DNA of 64,000 nucleotides from Micromonospora sp. WMMD1102 (GTDB lineage Bacteria; Actinomycetota; Actinomycetes; Mycobacteriales; Micromonosporaceae), in NCBI RefSeq assembly GCF_029626265.1, contig NZ_JARUBN010000001.1:62001-126000 (forward strand). Reading direction: 5' to 3'. Below, piece after piece: positions 1 through 64,000 of this stretch. The position numbers and the translations under genes were made by a program. Every line of letters begins with the position of its first letter. The first letter of the stretch is position 1. The notes beneath the pieces are model-generated. The model was given only the letters and a program-made list of their open reading frames with translations, had not been told where the DNA came from and did not search any database.

Positions 1-476
1 AGATCCTGCAGGGCGCGTCGGCGTCGGAGGCGGCGCTGCTCGGCCAGGCCGACCCGGACCTGGTGCTGATGCACCCCCGGCGCTGGTACTGGTTCCAGGC
101 GGCGCTGACGACCTCGTGGCCGCTGATCGGTCAGCCCGGCATCGCCACCCAGCAGGGTGGTGTGAACTACGGCGAGATCTACGGCTCCGGCTTCCGCGGC
201 CTGCTGCCGAACGGCATGCCGGTCGTGGCCGACGCCAACGTGCCGACGAACCTGGGCGGCGCCACCAACCAGGACGAGATCTACGTGGTGCCGCGTGACG
301 AGTCGTTCCTGTGGGAGGACCCGGGCGCGCCGCAGTTCATTCGGGCCGAGCAGGCGGCGGCGGCGAACCTCGGCGTCCTGCTGGTGTTGTACGGCTACTT
401 CGCGTACACGATGCGCCGGTACAGCAACTCGCACCAGAAGTTGTCCGGCACCGCGCTGGTCACGCCGAGCTTCTGA
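1..476 (+). CDS. Phage major capsid protein, C-terminal part
   Basis: The reading frame enters from the left edge (first full codon at base 3) and ends at 476, giving the last 158 or so residues. The segment 'DLVLMHPRRWYWFQAAL' followed by 'SWPLIGQPGIA' resembles the conserved C-terminal region of HK97-fold capsid proteins of actinobacteriophages, in which an 'MHPRRW' block precedes the last strands. It would form the prophage head shell. The 5' end lies outside the window, so the total length is unknown. A capsid call fits its place ahead of connector, tail tube and tape measure genes. It could also be another capsid-fold protein such as an encapsulin relative, but the phage context argues against that. 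Confidence 0.75.
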   Translation, partial: ILQGASASEAALLGQADPDLVLMHPRRWYWFQAALTTSWPLIGQPGIATQQGGVNYGEIYGSGFRGLLPNGMPVVADANVPTNLGGATNQDEIYVVPRDESFLWEDPGAPQFIRAEQAAAANLGVLLVLYGYFAYTMRRYSNSHQKLSGTALVTPSF

Positions 477-483
477 GCATCCG

Positions 484-1032
484 ATGAGGCTGATCCGCTC
501 GTTCCCGACGACCGTGCCGCCCGGCCGGGCCCATGTGGTCGACGGGATCGAGCGGCTGCTTCTGGAGCGGTACGACTACACCCCGCTCGGCGACATCGAC
601 GACGACGTGCTGCTCATCGAGTGGGACCTCGCCGTCGGCCAGGAGCAGCTCCTGGCGTTCGCCGAGCGGGCCGCCGGCCAGTCCGAAGACGTGCTGGTCG
701 CGCCGTACCGGTTGTATGCCGGCAACTACACCTCCCGAAGCCTTCGGGAGACGGTGTGGGCGCACCGGAGGTGGCCGGACTACCGGCATGTGGCGACCGG
801 CGACCCGGTTTGCAACATCTTCGGCTTCGGCCTGACCTACCTGCCCCGCAAACTCGTGCGCGGCTACCTCGACGCCCGTGCCGCCGCATCCGACGGCAAC
901 ACGTGGGGTTTCAGCGACGGGAGCTTCTCCGGCTGGCACCACCGCTGCGTGAAGCCCAATGTGCCGATCGCCTGGGACGTCCAGCCGGTGCATCTGAACT
1001 ACCAGCTGCCATTCCGACGGGAAGGAACCTGA
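484..1032 (+). CDS. Possible phage glycosyltransferase-like protein (182 aa)
   Basis: The frame starts at ATG 484, seven bases after the capsid stop, and its stop overlaps the next start (TGATG). The sequence 'DDDVLLIEWDLAVG', then 'DVLVAPYRLY', 'FGFGLTYLPRKLV', 'WGFSDGSFSGW' and 'PVHLNY' looks like a small GT-A type glycosyltransferase: an acidic strand end, a conserved FG-LT-P block and a late histidine. This is inference from pattern only; no canonical DxD motif is visible. It starts a run of sugar-related genes, which supports a role in glycosylating the virion or its host receptor. It could equally be an unknown accessory protein. Confidence 0.5.
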   Translation: MRLIRSFPTTVPPGRAHVVDGIERLLLERYDYTPLGDIDDDVLLIEWDLAVGQEQLLAFAERAAGQSEDVLVAPYRLYAGNYTSRSLRETVWAHRRWPDYRHVATGDPVCNIFGFGLTYLPRKLVRGYLDARAAASDGNTWGFSDGSFSGWHHRCVKPNVPIAWDVQPVHLNYQLPFRREGT

Positions 1033-1292
1033 TGAGCACCGAAGACACCGTGCCGGCCGCCGGCACCGACGTCGACTCGCGGAAGCGGGCGCTGAAGATT
1101 CAGCTCGCCACAGCCGAGGCCACCGGCGACGGCCCCGCCGCGCGGCGGCTGCGCGGCCAGCTCGACGCGCTCGGCCGCGAGGTGGCGGCGAAGGACCGCG
1201 AGGCGGCGGCGCAGACCGAACCGGAGACGGCGACTTCCGCCCCGACCGGCCGTACCACGGGTCCGGCGAAGAGCACCACGGCGAGCAAGTAG
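1032..1292 (+). CDS. Small Lys/Glu/Ala-rich phage protein (86 aa)
   Basis: ATG 1032 overlaps the previous stop, implying translational coupling. The 86-residue product has a charged helical middle ('RRLRGQLDALGREVAAKDREA') and a Thr/Ala/Pro-rich tail. Such small charged proteins next to capsid genes can be scaffold-like or decoration proteins, but nothing here identifies a function. No signal peptide or membrane segment is seen. Confidence 0.55.
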   Translation: MSTEDTVPAAGTDVDSRKRALKIQLATAEATGDGPAARRLRGQLDALGREVAAKDREAAAQTEPETATSAPTGRTTGPAKSTTASK

Positions 1293-1308
1293 CCCACCCC
1301 CGCGCGAT

Positions 1309-1340
1309 GGGGCCCGAACCCGGCCGACCGGGCGGGCCCC
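1309..1340 (+). terminator. GC-rich hairpin after the capsid module
   Basis: GGGGCCCG and its near-complement GCGGGCCCC flank a short loop 17 bases after the stop at 1292. No U-tract follows, as is usual in high-GC actinomycetes. It may end or attenuate transcription from the capsid genes before the sugar cassette. Confidence 0.45.
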
Positions 1341-1377
1341 GTGGCGCATCTACCCCCACCTACCACCCGAGGTGCCC

Positions 1378-2598
1378 ATGCAAGCCCGTACCCACTGCGG
1401 CGGCTGCGGTGCCGCCGACCTGATGCCGTTCCTGGATCTCGGCAGCACCCCGCTGGCCGACGCCTTCCCGTTCACCGCGGACACCGTTCAGCAGACCTAC
1501 CCGCTGCGGGTCGCGGTGTGCCCGGCGTGCTGGCTGGTGCAGCTCCTGGACGTGGTGCCCGACGGCGAGCTTTACGGCGCCGACTACGGCTTCTACAGCT
1601 CGACCTCGCCGAGCATCCGCGTGTACGACGCCGAGTTCGCCCGGTGGGCGCTGGCCCGGTTCCCAAACGAGATCAAGCGCGGCGTGGTGGAGGTGGCGTG
1701 CAACGACGGTTCGCTGCTCCAGCACTTCGCGGCGGCTACATCCGGCCCCGTCTGGGGCGTCGAGCCGGCGCTCGGCCCGTACGAGGCGGCAACCGCCCGG
1801 GGCCTGAACGTGCTCGGCGAGCCGTTCCGCCGCATCGTTGCGGAGAGCCACGTGGACGAGTTCGGTTCCGGCGGTCTGGTGATCGCGAAGAACGTTGCCG
1901 CGCACGTCGCCGACCTGCCCGACTTCCTCGCCGGGATCGCGCACCTCATCGGCGACGACGGCGCGGCGGTCATCGAGGTCCAGGACGTCGCCGCGCTGCT
2001 GCTCGGCAACCAGATCGACCACGTCTACCACGAGCACCGCTTCTACTTCAGCGCGACCAGCCTGTACGCCGCCCTGACCTACGCCGGGATGGTCGTCACG
2101 GACATCGAGCGGACGCCCGCGCAGGGCGGCAGCCTCAGGGTGACGGCCCGATCCCGGACCGCCGCGAGCAGCTCCGGCCCGAAGCTGGAGCCGATGTTGC
2201 TCGGCGACGCGTGGTTGCGGCTGTCGGCAACGTACGGCGCGATGCAGGGGCGTGCGGCGGCGCTGCGCGCCCGGCTGCTGGATCTGCTCGACGCCGAGCG
2301 TGTCGCCGGCCGGACGGTCGCCGGGTACGCCGCGACCGCGAAGTCGTGCACGCTGCTGAACTTCTGCGGGATCGGCCCGGACCGGCTGGCGTACGTCTCC
2401 GACACAACGCCGCACAAGGTCGGCCGGTTTACGCCCGGTACGCACATCCCGATCTACAGCCCGGAGGACCCCGCTTCCTCGGACACCTACCTGTTGCTGG
2501 CCTGGAACTACCTCGGCGACGTGCTGCGCCGTGAGCGGGAGTTCGTCGAGCGCGGCGGCCGGTTCATCGTCCCCATCCCCTCCCCGGTGGTGATCTGA
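1378..2598 (+). CDS. Sugar C-methyltransferase-like protein (SAM-dependent)
   Basis: The 406-residue protein has the layout of TylCIII/NovU-type NDP-sugar C-methyltransferases: an N-terminal zinc-binding part ('CGGCG' near residue 8 and 'CPAC' near 44), a central SAM-binding domain ('VVEVACNDGSLLQHF', residues ~100-115) and a C-terminal domain with 'GYAATAKSCTLLNF'. The 'YHEHRFYFSATSL' block is typical of the family. These enzymes put a methyl group on a keto-sugar. ATG 1378 is preferred over GTG 1372 because the GAGG motif is correctly spaced for it. It lies just ahead of a GDP-sugar dehydratase-like gene, so it probably works on a nucleotide sugar. Finding it inside a phage late operon is unusual. 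Confidence 0.8.
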   Translation: MQARTHCGGCGAADLMPFLDLGSTPLADAFPFTADTVQQTYPLRVAVCPACWLVQLLDVVPDGELYGADYGFYSSTSPSIRVYDAEFARWALARFPNEIKRGVVEVACNDGSLLQHFAAATSGPVWGVEPALGPYEAATARGLNVLGEPFRRIVAESHVDEFGSGGLVIAKNVAAHVADLPDFLAGIAHLIGDDGAAVIEVQDVAALLLGNQIDHVYHEHRFYFSATSLYAALTYAGMVVTDIERTPAQGGSLRVTARSRTAASSSGPKLEPMLLGDAWLRLSATYGAMQGRAAALRARLLDLLDAERVAGRTVAGYAATAKSCTLLNFCGIGPDRLAYVSDTTPHKVGRFTPGTHIPIYSPEDPASSDTYLLLAWNYLGDVLRREREFVERGGRFIVPIPSPVVI

Positions 2599-2613
2599 GT
2601 GGAGATTCGGAAG

Positions 2614-2922
2614 ATGGCCGTCGTGCTGCCGGTCAGCGCCGAGGTGGCGGCCGACACGTTCGACGCCGGCCGAGCGTTCGCCCGGTACCTGAATGCGACC
2701 CCGGAGCAGCGCGCCGAGTGGGAGCGCCAGGCGGCCGACCAGCGCCGCGCCGAGCGTGAGGCCGCGACGCCGGTAGCGCTCACTCTGGACGTGCTGCTGG
2801 ACAAGCTCGGGTGGTCACGCGAGTACGCCGAGCACGTCGTGCAGCCGTACTGCCGGTGCGAGGACACCCGCGACGGGTGGGAACGGTGCCAGCACGCGGA
2901 CGATCTGGGGCTGGACCGATGA
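2614..2922 (+). CDS. Hypothetical phage protein (102 aa)
   Basis: ATG 2614 has GGAG nine bases upstream; GTG 2599 is an alternative giving 107 residues. The product is mostly helical and charged ('EQRAEWERQAADQRRAERE') with a small Cys/His-containing end ('YCRCEDTRDGWERCQH') that could hold a metal. Its stop overlaps the next start (ATGA), so it is coupled to the dehydratase-like gene. No function can be assigned. Confidence 0.6.
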   Translation: MAVVLPVSAEVAADTFDAGRAFARYLNATPEQRAEWERQAADQRRAEREAATPVALTLDVLLDKLGWSREYAEHVVQPYCRCEDTRDGWERCQHADDLGLDR

Positions 2923-3872
2923 GGGCGCTCATCACCGGCGTGACCGGACAGGACGGCTCCTACCTCGCCGAGCAGCTTGCCGCCGACGGGCACGAGGTGT
3001 ACGGCCTCATCCGGGGCCAGCGGAACCCGCGACGGGCCTGGATCGAGGGCCTCGTACCCGGCATCCGCCTGGTCGACGGCGACCTACTCGACCAGTCGAG
3101 CCTGCAGCACGTCCTCGCCGCCGTCCGGCCCGAGGTGGTCTACAACCTCGGGGCGCTGACGTACGTCGGCATGAGCTGGCAGCAGCCGGCCGTGATGACC
3201 GAGGTGACCGGGCTCGGCGTGCTGCGGCTGCTGGAGGCAATCCGGGTGGTTGACCCGGCGATCCGGCTGGTGCACGCGTCCAGCAGCGAGATGTTCGGCG
3301 CGGTGCGGGAGATGCCGCAGAACGAGCTGACGCCGTTCAACCCGCGCTCGCCGTACGGCGTCGCGAAGGTGTTCGCGCACCACACGGTGGTGAACTACCG
3401 CGAGTCGTACGGGCTGCACGCCAGCACCGCGATGATGTTCAACCACGAGTCGCCCCGGCGCGGTCCGGAGTTCGTGACCCGCAAGGTGTCGCTGGCCGCC
3501 GCTGCGATCGCGACCGGCCGGCAGTTCCGGTTGTCGCTCGGCAACCTGGACGCCCGGCGCGACTGGGGATGGGCGCCGGACTACATGCGGGCGCTGCCGT
3601 TGATGGCGGCCCGGCCGGAGCCCGGCGACTGGGTGCTGGCGACCGGCGAGACGCGCTCGGTGCGCGAGCTGGTCGAGACCGCATTCGCCGTCGCTGGGCT
3701 GGCCTGGCGCCGGTACGTCCGGGTCGACCCGGCGCTGTACCGGCCGGCCGACGTGGAGGTGCTCTGCGGGGACGCGAGCAAGGCGGCGGCCGAGCTGAAC
3801 TGGAAGCCGACGGTGGGATTCGCCGAGCTGGTGGCCCGGCTGGTCGACCACGACCTGAGGGAGGCGCGGTGA
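2919..3872 (+). CDS. GDP-mannose 4,6-dehydratase-like NAD-dependent epimerase/dehydratase
   Basis: A 317-residue extended SDR enzyme. 'ALITGVTGQDGSYLAE' is the glycine-rich NAD(P) motif, the 'ASSSEMFG' block carries the catalytic Ser region, and 'SPYGVAKVFAH' has the Tyr-x3-Lys pair. 'FNHESPRRGPEFVTRK' is characteristic of GDP-mannose 4,6-dehydratases, and 'LDARRDWGWAPDYM' also fits that family. The family makes GDP-4-keto-6-deoxymannose, the precursor of fucose, rhamnose and related sugars. Here it would supply the neighbouring methyltransferase and glycosyltransferases. It overlaps both neighbours by four bases. The exact substrate is inferred from family resemblance. Confidence 0.85.
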   Translation: MRALITGVTGQDGSYLAEQLAADGHEVYGLIRGQRNPRRAWIEGLVPGIRLVDGDLLDQSSLQHVLAAVRPEVVYNLGALTYVGMSWQQPAVMTEVTGLGVLRLLEAIRVVDPAIRLVHASSSEMFGAVREMPQNELTPFNPRSPYGVAKVFAHHTVVNYRESYGLHASTAMMFNHESPRRGPEFVTRKVSLAAAAIATGRQFRLSLGNLDARRDWGWAPDYMRALPLMAARPEPGDWVLATGETRSVRELVETAFAVAGLAWRRYVRVDPALYRPADVEVLCGDASKAAAELNWKPTVGFAELVARLVDHDLREAR

Positions 3873-4591
3873 AGGTGCTCTCCCCGGCGGTCACGATCGT
3901 GCTGGCCAGCCACATGAAGCCGTACCTGCGCGACTCGATCGAGTCGGTGCTTGCCCAGACCCGCCGCGACATGCAGGTGCTGGTGGTCGACTCCGGCCAG
4001 TGGATCGGGCAGACCGACGGCCGGTCCGCGCAGATGGCCAGCATCTACGCCGAGTACCACGGACACCCGCTGATCGAGTGGGTGACGACCGGCGAGGGCC
4101 CGGAGCTGCGCCGGCACCGGTGCCCGATCGGCTGGACGACGAACGAGGTGATCCGGGCCGGCCTGATCCGGGGTCGGTACGTCAGCACCTTCTACGACGA
4201 CGACCAGTACGGTCCGACGTTCGTGCAGCGGATGGCCGGCTACCTGGACGACCACCCGGACGCCCGTGCGGTCTGGTGCTCACAGGACCGGGTGCGGCTC
4301 GACCCGGACGGCACGGAGACGCTGGTCGGGGTGATCCGGGCGAACGGGCCGCGCGGTCCGGGGCAGTTCGACTGCCAGGTCGACGGGGCGCAGATCATGA
4401 TCCGGCGCGAGGTGCTGGACGCGATCGGCGACCCGTGGCTTCCGGAGGACCCGGGCGACTCGTGCCGGCACTCCGACGGCATCTTCCTGGAGCGGCTGGC
4501 CAGCGTGGTCGGCACGGTGCCGGCGATCGGCGAGGTGCTGCTACGGCACCGGTTCACGCCGCTGTCGACGTACACGCCGAGCCCGAGATGA
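3869..4591 (+). CDS. Family 2-type glycosyltransferase
   Basis: GTG 3869 overlaps the upstream stop. The 240-residue protein begins with a typical GT2 pattern ('VTIVLASHMKPYLRDSIES', 'MQVLVVDSG') and has an acidic cluster 'FYDDDQYG' at about residue 110 as the likely metal/nucleotide-sugar site. A later 'HSDGIFLERLA' could hold the catalytic base. It lacks membrane segments. Its place directly after the dehydratase-like gene suggests it transfers the sugar made by that pathway. The acceptor is unknown; a virion protein or cell-envelope glycan are the options. Confidence 0.8.
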   Translation: MKVLSPAVTIVLASHMKPYLRDSIESVLAQTRRDMQVLVVDSGQWIGQTDGRSAQMASIYAEYHGHPLIEWVTTGEGPELRRHRCPIGWTTNEVIRAGLIRGRYVSTFYDDDQYGPTFVQRMAGYLDDHPDARAVWCSQDRVRLDPDGTETLVGVIRANGPRGPGQFDCQVDGAQIMIRREVLDAIGDPWLPEDPGDSCRHSDGIFLERLASVVGTVPAIGEVLLRHRFTPLSTYTPSPR

Positions 4592-4594
4592 GAC

Positions 4595-4626
4595 TCCCGC
4601 CGGCCGGGGGGTGGCCCGGCCGGCGG
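4595..4626 (+). terminator. Perfect 13-bp hairpin terminator
   Basis: CCCGCCGGCCGGG and its exact complement are separated by six bases, immediately after the stop of the GT2 gene. It marks the end of the first sugar block and separates it from the next late genes. Confidence 0.7.
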
Positions 4627-4649
4627 GGCTGACGCTAGGAGCGTGGCGC

Positions 4650-5210
4650 GTGGCGACTCCCGCCGCATCGATCTTCGGAGACCAGGTGCCGGTCGTCACC
4701 AGCGCGGTCGACGTGACCGCGTTCACGCTCGGCACGAAGTGGTCGGCGAGCGTCCGCGGTGCAATCACCCACGGCCGCTGGTACTTCCCCGACGTGGCAC
4801 CGGATGGGCCGACCGCCTGGGTGCTGTATGACGAGGTCACCGAGGCCGAGATCGCCCGGGCGGAGTTCACCGATACCGCCCCGGGCTGGCGGACGGTGGC
4901 CCTGGATCCGCCGGTCGTCTACTCCACCCCGGGCACGGTCATGGTCGCCGCGGTGGAGGCCGTCACCCGGTACGTGGCGACGGCGGGGCTCTTCGCCGAC
5001 GGGCCGGTCATCAGCGGCCCGCTGACAGCGCCGGGCGATGGGGACAACGGCCGGGTCGGCATCGGTGCCGGCTACCCGCCGTCGACCTTCGGCGACACCT
5101 GCTACTTCGCCGATCTGCTCTTCGCGCCGTCCCTGTCGGCCGGTCCGCGGATCACCACCGGCACGCCGCCGGGTCGGATCACCAGCAGCACGCCGGGGAG
5201 GTGGAGATGA
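4650..5210 (+). CDS. DUF4082-like beta-rich phage structural protein
   Basis: GTG 4650 is preceded by AGGAG at 4637-4641. The 186-residue product ('SIFGDQVPVVTSAVDVTAFTLG' read in parts, then 'WYFPDVAP' and 'TAWVLYDE') resembles the DUF4082 beta-sandwich found in secreted and phage-tail-associated proteins. The end is Gly/Thr/Pro-rich. It follows the glycosyltransferases and precedes the connector, so it may be a head fibre or decoration protein and a candidate glycosylation target; that is inference. Its stop overlaps the next start. Confidence 0.55.
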   Translation: MATPAASIFGDQVPVVTSAVDVTAFTLGTKWSASVRGAITHGRWYFPDVAPDGPTAWVLYDEVTEAEIARAEFTDTAPGWRTVALDPPVVYSTPGTVMVAAVEAVTRYVATAGLFADGPVISGPLTAPGDGDNGRVGIGAGYPPSTFGDTCYFADLLFAPSLSAGPRITTGTPPGRITSSTPGRWR

Positions 5211-6061
5211 GCGCCCGCGACGTGGGGGATCAGATTGACATCCGGTACGAGGTGCGCGACGCCGACGGGGACCTGACGGCGGCGACCGTCTCGGTGGCAG
5301 TGACGCAGCCCGACGGCACCCTGCTGTCTCCGGCGCCGGTCGTGTCCACTCCGAGCGTCGGCATCTACGACGCCGGGTTCGTTGCGGACCAGGCCGGCCC
5401 ATGGCGGTGGACCTGGACGGCGGCGGGCGCGGTCACGGACGTCAGCCACGGCCAGGTCGACGTCGGCGACCCGTCGATCGGCACGTACGCGACCCTGTCG
5501 CAGCTCCGCTCCATGCCGAAGATCACGACGTCGGACCGGGACGCGCTGCTCCAGGTGGCGTTGTCGGCGGCGGCCCGGGGCATCGACGGGGTGACCGGTC
5601 GCCGGGACGGCGGTTTCTACCGGGACTCGACGTCGAGCGCCCGGCAGTACGAGGTGTGCCGCAGCACCGTGCCGACCGACCGCCGGGTAAAGCTGCTGGT
5701 GGACGAGATCGGCAGCACCGACGGGCTGACGGTGGAGACCGGCGACGGCACCACCTGGACCGCGGTGACCGGGCACCGGGTGGATCCGCTGAACGCGCTC
5801 GCCGACCGCCGACCGATCACCGGCCTGACCGCGTCGTCGTGGGGCCACGACCTGGTGCGGGTGACCGCCCGGTGGGGCTGGCCGGCGGTGCCGGACCAGG
5901 TGGTGCAGGCGACCCTGATTCTGGCGCTGCGGCTGTACGGCCGGAAGGACTCGCCGACCGGCATCGCCGGGGACGGGCAGATGGGCGTGGTCCGGCTGGC
6001 CCGGGCCGACCCGGACGTGATGAGCCTCGTGGGCCGGTACGAACTGCCCGGGATCGCCTGA
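5207..6061 (+). CDS. Head-tail connector / adaptor protein
   Basis: ATG 5207 has a good GGAG site and overlaps the previous stop (ATGA). Residues 1-90 are a beta domain with 'AVTQPDGTLLSPAPVV' and 'GPWRWTWTA', reminiscent of small Ig-like head-fibre modules. Residues ~95-284 ('YATLSQLRSMPKIT', 'AARGIDGVTGR', 'PDQVVQATLILALRLYGRKDSP') match the pattern of gp6/gp8-like head-tail connectors, which form the ring under the portal. It is therefore probably a fusion of a beta module with an adaptor. Total length is 284 residues. Confidence 0.65.
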   Translation: MSARDVGDQIDIRYEVRDADGDLTAATVSVAVTQPDGTLLSPAPVVSTPSVGIYDAGFVADQAGPWRWTWTAAGAVTDVSHGQVDVGDPSIGTYATLSQLRSMPKITTSDRDALLQVALSAAARGIDGVTGRRDGGFYRDSTSSARQYEVCRSTVPTDRRVKLLVDEIGSTDGLTVETGDGTTWTAVTGHRVDPLNALADRRPITGLTASSWGHDLVRVTARWGWPAVPDQVVQATLILALRLYGRKDSPTGIAGDGQMGVVRLARADPDVMSLVGRYELPGIA

Positions 6062-6474
6062 TGGACATCAAGAACATCCGGGCGGCGCTGGCGACAGCAG
6101 CCGGCACCGTGGTGCTGCCGGACGGCACCCGGCTCCAGGGCTACGCGCGGGTGCCGGGCTCGCCGGACCCGCCGTGCGCGTACCCGGCCCAGTCCGATGG
6201 CACCTACGGCGACACTCTCGACGACACCGTCGCGGCGACGGTGACGCTCCGGATCCTGACGGGCCGGGGCGAGGACGAGGCGGCGCAGGAGCTGCTTGAC
6301 GCGCTGCTGGCCGCCGACGGCCCGTCGTCGGTCAGGGCCGCGATCGAGTCGGATCCGACGCTGGGTGGGCTGTGTTCCGACCTGGCGGTGACCGGCTGGT
6401 CGGGCTACGAGTCGTACGACGTCGGCGGGGTCGAGCGGTACGGGGCGGAGCTGACGGTGGAGGTGCTCGGGTGA
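6061..6474 (+). CDS. Probable tail terminator / head-closure protein
   Basis: The start codon overlaps the upstream stop (TGATG). The 137-residue protein has the strand-helix-strand order expected of small neck proteins: 'VVLPDGTRLQGYARVP', 'VAATVTLRILTGRGEDEAAQELLDALL', 'DPTLGGLCSDLAVTGW'. Proteins with a paired 'D-A-x-x-x-L-x-x-L' helix and 'LGG-x-x-x-D' block at this position commonly act as tail terminators. The assignment is by position and pattern only. Confidence 0.55.
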   Translation: MDIKNIRAALATAAGTVVLPDGTRLQGYARVPGSPDPPCAYPAQSDGTYGDTLDDTVAATVTLRILTGRGEDEAAQELLDALLAADGPSSVRAAIESDPTLGGLCSDLAVTGWSGYESYDVGGVERYGAELTVEVLG

Positions 6475-7511
6475 AGTGGCTGGTCGTTCACCCGGGCCCG
6501 AACTTCAGCGTGGCCGACGTCTACGCCGGCTGGTGCGACGCGCTGCGCGACCTCGGTCAGAAGGTTTCCCGGTACGCGCTGGACGAACGGTTGACGCTCT
6601 ACGGGTCGGTGCTGGTCGAGTGCGGGCCGGGTCAGTTCCGGCACGCCTTCGACGGCCCGGCCGCGACCGAGCGGGCGATCGACGGCCTGTACTCGCACCT
6701 CTACCGGTGGCGCCCCGACGTGCTGCTGGTCGTCAGCGGGTTCTTCGTCCCGGCCGATCTGCTTGACCTGGCCCGGTCGTACGGCACCCGGGTCGTCACG
6801 CTGCATACCGAAGAGCCGTACGAGCACGCCCGCGAGCTGGCCCTGGCTGCGCACGCCGACCTGGCGCTCGTCAACGATCCGACCAACCTGGACGCGTTCC
6901 GCGCGGTCACCCGGGCCGAGTACGTGCCGCACGCCTACCGGCCGGAGATCCACCATCCGGGGCCGCCGGCCGCCGACTGCGCCGCCGATCTGGCGTTCGT
7001 CGGGACCGGCTACCCGTCGCGGATCGCGTGGTTCGAGGCGCTGCACGGGGCCGGCGCGCTGGACGGCCTGGACGTGCTGCTCGGCGGCAACTGGCAGGCG
7101 CTCGCCGAGCCCTCGCCGCTGCGGAAGTACGTCGGCCACGACCTCGAGGCGTGCCTCGAGAACACCGACGCGGCGGACATCTACCGGTCCGCCCGGGTCG
7201 GCGTCAACCTCTACCGGCGCGAGGCCGAAACCGAGGCGCTCGCTGCCGGCTGGGCGATGGGTCCGCGCGAGGTGGAGATGGCCGCGTGCGGCATGTACTA
7301 CCTTCGCGACCCGCGCGGCGAGGGTGACGAGCTGCTGTCGATGCTGCCGCGCTTCGCCTCGCCCGGCGAGGCCGCCGAGCAACTCCGGTGGGCGCTCGCA
7401 CACCCAGACTCCTGTGCCGCGACCGCCCGCGCTGCCCGGGAAGCGGTCGCCGACCGCACGTTCCGAAACCACGCCGCGCTGTTGCTGCGCTGGCTCGACA
7501 GGAAGGACTGA
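6471..7511 (+). CDS. CgeB-like glycosyltransferase within the tail gene run
   Basis: GTG 6471 overlaps the previous stop. The 346-residue product has a GT-B look: N-terminal 'KWLVVHPGPNFSVADVYAGW', a middle 'PDVLLVVSGFFVP' and 'VVTLHTEEPYEHARE', and a C-terminal half with 'DLAFVGTGYPSR', 'ARVGVNLYRR', 'GPREVEMAACGMYYL', the last matching the nucleotide-sugar site of CgeB/GT4-type enzymes. It interrupts the neck-to-tail tube gene order, so it is probably a cargo gene that modifies virion or host surface. It would be the third convincing glycosyltransferase-like gene of the prophage. Confidence 0.75.
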   Translation: MKWLVVHPGPNFSVADVYAGWCDALRDLGQKVSRYALDERLTLYGSVLVECGPGQFRHAFDGPAATERAIDGLYSHLYRWRPDVLLVVSGFFVPADLLDLARSYGTRVVTLHTEEPYEHARELALAAHADLALVNDPTNLDAFRAVTRAEYVPHAYRPEIHHPGPPAADCAADLAFVGTGYPSRIAWFEALHGAGALDGLDVLLGGNWQALAEPSPLRKYVGHDLEACLENTDAADIYRSARVGVNLYRREAETEALAAGWAMGPREVEMAACGMYYLRDPRGEGDELLSMLPRFASPGEAAEQLRWALAHPDSCAATARAAREAVADRTFRNHAALLLRWLDRKD

Positions 7512-7513
7512 CC

Positions 7514-7915
7514 ATGGCAAGGCTGCATGGCCGGCGCGGGCGGGTCTACATGGGCATCGCCAGCGACACGGCGGAAGCGTCACCATTGCCGTTCATCGCC
7601 ACCTGGAGCATGAACTTCGTGACGGACAAGCAGGACGTCACTGCGATGGAGGACACCAACAAGGTCTACGTGGCGGGCCTGCCCGACGCGTCCGGTGAGT
7701 TCGGCGGCTTCTACGACGACGCCAGCGCCCAGACCTACACCGCCGCGACCGACGGCCAGCCGCGCAAGTTCTACCTCTACCCCGACCGGTCGACCAACAC
7801 CAAGTACTTCTTCGGCACCGTGCTCCCCGACTTCTCGGTGAACGCTGGTGTCTCGGCCGCCGCCGCCATCTCGGCGAGCTGGAACGCGGCGAGCAGCATC
7901 GTCAAGGTCGGCTGA
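7514..7915 (+). CDS. Major tail tube protein
   Basis: ATG 7514 follows the previous stop by two bases. The 133-residue protein is beta-rich, with 'RVYMGIASDTAE', 'SMNFVTDKQDVTAMEDTNKVYVAGLPDASGEFGGFYDD' (quoted here only as a landmark between residues 32 and 69) and an Ala/Ser-rich end. 'DVTAMEDTNKVYVAGLPD' is a typical tail-tube signature in actinophages with short tube subunits. Its position before the chaperones and tape measure supports this. Confidence 0.7.
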   Translation: MARLHGRRGRVYMGIASDTAEASPLPFIATWSMNFVTDKQDVTAMEDTNKVYVAGLPDASGEFGGFYDDASAQTYTAATDGQPRKFYLYPDRSTNTKYFFGTVLPDFSVNAGVSAAAAISASWNAASSIVKVG

Positions 7916-7918
7916 CCG

Positions 7919-8377
7919 GTGTCGGGCGTGTCCGGGTGGCCTGAACTAGGCGAGGTCGCCCGGGCCGCCCGGCTCGCCGGCGGCAAGGTGCTGCCGGAGA
8001 TGAAGAAGGGCCTGAACAAGATGGGCCCGCCGGCGAAGCGCGCGGTCCAGGAGTCGGCACTGAAGAAGCTGCCGAAGTCGGGCGGCTTCGCGGCCACCAT
8101 GCACCGGGCGATCCGGATGCGCGTGAAGAGCGACCTTGGCCTGTCCACGGCCGGCGTGACCCTGGTGACGACCGCCGCCGGCCGGGGCCGTCTGCGGCAC
8201 ATCGGCGCCATTAACTCCGGCCGGCTGCGGCACCCGGTCTACGGCCACCGGACCCGCTGGGTGACGCAGCGCGTACCCGAGGGCTTCTGGGACGACGCGA
8301 TGGACAAGACCAGCGACGTCGCGCACCAGCGCATGCGCGAGGTGCTCGACGCCACCACCCGAACCCTGAAGGGATGA
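7919..8377 (+). CDS. HK97 gp10-like phage protein
   Basis: GTG 7919. The 152-residue basic protein has 'VLPEMKKGLNKMGPPAKRAVQES' in its first helix (residues ~23-45), a central 'GRLRHPVYGHRTRWVTQRV' and a helical end. A 'V-Y-G...W' block before a C-terminal helix is typical of the HK97 gp10 family of neck/tail completion proteins. In most siphoviruses this gene lies before the tail tube; here it lies after it, which lowers confidence a little. Confidence 0.55.
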   Translation: MSGVSGWPELGEVARAARLAGGKVLPEMKKGLNKMGPPAKRAVQESALKKLPKSGGFAATMHRAIRMRVKSDLGLSTAGVTLVTTAAGRGRLRHIGAINSGRLRHPVYGHRTRWVTQRVPEGFWDDAMDKTSDVAHQRMREVLDATTRTLKG

Positions 8378-8386
8378 CACCCACCC

Positions 8387-8779
8387 GTGATCATCGAACT
8401 GCGAATGTGCGACGAAGACCGTGCGGTGCTGGGCGGGCCCGAGTGGGTCCAGCTCGACACCGAGCGGGTCATGGACACCCCGGCGAAGGACCTGATCCGG
8501 TGGGAGGCCGAGTGTGCGTACCCGATCGAGCAAGCGATCCGGGACATCCGCGACTCACGGCCGCCGGCCGCGTCCACTCTGGTGCTGCTGTGGTTGGCCC
8601 GCAAGCAGGGCGGCGACCTCGCGGGCGGGGTCGATGAGGCGACCGGTCAGCCCGAGCGGTACGCGCGCCTGATGTCAGTGCGCACCCTGCGGGTAGCGAC
8701 ACGGGCCGCCGTTCAGCCCGAGCCGGCGCCCGAGGCGGAGGTCGATGCCATCCCCCCGGAGAGCACGCCCGCGCCCTGA
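8387..8779 (+). CDS. Tail assembly chaperone, upstream frame (gpG-like)
   Basis: GTG 8387 opens a 130-residue protein in the position and size of the first tail-assembly chaperone, between tube and tape measure genes. It has an acidic helical body and ends in a Pro/Glu-rich linker ('PEPAPEAEVDAIPPESTPAP'). A six-C run at 8752-8757 lies in this linker, where a -1 shift would carry ribosomes into the downstream frame. The chaperone pair usually binds the tape measure protein and guides tube polymerisation. Confidence 0.7.
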   Translation: MIIELRMCDEDRAVLGGPEWVQLDTERVMDTPAKDLIRWEAECAYPIEQAIRDIRDSRPPAASTLVLLWLARKQGGDLAGGVDEATGQPERYARLMSVRTLRVATRAAVQPEPAPEAEVDAIPPESTPAP

Positions 8780-8985
8780 TCGCGGGCCGATGGATCCGTG
8801 AGTTCTTGCGCGAGTACGGGCCGCCGCTGGCCCACTTTTACCCCGGCCTGCCGGATCCGGACTCGCTGTCCCCGGTGGACATCGTGGCCTACCTGGAGTG
8901 GCGCCGGGACGTGCTCACCGAGCGGCCTGACGACGGAGACGCAATCGACTTCGACGCTGACGGGGCAGACGACTTCGGGGGGTGA
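8752..8985 (+). CDS. Tail assembly chaperone, -1 frame extension (gpT-like)
   Basis: This frame has no ATG or GTG start that would give a complete product. Read through a -1 shift at the C run it continues as 'PPGEHARALIAGRWIREFL', 'GPPLAHFYPGLPDPDSL' and an acidic end, stopping three bases before the tape measure start. 'LEWRRDVLTERPDD' and the small size match second chaperones. The joined G-T protein, counted from GTG 8387, would be 199 residues. The frameshift is inferred from sequence and from the conservation of this arrangement in long-tailed phages. Confidence 0.65.
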   Translation, partial: PPGEHARALIAGRWIREFLREYGPPLAHFYPGLPDPDSLSPVDIVAYLEWRRDVLTERPDDGDAIDFDADGADDFGG

Positions 8986-8988
8986 CCG

Positions 8989-10983
8989 GTGGGCACCACC
9001 GACAAGCGCGAGCTGCTGCTCGTCATCAAGGGCGACGACAAGGCCTCGGCGCCGATCAAGCGGGTCGGCGACGCCGCCGACGACACCAAGGACGACCTGA
9101 AGGATCTCAACGCCGGGCTGAAGAAGCTGGACGATGCCAGCGCAGACGCCACGGCGCAGATCGCCAAGCTGCGGGCCGAAATCGCGAAGACCGGCGACCT
9201 GGAGCTGGTCAAGGATCTCGCCAAGCAGGAGCAGCGGCTGCGGGCGTTCGCCCGCCAGCGGAAGCTACTGCTGGGCGAGGACGACGGGCCGCGCAAGGGC
9301 CTGCAGCTTCCCGACATCGACGTGGACCGGGTCGGGATCGGTATCGGTGCACGGCTCGGCCCCATCGTCGTGCAGAGTCTCGGCCAGGCGGTCGGCAAGG
9401 CCGGCCCGGGGATCGCCATCGGCGCGCCGATCGTGGCCGGTGTCGCGACGTGGCTCACCTCGGCGGCCGGCGGGGCGGTGCTGGCCGGCGGGGCGGTTGC
9501 CGCGGTCGCCGGTGGGGTGAAGCTGGCGTCCCGAGACCCCCGGGTCCAGGCGGCCGGCACCGAGCTGGCCGACACGCTCGGCGGCATCCTGGAGCGGGCG
9601 GCCGCCCCATTCGTGCCGGCCACGTTGCAGGCGATCGGCACGGTGAAGGCCGGCTTCTACGATCTGAGCAACGAGCTGGAGGACACCTTCGGCTACGCGG
9701 CCGATTACGTGGACCCGCTGGTCCGCGCGGTGCTCGGACTGGCTCGGGAGGCTGCTCCTGGTCTGCGTCGGCTGGTGCAGGCTGCCGCGCCCGTCGTGGA
9801 CATGCTCGGCCGGGAGCTGCCGGAGCTGGGCGACGACATCGGCGCCGCGCTGGACTCGATCAGCGAGGGGGCGCCGGCCGCTGCCCGGTCGCTGGGTCTG
9901 CTGCTCGACGTCGCCGGGGTGGCCATCAAGACCGTCGGCGGGGCGGTCGAGCTGGCGTCAAAGGCGTTCATGTACGCGGATGTGCTCGCGGCGAACTTCC
10001 GGGGCGGGGTCGCTGAGGCGGCCGGTACCGCCGGGGAGTACGCGACGGCGGCAGGGGCGGCCGAGCGGAGTTCCACCGACTGGTCGGATGCGCTCGGCCG
10101 GCTCGGCGCCAAGGCGGCCGGGACCGCATCCGAGGTTGAGACGCTCGCCGAGATGGTCGACCGGCTGACCACGCAGAACATCGCTGCCGAGAACTCGGCG
10201 ATCGCACTGGAGGAGGCGATCGACGCCGCCGGGGAGCGCGCCAAAGAGGGTGCGAAGGGTATCGACATCAACACCGAGGCTGGCCGCCAGAACCGTAAGG
10301 CGCTGCTGGAAATCGCCTCGGCTGCGAAGTCCAGCGCGGCGGACATCGAGGAATTGACCGGCTCGCAGGAACTGGCAAGCGAGGCGACGGAGCGCGGGCG
10401 TGCCGCATTCCTGAAGACCGCCGCGCAGATGGGTGTGAACCGAAAGGAAGCGATCGAACTCGCCAACCGGCTGTTCGGCCTGCCGAAAGAGGTCGGCACC
10501 AAAGCGAAGTTCCAGCCGGACAACAAGGGCGTCAGCAACTGGAAGCAGACCCTCTCCGGCATTCCTCGGAACATCCTGATCAGCGCCCGCTTCCGGCTGA
10601 TCCGCAGCAACGACGTGGCGATGGCACTGAGGCTCGGCCGGCTGTCGGCCGGTGGCCCGGTGGAGGGTCCCGGCCCGAAGGGCGTCGACTCGCAGCCGTA
10701 CCTCCTGGCGCCGGGTGAGTACGTGCTGTCGGCGCGGGACGTCGACAAGCTCGGCGGTTCGGCCCGGATCGATGAGTGGCGGAAGGGCCTCCACGACGCG
10801 TCCCGCCCGGCGGTGGCCGGCGGGGCGAGCATGCGCGGCGGCGGCGGTGCGGTCATCCAGCTGGCCGCCGCCCCGGGCGCCCCGGGCGAGCTGGTCCGGT
10901 ACCTGATGCCCTACCTACAGGTCCGGGTCCTCAACGGCTTCGGCGGCAGCGCGCAGCGCGCGTTCTCTGCCGGACGGGGATAG
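8989..10983 (+). CDS. Tape measure protein
   Basis: GTG 8989. The 664-residue protein starts with a charged helix-rich region (residues 1-105, many 'K-x-D-D' and 'A-x-L' repeats likely to form coiled coil), followed by hydrophobic Gly/Ala-rich stretches (about 115-180, 'GPGIAIGAPIVAGVATWLTS') and more helix. Near the C-terminus 'LLAPGEYVLSARDVDKLGG' is a common actinophage tape-measure ending. It sets tail length and may insert in the membrane during DNA entry. It is short for the family, so the tail should be short. Confidence 0.85.
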   Translation: MGTTDKRELLLVIKGDDKASAPIKRVGDAADDTKDDLKDLNAGLKKLDDASADATAQIAKLRAEIAKTGDLELVKDLAKQEQRLRAFARQRKLLLGEDDGPRKGLQLPDIDVDRVGIGIGARLGPIVVQSLGQAVGKAGPGIAIGAPIVAGVATWLTSAAGGAVLAGGAVAAVAGGVKLASRDPRVQAAGTELADTLGGILERAAAPFVPATLQAIGTVKAGFYDLSNELEDTFGYAADYVDPLVRAVLGLAREAAPGLRRLVQAAAPVVDMLGRELPELGDDIGAALDSISEGAPAAARSLGLLLDVAGVAIKTVGGAVELASKAFMYADVLAANFRGGVAEAAGTAGEYATAAGAAERSSTDWSDALGRLGAKAAGTASEVETLAEMVDRLTTQNIAAENSAIALEEAIDAAGERAKEGAKGIDINTEAGRQNRKALLEIASAAKSSAADIEELTGSQELASEATERGRAAFLKTAAQMGVNRKEAIELANRLFGLPKEVGTKAKFQPDNKGVSNWKQTLSGIPRNILISARFRLIRSNDVAMALRLGRLSAGGPVEGPGPKGVDSQPYLLAPGEYVLSARDVDKLGGSARIDEWRKGLHDASRPAVAGGASMRGGGGAVIQLAAAPGAPGELVRYLMPYLQVRVLNGFGGSAQRAFSAGRG

Positions 10984-10993
10984 GGGGTAGGCG

Positions 10994-13900
10994 GTGGCGG
11001 TCGAGTTCGTCGCGGACGCGGAGACCACGAACGGTACCGCCGGCACCAGTGTGGTCGTCGCCCGCCCGTCGGGCACCGCCGCCGGGCACGTCCTGGTCGC
11101 GTACGTCGCGGCCACCAGCGTCCCGGCCATCACCGCGCCGGTCGGCTGGACCCTGTTCACCTCGGTCGACGCCGGCAGCTCGTGCCGGCTGGCCGGCTAC
11201 TACCGGGTTGCCGGCGGGAGCGAGCCGGCGTCGTGGACGTGGACGCTCGGCAGCTCCCAGCGGGCGTGGGGCTGGGTCGGCGCGTACTCCGGCGTCGACA
11301 CCACCAGCGTGCTGGGCGAGACGGACACCGAGGCCGACACCTCGGCGGGCACCTCGTGGAGCGGGCCACGCGCGGACGCGACGACGGGCACCCGGTACGT
11401 CGCGGCCCTGGCGACGGTCCGGACCGCCAGCGGCGTGGCGACCACGTCGACCGTCTTCGGCGGATCCGAGCGCGCCGACCTGTCCACGAACGGCGGGGCC
11501 GGCACGGACATCGCCGCGGCGGTCGCCGACGGCGGGTACACCGGCTACCTGGAGGACGTGTCGTACCTGCCGGGCTGGACCACCAGCCAGTCCTGCACGG
11601 CCGGGGCGATGGCTCTCGCCGTGCTGTCGCCGGCGATGGTGCCGTACGGCGGTGGGCCGGACATCGCGCCGACGATCGAGGCTGCCTGGGGCGCCGACCC
11701 GGACGGCGACCCGGACGACTGGACGTGGTCGCCGCTGACCGGGGTGCTGCTGAGCGAGGGCATCACGATCGACGTCGGCCTCGGCCCGGAGGCCCCGCCG
11801 TCAGGCCTGGTCGCACCGCCGACGCACGTGGCCTTCAGCCTCCGCAACTCGGACGGCCGGTACACCCCGGACAACCCGCTGTCGCCGCTGTTCCCGAACG
11901 TGGTCCAGGATGTGCCGCTGCGGATGACCCTGCCGTACGGCTTCGCCCCGCCGACGCCCCGATTCGTCGTCTTCGCCGAGAGCTGGGAGCCGGACTGGGA
12001 TGCCTCCACCCGGGCGGCGACCGTCCGGGTGGAGGCGTACGGCCGGCTCCACCGGCACCAGGCCGTCGACACGCCAGTCGAGTCGGCGATGCGCCGCGCG
12101 CTGTCCGGCATTCTGCTTGGCACGTCGGGGTCCCGGGCGGTCGGCTACTGGCCGGCCGAGGACGCGGACGGCGCCACGCAGGTCGCGTCGGCGATGGACG
12201 ACCGGCCCGGCCTGGTCACCGGCACCTGGTCGCCGGCCGCCGCCACCGACTGCCCCGGGTCGGCGCCGCTGCCGACGCTGGCGGCGGGGACGCGGATCCA
12301 GGGCTACGTCAAGCCGTACGCCGGTACCGGGCACTGGTCGGTGGCGGCGGTCGTCAAGGTGCCGTCGGCGCCGGCCAGCACGTCGCCGCTACTGAAGGCG
12401 ACGTGCACCGGCACCGCGCCGTACTGGACGATCGAGCTGACGCCCGCGTCGCCGGACACGCTTCACATCCGGGCGCACCTGGACGGGGACACGTCGCTGC
12501 TGAATGACTCGGTGGCGACCGTCGAGGCTGACGTGCACGGGCAGTGGATCCTGGTCTACCTGCGGGTCACGCAGAACGGCGCGAACGTCGACTACACCGG
12601 CGGCTACGTCAGCGCCAACGCCGGCGTCAGCAAGTCCGGCACCCTGAACTCGCGGTCGATCGGTGTGGTCCGGGAGGTCCGGGTCGACGGCACCACGTCC
12701 ACCGACGGCATCGGTGTCGGGCATCTGCTGGCCGCCGCCGATTCGAACTTCAGCCCGGGCGTCGTGGGGCTGATCGCGCTCGACGCCGGCTCCGGCGACC
12801 GGCCACTGAGCCGGGTCGGCGACCTCGCGGACATGGCCGGCATGCCGCTGATCACCTACGCCGACCTACTCGTTGAGGACCCGCCGATGGGGCCGCTGCT
12901 GCCGACCACGCTGGTCGCGGCGCTCGACGAGTGCGCGGCCACCGACCAGGGGCTGATCCACGACGGCGGGCCGGCCGGCGAGCTGGTGATGGTGGCCCGG
13001 TCGTCGCGGTACAACGCCGACGTCCGGATGCCGATCGACGTGACCCGGCGCGAGCTGGGGCAGCCGTTCGGGCCGACGTACAACAGCCGCTCGCGGGTCA
13101 CCGACCTGACGGTGGCCCGGGCCGGCGGGTCGTCGGCGCGGTACACCGACACGACGGTCCGGGGCGGCCGGGCGCAACAGGTGACGCTCAGCCTGTCCCG
13201 CGACCAGTGGCAGTACCCGATCGCCGGCTACCGGGTTGCCGAGTCGATCGCGCCGGGCCTCCAGTACCCGGCAGTGACCCTGAACCTTCGGCGCACGCCC
13301 GCGCTGGTCGAGCAGTGGCTGCGGTCCCGGATCGGCTCGCGGGTCACCGTCGAGAACCTCTGGGACACGCACGGCCCGGCACCGGTGGACCAGGTCATCA
13401 AGGGCTACAGCGAGCGAATCAGCAAGACCCGCTGGGAGGTGACGCTGCACCTGACGCCTGCCGCACCGTACGACGTGGCGGTACTGGAGGCCACCGACGA
13501 CACCGCGTTCCGCACCGACGCGGGCGGGACCACGCTGGCGGCGGCGGCCGGGTCGTCGGCGACACAGCTCCTGGCGGTGTCCGAGGGCGCGCTGCTGTCC
13601 ACCAGCAGCGGCGACTTCCCGGTCGACGTGGACCTCGTGGGCGAACAGGTGACCATCACGGCCGCGCCCACCAGCGCGTTCGCCGACCCGTTCTCCCGGA
13701 CGGTCGGGTCCGGGTGGGGCACGCCCGGGCAGAGTGTCCCCGGCACTGCGTACACGGTGGTCGGCACGGCCAGCGACTACAACGTGGTGGGCGGCACGAC
13801 CGGGCGGATCACGACGGCGGGCGTCAACACGCTCTACCTGGCGTACGCCGACATGGGCTCACCCGACGGCGAGGTGGATCTGCAGGTGGTGGTGCCGGTG

Positions 13901-14398
13901 CTGCCGACCGGTGCGGCGATCACGCCTCGGGCGGTAGGGCGGCTGACCGATGCCAGCAACTACCTGGAGGCGCAGGTCAGTATCGCCACCAGCGGCGCCG
14001 CGACCTTGCAGCTCTTCCGCCGGGTCGGGGGGTTGGGGTCGTCCATCGCCGACGCGGCAGCCGTCTCGGTCGGCACCCACTCGGCGGGTAACGCATGGCG
14101 GATCGTGCTCAACTTCATCGGCGAGGTGGTCCGGGCGCGGGCCTGGAACGCCACCAGCGGGACCGACCCCCGCCGCTGGCAGACCGTCGGATCCGACACC
14201 CTGGTGCCGCTGGGCACGAACATCGGCGCCTCGGTCCGCCGCGAGACCGGCAACACCAACGGGTCCCAAAACATCGACTGGGACAACATCACCGCGCAGA
14301 ACCCACAGGTGCTCGCCGTGACCCGGGGTGCGTACGGGCGGGCGCACGACGCGGGCACCCCGATCAGGCTCTGGCGCGGCCGGGGCATCGCACTGTAG
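10994..14398 (+). CDS. Large minor tail / tail-tip protein with lectin-like modules
   Basis: A 1134-residue protein starting at GTG 10994. Residues 1-215 form a Thr/Ser/Ala-rich beta region; residues ~220-330 ('DDWTWSPLTGVLLSEGITIDVG', landmark only) resemble a distal-tail ring domain; residues ~380-590 ('VGYWPAEDADG' to 'GVGHLLAAADSNFSPG') have the look of a concanavalin/LamG fold; residues ~600-860 may be the hub ('EVTLHLTPAAPYDV'); residues ~895-1100 ('FADPFSRTVGSGWGTPG') form a second jelly-roll-like module. Fused distal-tail, hub and carbohydrate-binding parts are usual at actinophage tail tips. It is the likely receptor-contacting protein. Confidence 0.75.
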   Translation: MAVEFVADAETTNGTAGTSVVVARPSGTAAGHVLVAYVAATSVPAITAPVGWTLFTSVDAGSSCRLAGYYRVAGGSEPASWTWTLGSSQRAWGWVGAYSGVDTTSVLGETDTEADTSAGTSWSGPRADATTGTRYVAALATVRTASGVATTSTVFGGSERADLSTNGGAGTDIAAAVADGGYTGYLEDVSYLPGWTTSQSCTAGAMALAVLSPAMVPYGGGPDIAPTIEAAWGADPDGDPDDWTWSPLTGVLLSEGITIDVGLGPEAPPSGLVAPPTHVAFSLRNSDGRYTPDNPLSPLFPNVVQDVPLRMTLPYGFAPPTPRFVVFAESWEPDWDASTRAATVRVEAYGRLHRHQAVDTPVESAMRRALSGILLGTSGSRAVGYWPAEDADGATQVASAMDDRPGLVTGTWSPAAATDCPGSAPLPTLAAGTRIQGYVKPYAGTGHWSVAAVVKVPSAPASTSPLLKATCTGTAPYWTIELTPASPDTLHIRAHLDGDTSLLNDSVATVEADVHGQWILVYLRVTQNGANVDYTGGYVSANAGVSKSGTLNSRSIGVVREVRVDGTTSTDGIGVGHLLAAADSNFSPGVVGLIALDAGSGDRPLSRVGDLADMAGMPLITYADLLVEDPPMGPLLPTTLVAALDECAATDQGLIHDGGPAGELVMVARSSRYNADVRMPIDVTRRELGQPFGPTYNSRSRVTDLTVARAGGSSARYTDTTVRGGRAQQVTLSLSRDQWQYPIAGYRVAESIAPGLQYPAVTLNLRRTPALVEQWLRSRIGSRVTVENLWDTHGPAPVDQVIKGYSERISKTRWEVTLHLTPAAPYDVAVLEATDDTAFRTDAGGTTLAAAAGSSATQLLAVSEGALLSTSSGDFPVDVDLVGEQVTITAAPTSAFADPFSRTVGSGWGTPGQSVPGTAYTVVGTASDYNVVGGTTGRITTAGVNTLYLAYADMGSPDGEVDLQVVVPVLPTGAAITPRAVGRLTDASNYLEAQVSIATSGAATLQLFRRVGGLGSSIADAAAVSVGTHSAGNAWRIVLNFIGEVVRARAWNATSGTDPRRWQTVGSDTLVPLGTNIGASVRRETGNTNGSQNIDWDNITAQNPQVLAVTRGAYGRAHDAGTPIRLWRGRGIAL

Positions 14399-14409
14399 AA
14401 GGAGGCGTC

Positions 14410-14844
14410 GTGCCGTTCGCTGGCTTACAGAAGGTGACCGCCAACCAGCTCAACGGGCTGATTACCGGCGTGTACTACGCGATCGGGTCGGCCGATCTTA
14501 ACGGGGCGGCGACGAACGCGGACGTGCCGGGCGTGACCGTGGACGTCACCACGGCCACGACCGGCGCCACGTACGCGGCGTTCTGCACCTGGGCGGTCGA
14601 CCTGACCGGCAACGTCACCACGGAAGGGCTCGGCCGGCTGAGCGTGGACGGCAGCCTGCAATCCCCGCTGGTGCGGTGGGGGCAGGCCCTGACCACCGAC
14701 CGGCTGATGCAGACGCAGACCTACTCCGGCCAGCTCGGCAGCCCGGACACCTACACCTTCAAGATCGTGGCGTCGCCGCCTGCATCGCACACGATCCAGG
14801 GTGCGAACTCATCGATCCTGGTCCTGATCTTCGAGGCGGTGTAA
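14410..14844 (+). CDS. Small beta-rich minor tail protein (144 aa)
   Basis: GTG 14410 follows a strong AAGGAGG site at about 14398-14404. The protein opens with 'PFAGLQKVTANQLNGLITGVY', a motif often seen at the start of short tail fibre or tip proteins in actinophages, and ends with 'TIQGANSSILVLIFEAV', a typical final beta strand. The middle is Thr/Val-rich. It probably attaches to the large tail-tip protein. Confidence 0.6.
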   Translation: MPFAGLQKVTANQLNGLITGVYYAIGSADLNGAATNADVPGVTVDVTTATTGATYAAFCTWAVDLTGNVTTEGLGRLSVDGSLQSPLVRWGQALTTDRLMQTQTYSGQLGSPDTYTFKIVASPPASHTIQGANSSILVLIFEAV

Positions 14845-14847
14845 CCG

Positions 14848-15786
14848 GTGACGATCGCCCCCGAGAACCTGAAGGCGGTCCGGCGGCTGCTGCTCGACCA
14901 CCTGGACATCCGAGAGAACTCGAACGCGTACCCGACCGACCTGGACCCGAACGAGGTCGGGATCATCGGCGACCCGAACCACCGCGGCGGCTACCACTGC
15001 GGTCGGGACCGCGTCGATGACGACGACTACTCGGTGCGGGAGTCGTCCCGGGACCGGTCCGGGTTGACCGAGGCGGCGTCGGCGCTGGACATCGGCCAGT
15101 GGTCGACCACCGTGGCGGGCAAGCGGCACGACCTGCGCAGCATGTCGATCTGGCTGGTCGCTCAGTGCAAGGCCGGCGCGGCGGACACGCGGGACATCCG
15201 CGAGGTCATCTACTCGCCCGACGGTGACGTGGTGAAGCGCTGGGACCGGCTCGGGAAGCGGTCGTCCGGCGACAGCTCGCACCGCTGGCACACGCACATC
15301 TCGTACCACCGGGACGCGACCCGGGCGGGCCGGGACCTCACCGCGCTGTTCCGGCGGTACCTGACCACGATCGGCCTCGCGGCCGGAGAGGACGACGACA
15401 TGTTCTGCCAGTACGGCCAGCGCGGGGCGGCGGTGAAGCTGCTCCAGTACCGGCTACACAACCTCGGCCACTCGCCCGGCGACATCGACTCCACCTACGG
15501 GGACAAGACCGCCGTAGCGCTGGCCGCTGCGGTGCGTGCCTACAACGGGGCCGTGACTGACGGCCGTACCTACGGGCCCGAGCAGATGATCTACCTGGAC
15601 GTGATGTGGAGCCGCAAGTACGGCGGCGGTGGCCAGCCCGGACCGGCCGGCCCGCCCGGAGCCCCGGGCCCCGCTGGCCCGCCCGGACCGGCCGGGGACG
15701 TGACCGCCACGGTTGCCGGGGCGGTCGCCGAGATCGGCCGCCGGATCGTCGCCGGCGCCGCTTCAGAGAGCCAGGCCCGTGGGTGA
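14848..15786 (+). CDS. Endolysin-like protein: M15-type peptidase, peptidoglycan-binding and collagen-like tail
   Basis: GTG 14848, 312 residues. The N-terminal domain has His/Asp landmarks 'GGYHCGRDRVD', 'ASALDIGQW' and 'HRWHTHISYH', consistent with a zinc M15 D-Ala-D-Ala carboxypeptidase-like fold (inferred). Residues ~185-255 ('GQRGAAVKLLQYRLHNLGHS', then 'STYGDKTAVALAAAVRAYN') are a peptidoglycan-binding helix bundle. Residues ~263-283 are seven Gly-x-y triplets, an unusual collagen-like stretch, then a helix. The layout could serve as lysis enzyme or as a virion-borne wall hydrolase. The following small membrane genes support a lysis role. Confidence 0.65.
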   Translation: MTIAPENLKAVRRLLLDHLDIRENSNAYPTDLDPNEVGIIGDPNHRGGYHCGRDRVDDDDYSVRESSRDRSGLTEAASALDIGQWSTTVAGKRHDLRSMSIWLVAQCKAGAADTRDIREVIYSPDGDVVKRWDRLGKRSSGDSSHRWHTHISYHRDATRAGRDLTALFRRYLTTIGLAAGEDDDMFCQYGQRGAAVKLLQYRLHNLGHSPGDIDSTYGDKTAVALAAAVRAYNGAVTDGRTYGPEQMIYLDVMWSRKYGGGGQPGPAGPPGAPGPAGPPGPAGDVTATVAGAVAEIGRRIVAGAASESQARG

Positions 15787-16049
15787 CGCTCGAGCAGCGG
15801 GTCCCCTTGCTGCGGGACCTCATCTGTCTACTGGCCGGGCTGGGCGGGTTCGGGCACTCGGTGGTCACCGGGGCGGGGTGGCCGCCGCTGCTGGTGTCCG
15901 CCGCCCTGATGGCCGGGCCCGGGGTCGTGCAGCTCTGGCTGGCCGGGCGTACCCCGGGCGGTGGGCTGTCGTCGGTGCCGGTGCTGCCGGATCCGTCGCT
16001 GCCGTCGCCGTCGCCATCGCCCGCGCCCTCGGCGGGTGAGGGCGCGTGA
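15783..16049 (+). CDS. Small membrane protein, possible holin component (88 aa)
   Basis: GTG 15783 overlaps the lysin stop. Two hydrophobic stretches ('LLRDLICLLAGLGGFGHSVV' and 'LLVSAALMAGPGVVQLWLAG') are followed by a Pro/Ser-rich tail. This matches small holin-like proteins encoded after endolysins. No family can be named. Confidence 0.55.
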   Translation: MTLEQRVPLLRDLICLLAGLGGFGHSVVTGAGWPPLLVSAALMAGPGVVQLWLAGRTPGGGLSSVPVLPDPSLPSPSPSPAPSAGEGA

Positions 16050-16324
16050 GCCCGCACCGTAGGCCGGTGCCGCTCTGGTACGCGCTGCTCGCCGTGCTCC
16101 TGTCGGTGCTGGCGGTGTCCGGCGCGACGCTGGCGTACACCGCGCACGTCCAGCGGGAGGCGGCGGCGGCCGACCGGGCTGCCGACCGGGAGGCGGACCA
16201 GCGCTGGTGCGAGCTGCTGACGGTGCTGGACGAGGCGTACGGCAGCACGCCGCCGCAGACGGAGCTGGGCCGGCGGGTCGCCGACGCGGTGCACCAGCTG
16301 CGGGTCGGCTTCAACTGCACCTGA
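16046..16324 (+). CDS. Small membrane-anchored protein, spanin-like (92 aa)
   Basis: GTG 16046 overlaps the previous stop. A single N-terminal membrane segment ('LWYALLAVLLSVLAVSGAT') is followed by a charged helix ('REAAAADRAADREADQRW') and a short outside region with two Cys. The topology recalls inner spanins or lysis-accessory proteins but no defined family is recognised. Gene order places it in the lysis cassette. Confidence 0.5.
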   Translation: MSPHRRPVPLWYALLAVLLSVLAVSGATLAYTAHVQREAAAADRAADREADQRWCELLTVLDEAYGSTPPQTELGRRVADAVHQLRVGFNCT

Positions 16325-16387
16325 ACTTCCGGCCTGGCCATTCAGGTTTCGGGCCGCTTCCTTGAAATCGACCTGAGGAGGGTCACC

Positions 16388-16630
16388 ATGGGCACCACCT
16401 ACGTACCTGCGTCGGCCAGCGCCGACGCGAAGAACCGCGCGTTCCGCACGTTCTGGCAGGGGCTGCTGGTCGACGTCGGCGCGGTGCTCGCCGCCGTCCT
16501 GGTCGTCGCGCTCGGGGACATCCAGTGGACGGAGACGTACTGGATCGGCGTCGCGTCGCTGGTCGGCAAGACGGTCATCACCGCCGTGGTGTCGTACGTG
16601 GCGCGGAAGACCGTGCCGCCGGCACCGTGA
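16388..16630 (+). CDS. Holin (80 aa)
   Basis: ATG 16388 is preceded by GAGGAGGGTC. The protein has a basic start ('AKNRAFRTFWQGLLVD'), two hydrophobic stretches ('VGAVLAAVLVVALG' and 'VASLVGKTVITAVVSYVA') and a short basic end, which fits actinophage holins. It should make the membrane lesions that release or activate the lysin. Confidence 0.65.
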   Translation: MGTTYVPASASADAKNRAFRTFWQGLLVDVGAVLAAVLVVALGDIQWTETYWIGVASLVGKTVITAVVSYVARKTVPPAP

Positions 16631-16731
16631 TGTGTCGCCGCGAGCCGCCTCAGCGGACGGCGCCGAACGTGCCGATCCCACCGCCGCGCGCTGAGCCGCC
16701 CCCGCCGCCTCCACCACCGCCGTCCGGCTGA
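16630..16731 (+). CDS. Tiny proline-rich peptide, doubtful
   Basis: ATG 16630 overlaps the holin stop (TGATG) and gives 33 residues ending in a run of prolines. Coupling and position favour real translation, but there is no homology to judge by and it may be chance. Confidence 0.25.
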   Translation: MCRREPPQRTAPNVPIPPPRAEPPPPPPPPPSG

Positions 16732-16956
16732 CCCCTGGGGTACGCTCCAGGCACTACCGAGGCCCGGTGCAGCGAACGTAGCGGGGCCCTCGCATTGCCC
16801 AGGACTCCGAAAAATGAGGCCCCGCCGTGGACATGGGGCCGACGCGGCGCACCAGGGCGTAGCCACGTACGCCCGCGCCACCCGTACCGGCGGGGAACCC
16901 GGTGCCCCGCCGACGGGCTCAGGCTCGGCAACCCCCGCTGCGGGGTGATACGCAGC

Positions 16957-17000
16957 AAGCGGCCCCGGTCGGTCCCTTACGGGATCGGCCGGGGCCGCTT
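16957..17000. terminator. Strong two-sided terminator closing the phage late operon
   Basis: AAGCGGCCCCGG pairs exactly with CCGGGGCCGCTT, and the bases between can extend the stem with G-U pairs to a TTAC loop. It lies between the late + strand genes and the minus strand gene ending at 17015, so it can stop both. A weaker hairpin (16759-16791) lies before it. The rest of 16732-16956 shows no convincing gene. Confidence 0.75.
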
Positions 17001-17014
17001 CGTCATGTCCGAGG

Positions 17015-17473
17015 TCAGGCCGTCCGGTCGTGCCGAGCGGCGATTTCCCAGAAGTCCACGCCGTTCACGATGGCCGACAGGTCCAGGTCACCGTGCTCGG
17101 TCAGCGGGTACCCGTCGAACTCCCGGTCGTGGGCGGGGCCGTAGAAGTCGTTGCCGCTGAGGCTGACGCTGTCCGGCAGCGCGTCGTTGATGGCGGCCCG
17201 GTAGTCGGCCGCGACCGCGTCCACGTCGTAGTCGCTGACGTGGTCGCCGAGAGCGACTACGACGCTGTCCTCGACGGTGAGGTGGGAGCCATCGGCGTTG
17301 GCCCAGGTGCCGTACGAAGTGGTCGTCGTCATGGTCTGCTCCTTGATCGGGACGATGCGGGCTGCGGGCTTGCCGTTGCGGGTGAGCACGATGTCGGCGC
17401 CCTGCTGGACGGCGGTTACAATGTCACCGAGCCGCTTTCGGGCGTCTTCGATGCCAATCTCTCGGCTGCTCAT
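17015..17473 (-). CDS. Phd/YefM-type antitoxin domain fused to an acidic domain
   Basis: 152 residues. Residues 1-45 ('IGIEDARKRLGDIVTAVQQG' to 'GKPAARIVPI') are a clear Phd/YefM N-terminal DNA-binding half. The remaining ~105 residues are acidic and unrelated to Phd, with 'TVEDSVVVALGDHVSDYDVDA'-like content and 'SLSGNDFYGPAHD'. Codon 48 is ATG (17330-17332) with AAGGAG six bases before it, so the C-terminal part may also be made alone. No toxin gene lies beside it. Paired palindromes upstream suggest autoregulation. Confidence 0.7.
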   Translation of the reverse strand: MSSREIGIEDARKRLGDIVTAVQQGADIVLTRNGKPAARIVPIKEQTMTTTTSYGTWANADGSHLTVEDSVVVALGDHVSDYDVDAVAADYRAAINDALPDSVSLSGNDFYGPAHDREFDGYPLTEHGDLDLSAIVNGVDFWEIAARHDRTA

Positions 17474-17480
17474 GGCCTAA

Positions 17481-17528
17481 ACCTTAAGGTATCGGCGAGC
17501 GTGATCGCAAGAGGAACCTTAAGGTTCC
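17481..17528. promoter_or_regulatory. Paired palindromic operators upstream of the Phd-like gene
   Basis: ACCTTAAGGT (17481-17490) and GGAACCTTAAGGTTCC (17513-17528) share the core ACCTTAAGGT with centres 35 bases apart, immediately upstream of the start codon at 17473. The first overlaps a possible -10. Phd-type proteins bind paired palindromes to repress their own operon, so this is the likely autoregulatory site. Confidence 0.7.
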
Positions 17529-17532
17529 TCGG

Positions 17533-17586
17533 ACCGACACGGCGGCCCGGTCCATCGAGGACCGGGCCGCTTCGTGCTGTGTCGGT
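17533..17586. terminator. Long GC hairpin
   Basis: GCGGCCCGGTCC and GGACCGGGCCGC form a 12-bp stem with a 5-base loop (17542-17570); outer arms ACCGACAC and GTGTCGGT extend it. It separates the three small genes upstream (minus strand) from the Phd-like gene. Confidence 0.65.
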
Positions 17587-17685
17587 GCCTTCCGATCCGG
17601 CCCGCCCCACCTGCCGTAGCCGTGGCCGGCGGCCGGAGGGTGGCCCGCCGACACCGGCAGCCTGCCCGGTCGTTGCCGCGACCGG

Positions 17686-18057
17686 CTACACCAGACTGCC
17701 GCGCTGTGGATAACTCCATGCCCTGTGGACAGCCGCCTGATCACGGGCCGATGTGGTAGGAGGCCGAGCGGCGGGCCGGGGCGTCGGCTTCCGGGCCGAC
17801 CGGGGCACGGCGGGCCGGGCCTGGACCGGCGCCGGGGTGGCCAGCCGGCACAGCCCGGCGAGCTGCACGAACACCTCCCGCCGCTCGACTGCCTCGCCGT
17901 GGCCGTCGAGCACGTACCCGGACAGCCAGCACCAGCCGTGATACGTCGGCTTCCGATCCACCCGCAGCACCCGGAACGTCAGCGCCCGGTCGCCGGAGAA
18001 CTGGACCGACGCCCGCCGGTCGATCCGCAGCAGATCCCCCGGCCGGAGACCGGTCAC
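17686..18057 (-). CDS. Conserved actinobacterial hypothetical protein (123 aa)
   Basis: GTG at 18057 overlaps the upstream stop by four bases. The first ~70 residues ('LRPGDLLRIDRRASVQFSG', 'RVLRVDRKPTYHGWCWLSGY', 'ERREVFVQLAGL') look like a compact beta domain common in actinomycete mobile and accessory regions; the tail is Pro/Ala/Arg-rich. The function is unknown. It is last of three coupled genes. Confidence 0.65.
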   Translation of the reverse strand: MTGLRPGDLLRIDRRASVQFSGDRALTFRVLRVDRKPTYHGWCWLSGYVLDGHGEAVERREVFVQLAGLCRLATPAPVQARPAVPRSARKPTPRPAARPPTTSARDQAAVHRAWSYPQRGSLV

Positions 18058-18350
18058 GGGACGTGCCGGGCCAGGACGTCCACCCGGGCCATCAGCTCGA
18101 TGCACGCCGGGTGCGGCGCCACGCTGTCCCAGTGGCACGTCAGCGGGTCGTGGCCGCGCACCCACACCCAGAGCTGGCCGCCGTCCTCGCGGGTGATGCC
18201 CTTGTCGACGCGGACGATCCGAACGTCGACGTACCCTTCGACGTCGGCGCCCCGGTGGTAGTGCGACCACTCGCCCGCCTCCAGCCGTACCCGGGTGTCG
18301 ACCGGCACGTCCGGGATCTGCGGCGGCGGGATGTGCGGCGGCCGGGTCAC
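18054..18350 (-). CDS. Hypothetical protein coupled in a trio (98 aa)
   Basis: GTG at 18350 is chosen because it overlaps the upstream stop by GTGA, as its own stop does with the next start. The body ('RVRLEAGEWSHYHRGADVEG', 'VDVRIVRVDKGI', 'GQLWVWVRGHDP') looks like a small beta barrel similar in style to the downstream protein, so the two may be related. No known family is recognised. Confidence 0.6.
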   Translation of the reverse strand: MTRPPHIPPPQIPDVPVDTRVRLEAGEWSHYHRGADVEGYVDVRIVRVDKGITREDGGQLWVWVRGHDPLTCHWDSVAPHPACIELMARVDVLARHVP

Positions 18351-18496
18351 CGGCGTGGTCCGGGTACGCGCAACCACCGTCGGCCGTCCCACCGGTAGTC
18401 GCGGACCCGGCGGGGGAACTCCCGCCGCCAGGCCGTGCGCACGTCGTACAGGTAGGTTCGGGCACGCCGGGCTCGGCGTCGCAGGGTCGTCAGCAC
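18347..18496 (-). CDS. Very small basic protein (49 aa)
   Basis: GTG 18496 has GGAGG a few bases upstream. The product is strongly basic ('TTLRRRARRARTYLYDVRTA', 'RRVRDYRWDGRRWLRV'). It opens the coupled trio. Function unknown; nucleic-acid binding is possible from charge alone. Confidence 0.45.
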   Translation of the reverse strand: MLTTLRRRARRARTYLYDVRTAWRREFPRRVRDYRWDGRRWLRVPGPRR

Positions 18497-18743
18497 GCTG
18501 TCACCTCCGGGTACGCCACGGCGCCCCGGAGCACAGGTCACGGAGCGCCGCTCAATGTGGGCGAATCGTTGGCGCCGGCCCGGGCGTGGCACGGGGGACC
18601 CGGCCCGGACCGGCCGGTCCGCAGGGTGTTCGCGTGCCAGCCGGGAGACTGGCAGACCCTGCGTTCCACCTGCCAGAGTGCGCCGGTCGTGACCGTGAGT
18701 GAATGTGCGCGACGTGCGAGGTTCGCCGCCCGACTGCGTAACT

Positions 18744-18758
18744 GGTACGTGACGTACC
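18744..18758. promoter_or_regulatory. Perfect palindrome GGTACGTGACGTACC
   Basis: A 15-base inverted repeat three bases beyond the stop of the XRE regulator and about 250 bases upstream of the coupled trio. It may be the operator of the trio's promoter. No other gene is visible in 18497-18760. Confidence 0.45.
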
Positions 18759-18760
18759 GG

Positions 18761-19993
18761 TCAGCAGCCGACCAGAGTGGCCAGGCTGGACAACTCGCTA
18801 CCCATCGCCCGGCGTCGACCGGCGGCCATCGTCGCCACGATGTCCCGGGCGTACTTCTGCTGCCGCAGCCACGACGGCGCCCGGTCCTGGAGATCGACCA
18901 GCACGGTCAGTGCCTCCGGGTAGGCGCCCATCTCCGTGTGCGCCCACGCCACGTCCAGGCGGTGCCGCTGCCAGCAGCTCGCGGTCATCCGCCGGTCGTC
19001 GGCCGGTACCCGGCCGGCCAGGTCGAGCACCCGCGTGGGGTCACCGCCCAGCGCGGCCACCTCGGCACGCAGCGCCGCGACCTTGCCCGGCCCGAAGCCG
19101 TCCACGATGGTGAGCCCGGTCGCTGGCTGACCCTCCACCCGGGCGGCGGCCGCGGCCGCGAGGTCGAGCTGTTCGCGGGCGTCGTCGTCCCGGCCGTCCC
19201 GGGCCGCCGCCGCTGCTGCCTCGATGAGCAGCCAGCCCCACGCCGCCACCCGCTCGGTGCTGGCCCGGGACATCTTCGTCGGCTCGATCTGGTCGGCCGC
19301 CGCCGCCGCGAGGTGCTCGGCCTCGCCGAGCCGGGCCTGCCGCAGCAGCAGCCAGCACATCGGACCGACGACGCTGGCGGCAACCAGGTCGTCCCCGGAC
19401 TCGGCACCGTGCTCGCCGGCGGCCCGGATCGCCGAGTAGGCGAGGTCGTGCGCCCGTAGCTGGATCAGCAGCCGGGCGCCGAGCTGGTACGCCTGCGCGG
19501 CCAACGTGTGTGCCGCTGCCCGGTCGCTCCCGTCGGTGACATCGAGCAGCGCCCGTACCTCGCCGAGCAGTCCGGGGAGGGCGTCGAGCGCCGGCCCGTA
19601 CTCGTTCGTGTGGTACAGCCGGCTGGCGGCCCGCACCGACTCCCGGGTCTGATCGACGGTCGGGTCCTCGCTGTCGGCGTCCGGGCCGAGCGGCTGGCCG
19701 TCGAGCCCCAATGCGGGCGTTAGCGCCCGGCGGATGCCGACCAGGGCCAGCGGCGTCGAGTGCGGTTCCCGGCGCGCTGCGGCGGCCGAGGCACTGCCGA
19801 ACAGGGCTGACGTCGGGATGCCGAGCGCGCGGGCCAGTCGGGCGACGGTGGCGATCCGGGCGGATGTTCGGGCGTTGCTCTCCAGCTTCCGTACCGTCTC
19901 GACGGAGACTCCGGCCCGCTCGGCGAGCTGCTCCTGGGTGACGCTCTGGCGGCGTCGGTGGTTGGCGAGGTTGTCGCCGATGGTCGGCTGCAT
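18761..19993 (-). CDS. XRE-family regulator with TPR-like sensor region
   Basis: ATG 19993 has GGAGGGG upstream. Residues ~1-60 hold a helix-turn-helix: 'NLANHRRRQSVTQEQLAERA' and 'VSVETVRKLESNARTSARI'. The remaining ~340 residues are alpha-helical repeats ('AAHTLAAQAYQLGARLLIQL', 'LGEAEHLAAAAADQIE'), like the TPR-type C-terminal halves of actinomycete XRE regulators that respond to signals or partners. 410 residues. Within the prophage it may control lysogeny or the small minus-strand genes, though such regulators are also common in host genomes. Confidence 0.75.
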   Translation of the reverse strand: MQPTIGDNLANHRRRQSVTQEQLAERAGVSVETVRKLESNARTSARIATVARLARALGIPTSALFGSASAAAARREPHSTPLALVGIRRALTPALGLDGQPLGPDADSEDPTVDQTRESVRAASRLYHTNEYGPALDALPGLLGEVRALLDVTDGSDRAAAHTLAAQAYQLGARLLIQLRAHDLAYSAIRAAGEHGAESGDDLVAASVVGPMCWLLLRQARLGEAEHLAAAAADQIEPTKMSRASTERVAAWGWLLIEAAAAAARDGRDDDAREQLDLAAAAAARVEGQPATGLTIVDGFGPGKVAALRAEVAALGGDPTRVLDLAGRVPADDRRMTASCWQRHRLDVAWAHTEMGAYPEALTVLVDLQDRAPSWLRQQKYARDIVATMAAGRRRAMGSELSSLATLVGC

Positions 19994-20074
19994 GGCCGTC
20001 CCCTCCTGCACGAGGGTGGATAGTGATCCCGACGGTACGCCCTGTCGGCCAGCGCTGCTACGCTGGCGCGCACT

Positions 20075-20098
20075 GGGGCCGGTCTGCACGCCGGCCCC
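20075..20098 (-). terminator. Hairpin terminator
   Basis: GGGGCCGG and CCGGCCCC are separated by eight bases, just beyond the stop of the minus-strand membrane gene at 20115. Confidence 0.6.
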
Positions 20099-20114
20099 AT
20101 CTTCGTGCCCGGCC

Positions 20115-20579
20115 CTACCAGCCGCCCTCGCCGTAGATCGCGTCACACGCCTCGGCCAGGTCGAGCTCAGCCTCCGCGATGTCCAGCGGCCCGTCGCCCG
20201 GGATGGTGGCGTGCGGTGCGTCGGCGGCGTCCCGGAGCGCATCGCCGGCCGCCGCGACACCCGGGTACGGCGAGTTGGCGGCAGCCTCCCCGGCCGTCCA
20301 CGCCTCAGTCGGGTCGGCGGGGGTGCCGAGCGCGGCGAGCCGGGAGCATCCGTCGCGGGTCCAGTCGGTGGGGGTGCTGGTCGGGGTCGGTGCGGGCGCC
20401 GGGCTGGTGGCCGCCACGGCGGCTGGCGCCGGGCCGGAGTCGTTGCCGAGGACGTAGCCGAATCCGATGAGTCCGGCGGCGAGGACGGCTGCGGCGCCTG
20501 CGATCCAGGGCCAGAGTGGACGGCGGGGCGCGGGCTGGCCGGTCAGGTCGGCGAGCGTCGGGGGAGGCTGCTCGGTCAT
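20115..20579 (-). CDS. Membrane-anchored hypothetical protein (154 aa)
   Basis: ATG 20579. A Pro-rich cytoplasmic start is followed by one membrane helix ('WIAGAAAVLAAGLIGFGYVL', residues ~25-45), a Pro/Thr linker and a helical outer part with two Cys ('RDGCSRLAALG', 'LDLAEACDAIYGE'). No known domain. It may be an accessory lysogeny gene. Confidence 0.6.
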   Translation of the reverse strand: MTEQPPPTLADLTGQPAPRRPLWPWIAGAAAVLAAGLIGFGYVLGNDSGPAPAAVAATSPAPAPTPTSTPTDWTRDGCSRLAALGTPADPTEAWTAGEAAANSPYPGVAAAGDALRDAADAPHATIPGDGPLDIAEAELDLAEACDAIYGEGGW

Positions 20580-20792
20580 GGCTCCGGAGGGTACGGCCCG
20601 CTGTCGAGTGATCACCTCATGCGATCGGGTGTGGCGACCGTGGTACCGCAGATGGCACCGCGTCGGCCGAATCGGCAGGTAAGCCCAACCTCACCGATAG
20701 CTGATCGCCCGACAGCACCCCGTGTTTCCGCCGGGTTAACGAGCAGTTAGGCCGGTGTCGCTCTGTGGAACTTCCACGCAGGATCATCGACC

Positions 20793-21161
20793 ATGGACGA
20801 GCAGAGGTGGGGCGCAACGAAGCGCCTGCGGGCGATCATCTGGCTCCCGGACGACCCCGAGTGGGAGCGGTACGCGGGCTGGTGTCACGACTACTGCACG
20901 ACCGTCGACCGGGAGATCGTCGCTGTCATCGACGCGCGGGCCGGCGGCAAGTACATCGACGCGATGCGCATGTTCATCGGTGGCGAGGCGGACGTGATCG
21001 TGACCGCACGACGCGACCACCTACCCGCCGACCGGCTGCCCCGGGTCGAAGTTGTCGCGGAGGAACGTCGACACGCGGCGCAGGTGATCCGGGATCAGCA
21101 TCGGCGGGTGCACGAGTCCCGGGCGACGGCGCGGCCGCAGTTCCTGCGTCGAGAGCGCTGA
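20793..21161 (+). CDS. Hypothetical protein tail-to-tail with the integrase (122 aa)
   Basis: ATG 20793 opens a frame with coherent strand/helix content: 'RLRAIIWLPDDPEWERYAGW', 'IVAVIDARAGGKYIDAMRMF', 'ADVIVTARRDHLPADRLP'. It resembles nothing certain; the strand-turn style faintly recalls resolvase-like folds but catalytic residues cannot be identified. Its last 188 bases overlap the integrase 3' end on the other strand. Upstream 20580-20792 contains only its promoter region. Confidence 0.55.
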   Translation: MDEQRWGATKRLRAIIWLPDDPEWERYAGWCHDYCTTVDREIVAVIDARAGGKYIDAMRMFIGGEADVIVTARRDHLPADRLPRVEVVAEERRHAAQVIRDQHRRVHESRATARPQFLRRER

Positions 21162-21975
21162 ACGCGCCGCCGATCGCCGCCTGGAGCCGGTCGTCGGTGA
21201 CCTGGGTGTAGACGGCGGTCATGTCCAGGCTGGCATGCCCCATCAGTGCCTGGGTCACGCGGACGTCCCGGTAGGTGGCCTGGACCTGGGTGCCGAAGTA
21301 GTGGCGCAACGGGTACAACGTGGTGTTGAGGCCGGCGCGGCGCAGCACGGTCGCGCCGGTCCGGCCCACCCAGTACGCGTCCACCGGCCGACCCTGCGGG
21401 TCGCGGACCAGAGGCCCGGCCGGCATCGGCTCGACCAGCTCCCAGATCAGCGCGTGAGTCGGGACCGCGCGGGTCTTCCCGCCCTTGCCCTTGATCGTGA
21501 TCCAGTCCCGGGTGACGTCGGCCCGGGTGACGGCCGCGACCTCGCAGGGCCGCAGCCCGGCTAGCGCGGTGAGCCGGCAGGCGAGGCGCCACGGGTCCGG
21601 CAGGTCGAAGATGGCCGCCTGGACAACGCCGGGCAGCGCGGGCCGGGGCAGTCCCCGGCGGGCGGTCGGGCGGCGTAGGTCCGCGCTTGGGTCGTAGGAC
21701 AGCCACGGGTCCCGGCTGCCGGCCGCCCACCGGTAGAACCGGACGATGTGCTTGTAGTAGGTCGCGACTGTCTGGTCCGACCAGCCGTCGGTGGCCAGCC
21801 ATGCGGCCAGCTCTTCGCCGAGCGCGCCGTCGATGCCGGCCGGCAGCTCGCGGTGCAGGCGGCCGAGCAGCTTCCGGGCGTCGCTGATCGTGTTGGTGGC
21901 GTACTTGCCGGCGCGCATCCAGGTCAGGTGCGCTTCGATCATGTCCAGGGGGGTCGCCATAGCCGACGGTTCCAT
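20974..21975 (-). CDS. Tyrosine-type integrase
   Basis: 333 residues from ATG 21975, chosen for GGAG nine bases upstream. An N-terminal SAM-like core-binding domain ('LTWMRAGKYATNTISDARKL', 'QTVATYYKHIVRFYRWAAG') is followed by the catalytic domain: Arg in 'LAGLRPCEVAAV', Lys in 'IKGKGGKTRAVP', 'LYPLRHYFGTQ', 'LMGHASLDMTAVYTQV' with the nucleophile Tyr. The first His of the usual H-x-x-R is replaced by Tyr (YPLR), as in some phage enzymes. The final ~45 residues are low-complexity. It should integrate and excise this prophage. Confidence 0.9.
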   Translation of the reverse strand: MEPSAMATPLDMIEAHLTWMRAGKYATNTISDARKLLGRLHRELPAGIDGALGEELAAWLATDGWSDQTVATYYKHIVRFYRWAAGSRDPWLSYDPSADLRRPTARRGLPRPALPGVVQAAIFDLPDPWRLACRLTALAGLRPCEVAAVTRADVTRDWITIKGKGGKTRAVPTHALIWELVEPMPAGPLVRDPQGRPVDAYWVGRTGATVLRRAGLNTTLYPLRHYFGTQVQATYRDVRVTQALMGHASLDMTAVYTQVTDDRLQAAIGGAFSALDAGTAAAPSPGTRAPADADPGSPAPRVDVPPRQLRPGAAGRRVGGRVVRSRSRPPRHR

Positions 21976-22078
21976 GGGCGGGACTCCGGGTGATATCAGC
22001 CACTCGGGCGGGGGCAGGGCAGGGCTGCGTGGCCGTCCGGGTGGTGGACCCGGCCAGGCTCGTACGTTCAGGTGAGAG

Positions 22079-22339
22079 CTACTCGGCTTTGGTCGGGGCG
22101 GGGGTCGGCGCAACGTCGGCCCACGTCACGCCCCGGCACTTTCGGATCCCGGGCGGCGGGTCGTCCAGGAAGCAGAACGAGACACCGGCGTCCGACGGGC
22201 CGCCGTCGTACCGATGGTCGGCGTACAGCTCGGCGCCGGAGTAGATGACGATGCCGAGGCCGCAGAGGATGGCGAGGATCGCGAACTGGAGCAGCGTCGC
22301 CTCGCGGGCCTGCCGGGCGCGTCGGTTCCGGCCGGCCAT
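22079..22339 (-). CDS. Small membrane protein (86 aa)
   Basis: ATG 22339. A basic start ('MAGRNRRARQAREA') is followed by one membrane helix ('LLQFAILAILCGLGIVIYSG') and a short Cys-containing outer part ('SFCFLDDPPPGIRKCRGVTW'). It lies upstream of and in the same direction as the integrase. Function unknown. Confidence 0.55.
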   Translation of the reverse strand: MAGRNRRARQAREATLLQFAILAILCGLGIVIYSGAELYADHRYDGGPSDAGVSFCFLDDPPPGIRKCRGVTWADVAPTPAPTKAE

Positions 22340-22650
22340 CTCAGGCCACCGCCGGGCGAATGATGGCCGGACGGCGGGTTGACGCCTTCGGGGTCAGCCC
22401 TCCGGGTCGCGTCGAGTGACGCTTGGCGGCGCGGGGTGGCCGAGTAGATGAAACTAGCTCTGACCAGGTACTTTCGGTCAGGTTCGGTTTCGTAAGGGTA
22501 ACGGCCGTTCAACAGTCAGGCACGATTGTCGGCCGGTGGACAGGCGTGGGCGTACGCTCCCGTCCGTAACGTGGGACAGCCGGCGGCAACGCGCAGGCCG
22601 GCTTAGGGCTGCCACCGCGGTGGGCGGTGTGCAATGGGAAGGAGACCGTC
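22340..22650. other. Gene-free stretch, probable right prophage boundary
   Basis: No coding frame, tRNA or clear repeat could be seen. It separates the last prophage gene from the host BMP gene and must hold the latter's promoter. The attachment core cannot be named because the left end of the prophage is outside the window. Confidence 0.5.
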
Positions 22651-23736
22651 TTGCGCGCTGTGCGTGGGATGCGGGTCGTCTCGGTATTCGCGGTGGGCGG
22701 GCTCGCGCTGGGTGCGGCCGCCGCGTGTGGTGAGGCCCCGGACGATAACGAGGCGGGCGGCAACGCCGCCGACAAGTACACCGCGTGCATGGTGACGGAC
22801 GTCGGAGGCATCGACGACAAGTCGTTCAACACCTCCGCGTGGGCGGGCCTGGAAGCGGCCAAGGCGGCCGACAGCAAGATCGATATCAAGTACGTGGCGT
22901 CCAAGGCCGAGGCCGACTACGAGCCGAACCTGACGCAGTACGTCAACCAGGACTGCAACTTCATCCTCGCGGTCGGTGGCCTGATGGGCGAGGCGACCTC
23001 GAAGATCGCCAAGGCGAACCCGGACCAGCAGTTCGGGATCGTCGACGCGAAGCTGCCGGAGAGCAACGTCTTCCCGATGCAGTTCGACACCGCGCAGGCC
23101 GGCTACCTCGCGGGTTACCTGGCGGCCGGGATGACCAAGACCGACAAGGTCGGCACCTACGGCGGCATGAAGATCGGTCCGGTGACCATCTTCATGGACG
23201 GCTTCGTCGACGGTGTCGCCCAGTACAACCAGGTCAAGGGCAAGAACGTGCAGGTGCTGGGCTGGAACAAGCAGACCCAGAACGGCTCGTTCACGAACGA
23301 CTTCGTCAAGCAGGACGAGGGCAAGAAGGTCTCCGACACCCTGGTCGCCCAGGGCGCGGACATCATCATGCCGGTGGCCGGCGGCGCCGGTCTGGGCACC
23401 ACGGCGGCCGCGCAGGCCTCCGGCGGCAAGTACTCGGTGATCTGGGTCGACGTCGACGGCTGCCAGAGCACCCCGAACTGCCCGGCCCTGCTGACCACCG
23501 TGGTCAAGAACATCTCCGACGCGGTGAAGGACGCCGTGGTGACCGCGGCCAAGGGCGACAAGCTGGCCCACGACCCCGGCTACCTCGGCACGCTGGCCAA
23601 CAACGGCGTCTCGCTGGCGCCGTACCACGAGTTCGACGGCAAGGTGCCGGCCGAGCTGAAGGCCGAGATCGACAAGCTCAAGGCCGACATCAGCTCCGGC
23701 GCCATCAAGGTCACCTCGGCCAGCCAGCCGAAGTGA
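22651..23736 (+). CDS. BMP-family nucleoside-binding lipoprotein
   Basis: TTG 22651 is chosen for the AAGGAGA site seven bases upstream. The 361-residue protein has a signal peptide ending in a lipobox-like 'GAAAACGE', then the BMP/Med fold: 'VGGIDDKSFNTSAWAGL', 'AVGGLMGEATSKIA', 'FDTAQAGYLAGYLAAGM', 'GGMKIGPVTIFMDGFVDGV', 'MPVAGGAGLGTTAAA', 'VIWVDVDGCQST'. BMP proteins related to PnrA/BmpA bind purine nucleosides. The following ATPase and two permeases complete the importer, and the salvage enzymes after them support a nucleoside substrate. Confidence 0.9.
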   Translation: MRAVRGMRVVSVFAVGGLALGAAAACGEAPDDNEAGGNAADKYTACMVTDVGGIDDKSFNTSAWAGLEAAKAADSKIDIKYVASKAEADYEPNLTQYVNQDCNFILAVGGLMGEATSKIAKANPDQQFGIVDAKLPESNVFPMQFDTAQAGYLAGYLAAGMTKTDKVGTYGGMKIGPVTIFMDGFVDGVAQYNQVKGKNVQVLGWNKQTQNGSFTNDFVKQDEGKKVSDTLVAQGADIIMPVAGGAGLGTTAAAQASGGKYSVIWVDVDGCQSTPNCPALLTTVVKNISDAVKDAVVTAAKGDKLAHDPGYLGTLANNGVSLAPYHEFDGKVPAELKAEIDKLKADISSGAIKVTSASQPK

Positions 23737-23926
23737 CCACCGGGTCGCCGCCCGGAGAGTTCGGGCGGTCGACCGGGTACGGCTGACGCCGACGATCCGG
23801 TCGCTCCGACCGTGCTGGAGGCACTCCTCCGCACCGGTCGGGGCGGCCGGTTTTCGCGCCGGTCCGGCAGCGACCGGTGAAAGCAGCAGCTAGGCTGCAC
23901 CATCGCCCGCACTCCAGGAGGTTGCG

Positions 23927-25536
<1,610 letters not shown>

Positions 25537-25540
<4 letters not shown>

Positions 25541-26913
25541 CCGACGTGAACGAGCCAGGGTCGCCGCAGCCGGAGCAGCCGACTCCGGCCCGGCCGGAGC
25601 AGCCGACCCCGGCCCGGCCGGCGCCCAGCGCAGGGGCGGGTGGCGGGCCGGGAGAGCCCGGGGGCGCGCCGACCGACCGGGACGGCGGCGGGCGGCAACT
25701 GCTCCAGACCTTCGTGCACAACCTCTGGGCGGCGAACACCGTCACGGTCACCGTACTGGCGATCGTGCTGGCCACGCTGATCGGCGCCGTACTGATCATC
25801 GTCTCCGACCCGGACGTGCTGGCCACCTGGGGCTACTTCACCGCCCAGCCCTCCGACGCGCTGAACGCCAGCTGGACCGTTGTCAGCGACGCGTACGCGA
25901 ACCTGTTCAAGGGCGCGGTCGTCGACCCGGCGGCGGTGCAGGCCTGGGCGAACGGCAGCGGCGGCTGGCAGCCGGTCTTCGCGCCGATCTCGGAGACGCT
26001 CACCTACACCGCCCCGCTGGTCTTCACCGGGCTGGCGGTCTCGCTCGCCTTCCGGGGCGGCCTGTTCAACATCGGCGCACAGGGCCAGGCGACCCTCGGG
26101 GTGATCCTCGCCGCGCTGGCCGGCTTCCTACTCCCGCTGCCACCGGTGATCCACCTGGTCGTGGCGGTACTCGCCGGAGCGCTGGGCGGGGCGATCTGGG
26201 GCTTCGTACCCGGGTTCCTGAAGGCGCGTACCGGTGCGCACGAGGTGATCACCACGATCATGCTCAACTACGTCTCGTTCTCCTTCCTGGCCTGGATCAT
26301 CGTGCAGGGCGGGGTGCACGATCCGGAGCGGACCGACGCGATCAGCCGGCCGGTGGACGGCTCCGCGCAACTGCCCCGGCTGCTCGGCGGCGACCTGCGG
26401 GTGCATCTCGGCATCGTGCTGGCGGTCGCCGCCACCTGGGCGGTCGGCTGGCTGCTCAACCGCTCCACCTTCGGCTTCGAACTGCGGGCGGTCGGCGCCA
26501 ACCCGGACGCGGCACGGACCGCCGGGATCAGCGTCGGCCGGACGTACGTGCTGGTGATGGTGATCGCCGGGGCGCTCTCCGGGCTGGGCGGCGCCAACAT
26601 GGTGCTCGGGACCACCGCCACCGCGCTCACCCCACTGGTGGTGGCCCAGATCGGCTTCGACGGCATCCTGGTGGCCCTGCTCGGCCGGGTGAAGCCGTGG
26701 GGTGTCGCGCTCGCCGCCCTGCTCTTCGGGGCGCTCCAGGCCGGCGGCAACCGGATGCAGTCGTACGCCAGCATCTCGCTGGAGCTGGTCACCGTGTTGC
26801 AGGCGCTGATCGTCATCTTCATCGCCGCGCCGGCCCTGGTGAAGGCGATCTTCGGGCTCCGGGCCGCCCGCGCCGCCCGGCTGTCCTCCACGAGCATGGC
26901 GAAGGGCTGGTAG
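25537..26913 (+). CDS. Nucleoside ABC importer permease 1
   Basis: 458 residues; ATG 25537 overlaps the ATPase stop. A ~60-residue Pro/Gly-rich cytoplasmic N-terminus precedes about nine hydrophobic stretches. 'FTGLAVSLAFRGGLFNIGAQGQATLG' (landmark around residues 165-190), 'TGAHEVITTIMLNYVSF' and 'AVGANPDAARTAGISVGR' are typical of the BMP-associated permease family (YufP/NupP). It pairs with the permease downstream. Confidence 0.9.
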
Positions 26914-26918
26914 TCAGC

Positions 26919-27072
26919 GTGAGCGCGAGGAGTGAGCTTGCGAGCCCCGCAGTCGCGAACGGAGGGGGTGCGGTGAGCGCGAGGAGTGAGCTTGCGAGCC
27001 CCGCAGTCGCGAACGGAGGGGGTGCGGTGAGCGCGAGGAGTGAGCTTGCGAGCCCCGCAGTCGCGAACGGAA
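26919..27072. repeat. 54-bp tandem repeat, 2.85 copies
   Basis: Units at 26919, 26973 and 27027 (the last cut short at about 46 bases) are identical over GTGAGCGCGAGGAGTGAGCT and the rest of the unit. In frame, each reads 'VSARSELASPAVANGGGA'. The copies fill the gap between two permease genes and do not belong to either protein. The pattern resembles a dispersed intergenic repeat of Micromonosporaceae that is often misread as coding sequence (recollection, not searched). Confidence 0.9.
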
Positions 27073-27082
27073 GGTGGCACTG

Positions 27083-28360
27083 ATGTCGACGATGGCTGTC
27101 GAGGACGTCGCCGTCGCGGTGCGTACGGGCTTCTGGACCCGGGACCGCAGGGTCGGCGCCGGTTCCGTACTGCTCGGAATTGTCGCGGCGGTGCTGTTCG
27201 GCTCGCTCGCCACCGGTGAGGACGCCCGGTTCACGCTCAGCGAGGATGCCGGTGGGGCGGCGCTGGCCATCGACGGCACGTTCGGGGCGATCCTGTTCGG
27301 GCTGGTGGCGGCGGCGGCCGGGGCGGCGCTGCTGGCCGGGCTGCCGAAGCGCTGGTTCGTGCCGCTGCTCGGCGTGGCGGTGGTCGGGGTGGTGCTCTCC
27401 TTCCTCTGCTGGCAGGTGTCGGCGGCGCCGGCCGGGCAGAACTTCATGCCGCTGGTAAACATCGTCCGGGGTACCTTCATCCTGGCCCTGCCGCTGATCT
27501 TCGGCGCGCTGGCCGGGGTGCTCTGCGAACGGTCCGGCGTGGTGAACGTGGCTATCGAGGGCCAACTGCTGATGGGGGCCTTCGCCGGTGCGCTGGTCGG
27601 CACGATCGCGGCGAGCGCCTGGGTCGGGCTGATCGCGGCCGCGCTCGGCGGCGCGCTGATCTCGCTGCTGCTGGCGATCTTCACCATCCGCTACCTGGTC
27701 GACCAGGTGGTGATGGGGATCGTGCTGAACCTGCTCGCGGTCGGCCTGACCGGCTTCCTCTACGAGCGGCTGATGCAGCCGGAGGCGGCGAAGTACAACC
27801 AGCCGCCGAGGTTCGAGGCGTGGCCGATCCCGGTGCTGTCGGACATCCCGGTGCTCGGGCCGGCACTGTTCCGGGGCAACATCTTCCTCTACCTGGCGCT
27901 GGTCCTGGTGCTTGTGGTGCACGTCGCGCTGTTCCGCACCCGGTGGGGGCTGCGGACCCGCTCGGTGGGCGAGCACCCGACCGCCGCCGACACCCTCGGG
28001 GTGAAGGTGCTGGCGCTGCGCTACCGGAACGTGCTGCTGGCCGGCATGGTGGCCGGGATCGGCGGTGCCTCCTACACGCTGGCGCTCTACACCTTCAGCA
28101 AGAACATGATCGGTGGCAAGGGCTTCATCGCGCTGGCGGCGCTGATCTTCGGACGGTGGAGCCCGACGGGTGCCCTGCTGGCCGCGCTCTTCTTCGGCTT
28201 CGCCGACCAGCTCGGCACCTACCTGAGTGCGATCGACAGCAGCATCCCGAGCGAGTTCCTGGCGATGCTGCCGTACCTGGCCACCCTGCTGGCGGTGGCC
28301 GGGCTGGTCGGCAAGGTGCGGGCGCCGGCCGCCGACGGCAAGCCCTACATCAAGGGCTGA
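27083..28360 (+). CDS. Nucleoside ABC importer permease 2
   Basis: ATG 27083 with GGAAGG upstream; an ATG-like start inside the repeat is not needed. 425 residues with about ten hydrophobic stretches. 'ALPLIFGALAGVLCERSGVVN', 'VAIEGQLLMGAFAGAL', 'SVGEHPTAADTLGVKV' and 'ALIFGRWSPTGALLAALFFG' are characteristic of the YufQ/NupQ type. The N-terminal ~100 residues with two extra membrane helices extend beyond the core family. It completes the importer. Confidence 0.9.
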   Translation: MSTMAVEDVAVAVRTGFWTRDRRVGAGSVLLGIVAAVLFGSLATGEDARFTLSEDAGGAALAIDGTFGAILFGLVAAAAGAALLAGLPKRWFVPLLGVAVVGVVLSFLCWQVSAAPAGQNFMPLVNIVRGTFILALPLIFGALAGVLCERSGVVNVAIEGQLLMGAFAGALVGTIAASAWVGLIAAALGGALISLLLAIFTIRYLVDQVVMGIVLNLLAVGLTGFLYERLMQPEAAKYNQPPRFEAWPIPVLSDIPVLGPALFRGNIFLYLALVLVLVVHVALFRTRWGLRTRSVGEHPTAADTLGVKVLALRYRNVLLAGMVAGIGGASYTLALYTFSKNMIGGKGFIALAALIFGRWSPTGALLAALFFGFADQLGTYLSAIDSSIPSEFLAMLPYLATLLAVAGLVGKVRAPAADGKPYIKG

Positions 28361-28384
28361 CCAGCGGCGGGGCAGGATGGGAGC

Positions 28385-29095
28385 GTGACGGTGGAGATTG
28401 ACTGGGCCAGGCTGCGGGCGGCGGCGACCGACGTGATGCGGCACGCGTACGCGCCGTACTCGAACTTTCCGGTCGGGGCGGCGGCGCTTGTCGACGACGG
28501 CCGGGTGGTGGTCGGCTGCAACGTCGAGAACGCGGGCTACGGGGTGACGCTCTGCGCCGAGTGCGGGGTGGTGTCGGCGCTGCACGCCTCCGGTGGCGGC
28601 CGGCTCGTCGCGCTGTCGTGCGTCGGCGCGACAGGTGAGCCGCTGATGCCGTGCGGGCGGTGCCGGCAGCTGCTCTGGGAGAACGGCGGGCCGGACTGCC
28701 TGGTCGAGGCGGATCCGGTGCCGCTGCGGATGGCGGAGCTGTTGCCGCACGCGTTCGGGGTGGAGGACCTGGAGGCGATCGCGGCCTCGACGAAGGTGCC
28801 GGCGGTGCCGGAGGAACTGGCCGTATGGCGCGGGCGGGGCACCGTCTTCGTGCATCCGGACGTCTCCGGCGGGCAGCAGGTCTGGACCGGGTACTGGGAG
28901 CGGGCCGCCGGGGACGCCGAGGGCGCGCAGACCGGAGTACTCGAAGAGGCGCCGACCTGGGAGGACCCGGCCGACGCGGTGAGCTGGGGGCAGGCGCGTA
29001 CGCCCCGGGTGGTGGTGGTCGACGCGGACGGGACGCTGTTCTGGGCCGGTGAGGGGGAACCGCCGGTCGAGATCCCCCGTCGCTGGGGTTCCTGA
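28385..29095 (+). CDS. cdd: Cytidine deaminase with long C-terminal extension
   Basis: GTG 28385, 236 residues. The first ~130 residues are a normal Cdd: 'AYAPYSNFPVGAAAL', 'GCNVENAGYGVTLCAECG' (zinc Cys and catalytic Glu in CAEC) and 'MPCGRCRQLL' with the other two Cys. It converts cytidine and deoxycytidine to uridine forms. The extra ~105 residues ('RGRGTVFVHPDVSGGQQVW', 'TPRVVVVDADGTLFWAG') are not part of the usual 130-residue enzyme and look like a separate small beta domain. The context of importer, deoA and add supports nucleoside salvage. Confidence 0.9.
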   Translation: MTVEIDWARLRAAATDVMRHAYAPYSNFPVGAAALVDDGRVVVGCNVENAGYGVTLCAECGVVSALHASGGGRLVALSCVGATGEPLMPCGRCRQLLWENGGPDCLVEADPVPLRMAELLPHAFGVEDLEAIAASTKVPAVPEELAVWRGRGTVFVHPDVSGGQQVWTGYWERAAGDAEGAQTGVLEEAPTWEDPADAVSWGQARTPRVVVVDADGTLFWAGEGEPPVEIPRRWGS

Positions 29096-29148
29096 TCGTT
29101 TTTGTTGGCCGCTGCGATCGGTGCAGAGCAAGTGGGAAGAAGGAAGTC

Positions 29149-30429
29149 GTGGGTGGGTTCGCCGCGGTCGACGTGATCCGGGTGAAGCGGGACGGCGGGA
29201 CGCTGTCCGACGAGCAGATCGACTGGGTGGTCGACGCGTACACCCGGGGGCGGGTGGCCGACGAGCAGATGTCGGCGCTGGCGATGGCGATCCTGCTCCG
29301 GGGCATGACGCCGGGCGAGGTCGCCCGCTGGACGGCCGCGATGATCGCCAGCGGGGACCGGCTGGACCTGTCCGGGGTACGCCGGCCGACCGTGGACAAG
29401 CACTCCACGGGCGGGGTCGGCGACAAGATCACGCTGCCGTTGACTCCGCTGGTGGCGGCGTGTGGTGCCGCCGTACCGCAGCTCTCCGGGCGGGGGCTGG
29501 GGCACACCGGGGGGACCCTGGACAAGCTGGAGTCGATCCCGGGCTGGCGGGCCGCGCTCGGCAACGACGAGTTCATCGCCCAGCTCGGTGAGGTCGGTGC
29601 GGTGATCTGTGCGGCGGGAGAGCGGCTGGCGCCGGCCGACCGCAAGCTCTACGCGCTGCGCGACGTCACCGGGACGGTGGAGGCGATCCCGCTGATCGCC
29701 AGCTCGATCATGAGCAAGAAGATCGCCGAGGGTACCGGGGCGCTGGTGCTGGACGTGAAGGTCGGCTCGGGCGCGTTCATGAAGTCGGAGGCGGACGCCC
29801 GGGAGCTGGCCCGGACCATGGTCGAGCTGGGTGGCGCGCACGGGGTGCGGACGGTTGCCCTGCTCACCGACATGTCGACGCCGCTCGGGCTGGCCGTGGG
29901 CAACGCGGTCGAGGTGACCGAGTCGGTGGAGGTACTGGCCGGCGGCGGGCCGGCCGACGTGGTGGAGCTGACCGTCGCGCTGGCCCGGGAGATGCTGGAC
30001 GCCGCCGGGCTGCCGGACGCCGATCCGGAGCGGGCGCTGCGGGACGGCCGGGCGATGGACGTGTGGCGGGCGATGATCCGGGCCCAGGGCGGGGATCCGG
30101 ACGCCGCGTTGCCGGTCGCCCCGGAGGTGGAGGTCGTCCGGGCCGACCAGGACGGGTACGTCGCCGCCGTGGACGCGTACCGGATCGGGATAGCCGCGTG
30201 GCGGCTCGGCGCGGGACGGGCCCGCAAGGAGGACCCGGTCAGCGCCGGTGCCGGAGTGCTGCTGCACCGGAAGCCGGGCGATCCGGTCCGGGCCCGTGAC
30301 CCGCTCTACGAGCTGCGTGCCGACGAGGCGGACCGGATTCCGGCGGCCCGCGCGGTCGCGGCCGGGGCGGTGTCGGTCTCGGCCGACCGGCCGAAGCTGC
30401 CGGCGCTGGTGTTCGACCGGATCGGTTAG
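29149..30429 (+). CDS. deoA: Thymidine phosphorylase
   Basis: GTG 29149 with AAGAAGGAAG upstream. 426 residues, the usual length. 'DVIRVKRDGGTLSDEQIDW', 'VDKHSTGGVGDKITLPL', 'LSGRGLGHTGGTLDKLESI' (family signature) and 'GSGAFMKSEADARELARTMV' are clear. It splits thymidine and deoxyuridine into base and deoxyribose-1-phosphate, which feeds deoC at the right edge. Hairpins follow at 30430-30480. Confidence 0.95.
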   Translation: MGGFAAVDVIRVKRDGGTLSDEQIDWVVDAYTRGRVADEQMSALAMAILLRGMTPGEVARWTAAMIASGDRLDLSGVRRPTVDKHSTGGVGDKITLPLTPLVAACGAAVPQLSGRGLGHTGGTLDKLESIPGWRAALGNDEFIAQLGEVGAVICAAGERLAPADRKLYALRDVTGTVEAIPLIASSIMSKKIAEGTGALVLDVKVGSGAFMKSEADARELARTMVELGGAHGVRTVALLTDMSTPLGLAVGNAVEVTESVEVLAGGGPADVVELTVALAREMLDAAGLPDADPERALRDGRAMDVWRAMIRAQGGDPDAALPVAPEVEVVRADQDGYVAAVDAYRIGIAAWRLGAGRARKEDPVSAGAGVLLHRKPGDPVRARDPLYELRADEADRIPAARAVAAGAVSVSADRPKLPALVFDRIG

Positions 30430-30584
30430 CCGCCCGGCGGCCGTGCACCCGGCCGGCCCGGACCCAGGCCCGGGTGGCGGCGTTACCAGGCTGGGGCGAT
30501 GGTGCCGGCGCGGCTGCCACGCCGGGTGGCCATGGTGTACGGTCTGCCGACCCGCTATCCTCCGTCGCCGAGGGGTAGCACGGG

Positions 30585-31361
30585 GTGCTTGACCGGCACG
30601 ACGACGGGTCCACACCGCGCCCGGTGCCGTGGGCTTCGTCCGCGCCCCGTGCGACTGTCGACGTGACGGGAATCCAGGCTGTGACCGTATCCGCTCCCGA
30701 CCCGCAGTCGGTCCGGGCCGAAAATGTCGCCGAGTTGCAGCGGCTGGGGCTGCCCCTGCCGCCGGCGCAGTTTCCGCTGGTGTGGGAGCCGGGTGACGCC
30801 GTCGAGCTGCGCCCCACCGCCGAGATCGAGGCCCGGACGGCCGTACTGCACCTGGTGCTGGCCCGCTGCTTCGGGCTGTCGCCGGAGGCGGGGATGAGCT
30901 GGCTGCTCGGTTCGCACCTGGTGGAGGCGGTGACGCCACCGGAGTGGCAGTTCGTGATGGGCAGCCGGGGCGACCACCGCTCGTTCGTACTGCACCACGA
31001 CGCGGTCTTCGCGCTGGCCTGGGTACTCGGGCTGAGCCGGCACCTCGACCCGACCGAGCCCAGCGACGAGCGGCTGATGGAACGCCTGCCGAACCTGGCG
31101 GCGGGGGAGACCTTCGCCCAGTGGCGGTCCCGCATCCTCGCGGCGCCCCGGGACGCGGCCGAGGTGGCCGCCGTACTCGACTTCTACTACTGCCTCGACT
31201 GGGGTTACCTGGAGGCGGAGCAGGAGGGGCTGCGACTGCCGGGGATGATCGACAGCAACGCGATCGGCCAGCGGCGGTGGGCGCTGGAGTGGGCGGTGGT
31301 GTTCCGGGGACCGTTCCACGACCCGCCCGCCGGTTGGGAGGAGGTCGACCTCTCCACCTGA
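30585..31361 (+). CDS. DUF4272-type conserved protein
   Basis: 258 residues from GTG 30585; GTG 30681 is an alternative because similarity begins near 'RAENVAELQRLGLPLPP'. The C-terminal 'GMIDSNAIGQRRWALEWAVVF' matches the 'R-x-x-A-L-x-W' block of DUF4272 proteins. 'LGLSRHLDPTEPSDERLMERL' and 'LDFYYCLDWGYLE' belong to the same helical domain. No enzymatic motif or membrane segment is seen. The role is unknown. Confidence 0.6.
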   Translation: MLDRHDDGSTPRPVPWASSAPRATVDVTGIQAVTVSAPDPQSVRAENVAELQRLGLPLPPAQFPLVWEPGDAVELRPTAEIEARTAVLHLVLARCFGLSPEAGMSWLLGSHLVEAVTPPEWQFVMGSRGDHRSFVLHHDAVFALAWVLGLSRHLDPTEPSDERLMERLPNLAAGETFAQWRSRILAAPRDAAEVAAVLDFYYCLDWGYLEAEQEGLRLPGMIDSNAIGQRRWALEWAVVFRGPFHDPPAGWEEVDLST

Positions 31362-31414
31362 CGCCGGCCCGGTGATCCGCTGCCGTCGGCCCGGCGCTGG
31401 GCCGCTCCGCGCGC

Positions 31415-32275
31415 TCAGCGTGGGTGGTGGACGGTCAGCTGGACCGCGACGGTCACGGTGGTCGGGTCGGGGAGGTCGTCGATCCGGCGGTCGAGCCGGG
31501 CCGGGTCGGCGTGCCAGGCGCTCGGACCCATCCCGACCAGGGTGCGCAGCCCGGCCCGGTCGAGCCGGAGGGTGGCCCGGTGCGTCGCCGTACCGCCCGG
31601 GGTGAAATGGTCGGCCAGGCTGCCGGCGACCCGGGCCTCCTTGGCCGGGTCGACCCGGAGCAGGCCGAGCCGGTCGACCAGTTCACCGAGATGTTCGGCG
31701 GCCGGCGTGACCACCAGCAGGGCGCCGTCCGGCCGGAGTACCCGGCGGAACTCCGGCCCGTTGCGCGGGGCGAAGACGTTGCAGAGCAGCCCGGCGGAGC
31801 CGTCGGCGAGGGGCAGCCCGTGCCAGGTGTCGCAGAGCGCGGCACCGGCCCGGGGATGGGCGCGGGCGGCCCGCCGCAGCGCCGGCTTGGAGACGTCCAG
31901 GGCCAGCCCGACGGCGGCGGGCAGGGCGTCGAGCACCGCGGCGAGGTGCCGGCCGGTGCCGGCCCCGGCGTCCACCACCAGTTCCGGGTACGCCTGTGCG
32001 GCCGGCCCGGCGAGCTCCCGGGCGGCGTCGGCGAGTGCCTCCGAGATCAGGTCGTAGTGGCCGGCGCCGAGGAACTCCTCCCGGGCGGCCACCATCGCCG
32101 GGGTGTCCCCGGAGTGCGTGACCCGACCGGCGGTCAGGTTGACGTACCCCTGGCGGGCCAGGTCGAAGCTGTGCCCGACCGGGCAGCGCAGCGCGACCAC
32201 GGCGGCCTGCGGTACGGCGGCCAGCGGCCGGCCGCAGACCGGGCAGCGCAGCCGCCGCAGGACCTCGGGTGGCAC
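31415..32275 (-). CDS. rlmA: 23S rRNA (guanine-N1)-methyltransferase, RlmA family
   Basis: 286 residues from GTG 32275. An N-terminal zinc site ('LRCPVCGRPL', 'LRCPVGHSFDLARQGYVNL') is followed by 'GDTPAMVAAREEFLGAGHY' and a SAM fold ('LVVDAGAGTGRHL', 'GLALDVSKPALRRAARAHP', 'NVFAPRNGPEFRRVLRPDG'). This is the layout of RlmA(II)/TlrB enzymes that methylate G748 in the macrolide exit tunnel of Gram-positive bacteria. It may be housekeeping or raise macrolide tolerance; the sequence does not decide this. Confidence 0.85.
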   Translation of the reverse strand: MPPEVLRRLRCPVCGRPLAAVPQAAVVALRCPVGHSFDLARQGYVNLTAGRVTHSGDTPAMVAAREEFLGAGHYDLISEALADAARELAGPAAQAYPELVVDAGAGTGRHLAAVLDALPAAVGLALDVSKPALRRAARAHPRAGAALCDTWHGLPLADGSAGLLCNVFAPRNGPEFRRVLRPDGALLVVTPAAEHLGELVDRLGLLRVDPAKEARVAGSLADHFTPGGTATHRATLRLDRAGLRTLVGMGPSAWHADPARLDRRIDDLPDPTTVTVAVQLTVHHPR

Positions 32276-32378
32276 CCCGTCACGATAGTGCCCGGGCCAC
32301 GGGTGCCCCGACGGTGCCCGGCTGCGGGGCCCGTGGTGCGGCCGGCGGGCGGGTCGGCCGGGCCACTAGGGTCGGTGC

Positions 32379-33458
32379 ATGGCGGCGATCGGCTACGAAG
32401 ACATCCTGCGGGTCCCCAAGGCGCTGCTGCACGACCACCTGGACGGCGGGCTGCGCCCGGCCACGGTGGTCGAGCTGGCCGGTGCGGTGGGGCACCGGCT
32501 ACCCACCACCGACCCCGAGGAGTTGGGCCGGTGGTTCGTGGCGGCGGCCGACTCGGGGTCGCTGGAGCGCTACCTGGAGACCTTCGCGCACACCGTGGCG
32601 GTGATGCAGACCGTCGAGGGGCTGCGCCGGGTGGCCGCCGAGTGCGCCCTGGACCTGGCCGCCGACGGCGTGGTCTACGCCGAGGTCCGGTTCGCCCCGG
32701 AGCAGCACCTGGAGCGGGGGCTCGGGCTCGACGACGTGGTGGAGGCGGTGCTGGCCGGCTTCGCCGAGGGTGCCGCCGAGGCGGCGGCGACCGGGCACCC
32801 GATCCGGATCGGGACGCTGCTGACCGCGATGCGGCACGCCGCCCGGTCGCAGGAGATCGCCGAACTGGCGGTCCGGCACCGGGACACCGGTGTGGTCGGC
32901 TTCGACATCGCCGGGGCGGAGGCGGGCTTTCCGCCCACCCGGCACCTGGACGCCTTCGAATACCTGCAACGGGAGAACTTCCACTTCACCATCCACGCCG
33001 GCGAGGCGTTCGGGCTGCCCTCGATCTGGCAGGCGATCCAGTGGTGCGGTGCCGACCGGCTCGGGCACGGGGTACGCATCGTCGACGACATCACCCCGGG
33101 CGACCACCGGCCGGTGCTCGGCCGGCTGGCGGCGTACGTGCGGGACAAGCGGATCCCGCTGGAACTCTGCCCCTCCTCGAACGTGCAGACCGGTGCCGCG
33201 CCGTCGATCGCCGAGCACCCGATCGGGCTGCTGCGGGACCTGCGCTTCCGGGTCACCGTCAACACCGACAACCGGCTGATGAGCGGCACCTCGATGTCCC
33301 GGGAGATGGCGCTGCTGGTCGAGGCGTTCGGCTACGGCTACGCCGAGTTGCAGTGGTTCACCGTCAACGCGATGAAGAGCGCCTTCATCCCGTTCGACGA
33401 GCGGCTGGCCATCATCAACGAGGTCATCAAGCCGGCGTACGCCAAGCTGCTGCCCTGA
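32379..33458 (+). CDS. add: Adenosine deaminase
   Basis: 359 residues from ATG 32379. Metal and catalytic motifs of the family are present: '[11 protein letters not shown]', '[14 protein letters not shown]', '[13 protein letters not shown]', '[12 protein letters not shown]', 'CPSSNVQTG', '[11 protein letters not shown]'. It makes inosine from adenosine and fits the adjacent nucleoside importer, cdd and deoA. Confidence 0.95.
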
Positions 33459-34048
33459 CTGTGAGGCTGGCCGGTCCGGTACGACCGGCTGCCGATCGGC
33501 CGCGAAGTGGGGACGTCTCGGACGATTTCCGGTCCGCTATCTCTTTTGGTCGGGAAATCTGCCGGGCCGGTCAGTTCGACTGTCCTGGCGGCCATTCGGT
33601 GGTCCGCACGGACCGCGTAATCCGGCACTTCGGCCTTGCCGTACCGGACCGGTCGGGCAATGGTTCTTCCCGCTGCGGAGATGCAGGCTCGCGGGTGACA
33701 CCGGAGCCGGGCGCAGCCACCGTACGCGAGGGCGTAGGGTTCCCCCGTGCCGGTAACGTTCGATACGTTGCGGTGCGGGTCCCGGGTACGGGCCGAGCAG
33801 CGACCTTCCGGCTTCGGGCGGTCGGTGACAATGGAGCATGGACAGGATGCGTGACTACCCTGGGTGACGCCAGAAAGACGGACTGCTGTCAAATCGCCGG
33901 GACATCCCGATGCGCTTCCAGTCGGTGACAACCTGGGCTTTCTTCTTGAGTTGTGGCGTGATGGAATCTCGGAGGTCCGACCCGCCCGGGTCGGTCGATC
34001 AGCGGTGCCCTGGGCCTTTGGCCGGGTGCTGGATGGGAAGGCGGTGAC
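33459..34048. other. 590-base gap ahead of the conservon
   Basis: No convincing gene is present; open frames are short and lack family features. It probably holds the conservon promoter and possibly a long leader. No clear repeat or hairpin of note could be read by eye. Confidence 0.4.
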
Positions 34049-37000
34049 GTGAGCAAGCGGCCGAAGACAGCAAGCCCGATCCTGTCGCGTCTCCGCTGGC
34101 CGGTCGCCGGCCGGCTGCGCGACATGCCGATCTGGTCGAAGCTGGGTCTGATCATGATCGCGCCGACCATCGCGGTCGTCGTGGTCGGCACGACCAGCAT
34201 CGTCGACCACATGGAGACGCTGGACGACGCGAACCGGGCGCACACCCTGGCGACGCTCGCCCAGACCTCCGGTGAACTGGTGCACGACCTCCAGGACGAG
34301 CGCGCCGGCGCCGTACTGCTGCTCGGCTCGCGCAACGACGCGACCCGGAAGGCGGCCCGCGACGCGTACGGCAAGGTGCACCCGGAGGTCGACAAGGCCA
34401 AGGGTCCCTACTCGGAACGCCGGGCACAGCTCGACGAACTGCCGGGCAACTTCGACACGCTGCTGGCCCAGATCGACCAGGGCCTGGCCGACCTGCCGGG
34501 CATCCGCAGCCAGGTCATCAACTCCAAGTTGAAGCTGACCGATGCGGCACAGTCGTACGAGGGTCTGATCAACGACCTGCTGAACATCCGGGACCTGGCC
34601 TCGCAGCTCGCCGGCGACTCCTCGCTGAGCGACCGGATGCGGGCCGCCGCCGCCAACGCGCGCGGCAAGGAGTTCCTGTCGATGCGGCGGGTCGTGGTGC
34701 ACCGCGCCCTGATCGACGGTCAGCTGACCGCCGCCCTACAGACCGACTACATCGCCACCGAAACCGGTCAGCAGCAGGCGTTGCAGACCTTCAAGGCGAT
34801 CGCCACCGGTCCCGAGGCGGCGTTCTACGACGAGACGGTCACCGGCGCCGACGTGCGCGAGGTCGACAGCTACGGCGGCTGGATCCGGGGCCGGACGAAC
34901 GAGAGCATGGCCGATGCGCCGTTCGACGCCGACGACTGGGACTCGGCGATGCTCGGCAACGCCCAGCTGATCCGTACCGTCGAGGGTCGGCTCGACGCCG
35001 ACGTGCTGACCGAGGCGAGCGCCCTCCGCGACGACGTGCAGCGGACGGTCTTCCTGGAGACCGGTCTGCTGCTCAGCATGCTGCTGCTGGCGGTGCTCTT
35101 CGCCTACCTGGTCGCCCGCTCGATGGCCCGTTCGCTGCGCGAGCTGCGGCACGGCGCGCTCTCGATCGCCCAGTACGGCCTGCCGCACGCGGTCTCCCGG
35201 CTGCGCGACCCGCAGATGACCGCCCAGATGTCACCGGTGCAGGTGGCCAACCAGATCGCCGAGCCACTACCGGTACGCAGCAAGGACGAGTTCGGGCAGG
35301 TGACCGAGGCGTTCAACGCCGTCCACCTGGAGGCCGTCCGGACCGCCGCCGAGCAGGCCGCACTGCGCGCCTCGGTCGCGACGATGTTCGTCAACCTCGC
35401 CCGCCGTTCGCAGATCCTGGTCGACCGGCTCATCGGTCACCTGGACCGGCTGGAGCGGGGCGAGGAGGACCCGGACCGGCTGGGCGAGCTCTTCCAGCTC
35501 GACCACCTGGCCACCCGGATGCGCCGCAACGACGAGAACCTGCTGGTGCTCGCGGGCGCCGACTCGACCCGTGTGCAGCGTGAACCGGCGGCCTTGATCG
35601 ACGTGCTCCGGGCCGCGCAGTCCGAGGTCGAGCACTACACCCGGATCGAGTTCGGCATGGTCGACCGGGACCTGGAGGTCCAGGCCGCCGCCGTCAACGA
35701 CCTGGTGCACCTGGTCGCCGAGCTCTTCGACAACGCCACGGCCTTCTCCCCGCCGGACTCGCAGGTCATGGTGGAGGCCCGCCGGGTGGGTGACCGCGGG
35801 ACCCTCTTCGTGGAGGACCGGGGCATCGGCATCACCGCCGAGCAGTTGCAGGACCTCAACGAGCGGCTCGCCACGCCACCCGCCGTCGACGTGACCGTCT
35901 CCCGGATGATGGGTCTGGTCGTGGTCGCCCGGCTGGCCTCCCGGCACGGCGTACGGGTCGAGCTGCGGCCCGGCCCCGACCGGGGGACGGTCGCCGAGGT
36001 CACGCTGCCCGCCGCGATGCTGATTCCCCGGGCGCTCTCCGGCCGCACCCAGCAGCCCGGCGGCCCGATCGCGCCGGAACCGACCGCCCGTCCGGCGATC
36101 GGCGGCCCGCTCGCCCTGGAGAGCGGTCCGGCGGCCACGCCGGCACCGGCCTTCGGCGGCGGTGGCCGCGGGCCGGGCTTCGGTGCCGACCCGGGTCCGG
36201 GCTTCGGCGCCGACCGTGGCCCCGGCTTCGGCGGCGACCGCGCCCCGGGCTTCGGCGGCGGTGACCGTGGTCCCGGCTTCGGCGGCGACCGCAACCGCGA
36301 CGGCGCGCCGCTCGGCCGGCCCTACGAGCCGGCGATGAACGGTGGGCACACCGGTGGCGCCCCGAGCCAGCCGAGGGAGATGCCGGCCTGGTCCGACCTC
36401 ACCGGCGCCCGGGGGGCTGTCCGCAACGGGAACGACCCCTTCACGCCCCGGGTGCCGAACGGGCACGACGTCGAGCCGCTGCCGCAGCGGCGGGCCACCG
36501 AACAGGACGCCGGTCCGTCGCCGGCCGAGACGACGATGTCCGGGTTCATCCCCCGGCAGCGTCCGGCCACGCCGGAGCCGCAGTCGAACCAGCCGAACGG
36601 GCTGGCCGCACTGCCGCCGGCCGCCACGCCGCCGCCGGTGCCACCGGTTTCGGCGCCGCCGTTCGGCCAGCCACCGGTCTCGGCGCCGCCGTTCGGTCAG
36701 CGGCCGGTTTCGGCGCCGCCGTTCGGTCAGACGGCGCCGCCGCCCGCTCCGGCGCAGCCGCCCGCCGCGCCGTCGCCGGCCCAGTCGGGCAACGCCCCGC
36801 CGGCCTGGCCACCGGTGAACACGCCGGACCGGGAGACCGCCGCACCGCCGGTGCCGGAGCGGCTGGCCGCGGCCCTGGACATGACCGCCGAGCTGCCCCG
36901 GATGGCTCGGCCCTCGGCGGCGGAGGCCACGGCCAACGTGGAGGCCCGGCCGAAGTTCGCCGACGAGACCATGGAACTGCCGATCTTCCGCGAACTGGAG

Positions 37001-37585
37001 TCGGCCTGGTTCCGCACCCGCCGGAAGCCCGAGGAAACCGGTGGGCAGCCGCAGGGAGCCCCTACGGCTCCCCAGGCGACCGGCCAGGCCGTCGCGGTGG
37101 ACACCGCCGTTCCCGACGCGGCCCGGATCAGATCCGTACCGACCACAGGCAACGCGGCAACGGTCGACAGCCCGGCCCCCGGTGGCCAGCAGCCGGGAAG
37201 CGGTCCGGCCACCAACAGCACCGGTCGGCCGGGCGAGGGCAGCGGTTGGCGTACTGCGGCCGACGACGGCTGGCGGGCGGCCATGGCGGCTACGACAGCC
37301 GCCACGACGCCCAACCAGACCACCCAGACCGGACTGCCCAAGCGGGTACCGATGGCGCAGTTGGTGCCCGGAGCCGTGGAGAAGCCGACCACCTCGGTGC
37401 AGCGTCGTACGCCGGAGGCGGTGCGCGGGCTGTTGTCCGCGTACCACCGTGGGGTGCAGCGTGGCCGCACGCACCCGACGGACGACCAGTCGACCAGTCC
37501 GGAGGCGACTCCGGCAGGGCAGCAATCCCCGCAGGCCGGAGTGGGCCCCGCGACCGCGAGCGGCCAGAAGGAGCATGAAGGATGA
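34049..37585 (+). CDS. cvnA: Conservon sensor CvnA: NIT/HAMP/histidine-kinase-like ATPase
   Basis: 1178 residues from GTG 34049. Membrane helices at ~30-50 and ~335-355 bracket an outside nitrate/nitrite-sensing-like domain. A HAMP region (from '[20 protein letters not shown]') and '[20 protein letters not shown]' follow. The ATPase part has '[19 protein letters not shown]', '[20 protein letters not shown]' and '[18 protein letters not shown]'. The last ~450 residues are Pro/Gly-rich and disordered, with GPGFGGDR and PVSAPPFGQ repeats, and end in a conserved tail 'SAWFRTRR', '[15 protein letters not shown]'. It overlaps the next gene by ATGA. Conservons resemble a GPCR-like G-protein system. 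Confidence 0.9.
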
Positions 37586-37986
37586 CATCTACGCAGGATC
37601 TCGGTTGGCTGCTGGCCAACTTCGCCGATCGTGTACCCGGCGTCGCCCACGCGATCGCCGTCTCCGCGGACGGCCTGCTCCTGGCGTCGTCACGGGACCT
37701 TCCGCGTGACCGGGCGGATCAGCTCGCCGCGATCGCGTCCGGCCTGGTCAGCCTCACCCAGGGGGCGGCGCGCTGCTTCGAGGGTGGGGCGGTGCTGCAG
37801 ACGGTGGTCGAGATGGACAATGGGTTCCTGTTCCTGATGTCCATCTCGGACGGCTCGTCCTTCGCGGTCCTCGCCGCCCGCAGCTCTGACGTGGGTCAGG
37901 TGGGCTACGAGATGGCACTGCTCGTCGACCGGGTCGGTGACGCTCTGACGCCGCCGCCCCGGGCCGCCGCGGGGATGCTGAGCTAG
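37582..37986 (+). CDS. cvnB: Conservon roadblock/LC7 protein CvnB
   Basis: 134 residues. '[20 protein letters not shown]', '[20 protein letters not shown]', '[20 protein letters not shown]' and '[20 protein letters not shown]' match the roadblock/LC7 family. Such proteins bind small GTPases and could regulate CvnD. It is translationally coupled to cvnA. Confidence 0.9.
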
Positions 37987-38090
37987 AGGTGGTATCCGGC
38001 CGGTGCGGCTCGCCGGCCGGCGCGACGACAATGCAACAATGACGAACTCCAGGCGTTGAGTCTCGGGTACGACGTGAAAGGGGGTGGACG

Positions 38091-38474
38091 GTGATGATGG
38101 CCGAACGCGACGAGCCGACTGGCGCGCTGGTGAGGCCATATGCCGTTACCCGTGGTCGTACCCGGCCGAGGCTTGACATCGCCCTGGAGGCGCTCGTCGA
38201 GACGACGGTGCGCGGTCGGTCCGCCGGCAACGGCAATGGCGGCCAGGGCCGGGAGCATCAATACATCGCCGCGCTGTGTGATGGTCGGCTGCAGTCGCTC
38301 GCGGAGATCGCGGCGCGGATGCAGTTGCCGCTCGGAGTGGCTCGGGTCCTGATCGCCGACATGGCCGCTGACGGCCTGGTGGCGGTACACGAACCGACAA
38401 TCCTGGACGACTCAAACGACGCGGTGGGCACTGAACTGCTGGAGAGGGTGCTGAGTGGACTTCGCAGGCTCTGA
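38091..38474 (+). CDS. cvnC: Conservon DUF742 protein CvnC
   Basis: 127 residues; GTG 38091 with AAAGGGGG upstream. 'GALVRPYAVTRGRTRPRLDI' and the winged-helix-like end ('SLAEIAARMQLPLGVARVLI', 'DMAADGLVAVHEP') are DUF742. It lies between CvnB and CvnD as in other conservons. 104 bases separate it from cvnB; its end overlaps cvnD by 20 bases. Confidence 0.9.
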   Translation: MMMAERDEPTGALVRPYAVTRGRTRPRLDIALEALVETTVRGRSAGNGNGGQGREHQYIAALCDGRLQSLAEIAARMQLPLGVARVLIADMAADGLVAVHEPTILDDSNDAVGTELLERVLSGLRRL

Positions 38475-39063
38475 CATGTCGCACCGCCCAACGGCCGGGC
38501 GCGTGACATCGGCGAAGATCGTCATCGCCGGTGGCTTTGGCGTCGGCAAGACGACGCTGGTCGGTTCGGTCTCGGAAATCACGCCGCTGACCACCGAGGC
38601 GATCATGACGTCGGCTGGCGTAGGTGTCGACGACACCCGCCAGGTGCCGGGCAAGACGACCACCACGGTCGCCATGGACTTCGGTCGGATCTCGATCGAC
38701 CGGGACCTTATCCTCTACCTGTTCGGCACCCCGGGCCAGACGCGGTTCTGGTTCATGTGGGACGAACTGGTGCGGGGAGCGATCGGCGCGGTCGTCCTGG
38801 TGGACACCCGTCGGCTGGCCGACTGCTTCGCGGCCATCGACTTCTTCGAGCACCGGCGGCTGCCGTACCTCGTGGCGATCAACTGCTTCGACGGTATGCA
38901 GTACCACGACCCGCAGGACGTGCGGGACGCGCTGGCGATCTCGAACGAGGTGCCGGTCGTCGCGTGTGACGCCCGGAACCGGGAGTCGACCAAGCACGTA
39001 CTGATCTCGCTTGTCGAGTACGTGCTCACCATGCGGCGCTCGCGCGCCGTCGCCCCGGCCTGA
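38455..39063 (+). CDS. cvnD: Conservon GTPase CvnD
   Basis: 202 residues from GTG 38455. G1 is 'IAGGFGVGKTTLVGSVSEI', the switch region holds 'EAIMTSAGVGVDD', G3 is 'YLFGTPGQTRFWFMWDEL' and the G4 position reads NCFD rather than NKxD. It is a small Ras-like GTPase acting with CvnA-C at the membrane. The final ~20 residues are basic. Confidence 0.9.
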   Translation: MDFAGSDMSHRPTAGRVTSAKIVIAGGFGVGKTTLVGSVSEITPLTTEAIMTSAGVGVDDTRQVPGKTTTTVAMDFGRISIDRDLILYLFGTPGQTRFWFMWDELVRGAIGAVVLVDTRRLADCFAAIDFFEHRRLPYLVAINCFDGMQYHDPQDVRDALAISNEVPVVACDARNRESTKHVLISLVEYVLTMRRSRAVAPA

Positions 39064-39344
39064 CCGGCGCGAGCTAGCCGCCCCGTCGGGAGTGGCCCGG
39101 CCGTAGGCCGGTGCCGGCCCGCCCGACGAGGTCGCCAGGGCCCGCGCCGGCCGACGGCTGTTCGCCTTTCGGCGGCCGGCCGCGTCCCGGTGGTGACGGC
39201 GCGGAACGCGCCCTCCGCCACCTGCCGGCCCCGGCCAGCGCCGTCGCGGCCTGTCCACTGTGGCGTCACGATGGCGAGTGTGCACTGTGTGCCCAGGTGG
39301 CGGCGGAGGCCCGGTGGCCCTGGAGGGGATCTGGCCCGGCCGGT

Positions 39345-40559
39345 TCAGGAGACCCGGCTCCAGGAGCCGGAGACCACGGTGAAGACACCCAGCGAGTCCG
39401 GTTCCATCCCGCCGTGCCGGATCGGCGCGAACGAGTACGATCCGGCGATCCCCTCGGTGATCTGGTTGCCCAGATAGGCGCGCAGCCGACCCCGGTCGAC
39501 GCTCTTGCCGAGCCGGGCCGCGTTGACGATCAGTCGCAGCGCGTCGGACCCGTAGGGCGCGAAGCCGCTGAACGAGCCGTGCAGGTGGATGTAGCGGTAG
39601 GCGAATTCCCGCCGGTCCAGCCCGGCCGGGGTGGTGTTGGTCAGCGACGAGCTGTTCAGCGAGCCGGGATGCACCACGTACGCGCCCTCGACCGCGGACG
39701 CGTTCTCCGCCGAGAGGGTGTCCTCGGCGACCGCACCGGCGTCGAAGAAGATCCGGCCCCGGAATTTGCTCTGCCGCAGTGCCCTAGCCGCAGTGCCGGA
39801 GAACGGCGCGGTCCCCCAGACGATCACCGCCTCCGGATCGCGGTTGGTCACCTTCCGCACCGCCGGGCGGTAGTCGGCGTTCTCGGCGCGGGGCAGCCGG
39901 GCCACCTTGACGAGGTCGACGTCCACCGCCTTCAGGGCCGCTGTGAGGGCCCGTACGCCCGAATCGCCGTGCGGCCCAGGCGTCGCCACCAGACCGACCC
40001 GTTCGAAGCCCTGTGAGCTGATCAGCCGGGCCAGCGCCCGCGCCACGTCCCGGGCGTCCGGCGTGAGTTTGAAGATGTACGTCCGCTGCGCCAGCGGCAC
40101 GGTGAGGTTGTCGGCTGCGGCGAAGGAGACGAACGGCACCTGCTGCTGCTGCGCGATCGGGACGATCGCCAGGGACGTCTCGGCGAAGCAGCCGCCGATC
40201 AGCGCGTGCACGTTCTCCCGGGTGGCCAGTTCCGTCGCGTGCTGGGCGGCGAGCCGGGGCTCGCTGGCGTTGTCCCGGATCACCAGCCGGAGGTTGCGAC
40301 GCAGGTTGCCGACCGGCACGCCCTGCTCGTTGAACTTGTCAACGGTGATCTTCAGGGCCCGTTCCTGGAGTACGCCGAGGACCCGGCCGGGGCCGGTGAG
40401 TTCGAGGCTGGCGCCGACGACGAGTTCCCGGGAACCGGGCCCGGGCGGCCCGACCGGCCCCTCGTCGTTCGTTCCACAGGCGGCGAGCAGGCTGGTGGCG
40501 GTCGCCGCCAGCAGGCCTCGCCGGCTCAGGGTCCACGCCTCGACTGCCGGTCCGGCCAT
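39345..40559 (-). CDS. Branched-chain-type substrate-binding lipoprotein
   Basis: 404 residues from ATG 40559 with GGAGGGTGG upstream. A twin-Arg-like start ('TLSRRGLLAATATSLLAACG') ends in a clear lipobox (LAAC). The mature part has the Leu/Ile/Val-binding periplasmic fold: 'ELVVGASLELTGPGRVLGVL', 'ALIGGCFAETSLAIVPIAQQ', 'GFERVGLVATPGPHGDSG', 'FFDAGAVAEDTL'. No permease or ATPase lies near, so it may be a receptor rather than a transporter part, possibly feeding the conservon beside it (inference). Confidence 0.8.
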   Translation of the reverse strand: MAGPAVEAWTLSRRGLLAATATSLLAACGTNDEGPVGPPGPGSRELVVGASLELTGPGRVLGVLQERALKITVDKFNEQGVPVGNLRRNLRLVIRDNASEPRLAAQHATELATRENVHALIGGCFAETSLAIVPIAQQQQVPFVSFAAADNLTVPLAQRTYIFKLTPDARDVARALARLISSQGFERVGLVATPGPHGDSGVRALTAALKAVDVDLVKVARLPRAENADYRPAVRKVTNRDPEAVIVWGTAPFSGTAARALRQSKFRGRIFFDAGAVAEDTLSAENASAVEGAYVVHPGSLNSSSLTNTTPAGLDRREFAYRYIHLHGSFSGFAPYGSDALRLIVNAARLGKSVDRGRLRAYLGNQITEGIAGSYSFAPIRHGGMEPDSLGVFTVVSGSWSRVS

Positions 40560-40610
40560 CGTTGCCACCCTCCATGCGCTGGTCGTAGGTGTCGCCCACG
40601 GTCCCGGGGT

Positions 40611-40702
40611 ATGTTGGCTGCCCCTCCCCGGCACCGTCAACTCTGCACACTGTGGCGAGAAACACCAGGTCGACGTAGGGATGGGCCTGACTGGCCAGTC
40701 AG
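40611..40702 (-). promoter_or_regulatory. Promoter and palindrome upstream of the binding lipoprotein
   Basis: CTGACTGGCCAGTCAG (40687-40702) is a perfect 16-base palindrome about 130 bases upstream of the start. Downstream of it on the minus strand, TTGACG (40635-40640) and CAACAT (40611-40616) are 18 bases apart. The rest of 40560-40916 holds no gene. Confidence 0.5.
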
Positions 40703-40916
40703 TCGAGGGTTCCTGACCGGACAGACCGGCCGGCGCTGTCGAGCGGCCGGTGCGCGGACGCGGAGGGTGCCCGAGCGAGTACGCACAGCCCGGCCCGGGA
40801 ACCGCCGTCGCCAGCAGCCGTAGCGTCGGCCTGCGCAGACGTGGAAGACCCACACCAGCCGTCGGACGAGCACGGGCTTTGGTGTGGGTCCTCGATGTGC
40901 CGGCGGATCGGATCGG

Positions 40917-43223
40917 TCAGGAACGGTAGCTGGCGGAGCGGTACTCGTAGTCGCGGTTGTCGGCCCGCTCGTCCGGGTCCCGGCTGAAGTCCCAGCCTCC
41001 GGCGGCCTCCCGGCCCGGCCGGCCACCCACGGCGTAGCCGCCGATCTCCTGGCCGCGCCGCCAGCCCCGGAAGTACCCGGTGGTGTGCTCGGCGATCCTG
41101 GCCGCGTCGCGGACGATCCGCAGCGGGCGCTCGTCCCGCAGCGGCGAGCCGGGCACCAGGTTGGCCTGCGGCACCCGCTTGGGCAGCCCGGCGGTGGTCG
41201 AGGCGCCGACCGAGGGCCGGGCCGCCTGCTCGGCGGCCCGCCAACCGCTGTCGGCGGTCGACGACCACTCCACCTCGGCCTCTTCGGGGTGGCCGGTGAA
41301 CCAGGCGGACCGGGCCGCCGCGAAGATCAGCAGGTCGCCGTCGCCCTCGTCGGCTACCGGCGGCGCGCTCGGCTCGGCGGTGGCCCGGCGGGGCAGGCCC
41401 GAACCGGCCTGTGCCGTCGGCTCGTCCCGGTCCACCAGACGCAGCGGCGGATTGTCGGTGGGCAGCCCGTTGTGCAGGGTGCGGTCCGCCAGCGGCGGCG
41501 GCTCGACCAGGCGCAGCGTGGGCGGCTCCGGCGGCAGGTCGTCCGCCTGCCACGGCGGGGTGACCCGCCCGTCGGCGGGCGCCGCGCTGACCGGGGCGTC
41601 CCGCTGCTCGGACTGGCCGCCCGGGTAGGCCCGGTAGCCAGACCCGCCGGCCCGGTCGTCCTGCTCGTCACCCGGGTTCACCAGCGGCCAGTTCGCCCGG
41701 GAACCGGGCGGTGCCGGTGGCTCGGGCCGAGTCGCCGGCACCGAGACCGTCAGTCCGGCGGCGGAGATCGTGCCCGGACGCGCCGCGCTCTCCCCGTTGG
41801 TCTTCGGTCGGGGGGTGATCGGCGTCGGGCGCCGCTCGCTGCGGGCGCTGTTGATGGCGGCCGTGGTCAGGGTGGCCCGGAACGGCTCGCCGGCCTCGGC
41901 CGGCGGGATGGCCCCGCGCTGCGCCGGCATCGGAGTCATCCCCGGAGGCGGCGGCGGCGCCGAGACCGGCCGGTTCGCCAACGTGTCGGCATGGTAGGCC
42001 GGTGGCGCCGAGGAGGGCGGAGCCGTGCGCGGCTCGCGGGGCGGCCCGGAGACCGGCACGACGGGCATGGAGAGCGTGGCCGCCGGTGACAGCGGTGGCG
42101 CGGCGGAGGGAGTGACCGGCTGCGGCGCCATCGGCGGCGGTGCGACTGGCGCCGGCGCGACCGGCGGCGGTCCCATCGGCTGCGGGCGGGCGGGCGGGCT
42201 GCTCGCCGCCGGCTGGTGCCGGTTGCGCCGTCCCGAGCTGGGCAGCGGCTCCCGCGTCGGACCGGGCAGCCCGGCGCCGACCTGCGAGGCAGCCTCACCA
42301 GCGCTGCGCCGGCCGGCCCGACGGACCGGCTCCGGGGTGCTGACCCGGGCGGTGAGGGTGGCGACGAGGGCGTCACAGCCGGCGTCGCAGGCGCGTACCG
42401 CCGCGACGGCCTGGCGTACGGTCTCCGCCGCCGCTGAGGTGAGGGCCTTGTTGGCGGCCCCCCGCCGAGGTGTCTCCGCGATGGCGACCCGGAGCGCGGT
42501 GACCGCCTCGGTGATCACGTCGGCCTCGGCGACGCCGTCCGCGGCGAGGTGCGCGGCGATGGCGTCGGTGGCGACCGAGGTGTCCCGGCCGCGTGCGGCG
42601 GTGCCGCTGAGCATGCCCGGCTCGGGCAGGGCGTCGAGCACGGCCAGCGAAACCGGCTCGGCCGGGTCCGGATACGCCCGCAGCGCGGCCGGGTAGAGCT
42701 CGCGCAGCACCTCGCGCAGGGCCACGGCGGCGGCGTGCCGCCCGTTGGCGAGCGCGGCGTGCGCGGCGAGCACCGGCTTGAACCCGGCGAGTTCGCGCGG
42801 TGCCGGGAGGGTGGCCGCGGAGAGCGCACCGGCCTGCAACGCCCGGGCGAGCCCGACAGCCCGCCGCTCGGCCGGGGCGGAGTCCCGCTCCTCGGCCGAC
42901 TCGTCGTCGGCGAACCGTTCGGCGAAGTCGTCGACGGAGTCGTCGTCGGCGATGACCAGGGGACGTCCGGCCGCGCTGAGCAACGAGGTGACCATGTGGT
43001 CGTCGCTGTCCGCCGCGACAGCCGCGCCGCTCGGTCCGCTGCTCCGCTCGACGAGTACCGCGCCGAGCTGGGCGTAGCCAGCCGGGTCGTCGGTGATTTC
43101 GCAGACATGGAGCAGTCTGCCTGCGTCGTCGACCACCGCGGAGGTCAGCGTCGCGCCGGCCGAAGTCGGCCGGCCCGTCGTATCCGCAGAGGCCAGACCG
43201 CAGTACACCCGCACGAGCGCCAC
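40917..43223 (-). CDS. Conserved protein sharing the CvnA C-terminal tail (768 aa)
   Basis: GTG 43223 has GGAGGAGG upstream. Residues ~1-110 ('ALVRVYCGLASADTTG', 'AVVDDAGRLLHVCEITDDP') look like a small alpha/beta domain. A helical region (about 150-330) and a ~300-residue Pro-rich disordered part follow. The C-terminus has 'SAWFTGHPEEAEV', 'GWRAAEQAARPSVGASTT', 'AGLPKRVPQANLVPGS', and 'YFRGWRRGQEIGGYAVGG', closely matching the end of CvnA. The shared tail suggests a common partner. No kinase or transposase active site is visible. Function unknown. Confidence 0.7.
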   Translation of the reverse strand: MALVRVYCGLASADTTGRPTSAGATLTSAVVDDAGRLLHVCEITDDPAGYAQLGAVLVERSSGPSGAAVAADSDDHMVTSLLSAAGRPLVIADDDSVDDFAERFADDESAEERDSAPAERRAVGLARALQAGALSAATLPAPRELAGFKPVLAAHAALANGRHAAAVALREVLRELYPAALRAYPDPAEPVSLAVLDALPEPGMLSGTAARGRDTSVATDAIAAHLAADGVAEADVITEAVTALRVAIAETPRRGAANKALTSAAAETVRQAVAAVRACDAGCDALVATLTARVSTPEPVRRAGRRSAGEAASQVGAGLPGPTREPLPSSGRRNRHQPAASSPPARPQPMGPPPVAPAPVAPPPMAPQPVTPSAAPPLSPAATLSMPVVPVSGPPREPRTAPPSSAPPAYHADTLANRPVSAPPPPPGMTPMPAQRGAIPPAEAGEPFRATLTTAAINSARSERRPTPITPRPKTNGESAARPGTISAAGLTVSVPATRPEPPAPPGSRANWPLVNPGDEQDDRAGGSGYRAYPGGQSEQRDAPVSAAPADGRVTPPWQADDLPPEPPTLRLVEPPPLADRTLHNGLPTDNPPLRLVDRDEPTAQAGSGLPRRATAEPSAPPVADEGDGDLLIFAAARSAWFTGHPEEAEVEWSSTADSGWRAAEQAARPSVGASTTAGLPKRVPQANLVPGSPLRDERPLRIVRDAARIAEHTTGYFRGWRRGQEIGGYAVGGRPGREAAGGWDFSRDPDERADNRDYEYRSASYRS

Positions 43224-43285
43224 GGCGTCGTCCTCCTCCCGAGACACAAGTGGTGTGCCAAAGACTGATGCTCCCTGGTAAGGGG

Positions 43286-44260
43286 TCAGTCGCGCCAGTC
43301 CACGGCGGCAGAGATCTTGCCGATAATCGTGCGCCACCCGAGACTTGCGGTTTGTGCCCCGATTTTCTTGAGTCGCCGCCGACCACGGAATCCGCCGAGG
43401 CCGCCGGCAACGGTGGCCCGGAGTGCCTCGTCGAGGTCGTCCAGGCTGGAGCCGGAGGAAAGCATATCCAGTACGGCGGGGAGCCGGAGCGCGTAGGCCA
43501 GGTCACGAGCGACCTCGCCGGCCTCGATCAGCAGTGTCGAGTCCCAGACGTCGTGCCCGCCGCGCAGGTTCTCCACCACCAGGTCGAGCTCGTAGGAGTC
43601 CTCGTCGAGCGGGGCGACGTCGGCCGGCGTGATCCGCTCGACGAGCGTGTCCCAGGTGTCCAGATCGGCCAGGTCGTTCGGCGCGCCGGACCTGACGAAT
43701 GTGACGAGCGCCTCAGGACTCTTGAACAGCAGCAGCTTGCCCCGGTGGGTGAGGAACGCCGGCACCTCCTCGCCGTCCTCCTCCGCCTCGGCGGCGGCCG
43801 GCTCGCCGTCGGAGTCGTCGGCGTCGGTCTTGCCGTCCCGCTCCGCCTCCTCCTTGTCGGCCTCGGCGAACTGGTCGGCGACCTCCTCGTCGAGGATCAC
43901 GACCGTCTCGTCCTCGTCCTCCTCGTCGACCTCGGCCCGCCGGGACCGGCTGGCGAAGAGGTCGTCCTGCTCGCGGTCGGCGATGTCGGTCGGGGTCAGC
44001 TCGCTCGCCGGCCGGTACGCCCGCAGGGTGAAACCGGCACCCGACGGCAGGGCGATCTCGACCGGATCGATCCGGACCTCCTCCCAGAGCGACCGGTTCG
44101 GCGCGCCGGACGTCGCCGGGGCGTCCTCGGTGCCGGCGGTGTCGTCACTGGTTCCCGGGGAGTCGGCCTCGACCTGCCCGGGGTCGGCGACCCCGTCGCT
44201 TCCGGCGGACTCGTTGCCCGGCTCGTCGGTTTCGGGCCGGTGGGACGACTGGCGGGCCAC
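43286..44260 (-). CDS. Conserved acidic actinobacterial protein (324 aa)
   Basis: GTG 44260 with GGAGGTC five bases upstream. A disordered acidic start and an acidic middle (Glu/Asp-rich near residues 105-160) alternate with folded parts: 'LWEEVRIDPVEIALPSGAGF', 'PAFLTHRGKLLLFKSPEALV', 'DTWDTLVERITPADVAPLDE', 'SYELDLVVENLRGGHDVWDS'. It ends in a basic helix ('GGFRGRRRLKKIGAQTASLG'). It lies just upstream (same strand) of the 768-residue protein. It has no recognised domain. Confidence 0.65.
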   Translation of the reverse strand: MARQSSHRPETDEPGNESAGSDGVADPGQVEADSPGTSDDTAGTEDAPATSGAPNRSLWEEVRIDPVEIALPSGAGFTLRAYRPASELTPTDIADREQDDLFASRSRRAEVDEEDEDETVVILDEEVADQFAEADKEEAERDGKTDADDSDGEPAAAEAEEDGEEVPAFLTHRGKLLLFKSPEALVTFVRSGAPNDLADLDTWDTLVERITPADVAPLDEDSYELDLVVENLRGGHDVWDSTLLIEAGEVARDLAYALRLPAVLDMLSSGSSLDDLDEALRATVAGGLGGFRGRRRLKKIGAQTASLGWRTIIGKISAAVDWRD

Positions 44261-44414
44261 GCTGACCTCCGTGTGCGCTCGATATGGGCACCCGACCCGG
44301 CGAGGGTTGCCGGCGGATCGGTGACTCTGCGCACACACCCTAGTAGGCCGGCGGCGAACGTGGACGCCGGCACCCCGTTGGAGTTTGCCGCGCATATTAG
44401 TAGTCTTGCTACCT

Positions 44415-44756
44415 ATGAACGCCCAGGCGCTGCACGGCCATCTCGATGCGCTGCTGCTCGCGGTGCTGGAGCGGGGCGCGCTGCACGGGTACGCCATCAT
44501 CGAGGCACTCCGGGCCCGCAGCGGCGGCGTGCTCGACCTGCCCACCGGGACCATCTATCCGGCGCTGCGCCGGCTGGAGCGGGCCGGCTACGTCAGCAGC
44601 GCCTGGAGCACGGTCAACGGCCGGGAGCGCCGGACCTACGAGCTGACCGGTGCCGGGCAGCGTGCCCTGGTCGGCGAGCGGAGCAGCTGGCAGGAGTTCA
44701 GCTCGACGGTGGCCCGGTTCCTCGGCGGGCCGGAGACGCCCGGCGCACCCGCCTGA
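44415..44756 (+). CDS. PadR-family transcriptional regulator
   Basis: 113 residues from ATG 44415. 'LHGHLDALLLAVLERGALHG', 'YAIIEALRARSGGVLDLPTG', 'TIYPALRRLERAGYVSSAWS' and 'RRTYELTGAGQRALV' are a complete PadR winged helix. TATTAG at 44395-44400 may be the -10, giving a nearly leaderless message. It is convergent with cydC; it may regulate itself or the neighbouring genes. Confidence 0.9.
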   Translation: MNAQALHGHLDALLLAVLERGALHGYAIIEALRARSGGVLDLPTGTIYPALRRLERAGYVSSAWSTVNGRERRTYELTGAGQRALVGERSSWQEFSSTVARFLGGPETPGAPA

Positions 44757-44783
44757 GCGGCAATCCATCGACCCGTGCGGGCT

Positions 44784-46622
44784 TCAGGAGCGGATCGCCA
44801 GGTAGTCGCGTTCGGCGCCGGTCTGGCGCAGCCACTGGTCGCGGTACCAGCCCGGTCGGGCGGCGAGTTCGGCGTGGTCACCCCGGTCGGTGACGCGGCC
44901 ACCGTCGAGTACGACGATCTCGTCGTACCGGTCCAAATCGGACAGTCGGTGTGTGACGAGTACCACCGTGCGGTCCGGGCCGGCGTGCGCGGTCGCCGAG
45001 CCGAGCACCGCGTCCGCGGCGGCGGGGTCGAGACCCTCGGTCGGCTCGTCCAGCACCAGGACGCCGGCCGGGGCGGCGAGCAGGGCCCGGGCCAGCAGCA
45101 GCCGCTGGCGTTGCCCGCCGGAGAGCTGACCGCCGTCCTCGCCGACCAGCGTGTCCCAGCCGGCGGGCTGCCGGCGTACCCAGTCCAGCAGGCCGGCCGC
45201 CGCGGCGGCGCCGGCCAGGTCGTCGTCGGTGGCACCGGCCCGGCCGAGCAGCAGGTTCTCCCGGATGCTGGCGTGGAAGACGTGCGCGTCGGCGAGCAGC
45301 CCGCCGACGATCCGGGGCAGCCGGTCGACGGGCAGTTCGGCGAGGTCGACGCCGTCGAGTAGCACCCGCCCCCGGTCCGGCCGCACCATCCCGGTCAGTA
45401 CGCCGAGCAGGCTGCTCTTGCCGGCCCCGCTCGGCCCGACGACGGCGATCCGGGCGCCGGCCGGCAGGTCGAGGCTCACCCCGTCGAGCGCGGGCGGGCC
45501 GTGGCGGCGGTAGCGCAGGTCCACCCCGTCGACCCGGCAGTGCCACCGCCGGGCCGGGTAGCGGAGGTGTCGCGCCGCGTCGATCGGCTGTCGCGGGGTG
45601 TCGGCTGGCTGTCGCGACGCATCGGCTGGGACTGGGGCCGGGGTCGGGGCTGGGGCTGGGACTGGGGCTGGGGTCGGGGTCGGGGCGTCGCGGAGCAGGT
45701 CGGCGACCCGGGTCAGGCCGGTGCGCAGCCGGGTCCAGTGCCGTGCCGCGCCGACAAGTGCCAGGGCCGCCTCAACGGCGGCGAGCGTGCCGACCGCGAG
45801 GACCCCGACGAGTACGCCGGGCACCTCCGCCCGGAGCGCCACGGTCAGCACGGCGGCGCTGGTCGCACCGGCCACCAGTACCCCGAGCGCGTCCACCGCC
45901 CAGCCCACCGCCGCCGTCCGGCGTTCCAGCCCGGCCAGTTCGCGGGCCCGGGCGTCCGCCCGGTCCAGGGCCGCCCCGGTCGCGCCGAACGCGGCCAGGT
46001 CGGCGGCACCGGAGGTCAGGTCGACCGCATCCCCGGCGAGCGCGCCGCGCAACGGCGCCACCCGGGCGGCGGTACGCCGGGTGAGCAGCGCCGCCAGCAC
46101 CGGCAGGGCGACCCCGGCTAGCAGCAGTCCGCCGGCCAGGGCCAGCCCGGCGAGCGGCTCGACGGCGGCGGCACCCGCCACGGCGAGCAGACCGACGAGC
46201 GCGGCGGCCGCTCCGGGCACCAGTACCCGGAGCAGCAGGTCCTGCACCGCCTCGACGTCCGAGACCACCCGGCTGAGCAGGTCGGCGGAGCGCTGCGTGC
46301 CGGCGGTACGCCGGGCCGCCAGCGCGGCGAAGACGCTGGCCCGGACCTCGGTGACGACCCGCAGTGCCGCGTCGTGTCCGGCCAGCCGTTCGGTGTAGCG
46401 CAGCACGCCCCGGCCGATCGCCAGGGCGCGTACCGCGACGATCGCGACGGTGAGGGTGTCCAGCGGCGGCCGGCCTGCGGCGCTGATCAGCAGCCAGGTC
46501 GCGGTCGCCAGCAGGGCGAGCCCGGCGAGTTCGGTGCCGGCGGCGAGCAGGCCGGCGCCGAGCAGCCGACCGAGGTACGGGCGGGCCAGCCGCCAGACGG
46601 TCCGTTCGGGGCGCAGCCTCAC
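44784..46622 (-). CDS. cydC: CydC, thiol-reductant ABC exporter subunit
   Basis: 612 residues from GTG 46622, overlapping cydD by four bases. Six membrane stretches (residues ~20-290; 'WLLISAAGRPPLDTLTVAIV', 'VRALAIGRGVLRYTERLAGH') precede a Pro/Ala/Thr-rich linker (~325-365) and an ABC domain with 'VVGPSGAGKSSLLGVLTG', 'LSGGQRQRLLLARALLAA' and 'LVLDEPTEGLDPAAAD'. With CydD it exports cysteine or glutathione, needed for cytochrome bd. No cydAB lies in this window. Confidence 0.9.
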   Translation of the reverse strand: MRLRPERTVWRLARPYLGRLLGAGLLAAGTELAGLALLATATWLLISAAGRPPLDTLTVAIVAVRALAIGRGVLRYTERLAGHDAALRVVTEVRASVFAALAARRTAGTQRSADLLSRVVSDVEAVQDLLLRVLVPGAAAALVGLLAVAGAAAVEPLAGLALAGGLLLAGVALPVLAALLTRRTAARVAPLRGALAGDAVDLTSGAADLAAFGATGAALDRADARARELAGLERRTAAVGWAVDALGVLVAGATSAAVLTVALRAEVPGVLVGVLAVGTLAAVEAALALVGAARHWTRLRTGLTRVADLLRDAPTPTPAPVPAPAPTPAPVPADASRQPADTPRQPIDAARHLRYPARRWHCRVDGVDLRYRRHGPPALDGVSLDLPAGARIAVVGPSGAGKSSLLGVLTGMVRPDRGRVLLDGVDLAELPVDRLPRIVGGLLADAHVFHASIRENLLLGRAGATDDDLAGAAAAAGLLDWVRRQPAGWDTLVGEDGGQLSGGQRQRLLLARALLAAPAGVLVLDEPTEGLDPAAADAVLGSATAHAGPDRTVVLVTHRLSDLDRYDEIVVLDGGRVTDRGDHAELAARPGWYRDQWLRQTGAERDYLAIRS

Positions 46623-48595
46623 GCCACCACCTCCCGGGGCGCGTCCTCGGGCAGCCTCGCCGGTCCCGGGACGCCCACCGGGCCGGATCCGGCGGCCGGC
46701 TCGGAATGCGGAGGTGCGGGTGGGTCGGCGTGGGCGGCCGGGGCCTCCTCGGTGACCCGGCCGTCCTCGACCCGGAGCACCCGGTCCGCCTCGGCCAGCA
46801 GCGTCGGGCGGTGTGCCACCAGCAGTGCCGTACGCCCCTCGACCAGTCGCCGGGTCGCCGCGAGTACGGCCGCCTCCGCGCCGGCGTCGAGCCGGGCGGT
46901 GGGCTCGTCGAGCAGCACGATCGGGGCGTCCCGGAGGAAGGCCCGAGCCAGTGCGACCCGCTGCCGCTGGCCGCTGGACAGCCCGTGGCCGCGCTCGCCG
47001 AGCCGGGTGTCCAGGCCGTCTGGAAGCCCGGCGACGACCTCGGTCAGGTCGGCGTCCCGGATCGCGTCCCGGACGGCCGCCTCGGGCGCCTCCGGCGCGC
47101 CGAGTCGGATGTTGTCGGCCAGCGAGGTGCCGAACAGGTGGGCCCGCTGCGGTACCCAGGCCAGCTGCCGGCGCCAGCCCGCCAGGTCAAGGGTCGCCAG
47201 GTCCGTGCCGTCGACCGTGATCCGCCCGTCGCTCGGGTCGACGAAACCGAGCAGCAGGTGCAGCAGGGTGCTCTTGCCGGCGCCGCTCGGACCGATGACG
47301 GCGATCCGCTCGCCGGGCCGGATGGTGAGGGTGACGTCCCGCAGCGCGGTGGTGCGCTCGTACTCGACCGTGACCGACTCGAACCTGATCTCCCCGGGCC
47401 GCCCCGGTTGGCCGGCGGGCGGTAGCTGGCCGGCGCCGGATGCTCGGTGGCCAGCGCCGGATGCTCGGTGGCCAGCGGCGGATGCTCGGTGGCCAGTAGC
47501 GGGTGACCGGTCGGCGGATGGCTGGCTGGCGGGGGATGGCTGGCTGGCGGCAGTTGGTCGGCTGGCGCTGGCGCTGGCGCTGGCGCTGGCGCTGGCGCTG
47601 GCGGTGGTGGTGGTGCTGGCGCTGGCGGTGGTGGTGGCGGTGCGTGACTCGGGGTCGAGCAGGGTGAGCGCCTCGTCCAGCGCGGCCAGTCCCTCCTGGC
47701 TGGCGTGGAACTGGCTGCCGGCGGCGCGCAGCGGCAGGAAGGCCTCCGGGGCGAGCAGCAGCACCAGCAGCGCCGTCTGGAGGGCGAGTCCTCCGCCGAG
47801 CAGCCGGAGGCCGATCGGCACCGCGACCAGCGCGACCGAGAGGGTGGCGACCAGTTCGAGCACCAGCGCGGAGAGGAAGGCGATCCGCAGCGTGCCCATG
47901 GTCGCGCGACGGTGCCGGTCCGCCATCCCGCGTACCACCGTGACCTGGGCGGAGGCGCGGCCGAACAGGTGCAGGGTGGGCAGGCCGCGCACCATGTCGA
48001 GGAAGTGGCCGCCGAGCAGTGCCAACCGGCGCCACTGCCGCTCGGTGGCGGCCTGGGCCTGCCAACCGAGGAGCGCCCCGAAGATCGGGACCAGGGGCAG
48101 GGTCACCGCGATGACCAGTGCCGAGCTCCAGTCGGCGAAGGTCAGCCGGGCGAGTACCGCCAGCGGCACCGTGACGCTGAGCACGAGCTGCGGCAGGTAG
48201 CCGGTGAAGTACCCGTCGAGCGCGTCCAGTCCGCGTCCGGCCAGGGTGGCGAGCTGCCCCGTACGCTGCCCGGACAGCCAGCCCGGCCCGCGTCGGCCGA
48301 CGCCGTCGAGCAGTTCGGTGCGGAGGGTGGCCTTTACCGTGGCCGCGGCGCGGGCCGCCACCGTGCCCTGTGCCCAGAGCAGGGCCGCCCGGCCGGCCAC
48401 GCTGGCCAGGAAACCGGCCAGGGCGGCCCGGTCGAGTCGCCCGCCCGCCGCCTCGGCCAGCACCGTGGCCAGCGTGGTGGCCTGGGCGATCACCAGGCCG
48501 GCGGCGGCGACGCCGAGCCCGGCGAGCAGTCCGAGGTGACGCCGCGCGCCGGGAACCCGGCGCAGCAGGCGGGGGTCGAACGGCCGGCGGCTCAC
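46619..48595 (-). CDS. cydD: CydD, thiol-reductant ABC exporter subunit
   Basis: About 658 residues from GTG 48595 (an ATG at 48712 would add 39 low-complexity residues). The membrane part ('GWLSGQRTGQLATLAGRGLD', 'GYLPQLVLSVTVPLAVLARL', 'FLDMVRGLPTLHLFGRA') is followed by a long Ser/Ala/Thr/Pro linker (residues ~355-430) and an ABC domain: 'VIGPSGAGKSTLLHLLLGF', 'LSSGQRQRVALARAFLRDA', 'VLLDEPTARLDAGAE'. The linker carries short tandem repeats. It is likely controlled by the BlaI-type operator at 48776-48794. Confidence 0.9.
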   Translation of the reverse strand: MSRRPFDPRLLRRVPGARRHLGLLAGLGVAAAGLVIAQATTLATVLAEAAGGRLDRAALAGFLASVAGRAALLWAQGTVAARAAATVKATLRTELLDGVGRRGPGWLSGQRTGQLATLAGRGLDALDGYFTGYLPQLVLSVTVPLAVLARLTFADWSSALVIAVTLPLVPIFGALLGWQAQAATERQWRRLALLGGHFLDMVRGLPTLHLFGRASAQVTVVRGMADRHRRATMGTLRIAFLSALVLELVATLSVALVAVPIGLRLLGGGLALQTALLVLLLAPEAFLPLRAAGSQFHASQEGLAALDEALTLLDPESRTATTTASASTTTTASASASASASASASRPTAASQPSPASQPSADRSPATGHRASAAGHRASGAGHRASGAGQLPPAGQPGRPGEIRFESVTVEYERTTALRDVTLTIRPGERIAVIGPSGAGKSTLLHLLLGFVDPSDGRITVDGTDLATLDLAGWRRQLAWVPQRAHLFGTSLADNIRLGAPEAPEAAVRDAIRDADLTEVVAGLPDGLDTRLGERGHGLSSGQRQRVALARAFLRDAPIVLLDEPTARLDAGAEAAVLAATRRLVEGRTALLVAHRPTLLAEADRVLRVEDGRVTEEAPAAHADPPAPPHSEPAAGSGPVGVPGPARLPEDAPREVVA

Positions 48596-48775
48596 CGGTG
48601 TCCGGGCGGCGTCGGGGTCGGCTCGTCCGGCAGCAGCACGTTCGCGGCCCGGAACGGTGCCGGTGGCGCCGCGCTGTCCGACCGGCGTGGCCGGCGACCG
48701 TCGAAGACCCATATCCCACGCATCTCTCGGGGCAGCTTCCGTTCCTGGGGCAGCAGCTTCCGTGACAGGGCCAGT

Positions 48776-48794
48776 TTACTACGGGATGTAGTAA
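48776..48794. promoter_or_regulatory. BlaI-type operator upstream of cydDC
   Basis: TTACTACGGGATGTAGTAA has perfect 7-base arms around five bases. It lies after the M56 stop and ~180 bases upstream of cydD. The geometry TACTAC-N5-GTAGTA agrees with the site in front of blaI and with the TACTAC/GTAGTA operators known for actinobacterial BlaI. Confidence 0.75.
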
Positions 48795-48806
48795 TGGCCC
48801 GGCGGC

Positions 48807-49730
48807 TCAGTGCAGGAACAGCGACACCGGCAGCGCGACCAGGGTCGTCGCCAGCGCCAGCGCGGCCACCCCGGGCAGCCGTCCCGGCCGGCGGGCGTCC
48901 AGTAGTCGCTGCACCCGGGCGTCGAGTTCGCCGTCGGCGACCCCGAGCGCGCCGGCCGGGGTGACCCGGGAGCCGGCGCTGGCGAACCGGAGCAGCGCGG
49001 CGGCGAGCGGGGCGTCGGCGTGCAGGCGCCGGGCCTTGTCGTCGGCCCGCATCTCCACCAGCAGGGCGACGGTGTCGTGTGCGGCGCGTACCCACCGGAC
49101 GCCGGGGAGGGCCCGGCAGAGCGCGGTGAAGGGGAGCAGCACCAGGTCGTGCCGCTCGTCGGCGTGCGCCCGCTCGTGGCTGAGTACCGCCGCGAGCTGC
49201 GCGCGGTCGAGCAGGCTCAGGGTGCCGGCGCTGACCACCACCTGCGGGCGTACCCCGGGCAGGCAGTAGGCGGCCGCGCTCGGGTGGTCGAGTACCAGGG
49301 CGCCGGGCGCGGCCGGGTCGTCCCGGGCCACCAGGGTCAGCAGGTCCCGGTGCCGGCGCTGGGCGCGCAGCGCGCCGAGCAGGCTCCGGGCCGTCGAGCC
49401 GAGCAGCACCACCGCCACGCCGACACCGACGCCGACCAGGCCGAGGTGCAGCACACCCAGGCCGGCCGGCAAATCGCCGCCGCCGAGGAGGTCACCGGCG
49501 AGCGACCGCAGCGCGGAACCGGTGCCCTGGCCGTACGGAGCGAGCCCGAGCGAGATCGGCAGGCCGATCGCGGAGAGCCCGAGGGCGAGCCCGACGAACT
49601 GCCAGCAGACGATCGCGATCCGGGGACTGTGCCACGCCCAACCGGCGCCCAGCCGGCCGGACCGGGTCAGGACCTGGGCGGCGAGATAGCAGGCCAGGGC
49701 GGCGAGCGCGAAGTGTGTGGCGTAGAGCAT
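48807..49730 (-). CDS. M56-family membrane metallopeptidase (BlaR1-like sensor)
   Basis: 307 residues from ATG 49730, four bases after the blaI stop. Several membrane helices ('THFALAALACYLAAQVL', 'VGVGVGVAVVLLGSTA', and a final 'VAALALATTLVALPVSLFL') surround the zinc motif 'VLSHERAHADERHD' (HERAH, about residue 195). Earlier 'HPSAAAYCLPGVRPQVVVSA' is typical of M56. There is no penicillin-binding sensor domain, so it is the short type that partners BlaI repressors, presumably cleaving BlaI on a signal. Confidence 0.85.
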   Translation of the reverse strand: MLYATHFALAALACYLAAQVLTRSGRLGAGWAWHSPRIAIVCWQFVGLALGLSAIGLPISLGLAPYGQGTGSALRSLAGDLLGGGDLPAGLGVLHLGLVGVGVGVAVVLLGSTARSLLGALRAQRRHRDLLTLVARDDPAAPGALVLDHPSAAAYCLPGVRPQVVVSAGTLSLLDRAQLAAVLSHERAHADERHDLVLLPFTALCRALPGVRWVRAAHDTVALLVEMRADDKARRLHADAPLAAALLRFASAGSRVTPAGALGVADGELDARVQRLLDARRPGRLPGVAALALATTLVALPVSLFLH

Positions 49731-49734
49731 CGGC

Positions 49735-50175
49735 TCAGCCCCGCCGCTTCGCGGTGTTCGGCCGGTCGGTCGTCGCCACGGGGTCACCGGGTGTCGTCGG
49801 GAGCCGCGTCGGGTCCGACCCGGGCTCGTCGGCCAGCGCCGCGCGCAGCACCTCGGCCTCGGTCCCGGTGACCGAGCGGGCGAACCGGACCAGTGCGGCG
49901 TCCCGGCTGCCGGCCAGGTCCAGGGCGTCGAGCATCAGCCGGGCGATGTGCGCCTCGCGGCTGGCGGCCGGCCGGTAGCGCCAGGCCCGCCCCTCCCGCT
50001 CGCGCTCGACCATGCCCTTGCCGGCCAGCCGGTCGAGCACGGTCATCACCGTGGTGTAGGCCAGCTCACGGTCCCGCAGCGCCTCGGCCACCTCGCGGAC
50101 GGTCGCTCCGGCGCCGGTGCCCCGGTCCCAGAGCACGTCCATCACCGCACGTTCGAGATCACCGAGTCGCGTCAC
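49735..50175 (-). CDS. blaI: BlaI/MecI/CopY-family repressor
   Basis: 146 residues. 'LGDLERAVMDVLWDRGTGAG', 'TVREVAEALRDRELAYTTVM', 'TVLDRLAGKGMVEREREGRA', 'WRYRPAASREAHIARLML' match the family winged helix and dimer region; the last ~35 residues are a Pro/Thr tail. It should repress its own operon with M56 and, judging by the second operator, cydDC. Confidence 0.9.
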   Translation of the reverse strand: MTRLGDLERAVMDVLWDRGTGAGATVREVAEALRDRELAYTTVMTVLDRLAGKGMVEREREGRAWRYRPAASREAHIARLMLDALDLAGSRDAALVRFARSVTGTEAEVLRAALADEPGSDPTRLPTTPGDPVATTDRPNTAKRRG

Positions 50176-50185
50176 GCGGCAATTC

Positions 50186-50202
50186 TACTACCTGCTGTCG
50201 TA
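50186..50202. promoter_or_regulatory. BlaI-type operator in front of blaI
   Basis: TACTACCTGCTGTCGTA follows TACTAC-N5-GTAGTA with one mismatch, ten bases before the blaI start. It suits autorepression. It also lies on the fxs side, but that locus is read the other way. Confidence 0.65.
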
Positions 50203-50506
50203 TAGTTGCCGACCTCGTCGGTCCCGTCCACACCGCGTCTAGCCGCCGGCTTTCGTCGGACGGCCCTGACGGTGACGCCGGAAGAGTGACGCGGGTGACG
50301 GTCGATGCGTCGTGGACAAGTTGGGTTGGACTTCACGCTGCGGACCGGCCCCATGTGGCGCTGCTCAGCCACGAGAACACGATCCGGCAGAGCGGTGTGA
50401 TCCCCGGCTGCCCGGACCTGTTGGCGCCGGTTGACGATCTAGCCGCTGGCATCGCCGCGCACGGTAATCTCTGTCTAATGATTTCGCGGCGGAGGACGAG
50501 TGCGGC
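50203..50506. other. Intergenic region between blaI and fxsA
   Basis: Holds divergent promoters for blaI and fxsA. An open frame 50296-50510 (GTG start) has no family features and overlaps fxsA, so it is not called. No repeat was seen. Confidence 0.4.
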
Positions 50507-50686
50507 ATGAAGAGAGTCGGACCCGATGTCGAGGGGCACCTGGTCGATCTTGAGGATGTCCCGTTGGCTCAGGTGCTGCTGCTCGACGAGGACGAGACCG
50601 TCCTGGCCAACTCGATCCGGAGGGTCATCGATGCGGCCCAGCGGCACCCCCAGGACACCGTGGCAGCGTTCAACAACTACATCTGA
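50507..50686 (+). CDS. fxsA: FxsA: FxSxx-COOH ribosomal-peptide precursor, FNNYI variant
   Basis: 59 residues from ATG 50507, with GGAGG about 12 bases upstream. The leader 'HLVDLEDVPLAQVLLLDEDE' and helix 'LANSIRRVIDAAQRH' follow the usual FxsA pattern (D-L-x-x-V-P-L-x-x-x, then L-R-R-V). It ends TVAAFNNYI, so the F-x-S-x-x C-terminus that names the family has Asn in place of Ser. FxsB-type radical SAM enzymes are known to join the aromatic ring to the beta carbon of the third residue in such a motif, giving a three-residue cyclophane; F-N-N fits. fxsB starts 15 bases after the stop. Confidence 0.85.
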   Translation: MKRVGPDVEGHLVDLEDVPLAQVLLLDEDETVLANSIRRVIDAAQRHPQDTVAAFNNYI

Positions 50687-50701
50687 CGCGCTGCTGGCAA
50701 G

Positions 50702-51889
50702 GTGAGCTGGAACAGTGCGGTCGATTCCGACAGGGTTGTCGGTACGCCGGTTCGGCAGGTGTTGCTCAAGGTCCATAGCCGCTGCAATCTGGCCTGCGAC
50801 TACTGCTACGTCTACCAGCACGTCGACCAGACCTGGCGGAGCCGGCCGAAGGTCATGTCCCGACCGGTGGTCGAGATGGCGGCGAGGCGGATCGCGGAAC
50901 ACGCCCGGCGGCACGAACTCGCTCGCATCACCGTGATCTTCCACGGTGGCGAGCCGTTGCTGGCCGGCCCGGACCTCCTCGACCACGCCGCCCGCGTCCT
51001 GCGGGCCACCGTCCCGGCCAGTACCGCAGTGGACCTGCGGATCCAGACCAACGGGGTGCTGCTGGACGAGGCGTTCCTCGACATGTTCGCAGAGCACGAC
51101 ATCCGGGTCGGTGTCAGTCTGGACGGTCCGGCGGTGGCGAACGACCGGCACCGGGTCTTCGCCGGTGGCCAGGGGAGCCACCGGGCGGTCGCGCGAGCGC
51201 TGCGCCGGCTGCACCAGGAGCGCCACCGCCACCTGTACGGCGGGATCCTGTGCACCGTCAACCTGGAGAACGATCCGATCGAGGTGTATCGGAGCCTGCT
51301 CGCCTTCCACCCGCCCCGGCTGGACTTCCTGCTGCCGCACGGCAACTGGACCACGCCACCGCCGGGCCGGCGAACCGACACCACCGACGCTCCGTACGCC
51401 GATTGGCTCGTCCGGATCTTCGACGACTGGTACGCCACCCGGCCGCAACGGACCGGCATCCGGCTGTTCGAGTCCATTGTCGACCTGCTGTTGGGTGGGC
51501 GCAGCGGCAGCGAGGTCGTGGGGCTGAGCCCGAGCGACCTGATCACCGTGGAGACGGACGGGGCGATCGAGCAGGGCGACGCGCTGAAGACCACCGAGGA
51601 GGGCATGGCGGCCACCGGCCTGCACGTGGCCTCGGCCTCCTTCGACGAGGCGATCGAACAGCCGGGTATCAGCGCCCGGCAGTCTGGTCTGGCCGGGCTC
51701 GCGCCGTCCTGTCGGTCCTGCCTGATCGTCCGGGTATGCGGCGGCGGCCTGTACGCCCATCGCTACCGCGCCGGAAACGGATTCGACAACCCGTCGGTGT
51801 ACTGCCCGGACCTGACCCGCCTGATCCTGCACATCCGCGCCCGGCTGAACGCGGAACTCTCGGCGCTGCGTCGTCCGGGCGCCGACTGA
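50702..51889 (+). CDS. fxsB: FxsB radical SAM/SPASM maturase
   Basis: 395 residues from GTG 50702. 'LKVHSRCNLACDYCYVYQHV' has the C-x3-C-x2-C [4Fe-4S] motif of radical SAM enzymes. 'VIFHGGEPLLAG', 'IQTNGVLLDEAFLDMF' and 'VGVSLDGPAVANDRHRVFAG' are standard TIM-barrel blocks. A SPASM-like end holds 'PSCRSCLIVRVCGGGLYAHRY' (residues ~340-361, landmark) and 'VYCPDL'. It should modify the C-terminal core of FxsA. The full family-typical length suggests it is intact. Confidence 0.9.
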   Translation: MSWNSAVDSDRVVGTPVRQVLLKVHSRCNLACDYCYVYQHVDQTWRSRPKVMSRPVVEMAARRIAEHARRHELARITVIFHGGEPLLAGPDLLDHAARVLRATVPASTAVDLRIQTNGVLLDEAFLDMFAEHDIRVGVSLDGPAVANDRHRVFAGGQGSHRAVARALRRLHQERHRHLYGGILCTVNLENDPIEVYRSLLAFHPPRLDFLLPHGNWTTPPPGRRTDTTDAPYADWLVRIFDDWYATRPQRTGIRLFESIVDLLLGGRSGSEVVGLSPSDLITVETDGAIEQGDALKTTEEGMAATGLHVASASFDEAIEQPGISARQSGLAGLAPSCRSCLIVRVCGGGLYAHRYRAGNGFDNPSVYCPDLTRLILHIRARLNAELSALRRPGAD

Positions 51890-51976
51890 TCGACCGGACG
51901 CACGCTCCCGGAGATGTCGACCGCACGCTCCCAGGACCATCGGCCCCAGGCTCTTGGCACGGTCAATTGCCGGCTC

Positions 51977-52333
51977 TCAGAACTGGAGCAGATCGAACTC
52001 GCATTCCGATCGACCTCGCGCGAGTATCGCGGCGGTCAGGGGATGTTCCCGGCCGACACTCTGACTGGCCCGTGCCAGCAGATCGGCCCGGAACTCCACC
52101 AGCCCGTCGACGTCCCCCAGCGCGGTCCGGCTCGCGGCCAGATTGCACCCGGCTGTCAGCAGATCCGGGTGCATCTCGCGGAAGATGCGGCCCATCGCGT
52201 CGTACACCTGCCGCTCGGTCGTGAGCGCCGCAGCGGGGTCGCCGGCGGCGAACCGGACATTCGCCGCGATCACCGAACATTGCAGGGTGTACGGATGGTC
52301 TTCGTTCAACCCGGACCGCACGTGGGAGTGGGC
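51977..52333 (-). pseudogene. Remnant of an fxsT C-terminal TPR end
   Basis: The minus-strand frame from about 52333 to TGA 51977 reads 'LNEDHPYTLQCSVIAANVRF', 'AALTTERQVYDAMGRIFREM', 'HPDLLTAGCNLAASRTALGD', 'GREHPLTAAILARGRSECEF'. It aligns without gaps with the last ~115 residues of FxsT ('LSEDHPYTLACRLNMANVRF' onward, ending 'DIELEPS'). It is in a different frame from the fxsC-like part beside it. It is what remains of a second fxsT after deletion. Confidence 0.75.
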
Positions 52334-52875
52334 GGTCGTGGCAGCGCGTTCGTGGTGGCGTTGTCCACGATGCGGTTGGCGAGGATGCTGACGGCTTCGA
52401 TGTACTCGTCCTCGTTGCGGCGCAACCGCACAAGCTGGCGCAGCCCGTCCCGCCGGTAGGCCTCGCTGAACACGTCCCGGTCGTACTGCACCGCCTGGAC
52501 CACCTCCGGGACGTGCCGCGGCGGCAACCAGAGGACGGGGAGCAGCGCCGCCGAGCGGGCGCCGCCGGTCGCCTCGTGCCGCCCCACGCGGTCCGCGAAG
52601 ATCTGCCATTCGCGGCCGCACGGTCCGCTTGCGAAATACCGGGGCGAAAAGAGGGCCACGAACGAAGACGCGTTGACCAGGGCATCCACCAACGTAGCCG
52701 ACCAGGTGGCGCCGATCTCAATGCTGTTCTTGTCGAAAAATCCCACCTCGGCGTTGCTTGCCATCCCCGCCCGGACCCGGACCTCAGCGCAGAGGTCACG
52801 GTAGAACCCCTCCACGTAGGGGTCGTCGTCGCTGCGTGCGTAGCTGAGAAAAGAGGTGCAGACGGTGCGGGACAC
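52306..52875 (-). pseudogene. Truncated fxsC-like TIR gene, inverted second copy
   Basis: 189 residues from GTG 52875. 'FLSYARSDDDPYVEGFYRDL', 'FVALFSPRYFASGPCGREWQ', 'FADRVGRHEA' and 'LLPVLWLPPRHVPEVVQAVQ' match the TIR-like N-terminal half of FxsC and are even closer to the family consensus than the intact copy. The C-terminal half (about 200 residues) is missing; after 'ILANRIVDNATTNA' the frame runs out across the junction with the fxsT remnant. A stand-alone TIR-like protein could still be made, so the term pseudogene is provisional. Confidence 0.65.
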
Positions 52876-53381
52876 CGGCCTGCTCCGCGGTCACCCGAGC
52901 GACCCCCCGTCCTGCCGTTGTGAGGGTTAGTTAGGGATGCGGATCTGAACGCGTCACGCGTACATCCGCACCAGACATCATGCCTGCCCGCTGGACGAAT
53001 GCGTAGTGATGGGGAACGGGATAAATCGGTGCGCTCGTCATGATCCTAATGTGCCCGCGCTGACCTGGGGTGATTCACATTCTCGGTACTCAGTTGATCG
53101 GGGGCTCTCGTGCCTGTCTCTGGTGGCGACCGTGCGGTAGCAAGGAGGTTGCGGCTTCCGGTCACGCGGCCGGAGCCACCCGGGAGGTGCGACTTGGATC
53201 AAGAATCCTTCGGTCCGGTGCCACCTGCGCCTACCCGCCGGTTACCCCGGCCTGGTTGTATCGCGTGTTGCGGTCGTGCCGCTGGTAAGTCCAGAATGGA
53301 ACCCGCTGCGTTGGCGCGGCTTCGCGGCAAAATGATCTAGGAAACCCGACAAGATGAACCACCCTGTCCGAGGAGGAGCTG
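52876..53381. other. 505-base divergent intergenic region
   Basis: Separates the inverted remnant from intact fxsC. Short frames at 53070-53340 show no family pattern. It should hold the fxsC promoter; AGGAGGAG at 53371-53378 is the fxsC ribosome site. No palindrome was clear by eye. Confidence 0.4.
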
Positions 53382-54581
53382 TTGACACAGTTCTTCCTCA
53401 GTCGTGCTGTGGGTGACGACGACAGCTACGCGATCCGCTTCTTCCACGACCTGTCGATCAGGGTCCGAGAGCTCTCGGGCGTGGACAGCGACGTCGGATT
53501 CGTCGAGTCGGTGGAGAGTGGCGGTCGTTCGCCCTGGTCGACGGCGGCTCGCGACGCGCTGACCAGCTGTCAGGTATTCGTCGCCCTCTGCTCGCCGCGA
53601 TACTTCCTCAGCGAGCGGTGTGGGCGGCAGTGGGGGCTCTTCGCGGAGCGCCTCCGGCAGTACGAGAAGGAGACCGGACGGCGTGCTCCGGCGCTGCTCT
53701 CCGTGCTCTGGGCCGACAGTGAAATCGTCAAGACCAACAGCGAGCCCGTCCGGCAGTTGATCCGGCTACGCAGTCACCGGCCGCGCTACGAGGCGCTGCT
53801 CGCCGTACTGGCCGGCCAGATCGCGAGTACCGTCGAAGAGCACCGGATCCCACCGAGCAGTCCGAACTTCGACCTGGCCAAGGTGCCGAACGCCTTCGGG
53901 TACACCGCAGTCGGGCCCTCCGGCCGGACCGGGCACGAGTCGAGCGTTCAGACACCAATCCGGAAGGATCTTGCTGGCACGGTCAGCCAGCGGGTGCACT
54001 TCATCGTAGCGGCGGGCAGCCGGACCGAGATGGGCGGCATTCGAGAGGATCTCCGATTCTACGGCGACCGGGGAAGAGATTGGGCCGCTTACCGTCCGGT
54101 GCTGCCGGAGCCGCTGGTCGCGCACGCCTGCGCACTCGCGGCCGACCGCCTCTTCGGGTCCGACGTGGCCGATCTCGTCGATCTATCAAACCGGCTCGAC
54201 CGAGCGCGCCGCAACAACGAGATCGTCGTGCTGCTGGTCGACGCATGGATCACACGCCTCGTGTCCTATCAGCGGATACTCGCCGAATTCGACCGTCGCT
54301 CCGATCCGAGTGTCGCGGTGCTGGCGCCGGCCAGCCTGGCCGATGCGGAAACGGTCCGGCACGGCGGGGAACTCCGGGCAGGACTGGTGCGGATGCTACC
54401 GCACAGACTGGCGCGTGAGGACCAGCTTGTCCGTACCGAAATCGACAGCCCGGAGGCCTTCGAAGCTGACCTTGTGGCGGCGCTGGAGGAGGCACAGAAT
54501 CGTATCTTCAGCAACGGCCGGGTGTTCCGCCGACCTGCCCGGAACGATCCTGTCGAACGTCCAATCCTGCGGGGTCCGTAA
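53382..54581 (+). CDS. fxsC: FxsC, TIR-like protein of the FxSxx-COOH system
   Basis: 399 residues from TTG 53382, chosen for AGGAGGAG just upstream. Residues 1-165 are TIR-like: 'TQFFLSRAVGDDDSYAIRFF', 'QVFVALCSPRYFLSERCGRQ', 'ALLSVLWADSEIVKTNSEPV'. Residues ~200-399 form a second FxsC domain: 'QRVHFIVAAGSRTEMGG', 'YGDRGRDWAAYRPVLPEPLV', 'ARRNNEIVVLLVDAWITR'. The usual 'FLSYAR' is changed to FLSRAV. Its role is unknown; it may signal with FxsT. The stop overlaps the next start by one base. Confidence 0.85.
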   Translation: MTQFFLSRAVGDDDSYAIRFFHDLSIRVRELSGVDSDVGFVESVESGGRSPWSTAARDALTSCQVFVALCSPRYFLSERCGRQWGLFAERLRQYEKETGRRAPALLSVLWADSEIVKTNSEPVRQLIRLRSHRPRYEALLAVLAGQIASTVEEHRIPPSSPNFDLAKVPNAFGYTAVGPSGRTGHESSVQTPIRKDLAGTVSQRVHFIVAAGSRTEMGGIREDLRFYGDRGRDWAAYRPVLPEPLVAHACALAADRLFGSDVADLVDLSNRLDRARRNNEIVVLLVDAWITRLVSYQRILAEFDRRSDPSVAVLAPASLADAETVRHGGELRAGLVRMLPHRLAREDQLVRTEIDSPEAFEADLVAALEEAQNRIFSNGRVFRRPARNDPVERPILRGP

Positions 54582-54871
54582 TGGACGGTCGGAACTCCGA
54601 GCGGTTTGCCCGCGTGCTCGACCCACTGATCACGGAGATCGTGGCGGAGAATCTCCGGCTGCCCGAGTTCGACCCGAACGCCGAAGCCCGGTCCGATCCG
54701 CGGCGGGTGGCAGGCAAGTTCCATCCACTCGCCGGAATTGTTCTTCAACCCTGGCTGATTTTCAGTTCGAAGGTTGCTGAGGACCAGCAACGCTGCGACG
54801 CAAAGGGGCCGGTCGAGAACCCTGGCGTCGCGCTACATACCTGGTGGGGTGATGATCATGAACAACCCTGA
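54581..54871 (+). CDS. Small unknown protein coupled between fxsC and fxsT (96 aa)
   Basis: ATG 54581 overlaps the fxsC stop (TAATG) and the frame ends 20 bases inside fxsT. The first half is a plausible helix ('RFARVLDPLITEIVAENLRL', 'PEFDPNAEARSDPRRVAGKF'), the second half is less ordered and contains 'LAGIVLQPWLIFSS'. It resembles nothing I recognise. Coupling on both sides suggests co-translation with FxsC and FxsT, but chance cannot be excluded. Confidence 0.5.
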   Translation: MDGRNSERFARVLDPLITEIVAENLRLPEFDPNAEARSDPRRVAGKFHPLAGIVLQPWLIFSSKVAEDQQRCDAKGPVENPGVALHTWWGDDHEQP

Positions 54872-57800
54872 GGACGGTCAGCAGTCAACCGGCCGGATCA
54901 TCACCTTCTATTCGTACAAAGGTGGCACGGGCCGGACGATGGCGTTGGCCAACGTCGCCTGGCTGTTGGCCAGTAACGGCTACCGAGTGTTAGCCATCGA
55001 CTGGGACCTGGAGTCTCCCGGCCTGCACCGCTACTTCCATCCGTTCTTGGTCGACAAGGAGCTGCGCGACTCGCACGGCGTGATCGACCTGGTCCGTGAG
55101 TACGCCAAGGCGGCGACGCGGCCGGCTGAGGACGGCTCGGGGGTGCTGGATTCGGCCGAGGTGTCCGAACTGGCCCGGGTCCAGCGCTACGCCAGCTCGC
55201 TGGAGTTCCCCTTCCCGAACGACGGCGGGATCGACCTGGTGCCGGCGGGACGGCAGGGCCCCGAGTACTCGGCCCGGGTCAGCACCTTCAACTGGGACGA
55301 CTTCTACGACCGTCTCGGCGGCGCGGTCTTCCTGGACGCGTTTCGCAAGGACCTCCGAGCCAACTACGACTACATCCTGATCGACAGTCGGACCGGGCTC
55401 AGCGACACCGCCGGCATCTGCACCGTGGTGCTGCCGGACGTGCTGGTCAACTGCTTCACCATGAGCACCCAGAGCATCCAGGGTGCGGTCTCGGTGGCCC
55501 GGTCGATCCGCAACCACCGGCGGGGCCGACCGGTCCAGATCTACCCGGTACCGAGTCGGGTGGAGGACGGCGAGCAGGTCAAGCTGGAACGCAGCCGTAC
55601 GCACGCCCGGCAGCAGTTCGAACCCTTCGTCCGGGCGCTGGAACGGCAGAACGTCGACAAGTACTGGGGCTCCGTCGAGATCCCCTACAAGGTCTACTAC
55701 GCCTACGAGGAAATCCTCGCCGCGTTCGGTGATCGGCCCCGCCAGGAGGGGACGCTGCTGGCCGCGTACGAGCGACTGGCCGGGATGGTGATCGGCTCGC
55801 CAATCGAGCTGCCGATCCTGATCCCGGAGGCCAACCGGCTGCGTTGGCTGGCCGACTTCGAACGCCGTACCCCACTGACGCCGGGCGAGGTCGTGATCAG
55901 TTACGTCCTGCGGGACCGCATCTGGGCCGAGTGGATCGCGGCCGAGTTGAACCGGGTCAGCATCCCCAGCCGGCTGGTCGAGCAACACCTGTCGGTGGAC
56001 GAGGTCGGCCGGGCCGACCGGATGCTGGTGCTGCTCTCCCAGGAGTACGCGCGTTCCCGCGACGCGACGCGGCTGTGGCGGCGCGGACACGAGAGGGAGC
56101 ACAACGGCCCTGGTCGATTTATCGTCCCGATTAGGTTGGACACCACCCCCACCCCGCCGGTGTTCGAGGAGCGGGACGTGGTGGACCTGCACGGGGTGTC
56201 GGCGACGCGGGCCCGGGACACTCTCCTGACGGCCCTCGACCTGGTGGAGGTGCCGTCGTCACCCGGTCCCGGGAGTGGTGGCCAGACCTGGCCGCGGTTC
56301 CCGGCGGCGCTGCCCCCGGTCTGGCGGGTACCGGCTCGGAACCCGGCGTTCACCGGCCGGGCCGCCATCCTGGAAACCCTGCGGAACCGGCTGCACCGGC
56401 ATCCGACGGCACAGCCCCTGGCGTTGCTCGGTCTGGGCGGCGTCGGCAAGACCCAGATCGCCCTGGAGTACGCACACCGGTTCGCCGCCTACTACGAGAT
56501 CGTCTGGTGGATCTCGGCGGACCAGCCACAAATCGTCCGGACCGAGCTGGCCAAACTTGCCGGACAGCTCAAGCTACAGTCCGGGCCGACCGTGAACGAG
56601 CAGGTCGACGCCGTTCTCCAGGCGTTACGGCAGGGCGACCTGTTCCCTCGATGGCTGATCATCTTCGACAACCCGGAAGAGCCGGAGCAACTCCGGGAGT
56701 TCCTGCCCGACGGCCCCGGAGACGTCATCGTCACCACCCGCAACCAGAGCTGGACACACGTTGCCGAGTACCTGGAGATCGGGGTCTTCGAGCGGACCGA
56801 GAGCGTCGAGCTGATCTCCCGGCGAGTCGAGACGATGGTGCCGAGCGACGCCGACGCGGTGGCCGAGCGACTGGGCGATCTTCCGTTGGTGGTGGAGCAG
56901 GCGGCGGCCTGGTTGGCCACCACGGCAATGCCGGTGCGGAACTACCTGCGGCTACTGGACACCCGGCTGCCCGAGATGTTGGCGGAGAAGCCGCCCCAGG
57001 GCTATCCGACCTCGGCGGCGGTCGCCTGGAACCTGTCGCTGCAACGGCTGCGGGAGAGCCGGCCCGCAGCCGCCCGGCTGCTGGAACTCTTCTCGTTCTT
57101 CTCCCCCGAGCCGATCCCGACCTGGCTGCTCCAGACGCCCCGGATGGTCGAAGAGTTGGCCAAGGTCGACCGGGCGATGCGGGACCCGCTGCTGCACGGA
57201 TCGCTGATCCAGGATATCGGTCGGTATGCGCTTGCCCGGGTTGATCCAACAATCAACGCGATTCGGGTTCACCGGCTGGTACAAGCGGTGATCAGGGACG
57301 CGATGAGCGTCGAGGCGAGGGCGGAGAGTCGGGTGCAGGTGCAGGAGATCCTCGCGGCCACGTCGGCCGCGAGGCAGGGTGGGGTGGACGACCAGGAGAA
57401 CTGGTCGACCTACGAGGAGCTGCGCCCCCATCTCGAGCCTTCCGGCGCGCTGGAGTCCCAGGACGACGCGACGCGACAGCTGGTCCTCGACATGGTGCGC
57501 TACCTCTGGCTGCGCGGAGACCTGGCCGGCAGCGAGGAGTTGGCCGAGGCGACCCTGAAGCAGTGGTCGACGATGTTCGAGGTGGAGGACGCCCTGGCGC
57601 TGCGCCTGCGCGTCCAACTCGCCAACGTGGTGCGGAACGCCGGCCGTTTCCAGGAATCGTTCGCGATCAGCCGGGACGTGCTGCCCCGGCTCGAGGGCTT
57701 GGTGGGCCCCGACCACTTCTACACGCTCGAAGCGGCGGGCGGACTCGCCGCCGACCTGAACGCCGCGGGCGAGTACACGGAGGCGGCGGAGCGGAACCGG

Positions 57801-58790
57801 ACGAGTTGGGCTCGCTGGCGGAGCGCCTACGGCGACGACTTCTTCCGGACACTGGGTGCCGCGAACAACGTGGCGTGGTCGGAACGGTTACTCGGGAACT
57901 ACGGCGAGGCGGCCCGGATCGACGCGGACACCCTGCGTCGTCGGCGAAAGGTGCACGGCGGGCGGGACAGGCGGACGTTGCACTCGGCGGTTGCCTACGG
58001 TCGCGACCTCCGGGCACTGGGCGACCTTGCCGCGTCCCGCGAAACGCTGACGAAGGCGCTGGAGGAGTGCCGGAGCGTGCTCGGCGACGACGACAAGGTG
58101 ACCCTCTGGGCAGCCAGGAGCCTGGCGGTGACGATCCGCCAGATGGGCCAGCCACAGGACGCCGTCGCGCTGCTCGACGACACCCTGCGCCGATCACACC
58201 AGGTGCTCGGCGAGCGCCACCCGGAGACCAAGCAGTGTCTGCTCGAGTCCGCCTGTCTCCGGTCCGCACTCGGCGAGCACGTCGCGGCGCAGCAGCAGGC
58301 GCGAGAGGCGGTGACCTACTTCCACGAGAAGTCGGGACCGGACCACCCGCTCACCCTGGGCGCCGAGAATGACCTCGGTATCTTCCTGCTCCGGGCCGGA
58401 GATGCCGCAGCCGCGCTGCCGATCCTGGCGGACGCCGCCGAGCGGTTCACAGACCGTCTCTCGGAAGACCACCCCTACACCCTGGCCTGTCGGCTCAACA
58501 TGGCCAACGTGCGGTTCGCCACCGGCGACGCCGCGGATGCCCGACGGCTCGATGAGCGCACTCAGAGCAAACTGGTGGAGCGGTTGGGCGGGAAGCATCC
58601 GACGACGATCGCGGCAACGGCCAACCTCGCGGTCAGTCTCCGGGAGACCGGTGCCGTGCACGACGGCCGACGGCAGCTCCACAAGGCGCTCGAACTGTCC
58701 CGTCGGGTCCTCGGCGAGGAGCATCCCAGCACCGCCGCGATCCGTGACGGCCAGCGCACCAACATCGATATCGAGCTCGAACCGAGCTAG
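54852..58790 (+). CDS. fxsT: FxsT: ParA-like ATPase / TIR / NB-ARC / TPR protein of the FxSxx system
   Basis: About 1312 residues from ATG 54852 (ATG 54858 is close behind). Residues ~15-60 hold a deviant Walker A ('FYSYKGGTGRTMALANVAWL') and 'LAIDWDLESPGLHRYFHPFL', as in ParA/MinD-type ATPases. Residues ~342-460 ('EVVISYVLRDRIWAEWIAAE', 'RMLVLLSQEYARSRDATRLW') are TIR-like. An NB-ARC unit follows ('LLGLGGVGKTQIALEYAHRF', near 526; 'WLIIFDNPEEPEQLREFLPD'). Residues ~850-1312 are TPRs ('LGAANNVAWSERLLGNYGEA'). The whole is a STAND-type switch that may sense the peptide or a stress and act with FxsC. Confidence 0.9.
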   Translation: MIMNNPEDGQQSTGRIITFYSYKGGTGRTMALANVAWLLASNGYRVLAIDWDLESPGLHRYFHPFLVDKELRDSHGVIDLVREYAKAATRPAEDGSGVLDSAEVSELARVQRYASSLEFPFPNDGGIDLVPAGRQGPEYSARVSTFNWDDFYDRLGGAVFLDAFRKDLRANYDYILIDSRTGLSDTAGICTVVLPDVLVNCFTMSTQSIQGAVSVARSIRNHRRGRPVQIYPVPSRVEDGEQVKLERSRTHARQQFEPFVRALERQNVDKYWGSVEIPYKVYYAYEEILAAFGDRPRQEGTLLAAYERLAGMVIGSPIELPILIPEANRLRWLADFERRTPLTPGEVVISYVLRDRIWAEWIAAELNRVSIPSRLVEQHLSVDEVGRADRMLVLLSQEYARSRDATRLWRRGHEREHNGPGRFIVPIRLDTTPTPPVFEERDVVDLHGVSATRARDTLLTALDLVEVPSSPGPGSGGQTWPRFPAALPPVWRVPARNPAFTGRAAILETLRNRLHRHPTAQPLALLGLGGVGKTQIALEYAHRFAAYYEIVWWISADQPQIVRTELAKLAGQLKLQSGPTVNEQVDAVLQALRQGDLFPRWLIIFDNPEEPEQLREFLPDGPGDVIVTTRNQSWTHVAEYLEIGVFERTESVELISRRVETMVPSDADAVAERLGDLPLVVEQAAAWLATTAMPVRNYLRLLDTRLPEMLAEKPPQGYPTSAAVAWNLSLQRLRESRPAAARLLELFSFFSPEPIPTWLLQTPRMVEELAKVDRAMRDPLLHGSLIQDIGRYALARVDPTINAIRVHRLVQAVIRDAMSVEARAESRVQVQEILAATSAARQGGVDDQENWSTYEELRPHLEPSGALESQDDATRQLVLDMVRYLWLRGDLAGSEELAEATLKQWSTMFEVEDALALRLRVQLANVVRNAGRFQESFAISRDVLPRLEGLVGPDHFYTLEAAGGLAADLNAAGEYTEAAERNRTSWARWRSAYGDDFFRTLGAANNVAWSERLLGNYGEAARIDADTLRRRRKVHGGRDRRTLHSAVAYGRDLRALGDLAASRETLTKALEECRSVLGDDDKVTLWAARSLAVTIRQMGQPQDAVALLDDTLRRSHQVLGERHPETKQCLLESACLRSALGEHVAAQQQAREAVTYFHEKSGPDHPLTLGAENDLGIFLLRAGDAAAALPILADAAERFTDRLSEDHPYTLACRLNMANVRFATGDAADARRLDERTQSKLVERLGGKHPTTIAATANLAVSLRETGAVHDGRRQLHKALELSRRVLGEEHPSTAAIRDGQRTNIDIELEPS

Positions 58791-58825
58791 GAGTTGCGAC
58801 CGTCGGGTGGCAGGACGTCGACGGG

Positions 58826-60665
58826 TCAGGGGCTCAGGGGTAGCGCCATGGCCAGCCAGCCCGCGACGTGCACCGGATCGACCTCGCCGGTCGAGGTCAG
58901 GAACAACCCGCTGACCAACTCGGGGTGCTCGGTGAGGGCCTTCGAAGCGCCCGTCGTACCGCCCTGAGCGCGAGCCAGCGCCACGGCGAGCCCGACCCAA
59001 CAGTCCAAGGTCGTCGGGGCGGAGATCGGCCGCGTACGCGGTCACGGCCTCGTCGTACCGGCCGTCGAGGTAGGCGACGTCCGCTGGCCTGGTAGCTGCG
59101 GGGGGAGCTTCGGCGCCGAGGGTCGGAGCCATCGTGAGGTGGGACCGGATCAGGGTGACGATGGCCGGCTCGGCCGTGCTCGGCGCCGGAAACGCTGGTG
59201 GCGCCCCGGACGACAGCAGGGTGCTCGGATCGGTCGAGGGGGCCAGCCAGGCTGGCCGAGGTGCGTCGGCCAGATTGGCGAGACGGGACGGGTCCGGCCC
59301 GGCGTTCAGCAGTCGCCACCGCACGACGTACGCGAGCGCGGCGTCGGCGGCGGCCCGGTCGATCTCCAACGGCAGCGGTTCCCCGCCCCAGCCGTCCAGG
59401 CGCTCGCGCAACAGTGTGACGAACCGGGTGCCGAGTTCGGTCAGCTCACCCGAGGCCAGCAGGCTGTGCACGGCGAGCAGCGTGAGTCGGCGCCAGAGTG
59501 CGAACTCGAAGTGGGCGGTCCGGAGGCCGTCCGGGTCGGTCGAGATCAGGCGCCGGCGCCGCCAGAAGTCGCAGACCCCGACATGTGCGTCGGCGCCGTG
59601 CAGCAGCGCGGAGATGGGACGAGGGTCGGAACGCCATGGAGCGAAGAAACGGGCCGCGCCGCCCGGTCGGTACAACTCAAGAAGGTCGATGACCGCGACC
59701 AGTTTCATGTGCTGGAACTCGTGGATCAGCGAGAGGGCCAGCGCCTCGGGTGGGCAGTTCGTGGTGACGGCCAGCGACCCGTACGCCTGGAACGACGGCG
59801 CTCCCTGGCTCGTACCCTCGTCCGAGGGCACGAGTGGCACGAGAGAGCGGAGCGCCTCGCGCATCCCGCCGGCGTAGTCGGGATAGTCGGCGCCGAGAAT
59901 CGACCATGCCTCGCGACACAACCGGGTGAACCGCCGTGCCGCCGGCCCGTCCAGCCGGGCCGCCGGTTGCCACTGGTGGCAGTTCCGGTACGGGTCGACG
60001 TCCTCGATCGCCACCCGGTGCCCCCGGCCGACCCGCATCGACCGGTACGGAGCCCAGCGGCTGGACTGCCGGGTGAAGGGGCTGGGCACGACGACGTGCC
60101 GGCCCTTGCCGGTGAAGGTCAGCGTGGTCGGCTCGCCGGTCACGCCTACCCGGTCCCCGTCCAGTCCCACCGCCGTCCCCAACGTGGGAAGCAGTACCAC
60201 GCCGTCCCGGACGGGGAGCGTGAGCTCGAAGGACAACCCTGCCCTTGCCCCCGCGGCCGCGGCCAGCGCGGTCAGATAGCCGAGGTCTGCCAAGGTCTGC
60301 CGGTCGGCGCGGCCGTCACCGGTCGGCGCCAGTTGTCGAAGGCAGGCACCTGCCCAGGCGTCCAGGTACGGGTGGGCCAGGATCGTCCGGACGACATCCG
60401 GGCGGGCCGAACCCGCCGCAACCAGCAGTCGCATCGCCTGCTCCACAGCGGCACCGACAACGCCGCCGAGCTGTGCCGCGCGTTGTGCGATGGCCAGCAG
60501 TTGCACCGTGCGCTTCGAGCGCTGGCTGGCGGTGAGCACCGCGAGATCACCCGGTCTGCCGCCGCCGTGCGCGAGCGCGGTGAACTGCTCGATGGTCAGC
60601 CCATGGCGTCGAAGCTGCTTGTCCTGCACACGCCCGTCCTGCGACGTCCCTGGCGCCGTTCGCAC
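58826..60665 (-). CDS. HExxH-motif protein of the FxSxx locus, frameshifted near its end
   Basis: Start GTG 60665 (GTG 60629 is an alternative). 'LTIEQFTALAHGGGRPGDLA', 'SLIHEFQHMKLVAVIDLLEL' (HEFQH codons 59709-59723) and 'LYRPGGAARFFAPWRSDPRP' define the HExxH-domain family found with fxsA-B. After 'YAADLRPDDL' the frame fails; shifting by one base at about 59006-59009 resumes with 'DCWVGLAVALARAQGG' and ends 'DPVHVAGWLAMALPLSP' at 58826. With one base removed the protein is ~612 residues, complete for the family. It may be a sequencing error or a recent mutation. Confidence 0.8.
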
Positions 60666-60717
60666 GGGTCCCGAGCGTAGTTCCTTGATCTCCGCTCGGT
60701 CTGTCGGCGCGCCGCTG

Positions 60718-61539
60718 TCATCCGGGAGACCGGCCGCACTCCGACGTCTGTCGGTGTCGGGGAAGCCAGCTCTCCGCGTACGTCACGGCAGCGGCGACGG
60801 GGAAGAGCCGGGCCGCTCCAGCACCCACCCCGCCGGTCCGGACCGTACCTGTCGACAGCGATTCGAAATCCTTGCCCAGTTCGGCGAAATCGCGGTCGTC
60901 CAGTACCGCCGCCGGGTAGCTGATCCACTCCCGCCGGCCCTCCGGAGTCGTCACCACGCAGCGGTTCGTCCGACGCCCCAGCCCCGGCAGCCGGTACTCC
61001 GCCAGATGGAACGCGGTGCACCGGTCGTACCCGACGCCGAGCAGCAGCGTCTCGCCACCGACCGACTCGACGGCGCCGAGCGGCGACTCCGGACCGATCT
61101 CGGAGGTGATCGGATGCCGGGCGGTCAGTTCCGCCGCCCGGGCGCCGACCGCGGCGAACGAGGTCTGTGGATGGCCGCTGCGCGCGGCACCGGGCCAGGT
61201 GCGGACCGTCTCGGCGATCAGCCCCAGTTCCCGGCACGGGGTGACGGCAGGGTCGAACGCCGGCAGCTCGGCCCGGATCGTCGGCCACCAGGACTCGGGG
61301 ACCCGGACGTGCGACCAGCGGGACGGATCGCGGTTGTCCCGGCTGAACGCCGGCACGACGAGCGTGCCGCCCTCGCCCAGGACGTCGAGCAGCGCCCGGA
61401 CCACCGTCGGAGCACCTCCGCAGACCCAGCCGAGGGCCCGCAGCGAGGCGTGCAACAGGACCGTGCTGCCGGCCGCCAGGCCGAGCGCGCGCAGGTCCCG
61501 GACGAGACTGCTCCGGGTCTGTGGCTCCGCCTCACCCAT
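60718..61539 (-). CDS. Aminoglycoside N(3)-acetyltransferase family protein
   Basis: 273 residues from ATG 61539. 'STVLLHASLRALGWVCGGAP', 'LLDVLGEGGTLVVPAFSRDN', 'PVTPCRELGLIAETVRTWPG' (with 'FDPAVTPCRELG'), 'SGHPQTSFAAVGARAAELTA' and 'LLLGVGYDRCTAFHLAEYRL' match the AAC(3)/Antibiotic_NAT fold, which acetylates an amino group using acetyl-CoA. Such genes are often seen with FxSxx loci, so the true acceptor may be a different amine; aminoglycoside resistance cannot be assumed. It reads toward the HExxH gene with 52 bases between. Confidence 0.8.
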   Translation of the reverse strand: MGEAEPQTRSSLVRDLRALGLAAGSTVLLHASLRALGWVCGGAPTVVRALLDVLGEGGTLVVPAFSRDNRDPSRWSHVRVPESWWPTIRAELPAFDPAVTPCRELGLIAETVRTWPGAARSGHPQTSFAAVGARAAELTARHPITSEIGPESPLGAVESVGGETLLLGVGYDRCTAFHLAEYRLPGLGRRTNRCVVTTPEGRREWISYPAAVLDDRDFAELGKDFESLSTGTVRTGGVGAGAARLFPVAAAVTYAESWLPRHRQTSECGRSPG

Positions 61540-61569
61540 GCGACGGGAGTGTGCCAGAAACGGTGCCGG

Positions 61570-62394
61570 TCAGATCCCCTTCGGGTGCCAGACCGTCTTG
61601 GTCTCCAGCAACGCGGTCATCCGGCCGATGCCCGGATCGGCGGCCCAGTCGACCGGACCGGCGGGCGGCCGGAGTACCCGCTTGAGGTTGCCGGCCGCGG
61701 CCCGCTCCAACTCGGCGGCGAGGTCCGGGTCGGCGACCCCGGTCAGGTCCAGCGCGTTCACGTCCATGTGCCCGGCCAGCCAGGGCGCGGTCTCGGCCGG
61801 CCGGCCGGTGAGCAGGTTGACCACCCCACCGGGCAGGTCGGAGGTGGCCAGCACCTCGGAGAGGGTGATCGCGGGCAGCGGGCTCGCCTCGGCGACCAGC
61901 ACCACCACGGTGTTGCCGGTGACGATCGCCGGTGCCACCACGCTGACCAGCCCGAGCAGGGCCGGCTCGGCCGGGGCGACCACCCCGACCACGCCGGTCG
62001 GCTCGGGTGCGGAGAGGTTGAAGTACGGGCCGGCGACCGGGTTGGCGTTGCCGTAAATCTGGGTCAGCTTGTCGGCCCAGCCGGCGTACCAGACCCACCG
62101 GTCGATCGCCTCGTCCACCTCGCCGGCCGGCACGCCGAGGCCGACGAACTGGTCCCGCCGCCCCTCCAGCATCTCGGCGACCCGGTAGAGGATCTGCCCC
62201 CGGTTGTACGCGGTCGCACCCGACCAGCCCTTGACCGCCGCCCGCGCCGCCAGTACGGCGTCCCGGACGTCCTTGCGGGAGGCGAGTGCCACGTTGGAGT
62301 TCTGCACCGGATACGACCGCCCCGACTCGCTGCGCGGGAACTTCCCGCCGATGAAGAGCTTGTACGTCTTGCGTACCGCCACCCGCTCAGACAT
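61570..62394 (-). CDS. Aldehyde dehydrogenase family protein, short form without catalytic Cys
   Basis: 274 residues from ATG 62394, overlapping the full-length partner's stop. 'KTYKLFIGGKFPRSESGRSY', 'RGQILYRVAEMLEGRRDQFV', 'EPTGVVGVVAPAEPALLGLV' and 'LPGGVVNLLTGRPAETAPWL' are the N-terminal NAD-binding half of the family. The catalytic Cys/Glu half is absent and it ends after ~274 residues. Paired full and short forms next to deoC are typical of actinomycetes; the short one may stabilise or regulate the long one. Confidence 0.8.
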   Translation of the reverse strand: MSERVAVRKTYKLFIGGKFPRSESGRSYPVQNSNVALASRKDVRDAVLAARAAVKGWSGATAYNRGQILYRVAEMLEGRRDQFVGLGVPAGEVDEAIDRWVWYAGWADKLTQIYGNANPVAGPYFNLSAPEPTGVVGVVAPAEPALLGLVSVVAPAIVTGNTVVVLVAEASPLPAITLSEVLATSDLPGGVVNLLTGRPAETAPWLAGHMDVNALDLTGVADPDLAAELERAAAGNLKRVLRPPAGPVDWAADPGIGRMTALLETKTVWHPKGI

Positions 62395-63838
62395 CGAGGT
62401 ACGCCTCCAGCCCCTGACGGCCACCCTCCCGGCCGTAGCCCGACTCCTTGTAGCCGCCGAACGGCGAGGTGGGGTCGAACTTGTTGAACGTGTTGGCCCA
62501 GACCACCCCGGCGCGCAGCCGGTCGGCCATCCAGAGGATCCGGGAACCCTTGTCGGTCCAGATCCCCGCCGAGAGACCGTACGGCGTGTTGTTCGCCTTC
62601 TCCACCGCCTCGGCCGGGGTACGGAAGGTGAGCACCGAGAGCACCGGCCCGAAGATCTCCTCCCGGGCGATCCGGTGCGCCTGGCTGACCCCGGTGAAGA
62701 TGGTCGGGGCGAACCAGAAGCCCTGGTCCGGCAGCTCGCACGGCGGGGACCAGCGCTCGGCCCCCTCCGCCGCGCCGATCTCGGTGAGGGTCCGGATCCG
62801 GTCCAGTTGGGCGGCCGAGTTGATCGCGCCGATGTCGGTGTTCTTGTCCAGCGGGTCGCCGACCCGCAGCCGGGCCATCCGGCGCTTGAGCGAGGCGAGC
62901 ACCTCGTCGTACACCGATTCCTGGACCAGCAGCCGGGAGCCGGCGCAGCAGACGTGGCCCTGGTTGAAGAAGATGCCGTTGACGATGCCCTCGACGGCCT
63001 GGTCGACCGGTGCGTCGTCGAAGACGATGTTGGCGGCCTTGCCGCCCAGTTCCAGGGTCAGCTTCTTGCGGCTGCCGGCCACCGAGCGGGCGATCTGCCG
63101 GCCGACCTCGGTGGAGCCGGTGAAGGCGACCTTGTCGATCCCGTCGTGCTCGACCAGCGCCCGGCCGGTCTCGCCGGCCCCGGTGACGATGTTGACCACC
63201 CCGGGCGGCAGGTCGGCCTGCTGGCAGATCTCGGCGAAGAGCAGCGCGCTCAGCGGGGTGGTCTCGGCCGGCTTGAGCACCACCGTGTTGCCGGCGGCCA
63301 GCGCCGGGGCGATCTTCCAGGCCAGCATCAGCAGCGGGAAGTTCCACGGGATGACCTGGCCGGCGACGCCGAGCGGGCGCGGGGCGGGGCCGAAGCCGGC
63401 GTACCCGAGTTTGTCGGCCCAGCCGGCGTAGTAGAAGAAGTGCGCGGCCACCAGCGGCAGGTCGACGTCCCGGGACTCCCGGATCGGCTTGCCGTTGTCC
63501 AGTGACTCCAGTACGGCCAGCTCGCGGGAGCGCTCCTGGACGATCCGGGCGATCCGGAACAGGTACTTGGCCCGGTCCCGGCCCGGCATCGGCCCCCAGA
63601 CCTCGTCGTACGCCCGGCGCGCCGCCCGCACCGCCCGGTCCACGTCACCGGTGCTGGCCGAGGTCACCTCGGCCAGCACTTCCTCGGTGGACGGATTGAT
63701 CGACTTCAGGACTCCGCCGCCACCGGGCTCGACGTTGAGACCCTCGCCATCGACGAACTCGCCGCCGATGAACAGTCCGTACGACGGCTTCAGGTCCACC
63801 ACGGCGCGCGACTCCGGCGCAGGGGCGTATTCGAACAT
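62387..63838 (-). CDS. Aldehyde dehydrogenase, full length
   Basis: 483 residues from ATG 63838. 'GQVIPWNFPLLMLAWKIAPA', 'LPPGVVNIVTGAGETGRALV', 'KLTLELGGKAANIVFDDAPV' (catalytic Glu) and 'NQGHVCCAGSRLLVQESVYD' (catalytic Cys) are complete. It lies two bases after deoC on the same strand, so it probably oxidises acetaldehyde from deoxyribose-5-phosphate cleavage to acetate. The N-terminal ~40 residues contain a Gly-rich insert ('EPGGGGVLKSINPS'). Confidence 0.9.
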   Translation of the reverse strand: MFEYAPAPESRAVVDLKPSYGLFIGGEFVDGEGLNVEPGGGGVLKSINPSTEEVLAEVTSASTGDVDRAVRAARRAYDEVWGPMPGRDRAKYLFRIARIVQERSRELAVLESLDNGKPIRESRDVDLPLVAAHFFYYAGWADKLGYAGFGPAPRPLGVAGQVIPWNFPLLMLAWKIAPALAAGNTVVLKPAETTPLSALLFAEICQQADLPPGVVNIVTGAGETGRALVEHDGIDKVAFTGSTEVGRQIARSVAGSRKKLTLELGGKAANIVFDDAPVDQAVEGIVNGIFFNQGHVCCAGSRLLVQESVYDEVLASLKRRMARLRVGDPLDKNTDIGAINSAAQLDRIRTLTEIGAAEGAERWSPPCELPDQGFWFAPTIFTGVSQAHRIAREEIFGPVLSVLTFRTPAEAVEKANNTPYGLSAGIWTDKGSRILWMADRLRAGVVWANTFNKFDPTSPFGGYKESGYGREGGRQGLEAYLDV

Positions 63839-63840
63839 GC

Positions 63841-64000
63841 TCAGTCCAGGGTGAAGTAGTCGGGGCCGGAGTAGACGCCGGTGGTCAGCTTGGTGCGCTG
63901 CATCAGCAGGTCGTTGAGCAGGCTGGAGGCGCCGAACCGGAACCAGTCCGGGTCGAGCCAGTCCGCCCCGGCGGTCTCGTTGACAAGTACCAGGTATTTG
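63841..64000 (-). CDS. deoC: Deoxyribose-phosphate aldolase, C-terminal part
   Basis: The frame leaves the right edge; the last ~52 residues are visible: 'KYLVLVNETAGADWLDPDWF', 'RFGASSLLNDLLMQRTKLTT', 'GVYSGPDYFTLD'. This is the C-terminal end of actinobacterial DeoC. It splits deoxyribose-5-phosphate into acetaldehyde and glyceraldehyde-3-phosphate. Its position upstream of two aldehyde dehydrogenases supports the call. Confidence 0.85.
   Translation of the reverse strand, partial: KYLVLVNETAGADWLDPDWFRFGASSLLNDLLMQRTKLTTGVYSGPDYFTLD

Follow-up and report, generated by a model that had tools for sequence, protein, structure and literature searches.

We have analysed here a gene island in Micromonospora sp. 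WMMD1102 that lies within a 64,000-nt stretch of contig NZ_JARUBN010000001.1 (the window); coordinates are positions in this window. The island and its features, with bit scores and family cut-offs where these apply, are as follows.

50215..61565, no strand: fxs gene island, ~11.35 kb; the homologous island in the same-genus genome G162 is ~16.3 kb
50507..50686, plus strand: fxsA, 59-residue precursor ending AAFNNYI (F-x-N core); TIGR04268, 32.9 bits (cut-off 28)
50702..51889, plus strand: fxsB, radical SAM/SPASM maturase of the cyclophane-forming FxsB family; TIGR04269, 523.7 bits (cut-off 370)
51963..52305, minus strand: remnant of the fxsT2 3' end (TPRs); 51976-52297 has 77% DNA identity to the G162 fxsT2 3' end
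52306..52875, minus strand: fxsC2 stump, a 189-residue ORF with the whole Glu-bearing TIR domain and without the FxsC C-terminal domain
53382..54581, plus strand: fxsC1, TIR-like domain in which Gln occupies the catalytic Glu position, together with the FxsC C-terminal domain; TIGR04276, 138.6 bits (cut-off 55)
54581..54871, plus strand: fxsC3 remnant, TIR part deleted; 51% identity over 43 residues to the C-terminal part of a G162 ORF
54852..58790 (start approximate), plus strand: fxsT1, KGGTGR ParA-like domain, degenerate TIR, NB-ARC, DUF7779 and TPRs
58826..60665, minus strand: stand-alone aKG-HExxH beta-hydroxylase, motif HEFQH; TIGR04267, 153.5 bits (cut-off 40)
60718..61539, minus strand: AAC(3)-like Antibiotic_NAT protein, within the island; PF02522, 281.4 bits

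The island and its flanks

The initial annotation placed a radical-SAM peptide together with TIR and NB-ARC proteins here, and these parts are indeed present, with FxsA, FxsB, FxsC, FxsT and the hydroxylase all exceeding their NCBIfam cut-offs. Its description of the locus as complete does not hold, as ~4.3 kb of the FxsC2-FxsT2 module is gone, the third gene has lost its TIR part, and the hydroxylase has a frame break. The 'FxSxx' label also fails in its literal sense, because the precursor ends in FNNYI, which is F-x-N and not F-x-S. All four families of the FxSxx-COOH system (FxsA, FxsB, FxsC and FxsT; TIGR04268, TIGR04269, TIGR04276 and NF040586) score above cut-off in the window, whereas the literal C-terminal motif is absent, and by its sequence the locus is therefore a variant of that system. 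It also differs in having the AAC(3)-like gene, in the collapse of one of the two FxsC-FxsT modules seen in relatives, and in having no VMAP, vWA or MoxR gene in the island, which accordingly does not have the make-up of a VMAP ternary conflict system.

The island occupies its site in three of seven same-genus genomes (the window, G159 and G162), and at the four empty sites (G160, G161, G163 and G164) the flanks join within ~30–125 bp. In G162 fxs genes take up the whole space between the conserved flanks, leaving no gap into which an exporter or protease gene would fit, and no second effector gene is seen in the island. The flanks are housekeeping genes and do not form a defence island. BlaI/M48, adjoining fxsA, was considered as a regulator of the system and rejected because it belongs to the flank and is present at empty sites too. 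A PADLOC search with eight proteins returned only viperin-type matches (FxsB) and PDC-M28B (82.8 bits, to the ParA part of FxsT), with no Thoeris match, and Rfam gave no match within the window at gathering cut-offs.

FxsT1 scores well above its family cut-off (NF040586, 947.7 bits; cut-off 300), as does its KGGVGR ATPase part (NF047398, 150; cut-off 90), and Pfam recognizes TIR_2 (50.8), NB-ARC (32.8) and TPR; in-frame starts are available at 54849, 54852 and 54858. Walker A and B are intact in the NB-ARC domain. A catalytic role for the FxsT TIR was rejected, no conserved Glu being visible by eye in 41 aligned rows.

The peptide, its maturase and associated enzymes

The precursor gene has a dN/dS of 0.14 relative to G162, and the CxxxCxxC and SPASM cysteines are invariant across 18 aligned FxsB proteins. 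The hydroxylase is a stand-alone gene that scores below cut-off against FxsBH (NF040587, 141.7 bits; cut-off 225), and its frame break, near 59,005 and within the last 60 codons, places it in two frames relative to the G162 protein. We equate IPR026335 with the FxsB family. MscB, a triceptide enzyme of IPR026335, forms Phe-Ser cyclophanes, and cross-links that join residue i to residue i+2 are known for both Phe-Ser and Phe-Asn (PMC11002830, in the part available); HEXXH enzymes hydroxylate cyclophane peptides of this type, according to the portion available of a second (PMC12636437). These precedents favour an ordinary RiPP cluster, in which a secreted bioactive cyclophane peptide is the product and FxsC and FxsT merely regulate or protect. 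Triceptide systems (MscB, XncB and OscB) and the window do share a radical SAM/SPASM maturase, but the window island is without an exporter, and as noted the G162 island could accommodate neither an exporter nor a protease gene. Moreover, among 105 FxsB loci (counting the window, and with the named loci being the 80 best of the 565 relatives found), a STAND protein with NB-ARC and TPRs is present in 86. An Antibiotic_NAT protein occurs in 19 of these loci, and an FxsC with its C-terminal domain is missing from 84, which counts against the two-arm switch favoured below. The entire 8.92-Mb genome has at least 28 NB-ARC matches (150 of 214 candidates scored), and the association of NB-ARC/TPR proteins with FxsB is thus not chance. 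We consider the RiPP-cluster explanation unlikely.

Two FxsC lineages and their FxsT partners

Comparison with two same-genus loci shows that ~4.3 kb, comprising most of a second FxsC2-FxsT2 module, is missing from the window, with 51963-52875 (minus strand) as its leftover. The fxsC2 stump exceeds the cut-offs of NF040588 (170.5 bits; cut-off 130) and TIR_2 (43.5; cut-off 28), its dN/dS is 0.13, and relaxed selection is not apparent; an NCBIfam match to Thoeris type III was discarded as being at chance level (E 0.12). At fxsC3 ~0.7 kb is missing, and the intact counterpart is a TIR-only gene in the same-genus loci. The intact FxsC of the window falls in a different clade (FxsC1, below), and its TIR is weak (TIR_2, 26.6 bits, cut-off 28; NF040588, 101.0, cut-off 130), with Gln in place of the catalytic Glu of TIR NADases. 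The TIR-like protein of the initial annotation therefore exists, although the intact copy is the Glu-less paralogue, and the Glu-bearing one, which was overlooked, persists only as a TIR-only ORF.

An AlphaFold model of the FxsC2 TIR (pLDDT 84.7, pTM 0.83) gives TIR matches in a Foldseek search of PDB structures, and its fold is that of a TIR. The Glu is residue 85, within a helix (80–99) corresponding to the helix alpha-C that carries the catalytic Glu, and in the alignment it coincides with the Glu of the WCxxE motif in Cat1 and Roq1. SIGIRR, the top-scoring profile match in the PDB, lacks a Glu at this position. The fold scores (AbTir 12.8, Hydra TRR-2 12.6, MyD88 11.8) do not part NADase from adaptor TIRs.

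The distribution of the Glu was followed in 92 loci with 144 TIR-like ORFs, after removal of duplicate loci (L175, L185, L189 and L191) and split ORFs (L198|1119 and L206|7077); among the FxsC matches listed, 49 stretches (9 + 40) were taken and 12 short loci used. In very divergent FxsC proteins the Glu column is set by alignment alone. The 44 single-FxsC loci have Glu in 43 and Asp in one (L240), although several (L193-L196) are short stretches in which a partner could lie farther off. Three of the 12 loci first listed as single (L175, L191 and L192) are non-Glu, and each proved to be an FxsC1 with a TIR-only Glu partner. The 48 loci with multiple copies include 25 with one non-Glu copy and 23 with Glu in all copies, with none having two non-Glu copies or lacking a Glu copy. 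Among FxsC proteins with the C-terminal domain, 24/60 are non-Glu in multi-copy loci and 1/41 in single-copy loci (Fisher p 9.7e-6, relatedness ignored), and at none of the 92 loci is FxsC1 the only TIR; a Glu-bearing TIR is always present. Shuffling of labels within multi-copy loci shows the pattern to be only mildly unusual: every locus retains a Glu copy in 551 of 20,000 shuffles, and two non-Glu copies meet at no locus in 205 of 20,000.

A rule without exception, drawn from seven discovery pairs, was rejected since the FxsC1 of same-genus G159 has Glu. A prediction made beforehand, of exactly one Glu-less FxsC per pair, was borne out in 9/9 new pairs, all drawn from the family that gave the discovery pairs, although the Glu copy of one (G244) is broken between two frames; the nine Glu-less copies fall in the FxsC1 clade. 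Overall, 17 of 18 pairs have exactly one Glu-less copy, G159 being the exception. We found no report of this pairing in the literature, a result of little weight as most subscription papers lay outside the coverage.

In the whole-protein tree 28 rows make up the FxsC1 group (SH-aLRT 99), which is also recovered in a tree built from the C-terminal domain only (95/94). FxsC2 has the Glu in 39/39 rows; in FxsC1 it is missing from 24/28, being kept in L160, L183, L184 and L190, such that it drops from 100% to 14%, and the Y and R of SYAR and the D of GFxD drop alongside. TIR_2 matches 22/22 Glu-bearing domains. For 22 of the 28 FxsC1 rows an FxsT was long and near enough for assignment, and all 22 form one group relative to 62 others (support 99). 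On the alignments and trees there are two FxsC lineages, one holding the Glu and the other having mostly lost it, with faithful FxsC-FxsT pairing. The peptide motif follows the same division: FxN precursors occur at 10/11 loci with FxsC1 and 2/28 without, in a tally covering the 39 of 84 FxsB genes that have a precursor scoring >5 bits. Certain FxN precursors extend beyond the motif, and a free C-terminus is therefore not universal.

FxsC1 could instead be a decaying or drifting duplicate, with the pairing reflecting one old duplication under relaxed constraint and having no functional meaning. Nine different residues occupy the Glu position in FxsC1, whose TIRs are more diverse than those of FxsC2 (mean identity 0.40 vs 0.50), and of the 45 columns conserved in FxsC2, 25 are below 80% in FxsC1, with Glu ranked seventh; the Glu is therefore not singled out. 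An E/non-E change takes few steps, and only four suffice by parsimony over 101–102 rows, so that the losses are not independent. However, FxsC1 has been kept in 28 rows across several genera with dN/dS of ~0.25, seven columns are 100% conserved in both FxsC1 and FxsC2, FxsC1 is co-inherited with FxsT1 in all 22 assignable rows, and the window deletion struck FxsC2-FxsT2 rather than FxsC1-FxsT1. We regard mere decay as improbable; relatives often have two such switches adjacent to each other, one with an enzyme site and one without, and this suggests a working pair and not junk.

The system could also serve, not in defence, but in controlling the development or stress responses of a multicellular actinobacterium, its TIR being a non-catalytic scaffold. 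This would accord with the housekeeping flanks, the absence of a conserved Glu by eye in the aligned FxsT TIRs, and the near parity of adaptor TIRs with NADases in matching the FxsC2 model. The patchy occupancy of the site within the genus and the near-constant Glu of single-FxsC loci point rather to an accessory trait and to catalysis, and we think this explanation very unlikely.

A candidate peptide-gated switch

In 2020 Kaur et al. had already put forward a role in conflict for those FxSxx peptide systems that have TIR/AP-ATPase partners, and their stand-alone peptide systems have an AP-ATPase with ParA-like and TIR parts in common with the window FxsT, as far as the accessible part of that paper describes (PMC7159879). 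The initial annotation raised a peptide-gated defence or stress-signalling switch as one possibility, and the anatomy agrees with a peptide-gated switch of conflict type (an island in some of the genomes, intact Walker motifs, a TIR fold, no room for an exporter or protease, and a motif that tracks receptor type), although the flanks do not. The reading we favour, at roughly even odds, is a TIR switch that works inside the cell, is gated by the peptide and has one catalytic and one non-catalytic arm, organised as two cognate modules on a patchily distributed island. FxsB would cross-link Phe to Asn in the FxsA tail, as its family suggests, and the HExxH enzyme may hydroxylate the peptide. FxsT would read the cyclophane product via its TPRs, leading to NB-ARC assembly and clustering of FxsC TIR domains. 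Module 2 (FxsC2-FxsT2), with its Glu-bearing TIR, would presumably consume NAD, and the Glu-less TIR of module 1 (FxsC1-FxsT1) could be a sensor, adaptor or brake of module 2. In the window FxsC1-FxsT1 is whole and FxsC2 is a TIR-only ORF; since a TIR-only form occurs naturally beside FxsC1 in other species, the window switch may still work.

There are precedents for such asymmetry. Staphylococcal Thoeris requires both TIR proteins, ThsB1 and ThsB2, with catalytic residues needed in only one (PMC12578639, in the part available), although ThsB1 retains its Glu, and FxsC differs in having a C-terminal domain of its own and in its STAND partner. The plant pair RPS4/RRS1, as described in the accessible part of PMC7282519, is a linked TIR-STAND pair in which one TIR lacks the catalytic Glu. 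In fxs the TIR being compared sits on a protein of its own, FxsC, the repeats are TPR rather than LRR, and the pair is head-to-head at 6 of 18 loci (the window, L150, L151, L160, L161 and L201) and convergent at 12; the likeness is one of sequence pattern. It is conceivable, though we hold it only tentatively, that actinobacteria evolved paired TIR-STAND receptors independently of plants, with FxsC2-FxsT2 as executor, FxsC1-FxsT1 as sensor or decoy, and gating by a ribosomal cyclophane peptide of the same cell; the window would then be a natural deletion in which the sensor arm and a TIR-only executor remain.

The pairing predicts which FxsC should cleave NAD and which should not, as well as the FxsT partner of each, and shows in which species one-arm and two-arm versions occur naturally. 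If the proposal is correct, a modified peptide would signal internally to a TIR-STAND switch of bacteria, and the pairing of live and dead TIRs would have arisen in bacteria as it has in plants.

The fxs island and its losses in the window

Profile searches recovered every protein named in the initial annotation, each over the curated cut-off with the exception of the FxsBH model (141.7 bits vs 225), and the system in the window (G000:C1:62001-126000 of an 8.92-Mb genome; 72% GC) is real and of a kind already named. Its description as a complete locus was wrong, in that two segments present in G162 and G159, genomes of the same genus, are missing from it. About 4.3 kb is absent between 52,297 and 52,343, a loss that removed the C-terminal part of fxsC2 together with most of fxsT2. 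A further gap of about 0.7 kb, between 54,586 and 54,598, corresponds to the TIR part of fxsC3. The borders and the affected gene are as follows:

48807-50175, pair of a BlaI-like regulator and an M48 peptidase
~50,215-61,565, fxs island, from DNA comparison
52306-52875 (-), remaining stump of fxsC2

The BlaI/M48 pair adjoins cydDC, is divergent from fxsA, and belongs to the flank, outside the island. The flanks are conserved, with the M48/BlaI genes on the left and an aldehyde dehydrogenase on the right, and are 12.6 kb apart in the window, 17.4-17.6 kb apart in G159 and G162, and 1.26-1.37 kb apart in four other genomes of the genus (G160, G161, G163 and G164). At the left flank, the window protein is nearer to those of the empty-site G161 and G163 (93%) than to those of the filled G159 and G162 (84-85%), which points to either transfer or repeated loss of the island. 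In G162 the island holds fxsA, fxsB, fxsT2, fxsC2, fxsC1, fxsC3, fxsT1, a hydroxylase gene and an AAC(3)-like gene, and none of the gaps between genes is much over 0.5 kb. Because it is filled in this way, the last two of these genes belong to the unit, which has no space for a normal-sized exporter, protease or regulator gene.

The fxsC2 stump is a 189-aa open reading frame that stops shortly past the TIR domain. Its dN/dS is 0.13 against G162; against the outgroup G181 it is 0.29, near the 0.28 of the intact gene in G162, so that it shows no sign of decay. The truncation may be recent. The hydroxylase gene, which stands alone and encodes the motif HEFQH, is interrupted by a frame break near 59,005, and its dN/dS (0.40) is the highest among the genes compared. 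A truncated FxsT2 was also observed in Rhizocola hellebori (L146, 8583-9638), where the ParA part alone was matched and a full FxsC2 lies alongside.

Elsewhere in the window, two large adjacent open reading frames (8989-14398; 664 and 1134 aa) have strong coding bias and no Pfam match at 1e-5, and 34049-37585 encodes a histidine-kinase-like protein of 1178 aa with a NIT (nitrate/nitrite sensing) domain. A second FxsB locus (G000:C1:926054-927154, in L039, 916001-936000) lies in the same genome; it contains an HExxH enzyme and an NB-ARC/TPR protein that includes a ParA-like part, and no FxsC match was found within it.

The catalytic glutamate and the two FxsC lineages

In the alignment of the TIR-like domain, the catalytic position is occupied by E in most proteins and by Q in the window FxsC, and when loci were extended the Glu-less copies were found in those with two FxsC-FxsT modules. 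Before new genomes were examined, it was predicted that, of the two copies in each of nine new pairs, one and only one would lack Glu. This held in all nine (Y, V, R, S, Q, V, A, D and V, each vs E), the Glu copy in G244 being split across two frames. Together with seven discovery and two same-genus pairs, 17 of 18 fit, the exception being G159 with E in both copies; the modules are convergent in 12 and head-to-head in six. It had also been predicted that the loci listed as single-copy keep Glu; this part failed in form at three of 12 (L175, L191 and L192), each of which has an FxsC1 adjoining a TIR-only, Glu-bearing partner.

Among 92 loci, E occupies this position at 43 of the 44 with a single FxsC and D at the other, and the 48 with several TIR-like reading frames have one non-Glu copy in 25 and Glu in every copy in 23; none of the 48 is without a Glu copy. 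The difference between single and multiple loci has a Fisher p of 9.7e-6 with relatedness ignored. Shuffling labels within the multiple loci gave no Glu-free locus in 551 of 20,000 trials, and no locus with two non-Glu copies in 205 of 20,000. At seven of the 25 loci (L192, L210, L211, L214, L221, L242 and L245) FxsC1 has next to it a TIR-only protein, which is the Glu-bearing partner observed, and it is these partners that the window stump now resembles.

A tree of 102 rows separates an FxsC1 group (n=28, SH-aLRT 99), in which Glu is absent from 24 members and replaced by nine different residues, from an FxsC2 group (n=39, support 95) with Glu throughout. The FxsC1 group is recovered from the C-terminal domain alone (95/94). 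Just four changes between E and non-E are required, so the case rests on the lineage pattern and not on many independent losses. FxsT splits as FxsC does, with the 22 assignable FxsC1 partners forming one group (99) separate from 62 others, and the trees thus indicate a single duplication of FxsC-FxsT modules that have been inherited jointly since.

Two other features of FxsC were noted. Many of the aligned proteins end in an RPILxGP-like tail, and at L060 (383-2470) and L130 (5770-9384) one open reading frame matches both the FxsC-type TIR and the NB-ARC/TPR models, in apparent natural fusions.

Peptide motif and proposed mechanism

The window precursor FxsA ends in AAFNNYI. FxN precursors occur at 10 of 11 loci with FxsC1 vs two of 28 without, a tally based on the 39 FxsB genes, of 84, whose precursor could be scored; related species were counted separately, so that any p value for the contrast is indicative only. 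Across these loci, peptide motif and receptor type travel together. Among characterized enzymes, XncB and OscB form Phe-Asn cross-links and MscB forms Phe-Ser ones (PMC11002830). We also observed, at L047, three FxsA-like reading frames near FxsB, and at L052 a precursor in which FNSFI occurs twice.

Sequence evidence establishes the parts and the unit, as well as the two lineages, their pairing and the fold. From knowledge of the families, we expect FxsB to form the cyclophane, the HExxH enzyme to carry out aKG hydroxylation (PMC12636437) and the TIR domain to have NADase chemistry. We propose that the modified peptide would be an internal ligand of FxsT, that FxsT would cluster FxsC, and that FxsC2 would be the executor with FxsC1 as its regulator.

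The proposed pairing has two precedents. In staphylococcal Thoeris, ThsB1 and ThsB2 are both required and catalytic residues are needed in ThsB2 only (PMC12578639); in RPS4/RRS1, Glu is missing from RRS1 (PMC7282519). Kaur et al. 2020 (PMC7159879) put forward the general view of FxSxx peptide systems with TIR/AP-ATPases as conflict systems, and no report of the FxsC1/FxsC2 pairing was found in the literature searched, which included few subscription papers. A new and testable internal logic of the system is exposed by the window's own deletion.
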